Shown piece by piece: positions 1 through 34,588 of a stretch of 34,588 bases of DNA. The position numbers were made by a program, and so were the translations under genes. Location of the stretch: contig MPMM01000008.1 of the NCBI GenBank assembly GCA_002238505.1, positions 1 through 34,588 of the forward strand, written 5' to 3'. The notes under the pieces were generated by a model that made no database searches, was not told where the DNA came from, and was given only the letters and a program-made list of their open reading frames with translations. Source of the stretch: SAR202 cluster bacterium bin22 (lineage in GTDB: Bacteria > Chloroflexota > Dehalococcoidia > Lucifugimonadales > UBA3495). Each line of letters begins with the position of its first letter. Within the stretch, counting starts at the first letter, position 1.

Positions 1-41
1 GCGGGATGGACTTTATGATTGGTCAGGAGAGCAAGGTTAAC

Positions 42-2612
42 ATGGCTGAACGCGAAGTAATGCCCCGTCTGCCCACCAGTGGCCAGATAATTGGAGCCCT
101 GGTTGCGAAACTGGACATTAAACACCCTTTGCTACGGAATAAAACGGCACACCGGTATTTCTCCGGCAATATTGAACACCTGGTGAAGGACTCCACCAGG
201 GAAAATATCATCGGGGCCATAGCAGAGGTGCTGACCGAGTCCGGATTCATTAAGTCGCCGCAGGCAGGGGAGGACGACTACCAGCCGGCGCCTGCGTTAG
301 CTTCTATGTTGCTGTGGCACGCGGACAACTGGGACCTGCAGCGGTCCTTCCTGCGCCGAAGGATGACAAAGGTCCTGCCAAGCAAACTGCCCAAGGTTTG
401 GGAAGCCTTCGTAAGACTTGCAGTCATCGACCTGTCCCTCAGGGTGGCTGCTCACCTGCATCTTTCCGGATCGTCGCCAGCAGTGCTCAATTTACTCAAC
501 TGGGCGAGCCGTAAGGGTAGAGGAGATTTTCTCAACGTTAAGCGCCAGAATGCATCCCTGTCGCTAGAGGATTTGGCGGAGGCGGTGGGTGTGTACGACA
601 ATACCGTGGACGCTTGGATGTACCACGGTGCACGTCCTTCTAACGACAACCTCGCGAAATTATCGGAGACGTTGGCTGTCAAAATTGAAGGCTCAAACCC
701 ATCGGACATCAGCATTGAACTAAGGGCCCTCTACTGGATCAGCGACATTGCCGGTCTCCTGGCCGAGCACGCAGGCGCCGAGGCCGTGGACGACGCCATC
801 GGTCGACTGCACCGGTACGCCGGTGCAGCCTACCACATAATCGAAGACCAGTTCTCTGCCGAAGACCGTGTAAAAAATCTTACCGTGCTGGCCGACCTGG
901 GCGTTGGCGCCCGCCTTGCGGAACCCTTGCTGACAGCACTGATTAACGAGGAACCGGATGAGGATTGGCGGGAGGACCTGCGCTCAACCGGTATAGAGTG
1001 GGTCCGGCGCGTTCTCTCAGCTAACCTCAACGCGCTTCTTGCCGATGTTGACGACCTTCTCGAGAAGACGGAAGGGCACATACCTGAGGACTGGGATGTG
1101 AACAACGCTGAAGCTTTTGCCCACTACCGGCGCTCCCTGGAACTCGAGATGCAAGGTAAATTACCTGAAGCCTTGGCCGAGTTGGAGACGGCAGCCCGAC
1201 TCGATCCATTGGAGCCAGTGAGCCACTTTGCGCTGGGTTCGATGAAAACTGGCATTGGCATCAGGCGTGACGATAAGGCCCTTGTGCAACAGGGGTTGGA
1301 AGCGCTGTGGCTGGCGGTGGCATTGAACCCTCAGTGGATTCTTCCCTGGACTGAAATCGGCTCCACCCTCCTCCACACCGAAAGGCCGGCGGAGGCAGTC
1401 GACCATCTTCTGGACCTGAAGGCGGAATGTGGCCCCAGGGACCACCATTACTACAGCACCCTGGGGGCGGCATTCTGGAGAGTGGACAGGATGCACGAGG
1501 CCCTGGAAGCGTTCGAGGCGGCGCTCGAACTGGACCCTGAGGAGACGGCCAATCTATTGGCGGCTTCCGAACTCGCCATGTTGACCGGCGATAACGACAA
1601 ACAGAGGCGGTACCTCCGTCGGGCCCGTCATTTCGGGGCCGAAGAGGAAACAGAAGAGCTGTGGAAACTTCTGGGGGAATTTGGCAAGAAGGATCAGGAC
1701 GATGCGGGCACTGCCGAGCACGATCGGACGATATCGGTGATGGATGCAGTCATCCGACTTAACCCCGAAGATGATTACGCCTACATGAGAAGAGGATTGG
1801 CGTATTACTCGAAGGGGGAGGACGACTTGGCTCTGGCTGACCTGGACGCGGTCCTGCGTTTAAACCCTGACCACGCGGGCGCCTATGTGTTACGAGGAAG
1901 CATATTTGGACACCGCAAACAGTGGGGCCGTTTAGTTGACGATATGACCGAACTCATACGCCTGAGACCTGAATCAGCGATGGCCTACTACAAGCGGGGC
2001 CTGGCCTTTGGGGAACAGGACATCTTGGACAAGGCGATCACCGATCTGGGCGAGGCTATCCGGCTCGACCCCAACCATGCCGACGCCTACCGCGGCCGTG
2101 GCGATGGCCTTCGGTACAGGGGAGACTATGACAGGGCGATCGAGGACTTTGACACTGCCCTCCAGCTAGACCCCAACAATGCGGCAGCCCACCTGGGCCG
2201 GGGAGGAGCTTATCGCATGAAGGGAGAGCCCGATCTGGCCATCGCCGATTACAACGCCGCGATCCGGCTAAAACCCCGGGACCCGCTTGCGTACCGGTTC
2301 CGGGGAGACGCACACATTGCGAAAAAGAATTACGACCAGACGGTCGCTGACTGCACCAGGGCATTGAATCTCGGTCCCGGCGACCCGTTAGCTTACTTCA
2401 CCCGCGGCAACGCTCACCTCTTCAGTGGAAGGCTGGAACTGGCCCTTAAAGACTTCAATTCAGCGGTTGCATTGGACCCCACCAGTGGGCGTTCCGCCTA
2501 TGGCCGGGGGCTGGTTCGCCAGTTGATGGGGGATGAGGAAGGCGCTACGGGGGACTATCGACGGGCCAGAGCCCTTGGGTACGAAGATCAGGTTCCCAAT
2601 TGCGATAAGTGA
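42..2612 (+). CDS. HTH-containing tetratricopeptide repeat protein
   Basis: A protein of about 856 residues. The N-terminal third has two helix-turn-helix-like stretches, around residues 10-55 and 170-215 (the second contains LSLEDLAEAVGVYDNTVDAW), which suggests DNA binding. The C-terminal two thirds are tetratricopeptide repeats: at least eight regular 34-residue units from about residue 570 to 840, with motifs such as LDPNHADAYRGRGDGLRYRG, and several less regular units from about 360 to 550. TPR arrays are protein-interaction scaffolds, so a regulator or scaffold is likely; no enzymatic motif is visible. I chose the ATG at 42 because AGGAG lies 12 bases upstream and the protein then begins MAEREVMPRL. 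An in-frame ATG at 6 and an open frame running off the window edge are alternatives, so the true N-terminus may be longer. The partner and pathway cannot be read from the sequence. Confidence 0.85.
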   Translation: MAEREVMPRLPTSGQIIGALVAKLDIKHPLLRNKTAHRYFSGNIEHLVKDSTRENIIGAIAEVLTESGFIKSPQAGEDDYQPAPALASMLLWHADNWDLQRSFLRRRMTKVLPSKLPKVWEAFVRLAVIDLSLRVAAHLHLSGSSPAVLNLLNWASRKGRGDFLNVKRQNASLSLEDLAEAVGVYDNTVDAWMYHGARPSNDNLAKLSETLAVKIEGSNPSDISIELRALYWISDIAGLLAEHAGAEAVDDAIGRLHRYAGAAYHIIEDQFSAEDRVKNLTVLADLGVGARLAEPLLTALINEEPDEDWREDLRSTGIEWVRRVLSANLNALLADVDDLLEKTEGHIPEDWDVNNAEAFAHYRRSLELEMQGKLPEALAELETAARLDPLEPVSHFALGSMKTGIGIRRDDKALVQQGLEALWLAVALNPQWILPWTEIGSTLLHTERPAEAVDHLLDLKAECGPRDHHYYSTLGAAFWRVDRMHEALEAFEAALELDPEETANLLAASELAMLTGDNDKQRRYLRRARHFGAEEETEELWKLLGEFGKKDQDDAGTAEHDRTISVMDAVIRLNPEDDYAYMRRGLAYYSKGEDDLALADLDAVLRLNPDHAGAYVLRGSIFGHRKQWGRLVDDMTELIRLRPESAMAYYKRGLAFGEQDILDKAITDLGEAIRLDPNHADAYRGRGDGLRYRGDYDRAIEDFDTALQLDPNNAAAHLGRGGAYRMKGEPDLAIADYNAAIRLKPRDPLAYRFRGDAHIAKKNYDQTVADCTRALNLGPGDPLAYFTRGNAHLFSGRLELALKDFNSAVALDPTSGRSAYGRGLVRQLMGDEEGATGDYRRARALGYEDQVPNCDK

Positions 2613-2635
2613 CCGGAAGGCGCTAACTGGAATGG

Positions 2636-2880
2636 CTAGAATTCCCTGCTTCCGATACACTTGGTAATGCAGTAGATCCCTGACCTTTCCTGGAGAAAGC
2701 TTCCCTCCTGATAGTACCTGGCCACCGCATCCCGGTCCCCGGCCTGGCGCTAGATGTAGAGCGCTGGCATCCGCGAGTTCTTCCACCGGTCGGCGGTTAT
2801 AAGGGCAGGTAGATCGTCGCCGGCCGTTTCCTGGGCCATGCCAACTCGGCCGCTGTGTACGACAATCAGTATCCAAGTCT
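2636..2880 (-). pseudogene. tyrosine recombinase C-terminal remnant
   Basis: On the minus strand one frame reads HSGRVGMAQ, then DRWKNSRMPALYI, an in-frame TAG, then RQAGDRDAVARYYQEG and a TAG at 2636-2638. The HxxR box, the W-containing box and the Tyr are the C-terminal signature of a phage-type tyrosine recombinase. The same order of motifs occurs in the recombinase at 25875-26887 (HSGRVGMAQ, GRWKSSKMPARHTER, AVARYYQED). The amber replaces what should be a Glu codon in the YTERQ stretch. No N-terminal part is present, so only the tail of an old integrase survives next to the TPR gene. The identification is solid; the exact 5' limit is not. Confidence 0.7.
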
Positions 2881-2929
2881 TACCGGACGGGTTGGTCGGT
2901 GGTCGGACATCTGATCTGGGTTCAATCCT

Positions 2930-3136
2930 CTACGCTAGGTCTGAAATGTCGTCGCTGTGCTCGCCGCGGAGGACGCAGTGTCCGCGGCGGCGGCAGACGG
3001 GATGCAGGTTCTGATACTGCGGGTGAGGCTGTTTGCACATCTGCGACGGGTCGTCGGTACACCGAGGGCATCCTTCACAGTAACGATCCACGGTAGATTG
3101 GGAACTCTGGGTTTCGCGGTCTAGTACTGTGACCAT
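2930..3136 (-). CDS. small Cys-rich protein (possible zinc-binding)
   Basis: A 68-residue protein starting at the ATG whose complement is 3134-3136. A strong Shine-Dalgarno (AGAGGAGAAGGG) lies about eight bases upstream, so this start is preferred over one 23 codons earlier. It contains CEGCPRC followed by three more Cys residues (SQMCKQ, PVCRRR, GHCVL), a spacing that fits a metal-binding finger, and it ends in an acidic tail. There is no signal peptide or membrane segment. I do not recognise the family. It lies between a recombinase remnant and a low-GC defence-like cassette, in line with the other tiny CxxC proteins in the mobile module at 6.3-6.5 kb. Function unknown. Confidence 0.5.
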   Translation of the reverse strand: MVTVLDRETQSSQSTVDRYCEGCPRCTDDPSQMCKQPHPQYQNLHPVCRRRGHCVLRGEHSDDISDLA

Positions 3137-3300
3137 TATTGCCCTTCTCCTCTGATCATTATTGATAAACGTCTCTCTGTAGTTCCTATGCCTTCGGAAC
3201 TTCAAGCATTCCGAGGCTTTGTATCAAAAACAGGCGATTTGGCTGAATATTAAGACAAACGAGGGAATTTCAAGACAGGAGTGATACCTGCGGCTTCGTT

Positions 3301-3831
3301 CTATAGGAGAGAGAAAATCCAATTGGGCCGGAAGGTATCCAATGCTATGTAGCTGGTAAAGGAGACGGCGAATACCATCATCACTATGACAGCGGCAGGA
3401 ATTTGGTCATCGCGTCTCTGCGAACTGTGGCACGCTAGCACTATCTGCAGAATGAACCCAACCACAAGGCCAATTATCATGGCCACTCTGTCGAGCATGG
3501 GGGATGTAGCTAAAGTTAAACCTGCCCAAAGCCCGAAAGCGGCAACAGCTAAGAGTACCAATATTGAAGTGCCAATGTCCACATACGAACTCTTTCCACG
3601 CCAAATCTCGCAAAGCGCATTAGCGAAGATAACCACTATTACGGTAGTTACAAGGCCAATCAGCAAGGCAAAATCTATTGTTTCCCACAATTCTGGCAAG
3701 GAGTTGCCGATACCGGAGAGGTTCCACCCTAGAGCTCCGGCACAGAATGCTCCCAACAATCCGAAGCCTTTCCATATCAGATTACCTACAACGTTGCTTG
3801 CTACGTTTTCCACCATGCCTCTACGCCGCAT
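3301..3831 (-). CDS. five-helix membrane protein of unknown function
   Basis: A 176-residue hydrophobic protein with about five membrane helices, at roughly residues 17-37, 50-72, 86-108, 112-136 and 145-166, and short loops. No catalytic motif is visible. The ATG at 3831 has AGAGG six bases upstream; a TTG two codons earlier would have no spacing to that Shine-Dalgarno and is less likely. The start lies inside the last codons of a 31-residue hydrophobic peptide (3821-3916), so the two are probably translated together. The gene is downstream of the TIR/membrane pair on the same strand, but a terminator-like hairpin (4073-4098) separates them. It could be an effector or immunity membrane component of that cassette, or an unrelated gene; the sequence alone does not decide. 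Confidence 0.65.
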   Translation of the reverse strand: MRRRGMVENVASNVVGNLIWKGFGLLGAFCAGALGWNLSGIGNSLPELWETIDFALLIGLVTTVIVVIFANALCEIWRGKSSYVDIGTSILVLLAVAAFGLWAGLTLATSPMLDRVAMIIGLVVGFILQIVLACHSSQRRDDQIPAAVIVMMVFAVSFTSYIALDTFRPNWIFSLL

Positions 3832-3916
3832 CGCCAACCTCTTTCAAAGGAGCGATGCTGGTCAACGCCATGAAGACCAGCGCGGTTACAGCAACAGCAA
3901 ACGGGACCCAAACCAT
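3821..3916 (-). CDS. 31-residue hydrophobic transmembrane peptide
   Basis: A very short gene encoding MVWVPFAVAVTALVFMALTS followed by IAPLKEVGDAA. A near-perfect Shine-Dalgarno, GGAGG, lies seven bases before the ATG. The first 23 residues form a single membrane helix with a short charged tail, a layout shared with type I toxins and with small membrane regulators. Its stop overlaps the start of the 176-residue membrane protein by 11 bases, which suggests translational coupling. The Shine-Dalgarno itself lies in the 3' arm of an inverted repeat (3920-3959), so initiation could be gated by RNA structure. No homology is claimed; the support is the ribosome-binding site, the membrane-helix composition and the overlap. 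Confidence 0.5.
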   Translation of the reverse strand: MVWVPFAVAVTALVFMALTSIAPLKEVGDAA

Positions 3917-3919
3917 AAG

Positions 3920-3959
3920 AAAACCTCCCCTTGCGCTGAGTTGCTCAAGAGGAGGTTTT
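3920..3959 (-). promoter_or_regulatory. hairpin that can sequester a Shine-Dalgarno
   Basis: A perfect nine-base inverted repeat (AAAACCTCC at one arm, GGAGGTTTT at the other) with a 22-base loop lies directly before the 31-residue peptide gene on the minus strand. The GGAGG ribosome-binding site is the 3' arm, so folding would hide it. This fits a translational switch such as an RNA thermometer, an antisense-controlled leader or attenuation. On the plus strand the arms could also act as a weak terminator hairpin. The pairing is seen directly; the regulatory role is inferred. Confidence 0.4.
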
Positions 3960-4008
3960 GGAGTTACTCTCTAATTGGAACGTCCGTCGTCATGGTGTTC
4001 CGCCTCTT

Positions 4009-4034
4009 GAGTGCCCAACACCACTTGGGCACTC
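4009..4034. repeat. 10-base perfect inverted repeat
   Basis: GAGTGCCCAA and TTGGGCACTC flank a six-base loop, between the terminator of the TIR operon and the leader of the small peptide gene. There is no U-run on either strand, so it is more likely an operator or an RNA stem in the leader of the downstream minus-strand genes than a terminator. Confidence 0.35.
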
Positions 4035-4072
4035 TCAGTTTACCCCATACCTGCCTCGCCCGCATAATGAAA

Positions 4073-4098
4073 GTCCCCGGCGCAACAACACCGGGGAC
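4073..4098 (-). terminator. Rho-independent terminator of the TIR operon
   Basis: GTCCCCGG and CCGGGGAC form an eight-base GC-rich stem with a ten-base loop, seven bases after the stop of the RipA-like gene. On the minus strand the stem is followed by a short TTTCATT run. Position and composition fit an intrinsic terminator separating the TIR pair from the membrane-peptide genes further downstream. Confidence 0.55.
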
Positions 4099-4104
4099 AA
4101 TCCT

Positions 4105-4560
4105 CTACACACAAAAGAGAACGTAGCCAATGACCGCCAACCACATTAAGAAGAATATGGTTGGGATAACGTATTCAACATCTGTAAGAGGCGTATAACG
4201 GCTACTCCTCTTACCAGATGTAACCGGGTCGTACTCTTTGACGAAGAACTGAAACGGCAACTTGGTTTCCAGTTCGCCAAGAACCCTGAATTTCTCTTTG
4301 TTAAGCTTTCTATACGCGTTAATGGTTAGAACCCACGATATTGATACAACCAACCCCAAGAAACCAACGGCCCCTACCACTAAATCTCCAGGCACATCCC
4401 CTGACCCAAATCGCAACAAAGCCGCCACGAATATCACAATCCCAACCTGAAGGCTTGCGTGCAGTCTATTGGCTCCCTCTCGCCTTTGACTTACTTTGTC
4501 GGCCAATTCTGAATGAAGTTTGTAAATCTCCAGAATGGAGCCCAAGTCATTGTCTTGCAC
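4105..4560 (-). CDS. RipA-like small membrane protein paired with TIR
   Basis: A 151-residue protein. A soluble N-terminal helix (about 1-33) is followed by two closely spaced membrane helices (about 37-52 and 60-81), a conserved-looking cytosolic segment with YRKLNKEKFRVLGELETKLP, and a last helix (about 130-150). The YRxLN-KF-ELExxLP pattern resembles the RipA-type octameric membrane family as I remember it; this was not checked by search. The gene starts with GTG, and its first base is the last base of the TIR gene stop (TAGTG), so translation is coupled. In Thoeris-type systems a TIR enzyme makes a nucleotide signal for an effector, and small membrane proteins serve as effectors in several related systems. 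A pore or membrane-disrupting effector is therefore my inference. It ends just before a terminator hairpin. Confidence 0.7.
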   Translation of the reverse strand: MQDNDLGSILEIYKLHSELADKVSQRREGANRLHASLQVGIVIFVAALLRFGSGDVPGDLVVGAVGFLGLVVSISWVLTINAYRKLNKEKFRVLGELETKLPFQFFVKEYDPVTSGKRSSRYTPLTDVEYVIPTIFFLMWLAVIGYVLFCV

Positions 4561-4970
4561 TACCCCAACTCTATAATTGCGTTGACGATACTGTTGGTGT
4601 TCCAGTTAACTATCTTGTCTGCTGAATCCTGAACCAGTTTGGACATGCGTTCGTTGCCCCATGGGCGTATAGCAATGATTGGTTTGGGTTTATTGAATCC
4701 TTCCTTCGCAATGTCTATTTCAATATCTATCCACTTGCTATAGCTTGCATAGACTCCGGCCATCACCAGTACGACACCGGAGGGGCTAATTTGGGTGTAG
4801 ATTGCTTTCCTCAGTTGGGCCGTATTTGCAGCATTATGTATAGGGTCGTCTTTCGGAACTGAATAGTCCTTGAACTCAAAACCGCTTTTCTTGATCAATA
4901 AGTTGATTAGCTTTTCGTAAGCGTCGCTATATCCCCAAGAATGACTGATGAACAGGTTGTGACTGGGCAT
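4560..4970 (-). CDS. TIR-domain protein, ThsB-like (DUF1863 family)
   Basis: A 136-residue protein that is essentially one TIR-like domain. It opens with HNLFISHSWGYSDAYEKL, has FKDYSVPKDDPIH in the middle and WIDIEIDIA with KPIIAIRPWG towards the end, and closes with IVNWNTNSIVNAI. This is the order found in the Thoeris ThsB / MTH538-like TIR family (PF08937). ThsB proteins turn NAD+ into cyclic or modified ADP-ribose signals after phage infection. Here the enzyme role is inferred from family membership, and I did not locate a certain catalytic residue. The ATG at 4970 has a run of seven G about five bases upstream. The stop overlaps the GTG of the membrane protein gene. No ThsA-like (SIR2/SLOG or macro) gene is next to it, so the small membrane protein may replace that effector. 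The cassette has lower GC than its surroundings, suggesting transfer. Confidence 0.85.
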   Translation of the reverse strand: MPSHNLFISHSWGYSDAYEKLINLLIKKSGFEFKDYSVPKDDPIHNAANTAQLRKAIYTQISPSGVVLVMAGVYASYSKWIDIEIDIAKEGFNKPKPIIAIRPWGNERMSKLVQDSADKIVNWNTNSIVNAIIELG

Positions 4971-5045
4971 CCATCCCCCCCTAAATGAATATAAGGCACC
5001 TAGCCTTTTAAGCTATTATAAACACGTTGAATGCACAACGTAGCC

Positions 5046-5085
5046 AACCGCTTGCTCATCTATTCTTGTGGATGAGCAAGCGGTT
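5046..5085. repeat. 15-base perfect inverted repeat
   Basis: AACCGCTTGCTCATC and its exact complement GATGAGCAAGCGGTT flank a ten-base AT-rich loop. It lies upstream of the TIR gene and overlaps the end of the partial reading frame at 5056-5286. It could be a bidirectional terminator stem without a U-run, or a recombination site at the join between the defence-like cassette and the integrase module. Confidence 0.55.
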
Positions 5086-5286
5086 GTGAGACTGCTCTCG
5101 GTCCGCCACGAGATTGGCCCCGGCGAAAGTCTGACCGCCGGAGAGCATATAGGGCAGGAATATCTCGTCCATGGTGACCATGCCCGTCTCCAGGAGCGCC
5201 ATCTGGGCCTCCACCCAGTCCTTGAGGGATCCGCGGATGTCCGTATTGCCTGCTGGCAGCGGGACTCCGGCGACGTCACCATTACT
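5056..5286 (-). pseudogene. partial frame next to integrase, unknown
   Basis: One minus-strand frame has natural-looking protein composition over about 75 codons: IRGSLKDWVEAQMALLETGM, then VTMDEIFLPYMLSGGQTFAG, then a polar tail ending in the 15-base inverted repeat. Further upstream the same frame turns into unlikely Pro/Arg-rich sequence, so the 5' part is probably lost or shifted. A short frame (5360-5416, 18 residues starting MNDPFERCQRDGSPPFFW) begins inside the integrase stop as ATGA and may be the true start of this gene, now out of frame. I do not recognise the product. Confidence 0.3.
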
Positions 5287-5412
5287 CGTTGCCCGGGGTG
5301 ATTGACGCCATCCTGGAAGCTGACCGCCAGGCGGCGGACCAGGGCGCAGTGGCCGGGTATTACCAGAAGAAAGGCGGGGAGCCGTCACGCTGGCAGCGCT
5401 CAAAAGGATCGT

Positions 5413-5964
5413 TCATATTCTATCCACGTAGGAATGGTGCTCCCCGGCCAGGTAAACGTACTGCATGGTCATTGCCAGCGACGAGTGGCCCAGCCATTTT
5501 TGCACCACGTTGACCGGTACGCCCTGGAGGATGCAGTGGCGCCCGTAGGTGTGCCGGAAGGCGTGGGGATGGACCCTGGCCGGCTGAATGCCGACCGCCG
5601 CCGCCGCCTTCTTCATTCCCTGGCCCACCGCCTGGCGGGAGAGCTCGACCAGCGGCCGGTTGCGGGCCTTGGTCTCGCCCGAGGCGCGATCCCTGAGTAT
5701 CTCCACTAGGTCCTCGGGGATGGGGATCTCCCTGGCCGTCCTGGCCTTGTTCCCGACAATGTCCGCCGGCAGGCTGATGATGGGATGCGACCGGTCGAAG
5801 CGCAGGTGAGAGGGCCGGACCGCGAGGGCCTAGGAGACGCGGAGCCCGCACAGGAGCATCAGGCGCGTCGCCAGGCGGGCGTCGCTGGATTCAGTTGCCT
5901 GAACCAATTCGTTAGCCTCCTCCAGGGTGAAATAGTATGGGAGCTTCTTTGGTTTCCTGGGCAT
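5413..5964 (-). pseudogene. tyrosine recombinase/integrase, amber-interrupted
   Basis: Reads as a catalytic-domain-type recombinase of 183 codons from the ATG at 5964 (preceded by AGGTAGGGT). All the usual active-site boxes are present: the first Arg in MLLCGLRVS, a Lys in VGNKARTAREIP, HAFRHTYGRH (HxxR), WLGHSSLAM and the nucleophile region MQYVYLAGE. The frame is broken by one TAG at 5830-5832, right after GLRVS, where this family has Glu (LRVSEAL); GAG to TAG would explain it. Downstream of the amber the frame is intact to the TGA at 5413. No separate N-terminal SAM-like core-binding domain is visible. It is probably an inactivated integrase of a small mobile module; a sequencing error or suppression could also explain the codon. 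Confidence 0.8.
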
Positions 5965-6072
5965 ACCCTACCTCCAAACACGGGGCTTTTGGAAAGAGGG
6001 TAAGCCTGAAAACGGGTCTGGCACAACCAGGAACTGTCAGTGGTCAAAGCTGGGCCGCGCCAGCCACTTGCG

Positions 6073-6258
6073 CTAATGGGGTATTTTGGAAAGCCAGGCT
6101 TCCAGTTGTTTCTTGTAGAGCTTTTCCCTTGCGGCGTAGGGCCTCCGGAGCAGGATGGGCCGGTCCCCTCGGAAATACCTGCAGTGGTGGCCACCACCTG
6201 TCCCGCAGGTTGGACAGGTGAGAACCAGGCAGCCAACGGCTGCGACAGCGCACGGCTC
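6073..6258 (-). pseudogene. zinc-ribbon-like frame after in-frame TGA
   Basis: The reading frame of the 44-residue CxxC protein continues past its TGA for 61 codons with credible protein sequence: LTCPTCGTGGGHHCRYFRG, then basic residues and KKQLEAWLSKIPH before TAG at 6073-6075. It has no ATG, GTG or TTG start of its own in a useful position. It may be the second half of a once larger zinc-ribbon protein cut by a nonsense change, or a separate gene with a lost start. It lies directly upstream of the integrase pseudogene on the same strand. Confidence 0.35.
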
Positions 6259-6393
6259 TCAAAACATGTCGCCATTCCATTCGACATCAGCGTCGTCACC
6301 GCATGTCACGCAAAAATCATAGTCGGCTGCAGCTGGAAGGGACAATAAGAAACCAGCGGTGGCGTCGTTCATTGCTCGAGTTTCTTCAACCAT
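6259..6393 (-). CDS. 44-residue CxxC micro-protein
   Basis: Starts at the ATG at 6393 with AGGGAG ten bases upstream. The protein begins MVEETRAMNDATAGFLLSLP and later has YDFCVTCGDDADVEW, a single CxxC with acidic residues around it. One CxxC is half a zinc ribbon, so dimerisation or the lost downstream half (6073-6258) might complete a metal site. It follows a 36-residue zinc-ribbon-like gene on the same strand, apparently as part of a minus-strand operon leading to the integrase. The family is not recognised. Confidence 0.4.
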   Translation of the reverse strand: MVEETRAMNDATAGFLLSLPAAADYDFCVTCGDDADVEWNGDMF

Positions 6394-6440
6394 CAACTGA
6401 GTTCTCCCTGCCTAAAATTACTGATTTCGGAACCCCGGGT

Positions 6441-6551
6441 CTATTTGCGGTTATCAGGGCAGTCGTATCCGCAGCGAGAGCAGCCCCACTCATCTTCGCC
6501 ATAGTCGTACCAATCGTGGCCCAGGAGCCAACAGATCAGGGGTTTCAGCAT
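6441..6551 (-). CDS. 36-residue zinc-ribbon-like micro-protein
   Basis: A short gene with an excellent Shine-Dalgarno (GGAGGAGGG, four bases before ATG). The product begins MLKPLICWLLGHDWYDYGED and continues EWGCSRCGYDCPDNRK. Tiny proteins with a CxLxGHxW start and a CxRCG finger are common in phages and mobile elements, and the same arrangement is seen here. It is the first gene of the minus-strand mobile module that leads to the amber-interrupted recombinase. The role is unknown; nucleic-acid or protein binding through zinc is a guess from the motif. Confidence 0.55.
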   Translation of the reverse strand: MLKPLICWLLGHDWYDYGEDEWGCSRCGYDCPDNRK

Positions 6552-7272
6552 GGCGCCCTCCTCCATACATTAGAGATTAGAAACAACATGATCCGCTGAG
6601 AGTGTCAGGATCCGGCCACAGCCATTTGTTGCCTCAAGTATACGAGAGAATCTCGAGACTCAGACGCTCCGGAACAAGGGCCAGCGAATTGCGAATCTCA
6701 TGCCGCCTGCAATCGAGCCAACCGGCCAATTCCCCATTGTCCCAGCTTCCCACCGCACCTGACGCTCCCGGGGGTTTCGGCCGTGCCGACGCCCCTTTCC
6801 GGACGGCAATGGTGACGGCTTTCCGCCTCATGTAAAGCAGGTAAGGCAGGGATTGCCCGTTGCCGCCAACCCCGCCGCATTCACCCACTCCCGACCGGCC
6901 CACTACCGAAACAAATCCCCCACTGTTCCTTAGTTCCAATTGCCGTTCCCTCTCCTTCCCGGGCTGTGGCCTCCCGCAACAGGGAAGCATAGCAACGCCA
7001 TCGTTTTCTCCGCCTCTCCGCCCTTCCGCCAGGCGCCCCGCCTGACCGCCCTGTCACGTCCGGGCTGGGAGCCACATCCCGTGGCGCAGAAGGCAGCTTG
7101 TCCCTCTATTTCTTACGCTTTCCATGTGTTGCAAGACGATATAGCTAATCTAATTGCCAATATTATCCGTAATCCGGGCATCAGGCGCATGTATACCGCC
7201 TCCTGGCCACCAGTCCGCTAAACCGCCGGCAGGCAGGAGGGGTCAGGACGCCGATAGCACGGAGGCGGACCA
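6552..7272. other. intergenic region, promoter-like AT-rich stretch
   Basis: About 720 bases between divergent genes. No convincing gene is visible in any frame; the open frames have Pro/Arg-rich composition typical of chance. The only notable parts are a 24-base repeat at 6688-6711 shared with 11270-11293, and an AT-rich segment at about 7125-7170 (TTGCAA at 7129, TATTAT at 7161) that stands out from the GC-rich surroundings and probably holds the promoter of the gene at 7273. GGAGG six bases before the ATG at 7273 is its ribosome-binding site. Confidence 0.5.
6688..6711. repeat. 24-base dispersed repeat, copy 1
   Basis: ATTGCGAATCTCATGCCGCC plus TGCA is identical to 11270-11293. The similarity continues more weakly for about 12 bases to the left. 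Both copies are intergenic; the function is unknown, but a small dispersed repeat or the edge of a mobile element would fit. Confidence 0.6.
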
Positions 7273-9039
7273 ATGCCACGGCGGGGGCCACTGACCAGCG
7301 AACAGCGACGTCTTCTGAGAATCACCGGCAGGATGCCCCTGGCCAGCGTGGCCAACCTGGCCTCGGTCCTGGAGACGACCGGGGACCGGGTACGGGCCAT
7401 GCTGGGCCGCCTGAGAGCTGGCGGGTGGGTGTCCTCGGTGAAGCGGGGCATGACCGAAAGACGCCAGCACCGCTACTTCCTGACCAGCCGGGCGGTGGAC
7501 CTGCTCTACGCCACCGACCACCGGCACCCCAGCCCCAGGGAGGCGGCCCGAGCCGGAGGCCGTGCCGACATAGTCAAACGCTTCGTCCTGGACCACGACC
7601 ACCCGGTCCACCTGGAGGACCAGCAATCCTCTCCCTTTGTCGCCGGTGAAGAGGCCGAAGCCTGCGTCGATACCGACACCGATACCGATACCGAAAGTGA
7701 CGCCTGGGCCGACCACGAGCACCCGCCCTGGACCGCCACCTCGCGGGGGTTGGAGATCTGCCTGCGCCGCCTGGCCATGCTGGAATCCGTCTACCGCCTG
7801 GCCCCGGACCTGGTCCGGAGCGGCCGGGTCAGCCTGCCCGCCGGGGAAACGGCGGACACCAGGGATGCCAGGCTGACCGATTTCCGGCTGCTGCGGCACG
7901 GCGGCTTCTACCACGCCGTGGCCCGCTATGGCCAGGACCTCTGGGTCCCCTTCACCTACGCCGGCATTCACGCCACCGAGAGGGTGCTGCGGCGCAAGGA
8001 ACAGCACCGGTTCTGGGGTGTGGACTGCTACTGCCACCAGGAGGACAGCCATTTCCGCATCGGAAACCGGGTCTTTTACGAGGACCCGGACCAGGAGGTG
8101 GAGCCCTCGGCCCAGGTGGTGGTGGCGGCGGACGCCTGGGCGATGGAGTTGGCCCGAAACACTTTGAGCGGCAACACGCCCACCATATTCTGCACTCCCG
8201 ATGGCAACTGCACCCCTTCGGTGGAGCTGCGTCCCTCCCGGGACCTGGTGTCCGACCCCTCCGGCCACCCCAGCGTAGGCCGCCCCGAGTCAGTGGAACT
8301 ATGGCTGAGGCGGAACCCGGACATGGCGGCAATCGACGGCCGTCTGGCTCACCGGCTGTTCCTGGCCGTCTGCCAGTTCCCGGCCATGCGGTCCTCCTGG
8401 CTATGCCAGGTCGTCCAGGGTCCAGCCAGCGAGGTGAGCCGCCACCTGAAGCGGTTCGTAGACACCGGCCTGGTGGCGGTGTTCGACGGACGGCACTACC
8501 TGTCGGAGCTGGGCATGAGGCGGGCGGCCGACATGAGTCGGATCCTGCCGTCGGTGATCCGCCGGCGCCACGGGGCCTACCTGGACCGCTGGTATAGGGA
8601 GCACGAGGAGCGCCACAACGATGGGGTGAACCGGCTGGTGATGCGCTTCGCCCGGGAGGGAGTGGCCGTTGTCGCCGGCAGGCGGGGCGAGGTGAACGTG
8701 CCGGACCTGACCCAGGTGCGGCCCGACCTGGTGGCGCAGGTCAGTGACGGAACCCTGGGGCCGGGGCCCCACTGCATCGAGTTCGAGCGTCACGCGGTGT
8801 CTCCCTACGACGTGGAGCACAAGCTGGGACCCTACCGGCGGATGGCGGCGGTAGGCCGTCCCCTGCCCCTGCTGGTGGTGTGCGAAACGGCCCGGGGCAG
8901 GGCCAACTTCCAGGCCTACGCCGGGACCCTGCCCATGCTTACCGCCACCCAGGAAGAGGCCCTGGCCGGGCCGGTGACCGGAGCGGTGACCGTGTGGAGC
9001 CGGGAGGGAGTGCCCGCGGCCCTGCACTGCCGGGGTTGA
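7273..9039 (+). CDS. replication-relaxation-like winged-helix protein
   Basis: A 588-residue protein that fits the replication-relaxation family (PF13814), found on actinobacterial and Chloroflexota plasmids and integrative elements. An N-terminal winged helix (about 8-75: RRLLRITGRMPLASVANLAS, then YFLTSRAVDLLY) is followed by a middle domain, a second winged helix (about 345-420: SSWLCQVVQGPASEVSRHLK, then LSELGMRRA), and a C-terminal domain with VRPDLVAQVSDG and HCIEFERHAVSPYDVEHKLG. Asp, Glu and Lys in that last part recall a PD-(D/E)xK nuclease-like core; this is inference. An acidic DTDTDTDTE run at about residue 136 comes from a GATACC microsatellite. GGAGG six bases upstream supports the ATG. 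The family is tied to plasmid replication or mobilisation, so this gene marks an element-derived segment. No relaxase or coupling protein is nearby. Confidence 0.7.
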   Translation: MPRRGPLTSEQRRLLRITGRMPLASVANLASVLETTGDRVRAMLGRLRAGGWVSSVKRGMTERRQHRYFLTSRAVDLLYATDHRHPSPREAARAGGRADIVKRFVLDHDHPVHLEDQQSSPFVAGEEAEACVDTDTDTDTESDAWADHEHPPWTATSRGLEICLRRLAMLESVYRLAPDLVRSGRVSLPAGETADTRDARLTDFRLLRHGGFYHAVARYGQDLWVPFTYAGIHATERVLRRKEQHRFWGVDCYCHQEDSHFRIGNRVFYEDPDQEVEPSAQVVVAADAWAMELARNTLSGNTPTIFCTPDGNCTPSVELRPSRDLVSDPSGHPSVGRPESVELWLRRNPDMAAIDGRLAHRLFLAVCQFPAMRSSWLCQVVQGPASEVSRHLKRFVDTGLVAVFDGRHYLSELGMRRAADMSRILPSVIRRRHGAYLDRWYREHEERHNDGVNRLVMRFAREGVAVVAGRRGEVNVPDLTQVRPDLVAQVSDGTLGPGPHCIEFERHAVSPYDVEHKLGPYRRMAAVGRPLPLLVVCETARGRANFQAYAGTLPMLTATQEEALAGPVTGAVTVWSREGVPAALHCRG

Positions 9040-9306
9040 CCACGCCGGTTGACTGGCAGACAGGGGAGTGAAACGAAATCGTCCGCCACAGGCCGAGAGA
9101 TCTTGCCAGCGGGCCGGGGTCCGGGTCCGCAGTTGCTGGAATACCCTGGACCCGGCGAGGCCAAGCCGGAGCGCTCGACATCGACGAGGGAAGGCCGCCC
9201 TGCCAGGGTTGCCGCTCTCTAATAACTCTTGCCGGTGACAAAGTTCTGCGACATTTCACCCTTACAGTGAGTCTTGTCAAAGGAATTTCACGAAAGGAGT
9301 GGAATG

Positions 9307-10929
9307 ATGATACGCAACAGGAGGATGAAGACGACTCTCGTGGCCGGTCCGGTCCTGGCGGCCCTGATCGCCGCCGGTGTGGTATTTGGCTGCACCACTG
9401 ACACTGGAATCATGGACGGCAGGGACTCCGGAAGCGGCGTCGGCGCGTCAACGCTGGAGGTCTCCGAACGGGGAGGCGGCGAGTCCGGCGGTGAGCATGG
9501 CCCCGGCGGAGAGGCAGCGGTGGGCGACGGCGCTGGTAGAGAGGGCGGCGGAGAAGGTAGCGGCGCATCCGGCGGGGAGGAGGCCAGCGGCGCCAACCTG
9601 GCTCCGGACGCCACCTTCGACGCGGTCCGCGGCGGCGCCCGGCTGATCCTGAACTACGACGCGGCGGGCAACGCCTTCACCGGAACCGCGGAGAACACCA
9701 CCGGCAACGCGCTGACCAACGTGAGGGTCGAGGTGCACCTGTCCAACGGGACGGAGCTTGGGCCCACCACCCCGGTGGACCTGGCCCGGGGCCAGGTGAT
9801 GGATGTCAACCTGCCCTCGACGGCAGCTTCCTTCGCCGGCTGGATCGCCCACGCCGAGGTGGGCACCGGAGCGGAGGGAGGCCAGGCTGCCGGTGGCGGC
9901 GGAGAGAGTGGGGCCGGAGAGATTGGTGGTGGCGAGAGCGGACCGGACGGCCCCGAGGGCGCCGAGAGCGGCGCAGCAGGCGCGGGTGGCAACGAGGCAG
10001 CCATGGAGGCCGCCATGTCCAGCCCCATCACCCCCCTGGACCAGGCGTGGAACGGAGTCCTGGGCGGGCTGGCCATCTCCGCATGGTACGATTCGGCAAC
10101 CCAGACGGTCAACTCAACGGTGCAGAACACCACCTCGCAGACCCTGTGCTACGTGCAGGCGGAACCTCACCTGAAGTCGGGAACGCAGACGGTGGGAGAG
10201 CTGGGCCCCGACGTGGTGGGAGACCTGGCCCCGGGTCAGCAGGCCATCTCCAGCGTATCGGTCAGCAGCGAGCCCAGCCTGGCGGGAGTAGCCTTCGACG
10301 GCTACGTGGTCCACATGGAGGTGTTCGACTGCGGCGGCCCCGGCCCACAGCCTCACACCGGAGGGGTGGGAGCCGAGGGCAGTGGCAACGAGGCCCCAGG
10401 CGGTGAGGGGCATGGCCCTGGCGGCGAGGGCTCCGGCAGTGAGTCCGGCAGCGAAGGCTCCGTTGGTGAGGGCGGCAGCGAGGGCCCTGAGTCTGGCGGA
10501 GGCAGCGAAGAGGGCAGCGCCAGCATGCTGTCCCCGGACGAGACCTTCGATGCGGTCCGGGGCGGCGCCCGCCTCATCCTGAACTATGACGCGGCTGGCA
10601 ACGCCTTCATCGGCACCGTGGAGAACACCACCGGCAACGCGCTGACCAACGTCAGGATCGAGGTGCACCTGTCCAATGGAACCGAGCTTGGCCCGACCAC
10701 ACCGGTGGACCTGGCCCCCGGCGAGGTGCTGATGGTCAACCTTCCCTCGACCCAGGCGTCCTTCACCGGCTGGGTGGCCCACGCCGAAGTGGGTGGCGGC
10801 GAGGGCAGCGGCGCAGGCGGCGAGTCGGGCGGCGAACACGGTGGCAGCCAGTCCGGCGGCGAGCAGGGCGGGGGTGGCGAAGGCGGCGGAGAGCACGGCT
10901 CCCGCGGCGAACGGCGGGGAGGCGGCTAG
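9307..10929 (+). CDS. lipoprotein with three FxLYD-like domains
   Basis: Starts at the second of two adjacent ATGs (9304, 9307), with AAAGGAG seven bases upstream of 9307. A basic start and hydrophobic core end in VVFGC at residue 29, a probable lipobox, so the protein is likely lipid-anchored outside the cell. Three beta-sandwich domains of about 90 residues (about 99-188, 241-341 and 407-498) have the look of FxLYD domains (ENTTGNALTNVRVEVHLSNG). Domains 1 and 3 are about 75/86 identical in protein and nearly so in DNA, showing recent internal duplication; domain 2 is diverged. Gly/Ser/Glu-rich linkers separate them and form the tail. Such linkers suggest an extended surface protein; ligand unknown. 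It is probably monocistronic, about 270 bases after the replication-relaxation gene. Confidence 0.75.
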   Translation: MIRNRRMKTTLVAGPVLAALIAAGVVFGCTTDTGIMDGRDSGSGVGASTLEVSERGGGESGGEHGPGGEAAVGDGAGREGGGEGSGASGGEEASGANLAPDATFDAVRGGARLILNYDAAGNAFTGTAENTTGNALTNVRVEVHLSNGTELGPTTPVDLARGQVMDVNLPSTAASFAGWIAHAEVGTGAEGGQAAGGGGESGAGEIGGGESGPDGPEGAESGAAGAGGNEAAMEAAMSSPITPLDQAWNGVLGGLAISAWYDSATQTVNSTVQNTTSQTLCYVQAEPHLKSGTQTVGELGPDVVGDLAPGQQAISSVSVSSEPSLAGVAFDGYVVHMEVFDCGGPGPQPHTGGVGAEGSGNEAPGGEGHGPGGEGSGSESGSEGSVGEGGSEGPESGGGSEEGSASMLSPDETFDAVRGGARLILNYDAAGNAFIGTVENTTGNALTNVRIEVHLSNGTELGPTTPVDLAPGEVLMVNLPSTQASFTGWVAHAEVGGGEGSGAGGESGGEHGGSQSGGEQGGGGEGGGEHGSRGERRGGG

Positions 10930-11000
10930 GACCGGCAGGCCCTGCTGAGCAAAGGTGTTGAAACCTGGTGGATTAAGACCTGACCCAACAATGGCCTGAA

Positions 11001-11100
11001 ATTGGACGCTGCGCCTGCCAGAGGCGCGGCGTCCAAACTGGTTTCAAGGGAATGACGATGACCGGCACGGTATTGATGGTCCAGGAAGACGCCAGGACCG
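11001..11100 (+). repeat. duplicated leader with hairpin, copy A
   Basis: About 100 bases repeated at 11293-11393. It contains TTGGACGCTGCGCCT and a near-complementary arm (one G-T wobble) around a GCCAG loop at 11002-11036, then a ribosome-binding site and the first codons of a response-regulator-like gene (ATG at 11058). The stem is kept in both copies, which supports a structured RNA leader or a small palindromic element. Confidence 0.6.
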
Positions 11101-11270
11101 TCAGCCGGTCAGTGTGGACTTCCAGCGGGCCGGATTTCTGATCGAAGTAGTCGATAACGGGGACAGGGCCCGAGACCTGGCCCAGGACCTGGTAATCTTC
11201 GACCTGGCGCTGCCCCGTATTGGCCGGGCGGAACTGAGCCGTATCCCGCGCCGTGGGAAGGGTCAGAGTA
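11058..11270 (+). pseudogene. frameshifted response-regulator receiver fragment
   Basis: The ATG at 11058 (AAGGGA upstream) opens a frame reading MTGTVLMVQEDARTVSR, which stops at a TGA after 27 codons. In another frame the receiver pattern continues: VDFQRAGFLIEVVDNGDRAR, then DLAQDLVIFDLALPRIGRAE. Put together this matches a CheY-like domain: acidic pocket (ED), the phospho-acceptor Asp in the DLVIFDLALP strand, and the following loop. A one-base-type frameshift near 11110 separates the parts, and the C-terminal third is missing. It is therefore a truncated, inactive response regulator without a partner kinase nearby. Confidence 0.55.
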
Positions 11271-11293
11271 TTGCGAATCTCATGCCGCCTGCA
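11270..11293. repeat. 24-base dispersed repeat, copy 2
   Basis: Identical to 6688-6711. Here it lies at the junction between the broken receiver fragment and the second copy of the hairpin leader, suggesting that it marks an element or rearrangement boundary. Confidence 0.6.
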
Positions 11294-11393
11294 TTGGACG
11301 CTGCGCCTGCCAGAGGCGCAGCGTCCAACACTGGTTTTCAGGGAGTGACGATGAGGGGCACGGCACTGATGGTCCAGGAAGACGCCAGGACCG
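11293..11393 (+). repeat. duplicated leader with hairpin, copy B
   Basis: Second copy of the unit at 11001-11100. The stem is a perfect 15-base palindrome arm pair (11294-11308 and 11314-11328). It is followed by AGGGAG, an ATG at 11351 and the codons MRGTALMVQEDART, after which similarity to receiver domains fades. It is a second, shorter remnant of the same response-regulator start. Confidence 0.6.
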
Positions 11394-11462
11394 CCAACCG
11401 GCACGTACCGGGCCACACTCCTCCGAAGCGCCTGGGCACACGCCGGCCCCGGACAGGACAGT

Positions 11463-11489
11463 GGATACGCAAGAGATACCATATTGGGC
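11463..11489. repeat. 27-base repeat, copy 1
   Basis: Matches 18702-18728 at 24 of 27 bases, sharing GATACCATATTGGGC exactly and an AT-rich sequence after it. The two copies are direct repeats, each a few hundred bases upstream of a gene for an exported or membrane-anchored protein. A shared promoter or an attachment-type site are both possible. Confidence 0.5.
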
Positions 11490-11742
11490 AATAAAGATAC
11501 TATATCGTGATGCATGGCGTGCTAGACTTGGCAAGAAGTGTTGTGAGCGCCACGTTGTGAAGCGTACCAGAGTGTTGAGACTCCCAGGATTGAAGGGTCG
11601 GGCCCCCATGGCCCTGGCCTATTTTGGATGCCGGCCTGATTGTGTACCGGTCCGGCGGTTCCCCACGTTGGCGGCCATGCCTGACCTGACCAAACCGCTC
11701 CGGCCCTGCCCGTTGTACACGGGTGGGCGCGCCATAAGACTA

Positions 11743-11816
11743 CCCCCCCCCCCCCCCCCCTCCCCGTGGTAGCGGGGGGGGGCGCCCAAAAACCCCCCCC
11801 CCCCCCCCCCCCCCCC
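11743..11816. repeat. long poly-C/poly-G homopolymer tracts
   Basis: C x18 at 11743-11760, G x9 at 11774-11782 and C x24 at 11793-11816, with short spacers between them. These are extreme lengths for bacterial DNA. The middle G run could pair with either C run. They may be a slippage-prone switch upstream of the coiled-coil gene at 11884, or an assembly or polishing artefact; the lengths should not be trusted. Confidence 0.8.
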
Positions 11817-11883
11817 GACTTTCGCCATCATCCAGCCTCGAGTTCCCTAAGCCTGGCGCCCGTCGCTCTCAGGAGATGACGGC

Positions 11884-12690
11884 ATGAGGCTGGGAACCAG
11901 TTGGAATATCATCGTTGGCGCGGGCGCCGCCCTGCTCTGCCTCGCCATCGTGGGTATTACCCTGCTGCTGGTGCAGGAACGGGGGGACTCCGCCCGTGCC
12001 GCCCGGGAACTGGGCCTGCGGGAGCAGGAACTGGCCCAGGCGCAGTCCGAGTTGCAGCAGGCCCTGGGCCAGCGGGACCCCCGGGTCCCGGCCCTGGAGC
12101 AGGCCCGCCAACAGTTGGAGGGCCGGAACCTGGAGTTGTCCGGCCAGATTACTGCCCTGGAAGAGGAACGGGACCAACTGCAGGGGACCGTGGAGTTCCT
12201 GCAACAGGGCCGGCGGGCCCTGCTGGGCGACAACACCAGCGCCAGCGCCCGGAGCCTCGGCCCCGGGGAGTCCCTGCCAACAACGGACCCAACGGCAGCG
12301 GACCCAACAGCAGCAGTCTCAGCCCAGGACTCCCAACTATCCCAGGAAACCTCCCCCAGCACAGAGATAGCGCCGGCCGACACCCTTCAGGAAGAGGGGG
12401 ACAGCCTGGCGGCGACGCTCGACTCCCTGCAGGCCGAACGGGATGGGCTGGCGGCAAGGATCGAATCCCTGCAGGCCGAACGGGACGGCCTTGCGGCCAC
12501 GGTGGAATCCCTGCAGGGCTCGGGAGACGGAACTGCCGCTCCGGTCGACGCCCTGCGGGCCGAACGGGACGGTCTGGCGGCCAGGGTCCAATCCCTGCAG
12601 GCTTCCTACTCTGCCCTCACCGACGAGAACAGTGGCCTGAAGGCGGCACTGCGGGCCCTGGAAGCGGACAAGCTCAGCCTCGAGACGTAG
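11884..12690 (+). CDS. membrane-anchored coiled-coil protein, amber-truncated
   Basis: A 268-residue frame. A single N-terminal membrane helix (about 9-31: NIIVGAGAALLCLAIVGITL) is followed by a long coiled coil rich in Leu, Gln, Glu and Ala. A low-complexity Thr/Ala/Ser stretch at about 134-165 is followed by near-identical heptad-like units LQAERDGLAARIESLQAERD repeated at the DNA level. The frame stops at TAG (12688-12690) but continues without shift into the frame at 12691-13452, still in coiled-coil style (LSLET, stop, VEEFQLAHES). CAG to TAG in one long gene is the simplest explanation, so the original protein had about 522 residues, ending in a signal-peptidase-like domain. AGGAG eight bases upstream supports the ATG. 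Poly-C tracts lie about 70 bases upstream. Confidence 0.7.
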   Translation: MRLGTSWNIIVGAGAALLCLAIVGITLLLVQERGDSARAARELGLREQELAQAQSELQQALGQRDPRVPALEQARQQLEGRNLELSGQITALEEERDQLQGTVEFLQQGRRALLGDNTSASARSLGPGESLPTTDPTAADPTAAVSAQDSQLSQETSPSTEIAPADTLQEEGDSLAATLDSLQAERDGLAARIESLQAERDGLAATVESLQGSGDGTAAPVDALRAERDGLAARVQSLQASYSALTDENSGLKAALRALEADKLSLET

Positions 12691-13452
12691 GTGGAGGAAT
12701 TCCAGCTGGCGCATGAATCCGTGGCCATGCTGGAGGAGCGGGCAGAGGGCCTGCGCGCGGTCATCGCTGCCCTGGAGGAGGACCGCCAGGCCCTGCAGGT
12801 GAAGTCAAGCGAGATGTTTCCCACCTGCACCGGCAGCATGGAACCCAGGATCACCTGCCTGGATACCGCCGTGGTGCTCCAGAACTTCCTGCCGGAGGAC
12901 ATTGCCCTGGACAACGTCATTGCCTACTACCCTCCCGGCCAGGAGGGGGCCGGCGACGGTCCCCCGGTGTTTCACCGGGTTACGAATATCAAGGTCGAGG
13001 ACGACGTCCATTACTTCTGGCCCAGGGGAGACGCCCTGGACGAGCCGGACGGGGTCTGGGTCCCGGAGGGCAATGTCCTGGGATACCTGATCGAACTCCG
13101 GCCGGGGACTCGGCCCCAGAACTCAGCCCTGAGAGACCGGGTGAATGGGGCCAGAGAACTGTACGCATCCGCCCGGGACAGGATGCTTGAGGCCAGGGGC
13201 AGGTACGACGACCTGGCAGTGAGGCACTGCGGGAGCGTGGAGGCCGTATCCACCTGCTCCACCATCTCCCAGGAGGGCCGGGCAGAGCTCAGGGCGGCCT
13301 ACGACGTCTTCTCCGGGGCCTGGGGTGAGTACGTGAACGCCACCTGCGGTTACGACAAGGCTTACTACCACGGTCTCCACGAAAGCCAGCCGTCAACCGG
13401 GCAACAGTCCGGTCAATACGTCGCCCCCTCTCTGTGCTCCCAGGGGGGCTAG
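12691..13452 (+). CDS. S26 signal-peptidase-like domain with coiled-coil start
   Basis: A 253-residue frame in phase with the preceding coiled-coil gene; its GTG directly follows that gene's TAG, so it may not be independently translated. After about 45 helical residues it has CTGSMEPRITCLDTAVVLQN, where SMEP matches the catalytic-Ser box of S26 signal peptidases. The rest of the domain order follows: DNVIAYYPPG, PVFHRVTNIK and WPRGDALDEPDGVWVPEGNV, ending in GNVLGYLIEL. The second box has His (FHRV) rather than the bacterial Lys, as in the archaeal/SipW-like S26B group. A Cys-containing helical tail follows. A signal-peptidase-like domain on a long membrane-anchored coiled coil is unusual. 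Processing activity is inferred from motifs only. Confidence 0.6.
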   Translation: MEEFQLAHESVAMLEERAEGLRAVIAALEEDRQALQVKSSEMFPTCTGSMEPRITCLDTAVVLQNFLPEDIALDNVIAYYPPGQEGAGDGPPVFHRVTNIKVEDDVHYFWPRGDALDEPDGVWVPEGNVLGYLIELRPGTRPQNSALRDRVNGARELYASARDRMLEARGRYDDLAVRHCGSVEAVSTCSTISQEGRAELRAAYDVFSGAWGEYVNATCGYDKAYYHGLHESQPSTGQQSGQYVAPSLCSQGG

Positions 13453-13641
13453 GGAAGGCATTGAGGATGCAAGGGTCACCTGTCAGCTCTCCCTCAGGGG
13501 AGGGGCTGGAGCCAGCCCCGCACTTGATACGGGGGGGGTGAACCCTCCAACTGGGAAACTCCCAGCTTAATTCAGGCATGAACCAGGGAGGCCTCGAACC
13601 AGGGGGGCGTCCTTCCGGAAACAACGTGAGGAGGTGTATCG

Positions 13642-16600
13642 ATGAAGGTCACAACAGGCGGTAAGGGTACTTATTCCAGGAGGGGGCTGCTCAGGACCGG
13701 TGTGCTGGTCGCGCTGGCCCTGGGCATAGCCCTGACCCTTCTGCTTGCCGCGAGACCCGCTGCGGCAGACGGACCCTTCGGGTTCCTGATTCCCATCATC
13801 CTCGAAGAGTTCCGCACACCTCCGGATGTCATCGCCGACGACTTGCCGTCAGTTCGGGAGGTTCAGGCGGCCCAGACCCAGACCTCCACGCCCCTGGTCA
13901 GCAACACCGGGCGGCCAGCATCGAATACTCCTCAAACGTTCACCAGGGACTTCGCGCAGGCGTTCACCACGGGCGGCAATAGCTCGGGCTACACGCTGAC
14001 CAGCGTCCAGCTCAATCTGAAATTCACCGATACGCAGCCCAACATCACGATGACCATCCACGAAGACTCGTCCGGAGTGCCGGCGAGCACGAGCCTCGGC
14101 ACGCTCGGCATGACGGGGCTGCTGCAGGCGGGCAGCTTCCGCCACGTGCAATTCGACGCGTCCGGCGCCGGAATCGACCTTCGAGCCAACAAGACGTACT
14201 GGGTGGTGGTCGACGTGCCCTACAACGCCCCCGACACCCAAACTGAATACAGGTCGACGACTTCGGACAGTGAGGATTCGGGCAGCGCCACCGACTGGAG
14301 CATCGCGGACAATCACCGCTATCGAGGCTATACCTTTTCAACTTGGGTGGGGGCCCACGCCGGCACCGAGATGAATCCCGTCCACCTCCGCGTCAACGGC
14401 TCTGTGAACCCGCCGCCCCCGCCGCCGCCAGACACGGCGCCCAAGCTGGTCAGCAGCATAGGGCAGACTCGGACTCATGCACTTGGTTTACTTACCGACT
14501 ACGCGCGGGGGTTCTCCACGGGCAGCAATGACGGCGGCTACAAGCTGACCAGTGTCGAGATTTATTTGAGGCAAGGCGGCTCCAATACGCCGCAGCCCGA
14601 CTACTCCGTGTACATTGCCCGAGATTCGTCCGAAAAGCCGGGCGCCACCCTGGGCACGCTAACTACGTCGACCGAGCTGACGGCCGACTGGACACGCGTG
14701 GAGTTCACGGCAACCGGCGACGACATCTATCTCGACACAGATTCGACGTATTGGGTGGTAGTCGACGCGAAGGACGCTCTCACGTTAACTAGCGTGGGGG
14801 CGAGGACTGATGCCGTTAAGGATTCCGGCGCAGCAGCCGGGTGGAGCCTCGCGGATGGTTACCAGTGGCGTCCCTACGGTGGTGGTACTTGGGTAGGAAA
14901 CACTGGCTCTTACCCCATGGTCGCAGTCCATGGTAATCCAATTATGGACCTGCCCGTGACGGGGCTGAGGCAAACGTCGGACAACGACGGATATGACCGG
15001 TGCGCCACAATTCTGATGGAATGGAACGATCCAGGCCGCACCGATTTCACGGGTTACAAGGTTGTCGTTACTCACCCCGACAAATCTACGACAATTCTGA
15101 CAGCCGACAATTTTGCTAACCAGGCTAACACCAGCGCAATAGTCCAGGTCAGACAACCCAGCGCGACGCGCTCACAGACCTATAAAATAGACGTGTATTC
15201 GTACCAGGGAACTAATGTCGGGAAAACAGCCTCTCGCACCGTGACGGTGCCCAAATGCGCGCCGCCTGGGCCGCCGCGCAGCCTGAGGCTCACAGGGATT
15301 GACCAGAGCCCAATTAACCCGAGCTCGATGAAGCTGACGTGGACTGTACCCTCCAACGCCGCCACCGTAGGCGTGCGGGAATACAGCCTGGAACAATTGC
15401 GCGATGGATATACCGATTGGGAAACCGAAGCGGAACAAATCAGTACGGTGCGGTCGGATTCCGGGGTTCCGGAAAACGACCCCTCCACATCCGTGAGGTC
15501 TTATCTGTTCAGCGCCCCTTCAATGATGGCAGGCGACACGCGGCAGTATCGTCTGTCCGCCGTGAGATACGTCCGGTTCCCAACCAACACGTACCCGGAC
15601 TACCCATACCCGGAAAACCCCCTGGACCACACACTCAGTCTCCAGAGCAATCCTTCAAACACGGTCTCCTTCAAGCACTTGACAGCGCCAGCTTCGCCGT
15701 GGCTTACCGCCGAAACCGACGGGGACGGCGCCGTGCTCCTGAACTGGGCGGCTCCCTCCGACGATGGCGGAGCGCCCGTCACCTCCTTCCAGCTCCAGAG
15801 GTCAGCGGTCGCAGGGGAGACTATGCCCGAGGACGATTCGGGCTGGACGAACCTCAGCGCCCCCTCGTCCAGGCAGTACCGGCACACCGGTCTGACAGCC
15901 GGAGCCACCTGGCACTACCGGATGCGCGCCCGCAACAGCGAAGACTGGAGCGGATGGCACTACGCCCAGGCGACCATCCCTGAAGGGGGACTGCCCAACG
16001 CGCCCAGGCTCACCGCCAGGTCCAGCGGAACTACGGTGGAGCTGAGCTGGACCGAACCCGACGACATAGGGACAAGCACGGAAACAGAGACTTATGAACG
16101 CGAAGATTGCAACGATGGCAACAGCTGGACCGCTTCCGACCGCGGCAACTTCGTCTGCCATTACGAGGTACAGATGCAGGAGGACGACGGCGGCTGGCCG
16201 ACTTCCTCCGTAGTTGCCAACGACTACAGGAACAGCCACCGGCCCACCCTCCTGCGTATCACCATAGACGAGCAGAGCCAGGAGTATCAGCTGCTTCGTC
16301 CCGGCGCCAGCTACAAGTTCCGCGTCCGCGCCGTGACTTCGCTGGTGCAGGAGCATGAATCGCGCTACGGGGCGTGGTCCAATGTACGGACGGCGAGCGT
16401 CCCCGGTGGGCCCACCATGACCGTGACCCTCCCCATTGGCGGCCCCCGCGAAATCGAGATCGAGTACGAAGGTGAGACCACCATCGTAACCGAAGAGGAG
16501 ACAGATGAAGAAATTCCCGTCACACCGAACAGGCCTGAAATAGAATTCGACGAAAAGGAGGGTGATAATGCGGGCTCCCATGCCACCATCACCTGGTCGC

Positions 16601-17535
16601 TCCCGAGTGATGCCGAGGGCAGCGCCAGCGGCTACGTCCTGGAGTGGGAGAACCCCACGGGCGGGAGTTGGGCACGGCTGACCACGACGGGCGGAAGCAC
16701 CACGAGCTACACACACCGCAACCTGTCCCCCAGCACCAGGTACGCGTATCGCGTGGCCGTCAGGTACGGAAGCGGCGTCGGGCCATATTCCCGCTCTGGC
16801 TCTGGAATCTCTCCGGGTGTCGCATTCCCGCCGGACCCTCCCAAGGGAGTGCGGGTCACCAGCATAAACACGACCGGGTTCAATATCGCGTGGGACCGGT
16901 CTCCGGCGGCCTCCAAATACACGCCGGCGACGGCCAGGTATGTGTTTGGCCTCTGCGAACGGGGAACGGAAAAGCGCACGTTCATCGACCGGAACGGGAT
17001 TGAACAAACCGCAGATGCCCCGGTCATCAGGTGCAATGCCTCGCAGAGCACTACCGGCACCACCGGTAGGATCACGGCGGAGCCAGGGGAAAGGATCTTC
17101 GCCGTAGCGGCGGTGAACTCAAGAGGCCAGAGCGACTGGACCAAGGTGTTTGTGTCCGTCCCCGCGGCGGCGACGGAAGGCAAACCGGCGAAAAGTCTGA
17201 GTGTAAGTCGCACCAGCCTTTCCCTGAACGAGGGTGATTATGACCGTGGAGGCTCCTACACGGTACGGCTTGTGAACCCGGACGACGCAGACTCCGGGAG
17301 AAGACTCTCAATTGACTCCGGCTACGACAAAGACGCCCTGATCACCTGGGAATGCACCGATGACTGCATTCTCACCGGCGGCGATGATGGCAACAGCCAT
17401 ACCGTGACCGTGACGGTACATGCCATGTGGGACGACGACACGAACGACGGGGTCCTCGTGTTTCATAACGAGGTCGAGGGTGTGGCGAGCGGCCCCAGCG
17501 TCCGTGTTGCCGTGCGCGACCGCGTCCAACAGTAG
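13642..17535 (+). CDS. giant exported fibronectin type III protein
   Basis: A 1297-residue secreted protein. The signal region contains SRRGLLRTGVLVALALG, a plausible twin-arginine motif, with likely cleavage near AAADG at about residue 43. Two related beta-rich domains of about 170 residues (about 83-256 and 266-433), each ending with a TYWVVVD strand, resemble choice-of-anchor type domains. They are split by a run of seven prolines. About six fibronectin type III domains follow (about 436-540, 540-679, 682-783, 784-926, 960-1056 and 1061-1174), then a C-terminal beta domain (about 1183-1297: SLSLNEGDYDRGGSYTVRL). GAGGAGG eight bases upstream supports the start. There is no sortase motif or membrane anchor at the end, so it is probably released or held by other surface proteins. 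An adhesion or carbohydrate-matrix role is inferred. Confidence 0.8.
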   Translation: MKVTTGGKGTYSRRGLLRTGVLVALALGIALTLLLAARPAAADGPFGFLIPIILEEFRTPPDVIADDLPSVREVQAAQTQTSTPLVSNTGRPASNTPQTFTRDFAQAFTTGGNSSGYTLTSVQLNLKFTDTQPNITMTIHEDSSGVPASTSLGTLGMTGLLQAGSFRHVQFDASGAGIDLRANKTYWVVVDVPYNAPDTQTEYRSTTSDSEDSGSATDWSIADNHRYRGYTFSTWVGAHAGTEMNPVHLRVNGSVNPPPPPPPDTAPKLVSSIGQTRTHALGLLTDYARGFSTGSNDGGYKLTSVEIYLRQGGSNTPQPDYSVYIARDSSEKPGATLGTLTTSTELTADWTRVEFTATGDDIYLDTDSTYWVVVDAKDALTLTSVGARTDAVKDSGAAAGWSLADGYQWRPYGGGTWVGNTGSYPMVAVHGNPIMDLPVTGLRQTSDNDGYDRCATILMEWNDPGRTDFTGYKVVVTHPDKSTTILTADNFANQANTSAIVQVRQPSATRSQTYKIDVYSYQGTNVGKTASRTVTVPKCAPPGPPRSLRLTGIDQSPINPSSMKLTWTVPSNAATVGVREYSLEQLRDGYTDWETEAEQISTVRSDSGVPENDPSTSVRSYLFSAPSMMAGDTRQYRLSAVRYVRFPTNTYPDYPYPENPLDHTLSLQSNPSNTVSFKHLTAPASPWLTAETDGDGAVLLNWAAPSDDGGAPVTSFQLQRSAVAGETMPEDDSGWTNLSAPSSRQYRHTGLTAGATWHYRMRARNSEDWSGWHYAQATIPEGGLPNAPRLTARSSGTTVELSWTEPDDIGTSTETETYEREDCNDGNSWTASDRGNFVCHYEVQMQEDDGGWPTSSVVANDYRNSHRPTLLRITIDEQSQEYQLLRPGASYKFRVRAVTSLVQEHESRYGAWSNVRTASVPGGPTMTVTLPIGGPREIEIEYEGETTIVTEEETDEEIPVTPNRPEIEFDEKEGDNAGSHATITWSLPSDAEGSASGYVLEWENPTGGSWARLTTTGGSTTSYTHRNLSPSTRYAYRVAVRYGSGVGPYSRSGSGISPGVAFPPDPPKGVRVTSINTTGFNIAWDRSPAASKYTPATARYVFGLCERGTEKRTFIDRNGIEQTADAPVIRCNASQSTTGTTGRITAEPGERIFAVAAVNSRGQSDWTKVFVSVPAAATEGKPAKSLSVSRTSLSLNEGDYDRGGSYTVRLVNPDDADSGRRLSIDSGYDKDALITWECTDDCILTGGDDGNSHTVTVTVHAMWDDDTNDGVLVFHNEVEGVASGPSVRVAVRDRVQQ

Positions 17536-17595
17536 GTATCGCCGAGAACCGGACCGTCGTTCTGGGGCCCCTGGAGCTATGACACGGCCACGCCC

Positions 17596-17615
17596 CAGGC
17601 GGCTTCCACCGCCTG
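17596..17615 (+). terminator. possible terminator stem after the FnIII gene
   Basis: CAGGCGG and CCGCCTG flank a six-base loop, 60 bases after the stop of the giant protein gene. The following bases (CGGTAATTA) are not a U-run, so termination is only a possibility. Confidence 0.3.
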
Positions 17616-17656
17616 CGGTAATTAGTCGGTGGGCAACAACTCACCCAAGTTCACAG

Positions 17657-18296
17657 GGCTGCTCCGGCTTTCCGCCAGCCGGGGCAGCCGCCCACCGACA
17701 CCATCCCCGCCGCAGGGAGACGGCCGCTATTGGCGGACCCCACGGCGGCCGAATCCAGGTCAGAGCCAAGTCAGCAACGCCCGGGAGCCGTGTAAAGCCC
17801 AGGACTGAATCAATCGCACCGCAACCGGCGCCGGCCTGTTCCCCAGGGGAACGTGCGGGGAACCCACGGGACACCGGGACAGCGACGACCCCATGACGGC
17901 ATTGTCGGCATGGGGGCCAGCCCGCCCCAACGGGGGACACTGCCAGCGCCGGCCGCATGGAGCGCGGAGGAAACTGCGGTATGACCACGAACAGCCTACC
18001 CGAACCCCTGGCGGAAGCGGCGCGGGACCTGCTGGTCATCTGCGGCGCGCTCAACGCGCCGTCCCCGGCGGCCCAACTCCTCCGGCCCCTGGGCCGCACC
18101 AAGGCCGCCCAGGTCAGCCTGGCCTACTCCGCAGTGGCCGAGGCCGTCGAGTTGGCCGCCGGCCTGCAGCGCGATGCCAACCGGTACGGTCTGGACCCGG
18201 TGGTGGGCGCGCTGGCGGCGCTGACCCTCCGGCGGGTCGCCCGAGAGCTCGACGCCGAGACCGACCTGTGGAACAGCAGCTGAGCGCCGCCGCTCC
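17657..18296 (+). repeat. long direct repeat, left copy (with 100-residue gene)
   Basis: About 640 bases closely similar to 24246-24876. The first half is non-coding: a ten-base indel and single-base indels between the copies would shift any frame, yet the sequence is otherwise well kept, which suggests a functional leader or a recent duplication. The second half is the gene at 17981-18283. Confidence 0.85.
17981..18283 (+). CDS. 100-residue helical protein, paralogue 1
   Basis: MTTNSLPEPLAEAARDLLVI opens a small Ala/Leu-rich protein, mostly alpha-helical, with LQRDANRYGLDPVVGALAAL in the second half and a charged end. There is no signal peptide or membrane helix. GGAGG ten bases before the ATG sets this start; an ATG 24 bases earlier lacks a ribosome-binding site. 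The product differs from the one at 24561-24863 at about 11 of 100 positions, mostly mildly, so both copies look under selection. No family is recognised. It follows the giant FnIII gene, and its twin follows the giant RTX gene, which could point to a shared role linked to those proteins. Confidence 0.7.
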   Translation: MTTNSLPEPLAEAARDLLVICGALNAPSPAAQLLRPLGRTKAAQVSLAYSAVAEAVELAAGLQRDANRYGLDPVVGALAALTLRRVARELDAETDLWNSS

Positions 18297-18397
18297 CCGG
18301 ACCCCCGTGCCGCCTTTTCCCCATGCCCCGGAACCCTGGCCACCTCAGTCGGCGCGGTCCGTAACCAACTCCGCAAGGGTCAAATCGAGGCTCTGAC

Positions 18398-18484
18398 CAC
18401 CCGGTACCTGCACCCGGTACCTGCACCCGGTACCTGCACCCGGTACCTGCACCCGGTACCTGCACCCGGTACCTGCACCCGGTA
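18398..18484. repeat. 13-base tandem repeat array, 6.7 units
   Basis: CACCCGGTACCTG repeated head to tail without change, ending in a partial unit. Each unit carries the palindrome GGTACC. The unit length is not a multiple of three and no credible gene spans it. Perfect identity points to recent expansion by slippage; copy number is likely to vary between strains. Confidence 0.9.
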
Positions 18485-18531
18485 ATCATCGACGCCAGGA
18501 CAGCCAGGCAGGCAGTTCCAATTGTCGTCGA

Positions 18532-18597
18532 TCACAGGGCGGCCATGCTCTCCAGCAGTTCCTCAATCTCCAGCTCCGGCTGGCTGTTGCCGCTCAT
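18532..18597 (-). CDS. 21-residue acidic peptide (uncertain)
   Basis: The ATG at 18597 has AGGGAGAA a few bases upstream and opens MSGNSQPELEIEELLESMAA plus a final Leu before TGA. The composition is amphipathic and acidic, like a short leader or antitoxin-like helix. It sits between the 13-base repeat array and the AT-rich 27-base repeat region, which could hold its promoter on the minus strand. A RiPP-precursor reading was considered, but no modifying enzyme is nearby. Only the ribosome-binding site and natural residue use support it. Confidence 0.25.
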   Translation of the reverse strand: MSGNSQPELEIEELLESMAAL

Positions 18598-18701
18598 TGG
18601 CTTCTCCCTTGTGTTCCTATGCCGGATTCCGGCCCGCCCGATCTGCCGATGACCGCGCAGGCGTGGGCGCCTGGAAACGTCGGTCCCGTCCGGGGCATCC
18701 A

Positions 18702-18728
18702 GGATACGGAAAGGATACCATATTGGGC
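18702..18728. repeat. 27-base repeat, copy 2
   Basis: Matches 11463-11489 at 24 of 27 bases and is followed by a similarly AT-rich tract (AATAAATACCCTAAATTG). It lies about 270 bases upstream of the RTX adhesin gene. Confidence 0.5.
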
Positions 18729-18775
18729 CAAATAAATACCCTAAATTGATGAAAAGACTGTTAACCACTATAAGC

Positions 18776-18793
18776 GCACACTATAAAGTGTGC
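18776..18793. promoter_or_regulatory. operator-like palindrome upstream of RTX gene
   Basis: GCACAC-TATAAA-GTGTGC is a six-base inverted repeat around a TATAAA core in an AT-rich stretch. It could be a promoter -10 element overlapped by an operator for the gene at 18997, about 200 bases away. The palindrome is seen; the role is inferred. Confidence 0.35.
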
Positions 18794-18996
18794 AGCTGTT
18801 ATTCACAGGACTGCGGGGCTCTCGTTGCGTCTGCCGGCGGTCTCCGGCACGCGCTGCGAGACGGTTGAATCGCCAGGCACAAATCCCGACAGGCCACAGC
18901 ACGAAGGAACCATACACACTGTGAGGGACACCATGGAGAACCGTATACGGCCATCGTCAGCCCATCCCCCCCCGACTTTGGGGACGGAGAACCAGG

Positions 18997-21900
18997 ATGT
19001 TAGGGCGCGGGTCCCTGCGGCGACCGCTGTTCCTGGCCGGCGCGCTGACGCTCCTCGTGGTGGCCGTGTTAATGACGGCCCTGCCGTGGTCCGCCGGGAG
19101 TCCGGCCAGCGCCCAGAACGATGCCCAAACTGAAGTCCCGGGCAAGCCCACCGGGCTGACCGTAGCCACCCAGCAGGGCTCCCTGACCGCATCTGCGAGC
19201 TGGAACGACGTCGAGGGAGCCGACGATTACCTGGTCCGCTGGCGCCCCAAGGACGGGAAACTCAACGACGGGACGAGAGTCAACTCCGCCAGCGCAGCCA
19301 TCACCGTGGACGACTACGGGGAGTGGGTGGTGCGGGTCCAGGCCTGCAACGAGGCCGGCTGCGGACAACCCCTGGCGCAGGGGTTCAGTGTAGAGCCCGC
19401 CCCCGAGCCAACTCCGGAACCTACGCCCGAGCCAACTCCGGAACCTACACCCGAGCCTACGCCTGAGCCCACGCCAGAGCCCACACCCGAACCTACGCCG
19501 GAACCTACGCCCGAGCCCACGCCGGAGCCCACGCCGGAGCCCACGCCGGAGCCTGCGCCCGAGCTCCGGGTCTCGGTCGCGGCCGACGCCACTGAACTTA
19601 AGGTCAACGAGGAAGTCACTCTGACGGCGGTCATCACCAATGCGACTTCGGACCAGGATCCCGGGTATAAGTGGCAGCTGGACCTGGGTGGCGACAGTTG
19701 GTATTCCGCCGGGACGGAGGCCACATTCTCGTATCTCCAGAGCAACGCCGAGTCCAGCGCGTTCCGGGTGACGGTGACCTACGGCTCGGGAGTTTCGGCC
19801 ACCTCCGACCCGATCACCATCACCTGGGTGCCGCCCAATCGAGCGCCGACCGTCGATGGCCAGGCGGGGCATTACGCCGGTTTTATCGGGGCGGGCAACG
19901 CCCCCCGGGGCACCCTCGTCAGCAAGGTCTATGACGGCATCTTTTCCGACCCGGACGGCGACGAGCTGACCTACACCGTCTCGGTCCCCGCCGACCGCAG
20001 CGGGCTGGTGGACACGGTGTACGTCCACGAGGACACCCAGCGGGTGTTCATACGGCTGGACGCCGAGGATGACTGGGGCGCCGTCACTCCCGCTTTGCCA
20101 AAGCCGCTGGTCACCACGGTGACGCTCACCGCCACCGACCCCGACGGGCTTTCCGTCTCAGTAACAGGGGAGTTCCGCACCAACTGGGAGAGTTCCCCCA
20201 CCCTGATGTCCGTCTGCGACCGGACGCCCCAGGTGAGAAACGTCCTGGTGGAGCTTTTCGACAAGGCCTGTGAGAACATCGGCGCCGACGACCTGGCCCG
20301 GGTGGTCAGGCTGGACCTGTCGAACAAGCGCTTGAGGTCCCTGAAGCAGCAGGACTTCCAGGGCCTCGCGAACCTCAGGGACGTCAACCTGTCCCAGAAC
20401 ACTCTGACCTGGACGGCGGCATGTGCCGCCAACTATGGCGATACCGTTCAGAACGTCAACCTGACGAACAACAAACTCGGGGGATCATCCGGCGCTCAGA
20501 TTCCATCGGGCTGCTTTACCGCCAGCAAGTTCCCAGAGTTAAGGTCCCTGCACCTGGGCGCCACCCGCATCAACTCGCTGGCAGGCGATCCGTTTGACGG
20601 GTTGACCAAACTGGAAATGCTAGACCTGAGCCAAAACCAAATCACCGCCGTCCCCGTGGACGCATTCGAAGACCTGAGCGAGCTCTGGTACCTGGACTTG
20701 GGACGGAACGCCCTCACCTCCAGCGGGCTGCCGGTAACCACGACCCAGGCGGGAGTCGTGACAGATGCCGTCTTCGACAACCTGTCCAGCCTCGAGTGGC
20801 TGGCACTCAACAACCAGAAAGCCCATGACGCCAACAACAACTTCGAACCCACGGGCAATCCCACGCTGACTGGTCTGGAAAATCACGTGTTCAAGGACCT
20901 GTCCAGCCTGAAGGAGCTGGACCTGGCGAACAACGGATTCACAAAGACCTCGCCGAACATACTGCCCACTGCCGTGTTCAACCACCTGACCAGCCTGGAA
21001 AGCCTGGCGCTTATCGGCAATGCCGGGGCGCCCTGGACTGTCGCCCAGCTGACCACCTTGGGGGTCAGGGCCGGGGCAAGCGTCATTCAGGTTGTAGCCG
21101 CTCCCACCGGTTTCAAGATAGATCCCGTCAGCGGCGGGGTCAAGCTGACCTGGGACGACCCCAGCGACACCAGCCTCAGCTACCAATACCGGTCCATGGT
21201 AGCAGACGGCGCCGACTGGACCGCCTGGACGGCCATCAGCAGTCCCGCTTCGTCGGGCGGCAAGTTTACACATACCGTCAGCACCGGAGTGAGCAGCGGC
21301 AATAGCTACGTTTTCCAGCTCCGGTCGGTGAAGAGCGAGGCCAACAGCTGGCGCGCCAATGCCGATTGTACTGCGGTCTTCGGCACGTCGGGCAATGACA
21401 TACTCACCGGCAGCAGTGACGTTGACTGCATCGTCGGTCTGGCTGGAGACGACACCCTGAACGGCGGCAATGGGGCCGACAAACTGGACGGCGGCGCCGG
21501 CTCGGACACCGCCAGCTATGCGGGTTCCGTCAACGGGGTAACAGTGGACCTGTCCATCAGCACTGGACAGGACCCAACCGGGGGCAACAGCCCCGCCATT
21601 GGCGATGTGCTGAGCAACATCGAGAACATCATCGGAACGGCATACCCCGATACTCTCACCGGCGACGCAAGCGCCAACGTGATCGAGGGCGGCGCGAGTA
21701 GCGACACGCTGGACTGCGCCGGCGGCACCGACACGCTAAGCTATGACGGTTCCAGCGCCGCGGTAACCGTGAGCATCAACGACGGTACGGGAATCGGCGG
21801 CGATGCCGAGGGGGACGTCGTCTCCAACTGCGAAAATCTCATCGGGTCTGATAGAGACGATATCCTCACCGGTGACAGCTCGGCCAACGTCCTCAGAGGC

Positions 21901-23655
21901 GGCAAGGGCGACGACACCCTGGAGGGCCTTGCCGGTGGAGACACGCTGAGGGGCAATGCAGACAACGACACGGCGTCCTACGCCTCTTCGGACGCCGGGG
22001 TTACGATCAACATCGCCGACAATACCGCAAACAGCGGCGGCCATGCCGCTGGCGATAGCCTTCACGGCATCCAGAACCTGATCGGCTCGGCGCACAACGA
22101 CACCCTGACCGGCGACGCAAACGACAACGTGATCGAGGGCCGCGACGGCGCAGACACCATGACCGGCGGCGCCGGAACCGACACGCTGTCCTACCGCAAT
22201 TCGGTCCGCCCAGTGTATGCGGACTTCACCCTCAATACATACGAAGATAGCGAAGCCGAGGGCGACGTCGTTTCGGGCTTCGAGAACATCATTGGATCGA
22301 AAGGCGGCGACGAACTCGTCGGCGACGCCAATAACAACGTTATCGAAGGCCTCCGTGGCCAGGACACACTGGACGGCAAGGGCGGAACTGACACGGCGTG
22401 CTACGCCTCTTCGCCCGGCCCGGTGCACCTCAATCTAAACGACTCAACCAAATCTAAAGGCTGCCACGCCTTCGGCGACACGCTTGCTAACTTCGAGAAG
22501 ATCATCGGGACGAGCTACGGCGACTACTTCACCAGCACGACGGGCGGCATCACGTTCGACGGCGGCGCCGGCACCGACACCGTCATCTACAGGGCCAGCC
22601 CTAATATCGTTACCCAAACCGCACCAGTTGGCGTAACCGTTAACCTCACTACCGGTACCGGTACCGGTACCGGTACCGGTGGCCACGCTGCGGGCGACAA
22701 ATATACCAGCATTGAGAACATCGTCGGGTCGCCATACAATGACACCCTCACCGGGGATGCTGGGAACAACGTATTTGATGGGATGGGCGGTACGGATTCC
22801 TTCGACGGCAAGGGCGGACATGACGCAGTAGTTTTCCACCGCGCCGGTGAGGACCTTACCCTCGACATGACTGACAGCACCTTCACCAGCATTGAGGAAA
22901 TCTCCGGGTCCGTCTATGAAGACACAATCCAAGGCGACGGTGGCGACACCCTTTTCGTGGGCAGTTATGGCAGCGACGCAATCAGGGGCGGGGCCGGCAA
23001 CGACACCCTCTACGGCGGCGTCGGCTACTTCTACAAGGCCATCTTCAGCGACGGCTATGTCTATGACTTAAACGGTCCCTCGGACTTTCTCTACGGTGAG
23101 GCCGGCGACGACAAGATATACACCAAGGGCAACGACAAGGCCACTGGCGGGGCTGGCAACGACAAGTTCAAAATAGACAACGCCTCCTCGATCGATGGCG
23201 GCGACGGAACCGATGAGTACTACTTTGTCCGAGGGCAAAATGACTCTCGTTTAGTTCTTATACTAAATCACCAAAATGCGGACCTGATTCGCATTTGCAT
23301 GGGGAGCGGACAAGCGGCTACCGAAGCTGCTGCTACCGACGGTCAAGTTTATTGTACAACAGAGATTCGCAATGTGTGGAACCCTGATCCGTCAAACCCA
23401 AGCGACGACGTGGTATACACCGTTTACCTGAAACAAGATGGCTCTGGTTCCCAGATCGCCCAAATTGCCCTGATTGATCGAACCACGGCGACGGGCAAAA
23501 GAATAGCGTGGTCTGACCCCAACGCCGCAGCCGGCACCGGGTGCAATTTCCTGCCGACCAAGCCAGACTACGGAACCACGCATTATGCGTCGAGATATAA
23601 TAGACCGGCGCCCAGCCTGGGGCCCGAAGGGCGTCTCGGCAACGCTTGCCCTTAA
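18997..23655 (+). CDS. giant secreted LRR/RTX adhesin-like protein
   Basis: A 1552-residue mosaic. A signal peptide (about 1-42, ending ASAQ) is followed by a fibronectin-like domain (50-130) and a spacer of about 14 repeats of the four residues TPEP (133-189). Ig/PKD-like (190-280) and cadherin-like (283-395) domains follow. A leucine-rich repeat block (about 406-694) has LxxLxLxxN units such as LEMLDLSQNQITAVPVDAFE. A second fibronectin domain (700-785) leads to a long RTX region (791-1407) of calcium-binding GGxGxDxL nonapeptides (GLAGDDTLNGGNGADKLDGG). A unique 145-residue tail (1408-1552), AT-richer at about 23220-23480, ends the protein. RTX repeats fold on Ca2+ outside the cell, so adhesion or matrix formation is likely. 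GGAG seven bases upstream supports the ATG. No type I secretion genes are adjacent. The gene lies between 630-base direct repeats. Confidence 0.85.
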   Translation: MLGRGSLRRPLFLAGALTLLVVAVLMTALPWSAGSPASAQNDAQTEVPGKPTGLTVATQQGSLTASASWNDVEGADDYLVRWRPKDGKLNDGTRVNSASAAITVDDYGEWVVRVQACNEAGCGQPLAQGFSVEPAPEPTPEPTPEPTPEPTPEPTPEPTPEPTPEPTPEPTPEPTPEPTPEPTPEPAPELRVSVAADATELKVNEEVTLTAVITNATSDQDPGYKWQLDLGGDSWYSAGTEATFSYLQSNAESSAFRVTVTYGSGVSATSDPITITWVPPNRAPTVDGQAGHYAGFIGAGNAPRGTLVSKVYDGIFSDPDGDELTYTVSVPADRSGLVDTVYVHEDTQRVFIRLDAEDDWGAVTPALPKPLVTTVTLTATDPDGLSVSVTGEFRTNWESSPTLMSVCDRTPQVRNVLVELFDKACENIGADDLARVVRLDLSNKRLRSLKQQDFQGLANLRDVNLSQNTLTWTAACAANYGDTVQNVNLTNNKLGGSSGAQIPSGCFTASKFPELRSLHLGATRINSLAGDPFDGLTKLEMLDLSQNQITAVPVDAFEDLSELWYLDLGRNALTSSGLPVTTTQAGVVTDAVFDNLSSLEWLALNNQKAHDANNNFEPTGNPTLTGLENHVFKDLSSLKELDLANNGFTKTSPNILPTAVFNHLTSLESLALIGNAGAPWTVAQLTTLGVRAGASVIQVVAAPTGFKIDPVSGGVKLTWDDPSDTSLSYQYRSMVADGADWTAWTAISSPASSGGKFTHTVSTGVSSGNSYVFQLRSVKSEANSWRANADCTAVFGTSGNDILTGSSDVDCIVGLAGDDTLNGGNGADKLDGGAGSDTASYAGSVNGVTVDLSISTGQDPTGGNSPAIGDVLSNIENIIGTAYPDTLTGDASANVIEGGASSDTLDCAGGTDTLSYDGSSAAVTVSINDGTGIGGDAEGDVVSNCENLIGSDRDDILTGDSSANVLRGGKGDDTLEGLAGGDTLRGNADNDTASYASSDAGVTINIADNTANSGGHAAGDSLHGIQNLIGSAHNDTLTGDANDNVIEGRDGADTMTGGAGTDTLSYRNSVRPVYADFTLNTYEDSEAEGDVVSGFENIIGSKGGDELVGDANNNVIEGLRGQDTLDGKGGTDTACYASSPGPVHLNLNDSTKSKGCHAFGDTLANFEKIIGTSYGDYFTSTTGGITFDGGAGTDTVIYRASPNIVTQTAPVGVTVNLTTGTGTGTGTGGHAAGDKYTSIENIVGSPYNDTLTGDAGNNVFDGMGGTDSFDGKGGHDAVVFHRAGEDLTLDMTDSTFTSIEEISGSVYEDTIQGDGGDTLFVGSYGSDAIRGGAGNDTLYGGVGYFYKAIFSDGYVYDLNGPSDFLYGEAGDDKIYTKGNDKATGGAGNDKFKIDNASSIDGGDGTDEYYFVRGQNDSRLVLILNHQNADLIRICMGSGQAATEAAATDGQVYCTTEIRNVWNPDPSNPSDDVVYTVYLKQDGSGSQIAQIALIDRTTATGKRIAWSDPNAAAGTGCNFLPTKPDYGTTHYASRYNRPAPSLGPEGRLGNACP
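22651..22680 (+). repeat. in-gene ACCGGT hexamer array, five units
   Basis: Five perfect ACCGGT units inside the RTX gene encode alternating Thr-Gly in one RTX block. Being a multiple of three bases, length change keeps the frame. It shares the GGTACC palindrome with the 13-base array at 18398-18484. Confidence 0.9.
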
Positions 23656-24245
23656 GTCAGAATACTACCTCGGCACCCAGGACAGTGGTTCTTGGAGGAT
23701 GGAACCAAGCCGAAAGAGGAATACACAAGAACTGCTGCCACGTCAGCGTGCCGCCCGCATCCATGTCGCCTTGGGCGACAATTGCCTGGAGGCCAATGCT
23801 GGGCTGCTCTTACCGGTTATGCGGGCCAAGCGTGCGGACCCGGATGAACCGGTGGACAAATGTGTTGGCCAGGGAGATGTTCTGGGTCGGGCGAGCGGTG
23901 TCGACAAGGTGCAGGCCCTGGCCGGAGACGACTGCATCGACAATGCCGACGTGCTGCGCACCCGCGAGGCGGCAGGCACCACCGTCAGCGAGGTCAAAGC
24001 GCCGTCCACATTTCGTACCTTTCTGCGGAGATTCCGGTAGGGCCACGTGCGCCAGTTTAATCGGGTGAGTCGGGAGAGTTCGATGCGGGATTTGGCGATG
24101 AAACGTTGACTATCAGCCAAGCAAGTTGGGGAATGGTGGCGGAGCAGTAAGGCGAGCGGCGCCACGCCGCAGGCGGTGGATATCGGCGGAGCCGGTTAGT
24201 ACGGAGCCGGCGCGGCCCCAGGGGGCAGCACTACTCAGGCAGTCA
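23656..24245. other. gene-free stretch after the RTX gene
   Basis: About 590 bases before the right copy of the long direct repeat. Overlapping open frames run on both strands (for example plus 23585-24040), but none has a good start, a ribosome-binding site or a recognisable motif. I see no gene I can support. It may hold the RTX gene terminator and degenerate coding sequence. Confidence 0.4.
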
Positions 24246-24876
24246 GGCTGCTCCGGCTCTCCGCCAGCCGGGGCAGCCGCCCACCGACACCATCCTCGCC
24301 GCAGAGAGACGGCCCTTAGTGACGAACCCCAAGGCGGCCGAATCCAGGTCAGTGGCAAATCAGCAATCCCCGGGAGCCCCGCAAAGTCCGGGATGGAATC
24401 AATCCCACCGCAACCGGCGCCTGCCTGTTCCCCAAGGGGAATCCACGGGACACCGGGACAGCGACGACCACATGATGGCATTGTTGGAACGGGGCGCCAG
24501 CCCTCCCCAACGGGGGACAATGCCAGCGTCGGCCGCATGGAGCGAGGAGGAAACTGCGATATGACCCCGACCAGCCTTCCCGAACCCCTGGTGGAAGCGG
24601 CACAGGACCTGCTGGTCATCTGCGGCGCGCTCAACGCGCCATCACCGGCGGCCCAACTCCTCCGGACCCTGGGCCGGACCAGGGCCGACCAGGTCAGCCT
24701 GGCCTACTCCGCAGTGGCCGAGGCCGTCGAGCTGGCCGCCGGGCTGCAGCGCGATGCCAACCGCTACGGACTGGACCCGGTCGTGGGCGCGCTGGCGGCC
24801 CTGATGCTCCGGCGGGTCGCCCGGGAGCTCGACGTCGAGACCGACCGGTGGAACAACAGCTGAGCTCCGCCGCTCC
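24246..24876 (+). repeat. long direct repeat, right copy (with 100-residue gene)
   Basis: Right-hand copy of 17657-18296. The leader half has lost about ten bases relative to the left copy and carries other small indels. The coding half has only substitutions, which fits selection on the protein but not on a frame in the leader. Confidence 0.85.
24561..24863 (+). CDS. 100-residue helical protein, paralogue 2
   Basis: MTPTSLPEPLVEAAQDLLVI opens the twin of the product of 17981-18283, with the same length, the same GAGGAGG ribosome-binding site and about 89% identity. The region LQRDANRYGLDPVVGALAAL is unchanged, marking it as the likely functional core. It is mostly helical, with no export signal. 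The family is unknown. The two copies are in direct orientation about 6.6 kb apart, with the RTX gene between them. Confidence 0.7.
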   Translation: MTPTSLPEPLVEAAQDLLVICGALNAPSPAAQLLRTLGRTRADQVSLAYSAVAEAVELAAGLQRDANRYGLDPVVGALAALMLRRVARELDVETDRWNNS

Positions 24877-24970
24877 AGGGAGGCCCGCCCTCTATTCCAA
24901 TAGCAGGGACGGAGCGGCTTAATAACCCGGTCCCACCGCAGGTATGGACACCGGACCTGGCCGGGCCCGC

Positions 24971-25002
24971 TTGCATTATGGCTCCAGGTTTTACGGTATA
25001 AT
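24971..25002 (+). promoter_or_regulatory. promoter with perfect TATAAT
   Basis: TATAAT at 24997-25002 lies 35 bases before the start of the gene at 25037. The best upstream box is TTGCAT at 24971 (20-base spacing, long) or TTATGG at 24975 (16 bases). The -10 is convincing; the -35 is uncertain. Confidence 0.5.
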
Positions 25003-25036
25003 TCTCACCAAAGTAAACCCAAAGGAAAAACCAGCT

Positions 25037-25507
25037 TTGAGCACGAATTCGGCAAACCAGACCGGTCAGCAGGCGCCACCCCAAAATTCCAGTCCTGCTA
25101 GAGGCAGCAGGGACGCCAGGAGAAAATTGCTCAACGAGGCTGAGCGGACGGCAGACCTGGCCGCAGCTCACCACAGTCCTGGCAGCCCTGAATTCAGGCA
25201 ACAAACCCACCGTCTCCGCAAAGCAGCCATAGCCTGGCTGGAATCAGCCCTTAAGGCCACACAGGACGCAGAGAATGTGCTCAGGCCCGACCCCAGCCTC
25301 CGCCAGGCAAACAAGCCTGCGAACCCCAAGGCCCGCCCCGGGGCCATGAAGTACCGCAGCTGCCTCCTTTACTGGGCCAGCCAGTACGCCTGGGACGAGC
25401 ATGACGGCCTGGGCGCCCAGGAGTCAGCCCGCTACCTGGTCCTCACCGCCTACTTGGGCTACCGGAAAAGGGTGCAAAAAGAGCCGCAGCAACAACCCGC
25501 AGCCTAA
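25037..25507 (+). CDS. hypothetical helical protein near recombinase
   Basis: A 156-residue hydrophilic protein when started at the TTG at 25037 (AAAGGA ten bases upstream). The in-frame start at 24944 would run back across the promoter and is unlikely. The first 35 residues are polar and probably disordered. The body is helical, with EAERTADLAAAHH, RLRKAAIAWLESALKATQDA and a C-terminal half with YRSCLLYWASQYAWDEHDGL. It ends in a Gln-rich tail. No known family is recognised. It lies upstream of the zinc-ribbon/recombinase pair and has its own promoter; it is probably cargo or an accessory gene of the integrated element. Confidence 0.6.
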   Translation: MSTNSANQTGQQAPPQNSSPARGSRDARRKLLNEAERTADLAAAHHSPGSPEFRQQTHRLRKAAIAWLESALKATQDAENVLRPDPSLRQANKPANPKARPGAMKYRSCLLYWASQYAWDEHDGLGAQESARYLVLTAYLGYRKRVQKEPQQQPAA

Positions 25508-25680
25508 TGTATCCAGGTTTCGAAAGACCTTTCCAATCAAAGTTGTCAGGAGTTGAACATACCACCGCCAGCGGGAGAGTTCTCCTTGGCGGCGACGGAA
25601 GCCCGGGATAAAGAGGAGGGCAGGCCCCGGAATCACGGCCCCGGAACTGAAAAAACGTCCTTGATAACCGCCGGGTAACG

Positions 25681-25706
25681 TGTCCTATAATTGGAGTTAA
25701 AGGACA
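25681..25706 (+). promoter_or_regulatory. TGTCCT...AGGACA palindrome over a -10-like box
   Basis: TGTCCT (25681-25686) and AGGACA (25701-25706) are inverted repeats; TATAAT occurs at 25686-25691 between them. It fits an operator overlapping a promoter for the zinc-ribbon/recombinase pair. If so, transcription would begin very close to the coding start. Confidence 0.4.
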
Positions 25707-25878
25707 TGTTAGGGGGCCCCAAAATTACACTCTCACCAGTGGCGGAACTGACTCCCACGGCGCCCAGGTCGTCATCATCACCTGCTCTTCCTGCGGCTAC
25801 TTCGAGGAGCACTTCCAGTACCGAGGCCTCGATAAATTAGGCAAGGCCTGCGACCGCTGCCAGGGCCGAAAACCATGA
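25706..25878 (+). pseudogene. zinc-ribbon protein upstream of recombinase, start lost
   Basis: The frame ending at TGA 25876-25878 reads SGGTDSHGAQVVIITCSSCG, then YFEEHFQYRGLDKLGKACDR and CQGRKP: two CxxC pairs, a typical zinc ribbon. Its stop overlaps the ATG of the recombinase (ATGA), so the two were co-translated. No ATG, GTG or TTG begins this frame between the upstream TGA (25648) and the ribbon. The only ATG (25706, with TTAAAGGAC before it) is in another frame and would join it by a one-base change in the GGGGGCCCC run at 25712-25720. An indel there, real or technical, is the simplest explanation. Probable role: DNA or protein binding alongside the integrase. Confidence 0.5.
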
Positions 25879-26887
25879 CCCAGCAGCAGGCCCTCCTGCC
25901 CGTCAATATCTCACTCAACCAGCAGGACCTTCCCGCGATTCCCGAGGGCCTCGGCCCCACCGACCTGCAGCGGATCCGCCAGTCCCTGGACTCCAGCGTC
26001 TCCGAAAACACCCGGGCCAATTACCGCTCGGCCTGGAAAACCTTCGAGCGGTGGGCCCAAGCCCGCGCTGCCCTGGCCATGCCGGCCTCCCCGACGCTTA
26101 TCGCCGCATACCTCTCCCACCTGGCCGAGGAGCGGCGCCTCTCGGTGGCCACCATCCGGCTCCACCGCGCCGCCATCGCCGCGATCTACAAGGCCCAAGG
26201 CCACGAGGACCCCACGGACAACGAGGGAGTTCGGAGGGTGATGAAGGGCATCGCCCGGGCCCACGGACGGGCCGCGAAACAGGCAAAACCCCTTACCGCC
26301 GAGGCCCTGGCGGCCGTCAGGGCCACAGCGCCGTCCGGCGCCCCCTGGGAGACGGCAAGAAGCAGGAATCAGCGGAGAGAGCTTCCTGGAGGGCCCGGGT
26401 GGACCTGGCGCTGCTGTCCGTCCTCAGAGACGGCCTGTTACGGCGCTCAGAGGCAGCAGCGCTCACCTGGGGCGACCTTGAGCTACGAGACAACGGAACA
26501 GCACTGATAAACATACCCCGGTCCAAGACCGACCAGGAGGGAGAGGGCGTAACCCTTTACATCGGCCCCCACGCCGGCGAGGCCCTGCAGGCCATCAGAC
26601 CAGCCGACGAGCTGCTGGACCGGAATGCTTCCGTCTTTGGCATGATCACCCGCAACATTGGAAAGCGGGTCACAGCGGCAGCGAAAACCGCCAGCCTGGG
26701 CGGAGGGTTCACCGGCCACAGCGGCCGCGTGGGCATGGCCCAGGACCTGGTCAAGAGCGGCGTGGAACTTCCAGCACTGATGACCACGGGTCGGTGGAAG
26801 AGCTCAAAAATGCCGGCGCGGCACACGGAACGCTAGGCCACCGGCTGGGGCGCGGTGGCCAGGTATTATCAGGAGGACCGGGGGTAA
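25875..26887 (+). pseudogene. tyrosine recombinase with several inactivating lesions
   Basis: A phage-type integrase. An N-terminal SAM-like domain (SVSENTRANYRSAWKTFERW, then PTLIAAYLSHLAEERRLSVA) and the start of the catalytic domain read from the ATG at 25875. Near 26330 the frame must shift to continue with LLSVLRDGLLRRSEAAALTW, RSKTDQEGEG, FTGHSGRVGMAQDL and GRWKSSKMPARHTER. The catalytic Tyr is His in the last box (PARH where the remnant at 2636-2880 has ALY), and TAG at 26834 replaces a Gln codon before AVARYYQED; the frame then runs to TAA at 26885-26887. A frameshift, a missing nucleophile and an amber mean it should be inactive. It heads the accessory segment to its right and overlaps the zinc-ribbon frame by ATGA. 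Confidence 0.8.
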
Positions 26888-26890
26888 AGC

Positions 26891-26920
26891 GCTCAGACTC
26901 CTCTTCTAAAGGAGCTGAGC
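26891..26920 (+). terminator. hairpin just after the recombinase
   Basis: GCTCAGACTCCT and AGGAGCTGAGC pair with one bulged base around a short loop, four bases after the recombinase stop. There is no U-run, so it may be a terminator stem or part of an element end. Confidence 0.4.
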
Positions 26921-26955
26921 TAATCTACCCCAAATTCCTGCCCAACAGAGGTGAT

Positions 26956-27861
26956 ATGGGACAACACCGCATACAGAGACAGATACTACAGAGTTTTTCT
27001 TTCCAAGGGCGCCAAACAGGTTCACGGGAAACATGGTGGCTTGGAAAGAAGGCCTTTAAACCTCAACCACGCTCCATCGATGGAATAGGATTTTTTGAGG
27101 TCGGATGCGCAGAACAGATAGATCAATACATAACTGACCTTGAAAATGGGTTTAAAGAGAAACTCTCCCGCTTCAGCCGAGGAGAATTCAGAAAAGAAGA
27201 CGTTGGCAGGGACACATATGATCTCATTGCCATGCACTACGTGCGGTCCCAAGCATGCCGCATACAAATTGAGCATATGGCGAGGGAATACTGGCGTAAA
27301 GGTGTGCTAACACATCCTGAAGCTGAGGGAGAATACCTCCGCCTTACTTCCCATCAGGACCTACAAGTATTCCACAGCCTCGTGAACAGCGTTGCAAGCA
27401 CTCTGACTCACTATGTAATGACGCCCATACTGGTAAACAGTTCCTCACAATTTCTGACCTCAGACAAGATCGTCTACGCTGGACAAGCTTCATCAGAAGA
27501 ACGGCAAAACTTCGTATGGTTCCCTATGTCTCCATCAATAGGGTTGGCCTTAATATCCGACAATCATACAGACCAAATACTCGGGCCCACGGGGGTTAAT
27601 CGACGTTCCGGGCGTATAAGCTTCGCTAAACAGCCAGAAGCGCCTTGGCTGCGGTGTCAGAGGCCTTCTCCTCAAGATGTAACTACCGAGGTTGTCAATA
27701 CCTATAATGAACTGATGGTTCGTGGCTCGACTGAACTCTACGCAACCGATTGCTACAGCATTGATTCTGCGTTAGAACTTACCGATGGACCAACAGGTTA
27801 TTCCTACGTCCCAAGCAGCGAAAACAGCCGGACAAACCGTGGTTCGTTACCAAAGGCCTGA
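26956..27861 (+). CDS. DUF4238-like protein
   Basis: A 301-residue protein starting MGQHRIQRQILQSFSFQGRQ, which fits the N-terminal QHxxQxxxLxxF pattern of DUF4238 proteins (PF14022). The middle has YITDLENGFKEKLSRFSRGE and LIAMHYVRSQACRIQIEHMA; later parts have LVNSSSQFLTSDKIVYAGQA and WFPMSPSIGLALISD, also in family order. I chose the ATG at 26956, with AGAGG four bases before it; the longer open frame would read through the recombinase end. The base composition is clearly AT-richer than the flanks, suggesting separate acquisition. DUF4238 genes often lie in accessory or defence islands, but their biochemical role is not established. Confidence 0.65.
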   Translation: MGQHRIQRQILQSFSFQGRQTGSRETWWLGKKAFKPQPRSIDGIGFFEVGCAEQIDQYITDLENGFKEKLSRFSRGEFRKEDVGRDTYDLIAMHYVRSQACRIQIEHMAREYWRKGVLTHPEAEGEYLRLTSHQDLQVFHSLVNSVASTLTHYVMTPILVNSSSQFLTSDKIVYAGQASSEERQNFVWFPMSPSIGLALISDNHTDQILGPTGVNRRSGRISFAKQPEAPWLRCQRPSPQDVTTEVVNTYNELMVRGSTELYATDCYSIDSALELTDGPTGYSYVPSSENSRTNRGSLPKA

Positions 27862-27900
27862 CAACCATGTGCTCGGCCAATCCCCAAAGCTGGAGGCCCC

Positions 27901-28140
27901 ATGTCTCCCTACGAACAGGAACTCCTGGGAAAATACCTGGTCCACCTGAACGTCATCGGCGACGAGGGAGACTACCCCGACTTCGAGGCCTGGTACCAGG
28001 CCGTCCGCTACGCCCAGGAACCCGGGGCGCCGAGAACGTTGGAGGAAGCCAGCGAGCTGCGCTACAAGGACGTGCTGGACACCGCCCGGGTCTTCAATCG
28101 GCTAACGAGCCTTCCTGCAGCAACAAAAGACACGACTTGA
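27901..28140 (+). CDS. 79-residue acidic helical protein
   Basis: GGAGG four bases before the ATG supports the start. The protein begins MSPYEQELLGKYLVHLNVIG and continues with DEGDYPDFEAWYQAVRYAQE. It is acidic, aromatic-rich and mostly helical. The last 12 residues change in character (TSLPAATKDTT), so the original C-terminus may have been lost where this gene meets the restriction-enzyme remnant downstream. No signal peptide. The family is not recognised; it is probably a small cargo gene of the integrated segment. The GC content is back to the window norm, unlike the DUF4238-like gene just before it. Confidence 0.55.
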   Translation: MSPYEQELLGKYLVHLNVIGDEGDYPDFEAWYQAVRYAQEPGAPRTLEEASELRYKDVLDTARVFNRLTSLPAATKDTT

Positions 28141-28196
28141 CCCATTGGGTTAAACTCAACCGTCCAAAATCTGGCGACAATGCGAGACAGGGCACG

Positions 28197-28439
28197 ATGA
28201 ATGGGAAGGTTGTAATTCAAGACCCAAAGGTAAACCCCATCATCAATTCTCCCTATGATGAACCGAAGTACCACTGGGAGCTGGACGAAAGGGGATCAGC
28301 AAAATCCAACCGGTTACCAGGCCGAAGAGAAGCAAGGGGCACAAACCCCACACCCCAACCGAAGGCGAACACAATCCAGCCTATGCTGGTAGGCCAGGAC
28401 ATCGAATCTGACGTTATGGTTGTCTTGCGTTTCCTGTAG
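28197..28439 (+). pseudogene. N-terminal remnant of type III-like restriction helicase
   Basis: The 80-codon frame from the ATG at 28197 reads VNPIINSPYDEPKYHWELDE, then GRREARGTNPTPQPKANTIQ. The NPIINSPxxEPxxHW...GRR pattern is the start of large restriction-endonuclease (BPTD_3080 / type III Res-like) proteins, which normally run to about 1000 residues. Here it breaks off after about 60 residues into unrelated sequence and a stop. No helicase or nuclease motifs follow, and the next gene is on the opposite strand. It is therefore a truncated remnant of a restriction system. It has no clear ribosome-binding site. Confidence 0.55.
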
Positions 28440-28477
28440 TGGACGGCACCTAGAGCGTCCCGAGTTTCTTAAATCGG

Positions 28478-30778
28478 TCAGGCAACACCTATTGCATCAC
28501 GGTCCTTCATGCCCTCTATTGCGCCTCCATTCTCTTCAACCGCAACTCTGACAATTTGGATTACTTCATCCAGGAACTCCTGATTGTCCACATCCATAGC
28601 AGATGATATGGACGGTGCTGCCTCATCATAGATACGCACCATGCGGACTGCTCGGTCCCGGCTGGACCCCCGTCCACTGAAGCCAAAAGCGGCCTGCCAT
28701 CCTGTACGCTGGTTGGCAATCAGGCGCCGTTCCGCCAATCTGTGAATTTGATCAAACACATGCTGGCTTATATTACTAATAGCCGTTTCACGCTCTTTGT
28801 CATCTTGGGGATAACTAGTCCATCCAGCAGGATTATTGAGCCATAGGGATATGCAGACCTGCAGTTCTCGTACCAGGTCAGCGACGGGACGCAGTCCGCT
28901 ATATTCATTATCCCACCAGTTGGCAATGCGCCGGCACAGTGCCTTAACGCGTGCCCAATGTTCTCTTGGTCCTTCATGGCTCAAGCCCAGTCTACCCTTC
29001 CAGGGATTCTTAAAACCGTCGGTGGCGTCGCGCAGGACGAGTTCCAGCCGAGAGATGCTGTATATCGGTGCTGCGGCCACCTCTTCCGTAAGCTCAGAAG
29101 ACTCTTGCATCCGGTTCAGCAATGCTCGAAGCTGGTCAACGAACCCTCGCGAGATTCTGTTTGCAGGCTTGTCCAAACCTCCCAAATAGAAATTCCCTTC
29201 TTGCAATTGGCCCTCCAACACCGCAGCCACGGGCGCGCCCAGGGAGTCTCGTAAGCCCAGTACTGCGTTGCCAATAGAGGCGTGAACGTGGTTCAACTTT
29301 TGTTCATCAGTTCGGAGGTTGTCACCCTTGACTTGATCGAAGTGAGTGAAGGCAACGGCAATCTTACGCCCGTGTCCGCTGCTGCCGGCAGATCTAAGCA
29401 ATTCCAGGGGCGCAGCCTGCATCGGTGATTCCGCACTGTCTACCAGCAGGATCATATCAACATCTCGAAACCTCTCGGTCACTTTGGTAGATACGCTGTT
29501 TGCCTCCCTTGCAGAGTGCCCCAGACCTTCACCGTCCAGGAACACTAGTTTTCTTTCAGGGTCGCGCAATTCAGCAGCGGCAGGCACGAATGGTCCTTTT
29601 GCGCGGATGCCGTCTACCAGGGGAGTTAACAGCTTTCCAAACTGGTCGCCATGATTGCCAGTAAACCACCGGATCTGTCGAAGAAATTCAGCGCGCTCGG
29701 CTTGTGGTTTCCGATACTGCCATCGACGCGGCCACCCGGTAGAAGTGAGCTCAAATTTCCCGGCCGCTATGTTGTCGGAACGACTACGTATGACGTCCAT
29801 AATTTCAAATGATAGCTCGGTGAATGTCTCGTTTTCGTAGAGCTGATCTGTGAAAGTGTCCAGCCACTCCTGTCGCCGGTATATGTTCGTATTGGCCTCG
29901 TAAGGGCCGTGTTCCGATACCAATTGATCGCTTGTTAATTCCGTGATTTTTCTGATTAGACCTACGTACCGCACCAGACGGCGGTTATTGATGCTCAGCT
30001 CTTCCCCTAAGACCGTCTCTTCATCTGGCAAGGCCTCGTCATCAGTCTCATCGTCGCCAAACAGGCTTGTTAGGCTACCGTGTGGTTCTGCCTGTTGCCA
30101 TCCACCCAGGACATAGGAAAGCCTGAATCTTTGTTCACGGTGTTCAAGCAGGGCACTAGCTACGCCTGCATCATCCTGTCCCCGTATCACGGCGACGCAG
30201 GCGTCTTCCAGGCATTCCTCTACAGCGCAACGAACTTCATGCTCAGGTTTAAATGTGATCACCGCATCATAGAAGTCCGCGCCAGGATCCGACACAATCT
30301 CGATTTCCGACGTTGTCGTCTTGGCAGTGGAAGTCGAAGGGAACCGGTCCTGTTTATGGTCGGACCCGATCAGTTGCCGCAACAGGGTGGTTTTACCTGC
30401 ACCTGTTGAACCTACCAGCATTATCCTGGCGTATCCTTGCTCCGGGTTTGGTAATGGCATTACTTCCTCGCGCAAATGGCGAGGTTCAATCTTTCCGATC
30501 TCTATCTCGTCAAAAAAAGCGGCAACCACGTTGGTGTTAAAATGCCGGCCGGCGTCGCCGAGGCGATCAAGGCTCCACCATGACTGATCAGACAGCAACT
30601 CATTGAGTTGATCCACCAGCCGTTGTGCCTCGTCAGGATCAGCGGTGCCAAGTCCGCGACGTACCTTCAAACCTGGCTTGCCGCGATTATCTTTGCGTAG
30701 GGGATGACTGAACGTTACGCTCCAGCCAGGTCGGTTATTGGAGCGAGTCTTGGATGCTCGGTAACTTCCAGTTGTCAT
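28478..30778 (-). CDS. P-loop GTPase with integrase-arm-like N-terminus
   Basis: A 766-residue protein; the ATG at 30778 has GGGAGGAATA upstream, better than a TTG five codons earlier. Residues 15-66 (PGWSVTFSHPLRKDNRGKPG, LKVRRGLGTADPDEAQRLVD) look like the AP2-type arm DNA-binding domain at the start of tyrosine integrases. A P-loop NTPase follows: GSTGAGKT at about 123-130, the DxxG box in VFLDGEGLGHSAR, and a G4-like THFD in IAVAFTHFDQVKG. The remaining roughly 250 residues are helical. The layout recalls dynamin- or septin-like GTPases fused to a recognition domain. Possible roles are nucleotide-driven DNA or membrane remodelling in phage defence; this is inference. It is convergent with the restriction remnant and divergent from the IS remnant and the ATPase/TOPRIM pair. 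No recombinase catalytic domain is present. Confidence 0.7.
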   Translation of the reverse strand: MTTGSYRASKTRSNNRPGWSVTFSHPLRKDNRGKPGLKVRRGLGTADPDEAQRLVDQLNELLSDQSWWSLDRLGDAGRHFNTNVVAAFFDEIEIGKIEPRHLREEVMPLPNPEQGYARIMLVGSTGAGKTTLLRQLIGSDHKQDRFPSTSTAKTTTSEIEIVSDPGADFYDAVITFKPEHEVRCAVEECLEDACVAVIRGQDDAGVASALLEHREQRFRLSYVLGGWQQAEPHGSLTSLFGDDETDDEALPDEETVLGEELSINNRRLVRYVGLIRKITELTSDQLVSEHGPYEANTNIYRRQEWLDTFTDQLYENETFTELSFEIMDVIRSRSDNIAAGKFELTSTGWPRRWQYRKPQAERAEFLRQIRWFTGNHGDQFGKLLTPLVDGIRAKGPFVPAAAELRDPERKLVFLDGEGLGHSAREANSVSTKVTERFRDVDMILLVDSAESPMQAAPLELLRSAGSSGHGRKIAVAFTHFDQVKGDNLRTDEQKLNHVHASIGNAVLGLRDSLGAPVAAVLEGQLQEGNFYLGGLDKPANRISRGFVDQLRALLNRMQESSELTEEVAAAPIYSISRLELVLRDATDGFKNPWKGRLGLSHEGPREHWARVKALCRRIANWWDNEYSGLRPVADLVRELQVCISLWLNNPAGWTSYPQDDKERETAISNISQHVFDQIHRLAERRLIANQRTGWQAAFGFSGRGSSRDRAVRMVRIYDEAAPSISSAMDVDNQEFLDEVIQIVRVAVEENGGAIEGMKDRDAIGVA

Positions 30779-30854
30779 TATTCCTCCCTGCAACGGCGTC
30801 GTGTCTATAGTCTGAAATTATCCTTGAATACGTTGTACACCGTTGTTCTATTTA

Positions 30855-30883
30855 AGGCTACAGCGCCGGAGAAACCTTGTCAA
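30855..30883 (-). promoter_or_regulatory. possible promoter of the GTPase gene
   Basis: On the minus strand TTGACA (30883-30878) is a perfect -35 box and is followed after 17 bases by TAGCCT (30860-30855), a weak -10. It lies about 80 bases before the GTPase ATG, at the edge of the IS remnant. Confidence 0.3.
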
Positions 30884-30899
30884 TAGTGAGGTCGAACAA

Positions 30900-31340
30900 C
30901 TTAGAACAACGTGCCGATCAGACGGTTTTGATCATTCCCAAGACGATGGCACACCTGAGAGCGATGAAGAAATACGAACTGAGCGTTGACCAATGGCGGA
31001 GCAACGAGGGCTTCCTGTCGGGGCCTGCTGGCCATGTGGGACTGACCACCAAGATTCACCGGCTGTTCGATTCCGAAGGACTACCCCCGCACATTGTTCT
31101 CAACGGTGGTCCGGCGCCGGACGCCTCCCTGACGATCCCCCTGCTGGAGGGTATAGAAACCGGCCCCGTCATCGCCGCCAAGGTCTACGAGAACAACAAG
31201 ATAGTGAAAGTAACACGGTCCCCGGGGCACCACCGCGGTGGTTCCGCCCAATGCCAATCGGGGCAATCCCTGGCATTACGACCGACAGCTGGCTCGGTAG
31301 CGGAATCCCACTAAACGGGCCTTCCACAAGCTGAAGCGCT
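30900..31340 (+). pseudogene. internally deleted IS5-family transposase remnant
   Basis: Pieces of an IS5-type DDE transposase occur in order but not in one frame. KKYELSVDQW is the usual N-terminus. It jumps straight to GHVGLTTKIHRLFDSEGLPP and PLLEGIETGPVIAAKVYENN of the catalytic middle, so the stretch normally in between is missing. After a frameshift near 31230 the frame TAVVPPNANRGNPWHYDRQL follows, then a stop, then RNPTKRAFHKLKR. An internal deletion and several lesions make it inactive. Terminal inverted repeats were not identified. Confidence 0.65.
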
Positions 31341-31393
31341 GAAGTGGTATCCTATCTTACATGAATCTGTCAGGGACAGGCTGGAGAACTGTA

Positions 31394-32695
31394 ATGACAA
31401 CGCTTAGTCGGCCACGGCGTTTCCAGATAACCAGAGTCTGGGCCAGAAATTTTCGCAGCATTGCGGACGCTTCCCTGGACCTGGATCAACTCACCGTACT
31501 TGTGGGGCCCAACGCTTCCGGGAAGAGCAATCTGCTTGATATTCTGCGGTTCGTCAAGGACGCTCTTCGCTTTGACCTGGAGGCGGCAATTTCCATGCGT
31601 CATGGGTTTGACGCTATCCGTCGAATAGGACCCGATAGTCCTTCAAGCGAGGTAGATATTGGGTTGCGCGCCATAGTCAGCGTCGCGCCGAGCGTGGCTG
31701 ACCATTTCGTAATTGACTATGGCTTCACCCTAGCCTCCAACGTGGAGGGAGGGCACAGAGTGACCCAGGAATATGCGATCGTACATCTGGGCGAACAAAG
31801 CAGCGTTGCTCCCTTTGTCTTTAGAATCGAGGATGGGAGACTCACCTCCCCCGGATCGTCTTTGCCCCCAGACGACACACAGCCTGACCAATGGCAGGAC
31901 GATGAAGAGCCTCTTGTCTACGACACCCAAGAGTTGTCCCTTCGTAGACTGATGCGCCCGCTAGTATTGGGAAGATTCCAATCATCGGCAGAGGAAGATG
32001 GACAATTCACCATTTATTCCCGACCCGTCGATACAATGTTGCGGCGAATCGCAGCGATGCGGTTCTACCATATATTCCCCAATACAATCAGAGAGCCTCA
32101 AAGATTAGACAACCCATATCCCCTGAACGAAGATGCCGGCAATCTAGCGTCGGTGCTGAGGGATTTCGAGAGGAGCCCTGGGAATACAATCGACCGCCTA
32201 AAGGGGTCTTTGGGGCGCCTCGTTCCTGGAGTTTCAGACTTGGAACTGACCTCAGCGGGAGGTTACCTGGTGGTGCGCCTTAAACACGAGAACGAGCACG
32301 GCGGGGGATGGATTGACTTATCTCAAGAATCTGATGGGACCGTTCGCCTTCTAGGATTGCTGACTGCCTTGCACCAGCGCCGTACTCTTCCCTTAATTGG
32401 AGTAGAGGAGCCGGAGCTCACTGTCCATCCTGGAGCGCTAACGGCATTGGCTGATGAACTGAAGGAAAAATCCCGGTCAAGCCAACTAATCGTCACTACT
32501 CACAGCCCAGACCTCATTGACCGTATCACTGACTTTCGCGACGTCGATTCCCTCCGTGTAGTGGAATTGATCAAGGGCGCAACGGAAGTGAATGTAGTTT
32601 CCGGTGCCCAGAAAGAGGCGGTAATGCGGCACCTGTTTTCCCCAGGCGAACTGCATAGGCAAGGAGAACTGGAGACGTTTGGAGCACTGCAGTGA
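31394..32695 (+). CDS. AAA ATPase (AAA_21/OLD-like) of two-gene system
   Basis: A 433-residue ABC/SMC-like ATPase. The Walker A box GPNASGKSN lies at about residues 35-43, after the FRSIADASLDLDQLTVLVG strand. A long insertion occupies the middle. DLSQESDGTVRLLGLLTALH serves as the signature region, LPLIGVEEPELTVHP as Walker B, and VTTHSPDLIDR as the switch His. These are standard features of AAA_21/AAA_15 and OLD-type ATPases. The ATG at 31394 has GGAG eight bases upstream; one 11 codons earlier has none. Its TGA overlaps the GTG of the DUF4276-like gene, so the products are likely made in fixed ratio and form a complex. OLD, Gabija and PARIS combine such an ATPase with a TOPRIM nuclease. 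This pair fits the split form, with DUF4276 rather than the DUF4435 of PARIS. Confidence 0.8.
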   Translation: MTTLSRPRRFQITRVWARNFRSIADASLDLDQLTVLVGPNASGKSNLLDILRFVKDALRFDLEAAISMRHGFDAIRRIGPDSPSSEVDIGLRAIVSVAPSVADHFVIDYGFTLASNVEGGHRVTQEYAIVHLGEQSSVAPFVFRIEDGRLTSPGSSLPPDDTQPDQWQDDEEPLVYDTQELSLRRLMRPLVLGRFQSSAEEDGQFTIYSRPVDTMLRRIAAMRFYHIFPNTIREPQRLDNPYPLNEDAGNLASVLRDFERSPGNTIDRLKGSLGRLVPGVSDLELTSAGGYLVVRLKHENEHGGGWIDLSQESDGTVRLLGLLTALHQRRTLPLIGVEEPELTVHPGALTALADELKEKSRSSQLIVTTHSPDLIDRITDFRDVDSLRVVELIKGATEVNVVSGAQKEAVMRHLFSPGELHRQGELETFGALQ

Positions 32696-33324
32696 ATATT
32701 AACCCCGCTATAATTGCAATTGTAGAAGGCGACGGTGAATTCGATGCCGTACCGGCATTGTTACGGAGGGTATTGTGGGAGCGACTTTGTCGGTACGACA
32801 TTTCAGCCAAAAAACCGAAAGCGGCTGGTGGTAAGCCTGATCTCTTGAAACGATTCGAAAAGTTCCTGGAATACGCACTCATAGAGGGCTGCGACGCAAT
32901 TATAGTACTTGTAGACGCCGATCAAGAATGCCCGTTTGGGAAGGCACCTGAGTTAGCAGGCAGGGCGGCAGCCCTCAACCTGAATGTGCCCGTTGCAATC
33001 GTCTACGCGAGGAGTGAATACGAAACATGGTTCATATCCAGCCTGTCGAAAGGAACAGGTGAGCCGATCAGGTCAAGACTGGGCATCTCAGCTTCCGTAA
33101 TCGCTCCGGAGGATGTTGAGGAGATTAGATCAGCAAAGGGTTGGCTTGAACATCACATGCCAAACGACAGGGGCTACAAGGAAACCGAAGATCAAGCCGC
33201 CCTTACGCATTATATCGATCTTGACTTGGCGCACAGTAGATCACGCTCATTCCGCAGGTTTTGCCACGCGGTCGACGAGTTGGTCAACGCCATTGATAAT
33301 GGTTCTCAAGCGGTCACGCCTTGA
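32692..33324 (+). CDS. DUF4276-like TOPRIM protein, partner of the ATPase
   Basis: A 210-residue protein starting at GTG, which overlaps the ATPase stop (GTGA). It opens IIAIVEGDGEFDAVPALLRR, with the conserved Glu of a TOPRIM motif 1, and has IIVLVDADQE, the DxD of motif 2, about 65 residues later. Next come VAIVYARSEYETWFISSL and helical segments. This is the layout of DUF4276 proteins, which adopt a TOPRIM-like fold. TOPRIM domains cut or nick DNA in OLD-type systems, so nuclease action controlled by the ATPase is plausible; this is inferred from family and neighbour. The gene ends 60 bases before a convergent serine recombinase. Confidence 0.8.
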   Translation: MNINPAIIAIVEGDGEFDAVPALLRRVLWERLCRYDISAKKPKAAGGKPDLLKRFEKFLEYALIEGCDAIIVLVDADQECPFGKAPELAGRAAALNLNVPVAIVYARSEYETWFISSLSKGTGEPIRSRLGISASVIAPEDVEEIRSAKGWLEHHMPNDRGYKETEDQAALTHYIDLDLAHSRSRSFRRFCHAVDELVNAIDNGSQAVTP

Positions 33325-33383
33325 GAATCTTCAAGATCTGTCATGGTCAACATACGGTAGAGATATCTCCCCAATGGGGGTGA

Positions 33384-33995
33384 CTAAGAAGCACCACCAC
33401 CAGACGCGCCTGATATCAGGGCCAGCGCCTTCTTCACCGTGGCCGGTGAGCAGCCCAGCACCCGGGCAATCTGTCTCAGCCCCGCTCCCTCCGCATCCAT
33501 CCGCCGGCACTGCTCCAACTGTTCGGCACTCAACGCCGGTGGCCGGCCCACCCGCCTCCCCTCAGCCTTCGCCCGCTCCAGACCCAGCTTGATCCGCTCG
33601 CTGGCCGAGTCCACCTGGTAGGCCCCCTGGGCCAGCATGGACCGCCGGAAGAACTTCGCCGCCGCGCTGCCCTCCCTGGTGTCTATGTTCTCCCTTACAG
33701 CCACAATGCCGATTTCCTGTCGAGTCAGGTCCGCCTGAATCTTCACCCCTTCCTCGAAATTCCGGCTGAACCGGTCCAGGAAGGCCACCGCCACCGTGTC
33801 TCCAGGCTGCAGCACTTCCACCAGCGCCTGCCAGCCCGGGCGCTGCAGGGAGCGGCCGCTGGCCACGTCGGTGAAAACCAGGTGGTCCCGAATCCCGTGC
33901 TCCGCCAGGATGCGCAGCTGGGTCTCCAGGTTTTTGGAGTCGTCGTCAGCCTTGCTGACCCGGGCGTAGCCGTAGATCACCGGAAGTGTGTTCAT
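33384..33995 (-). CDS. serine recombinase (resolvase/invertase type)
   Basis: A 203-residue protein with the resolvase N-terminal fold. YGYARVSKADDD carries the catalytic Ser (about residue 14) and its partner Arg (about 12). VAVAFLDRFSRNFEEG holds the conserved Arg pair, followed by the helical E region (about 115-140). A GRPPALSAEQLEQ linker leads to a helix-turn-helix (GLRQIARVLGCSPATVKKAL). The length is typical of the small resolvase/invertase class. AGGAG seven bases before the ATG supports the start. Upstream (34040-34145) lie TTCAA/TTGAA inverted and direct repeats that could be its recombination or control site. It appears intact, unlike the tyrosine recombinases here, so it may be the only working recombinase in the window. 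Confidence 0.85.
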   Translation of the reverse strand: MNTLPVIYGYARVSKADDDSKNLETQLRILAEHGIRDHLVFTDVASGRSLQRPGWQALVEVLQPGDTVAVAFLDRFSRNFEEGVKIQADLTRQEIGIVAVRENIDTREGSAAAKFFRRSMLAQGAYQVDSASERIKLGLERAKAEGRRVGRPPALSAEQLEQCRRMDAEGAGLRQIARVLGCSPATVKKALALISGASGGGAS

Positions 33996-34039
33996 TCAAG
34001 ATCTCCTGTAGGGGAAAGGGACAGAGTGGAGCTTCGCTA

Positions 34040-34145
34040 GGTGTTCAGAAAACGGGCGTTTTTGAACACCCTCTCCGGGACTGTATCATCAGCTTTGCGC
34101 AGGTGTTCAATAAACCTGTTCAATAATAGAAAGCGTTCAACAATA
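34040..34145. promoter_or_regulatory. inverted and direct repeats upstream of serine recombinase
   Basis: A 13-base stem with one bulge, GGTGTTCAGAAAAC/GTTTTTGAACACC (34040-34070), is followed by AGGTGTTCAATAAACCTG and two more GTTCAA copies (TGTTCAATA at 34117 and CGTTCAACAATA at 34134). The spacing and mixed orientation fit a res-type site or a cluster of repressor sites for the recombinase gene. Confidence 0.5.
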
Positions 34146-34588
34146 GCGTCAAGGGCTTGCTGGACAACTTCGGATTCTCCCTAAGCTTGTGAGAAATAGA
34201 GGCACCACAGCTGATGTTGAAAGTGTCCAGGCCCTGGTGTCCACCCGCGGGTTGAAGTCTTCCATGGGGCCAAGGCACTCCATAGAGCAACTGTCCGAGG
34301 CCCCGGGAAGGTACCGTCCCGCCCGGGCAGTTGGTGGCCACAAGAGGGAACCTACTGACATTTTCGGAGGGGCGGGGACTACGCTTCACCCCCTGCGAGG
34401 ACCTGCCGGCGGATTTGTCGGTGAGCCCCGGAGGAACCAAATGGTCAGCCACTCCCGCCTTATGCGCGTACCGCACGTGGGGAATACGGATACCCCGCCC
34501 CTTAACATTTCCGAATAAAAAGTGGAATTCCGGTCGAAGGAAGAGAAGACAATAAGGCTATGCCGAGATATCAATGAAGGCGGAATCT
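34146..34588. other. end of window, no gene supported
   Basis: About 440 bases. Open frames exist on both strands, but they overlap, lack good ribosome-binding sites and show no recognisable motif. The composition at the right edge (34510-34588) becomes AT-richer, so a gene or promoter may begin beyond the window. Confidence 0.4.

Follow-up and report, generated by a model that had tools for sequence, protein, structure and literature searches.

A dynamin-like GTPase fused to a recombinase-type N-terminal domain and a putative operator around its own promoter

The window considered here, that is, the whole stretch of DNA that was analysed, comprises the first 34,588 of the 138,970 bases of contig MPMM01000008.1 of SAR202 cluster bacterium bin22, and carries on its minus strand an open reading frame of 766 amino acids that has no internal stop and opens with an ATG at 30778. 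The elements of the gene and of the protein it encodes are the following:

28478-30778, minus strand: GTPase gene, 766 aa, solitary, ATG start; start position backed by homologues
30783-30787, minus strand: Shine-Dalgarno sequence GGAGG, read directly
30578-30778, minus strand: predicted recombinase-type (AP2-like, DUF6538-like) N-terminal DNA-binding domain, residues 1-67
29084-30448, minus strand: dynamin-like G domain with inserted helices, residues 111-565
30389-30412, minus strand: P-loop GSTGAGKT (G1), residues 123-130; motif conserved in homologues
29525-29536, minus strand: DGEG (G3), residues 415-418; motif conserved in homologues
29336-29347, minus strand: THFD (G4-like, His for the Lys of the usual T/NKxD), residues 478-481

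Searches with the whole protein against Pfam, NCBIfam, PHROGs and PDB sequences yielded either matches to the P-loop and other GTPase motifs or nothing. An AlphaFold2 model of the entire chain, generated with 32 natural sequences, displays a mean pLDDT of 86.8 and a pTM of 0.84, and its residues ~111-750 adopt the fold of bacterial dynamin-like proteins (SynDLP, IniA, BDLP, mitofusin). All 15 Foldseek matches with E <0.001 are to SynDLP, IniA, a bacterial dynamin pair, BDLP or mitofusins, and structural alignments with BDLP (376 residues, Z 12.8) and IniA (335 residues) involve both the G domain and the helical part (residues 111-753), whereas translation factors with similar structural scores align over just 157-189 residues. 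These comparisons agree with a previous sequence-only reading of this DNA, which had called a dynamin-like GTPase and had placed its core, behind the N-terminal region, on the motifs GSTGAGKT, DGEG and THFD; all three are present, and they are largely conserved across 32 homologues. The GxxGxGKS/T P-loop and the DxxG motif of the dynamin superfamily can both be recognized, and the 32 homologues conserve them save for an E/Q variation in DGEG. At the G4 position, over 90% of members carry THFD, with His in place of the Lys of T/NKxD, and it is for this reason that the protein is called merely dynamin-like. SynDLP, IniA, BDLP and DynA resemble the family in possessing a G domain and a helical bundle, but differ from it at precisely this G4 motif.

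The same reading had assigned the first ~65 residues to an arm-type DNA-binding domain, and had proposed structure prediction of the N-terminus as a check. The prediction reveals an ordered three-stranded sheet and a helix rather than a disordered segment: AlphaFold2 places strands at residues 8-12, 19-29 and 35-39 and a helix at 48-63, with pLDDT values of 83-94 over residues 11-60 of the whole-protein model, and the strand-strand-strand-helix order is recovered when the domain is modelled alone (mean pLDDT 79). The ~75 N-terminal amino acids are also conserved across phyla, with a mean column identity of 63%; conservation and confident prediction together indicate that the domain is neither disordered nor a product of chance. 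Among known families it resembles DUF6538 alone, through weak matches of 12 out of 31 N-domains (best E 0.0052); the match of the N-domain at E 0.034 reaches 14.2 bits against a Pfam cut-off of 27, below which member 1 scores. In a profile comparison, hhalign relates the N-domain to DUF6538 with 63% probability and a score of 25.9, while five control slices yielded 0.2-0.7% and scores of at most 11.8; the alignment register matches the strand 'LKVRRGLGT' and the following helix. Against Arm-DNA-bind_3, hhalign performed no better than the controls, and the positive control itself (DUF6538 versus Arm-DNA-bind_3) hardly better. Structure searches with the isolated 77-residue model gave no significant match: in the PDB the best E was 0.4; a VIA structure search gave a best Z of 4.8 for the homing endonuclease PI-SceI and 4.1 for an AP2 domain (SIP2), and a search of a viral structure library gave a best E of 0.086, with an integrase at rank 50 displaying the top TM-score (0.54) among the matches listed.

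DUF6538 loci from other genomes read as tyrosine recombinases in which the domain is N-terminal. The N-domain shares with these recombinase domains the three-stranded sheet and helix, with a matching register over the last strand and the helix, as well as tandem half-sites as likely DNA targets (see below), but in the GTPase protein no core-binding or catalytic recombinase domain follows: the catalytic RKHRH/Y domain is absent, and the remainder of the chain is the GTPase. The protein is, in short, a real fusion of a recombinase-type N-domain to a dynamin-like GTPase, of which no previous description was found in the open literature searched. Outside the GTPase family, the N-domain was found neither in 147 related genomes nor in plasmids or phages. 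Arm-binding domains are a regulatory add-on of mobile-element recombinases and belong to integrases (PMC8138268). The N-domain could derive from an integrase, the arm sites having been acquired along with it.

Upstream of the gene, a set of short repeats surrounds a promoter-like sequence:

30894-30910, minus strand: putative operator pair 1, upstream of the -35 element, GTTGTTCTAAGTTGTTC
30878-30883, minus strand: -35 element TTGACA, its place conserved in nearly all full-length members
30855-30860, minus strand: -10-like TAGCCT, 17 bp after the -35 element; a weak match whose position is inferred
30832-30848, plus strand: putative operator pair 2, past the promoter and ahead of the start codon, GTTGTACACCGTTGTTC, which is GAACAACGGTGTACAAC in the direction of the gene

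A consensus promoter scan called no promoter at the window gene, the -10 element included. Within the 34.6-kb window the half-site pair occurs at the GTPase promoter only, where 0.02 occurrences would be expected, and in the 4.39-Mb genome of the organism it is present twice at the GTPase gene and once elsewhere. In 15 other genomes the operator pair is likewise nearly confined to the GTPase gene, with few other matches.

The same architecture appears in the upstream DNA of homologues: two tandem GTTGTWC half-sites, TTGAC, the -10 region, then two half-sites in the opposite orientation. The half-sites of a pair are spaced at 10 bp (11 bp in Actinomycetota); in most members 7-10 bp separate the end of pair 1 from TTGAC, and pair 2 begins 30-39 bp after that box. 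Under strict criteria, both pairs are present in 30 of 36 full-length members and at least one in 35, versus none of six short forms, which lack the N-domain; shuffled sequences never carried both pairs. A relaxed core that admits variant half-sites detects the operator in 35/38 full-length members and 0/9 short ones, at a shuffle rate of 0.13%, and the three full-length exceptions (L016, L033, L035) retain at least one pair. Among independent full-length/short pairs, on average 2.8 of three agree and none is opposed, too few for a sign test. Plasmid members, fetched afterwards as a check on this co-occurrence, include three full-length proteins, all with the operator (present in Caballeronia, a variant in Agrobacterium, and before a small upstream gene in Azospirillum), and three Rhodococcus short forms, all without it. 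The small Azospirillum gene (L145, 5680-5958, plus strand) encodes a DUF4258 protein, and lies directly upstream of the GTPase gene and co-directional with it; the two look like a single operon, in which case control exerted from this operator could extend to the operon.

Domain and operator also appear to diverge together. Divergent N-domains are accompanied by divergent half-sites (TGTGCC in L010 and in the viral L072, and the 11-bp spacing of Actinomycetota), and in partial Mantel tests operator distance follows that of the N-domain when the GTPase core is held constant (r 0.27, p 0.035) but not that of the core given the N-domain (r 0.05, p 0.33). A scan of all of IMG/VR (2.9 million viral contigs) for the operator, using DNA alone, returned 12 sites, all 12 directly before a family gene at a distance of 3-18 bp; when viral contigs were scanned for one half-site pair only, pattern and control alike gave at least as many matches as were listed, and the comparison is uninformative. 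The joint presence and absence of operator and N-domain, the restriction of the operator to the family gene and the shared divergence make the N-domain the likely binder of the operator.

Two other origins of the repeats deserve consideration. They could be the site of an unrelated host regulator such as the SOS repressor LexA, the N-domain serving another purpose, and there is indeed a superficial likeness to the LexA boxes of alphaproteobacteria, which have the form GTTC-N7-GTTC. However, the spacing in most family members is GTTC-N6, many half-sites read GTAC or GTGC, one and the same operator recurs across eight or more phyla with a pair that is almost unique per genome, and it is lost together with the N-domain, so that such a regulator seems quite unlikely; LexA itself was rejected as the binder on the basis of spacing, taxonomic breadth and uniqueness. 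The repeats could also belong to a mobile element as arm sites of the attachment type, with the protein taking part in DNA mobility, as suggested by the ownership of arm-binding domains by integrases (PMC8138268), by the similar appearance of tandem arm sites and by a gene that moves between phyla. This explanation is very unlikely for a protein devoid of a recombinase domain, whose sites flank a conserved TTGAC promoter box and not the ends of an element, and in the window the far end of the gene bears no second copy of the operator.

The family is distributed patchily over at least eight phyla, in defence islands, plasmids and prophages, so that the fusion, whose search in other genomes had also been proposed in the sequence-only reading, does recur. 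Homologues were identified in 8 of 147 related genomes, at no fewer than 42 loci of a collection of species-level genomes (the pattern-seeded search sets a lower bound), on 17 viral contigs and on 11 plasmids, where the seven records that were opened annotate them as 'hypothetical protein'; they were absent from an annotated phage collection. The tree of the GTPase core indicates a gene that is mobile between phyla. Short forms comprise a paralogue on another contig of the same genome, a second Chloroflexota protein, and proteins from Nocardia, Rhodococcus plasmids and one Bacteroidales genome; they are polyphyletic, for the core tree can accommodate them only with 3 to 4 separate changes, and the short form arose at least 3 times. 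The paralogue of the same genome (L074, 13992-15992, minus strand) has neither N-domain nor operator and lies among transposase genes; ~7 kb from it, at L074 5383, is a near-copy of the serine resolvase encoded in the window at 33384-33995.

In the window, the GTPase gene adjoins a HEC-01-type pair (31361-33324, plus strand) formed by an AAA_21/OLD-like ATPase and a DUF4276 protein (PADLOC E 5e-86 and 1e-48). Elsewhere, a type I restriction methylase gene lies directly downstream of the GTPase gene (L040), GmrSD stands beside one Nocardia short form, BrxL, Abi or type I restriction genes are found near Rhodococcus short forms, and the Caballeronia copy adjoins a patatin phospholipase and a nucleotidyltransferase. 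Two loci (L021, L022) are surrounded by prophage capsid, portal, terminase or tail genes, and several (L013, L014, L028) have ordinary neighbours. A PADLOC scan of neighbours matched 174 models near the gene and 29 in arbitrarily chosen control regions, an excess that is suggestive only, because models are redundant and regions few. No conserved partner gene was detected, save for prophage genes common to alphaproteobacteria and a long helicase gene near the Nocardia short forms; the GTPase is therefore probably a stand-alone protein. The long genes in question (L042, 1254-6449, minus strand; L043, 1305-6476, minus strand; L045, 603-5423, plus strand) encode homologous, very long proteins a few kb from the short forms, of which that of L042, an SF1 helicase that also contains an MTES_1575 nuclease domain, is a candidate defence gene.

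The neighbours suggest that the GTPase likely functions in defence. The fold, which resembles that of housekeeping dynamins (SynDLP and IniA, for example), would also suit an ordinary bacterial dynamin of the housekeeping kind whose N-terminal extension is incidental, but such a protein is highly improbable in view of a patchy distribution (8/147 relatives) and a cross-phylum tree, carriage on plasmids and prophages, the defence neighbours, and the strong conservation of both N-domain and operator.

The DNA that is recognized appears to be the promoter of the gene itself, and the protein thus probably controls its own production instead of acting as a sensor of invading DNA. We consider it probable that this dynamin-like GTPase is the regulator of its own transcription, with the N-domain binding GTTGTWC half-sites around its promoter and keeping expression low, and release raising it. 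The domain, its fold, the operator, the joint presence or absence of the two and the confinement of the operator to the family gene are features of the sequences; from them we infer that the protein binds the operator directly, that this control is repressive, that it is linked to GTP, and that the protein serves in defence against phages or mobile DNA of other kinds. In the proposed mechanism, the N-domain would bind the tandem half-sites of two inverted pairs that flank the promoter, and the bound protein, probably dimeric or oligomeric, would occupy or bridge it, resulting in low expression. With pair 1 before the -35 element and pair 2 right after the -10 region, binding should obstruct the promoter or span it; both pairs could be held by dimers or oligomers, which are usual for dynamins. 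A change of state or place of the GTPase part, through GTP-driven assembly or an infection-related target, would then cause the protein to leave the DNA, and expression to rise. Repression is deduced from this geometry, and activation is possible instead.

The sequence-only reading had taken the fusion as a possible means of sensing specific invading DNA; its combination of a DNA-binding-type domain with a dynamin-like GTPase stands, but the sensing finds no support: no DNA other than the promoter of the gene was found to accompany the N-domain. A looser, second role on foreign DNA is nonetheless possible. An N-domain that targets the GTPase to particular sequences of invading DNA, the promoter sites being a by-product, would suit a protein of defence islands and prophages, whose DNA-binding domain could mark targets for an effector. 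It is unlikely, however, given that every occurrence of the operator architecture on viral contigs (12/12) coincides with carriage of the gene, and that the sites lie around a promoter with near-fixed spacing in many phyla. Returning to autoregulation, a more elaborate version can be offered as a tentative idea, doubtful as it stands: a one-protein defence switch that acquired an integrase arm-binding domain and its arm sites, stores itself as a repressor on its own promoter, and leaves the DNA upon a change of its GTPase during infection, thereby uniting sensing, effector function and amplification in one protein.

Dynamin-like proteins are usually viewed as membrane machines, and to our knowledge none binds a specific DNA operator; we know of no DNA-binding domain or own operator in SynDLP, IniA, BDLP or DynA, nor of a comparable N-domain or operator in Eleos/Leo. 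The latter resemble the present family as large dynamin-like GTPases in defence islands, but the PADLOC Eleos models gave a weak P-loop match to the GTPase (LeoBC E 0.02, LeoA 0.023) and nothing beyond. Eleos has been described as dynamin-like (PMC11811056), and DynA guards Bacillus against phages through delayed lysis, an example of a bacterial dynamin able to restrict the spread of phage (PMC8844932). In AbiE, the DNA-binding domain of the antitoxin AbiEi represses its own promoter via inverted repeats (PMC7319586); there, however, the regulator is a separate antitoxin, whereas regulator and GTPase would here be joined in one protein. What appears to be new, judging from sequence comparison, is the operator adjoining the gene and its link to the N-domain. 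If autoregulation holds true, the 79-bp operator (30832-30910) and the 75-residue domain would provide a genetic handle on the silencing and switching of dynamin-like proteins, and the operator could serve as a DNA signature by which to locate new family members straight from sequence.

Several other genes of the contig were also recorded. A tyrosine recombinase at 25875-26836 (plus strand) extends over two frames (25875-26507 and 26051-26836), and is possibly a pseudogene; a similar fragment lies at L074 2033-2542. A protein of 1552 amino acids encoded at 18997-23655 (plus strand) looks secreted and displays a PEPTPEPT repeat, leucine-rich repeats and GGxGxD repeats of the calcium-binding type. 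At 4560-4970 (minus strand), a 136-residue protein resembles, as read by eye, a TIR-type (Thoeris-like) domain, with a small membrane protein downstream. Beyond the window, on the same contig (L076, that is, G000:C12 30000-49999, at 8906-13480), a CBASS-like operon with nucleotidyltransferase, E1/E2-like and JAB-like genes, followed by a TIR-SAVED-like protein, was likewise read by eye.
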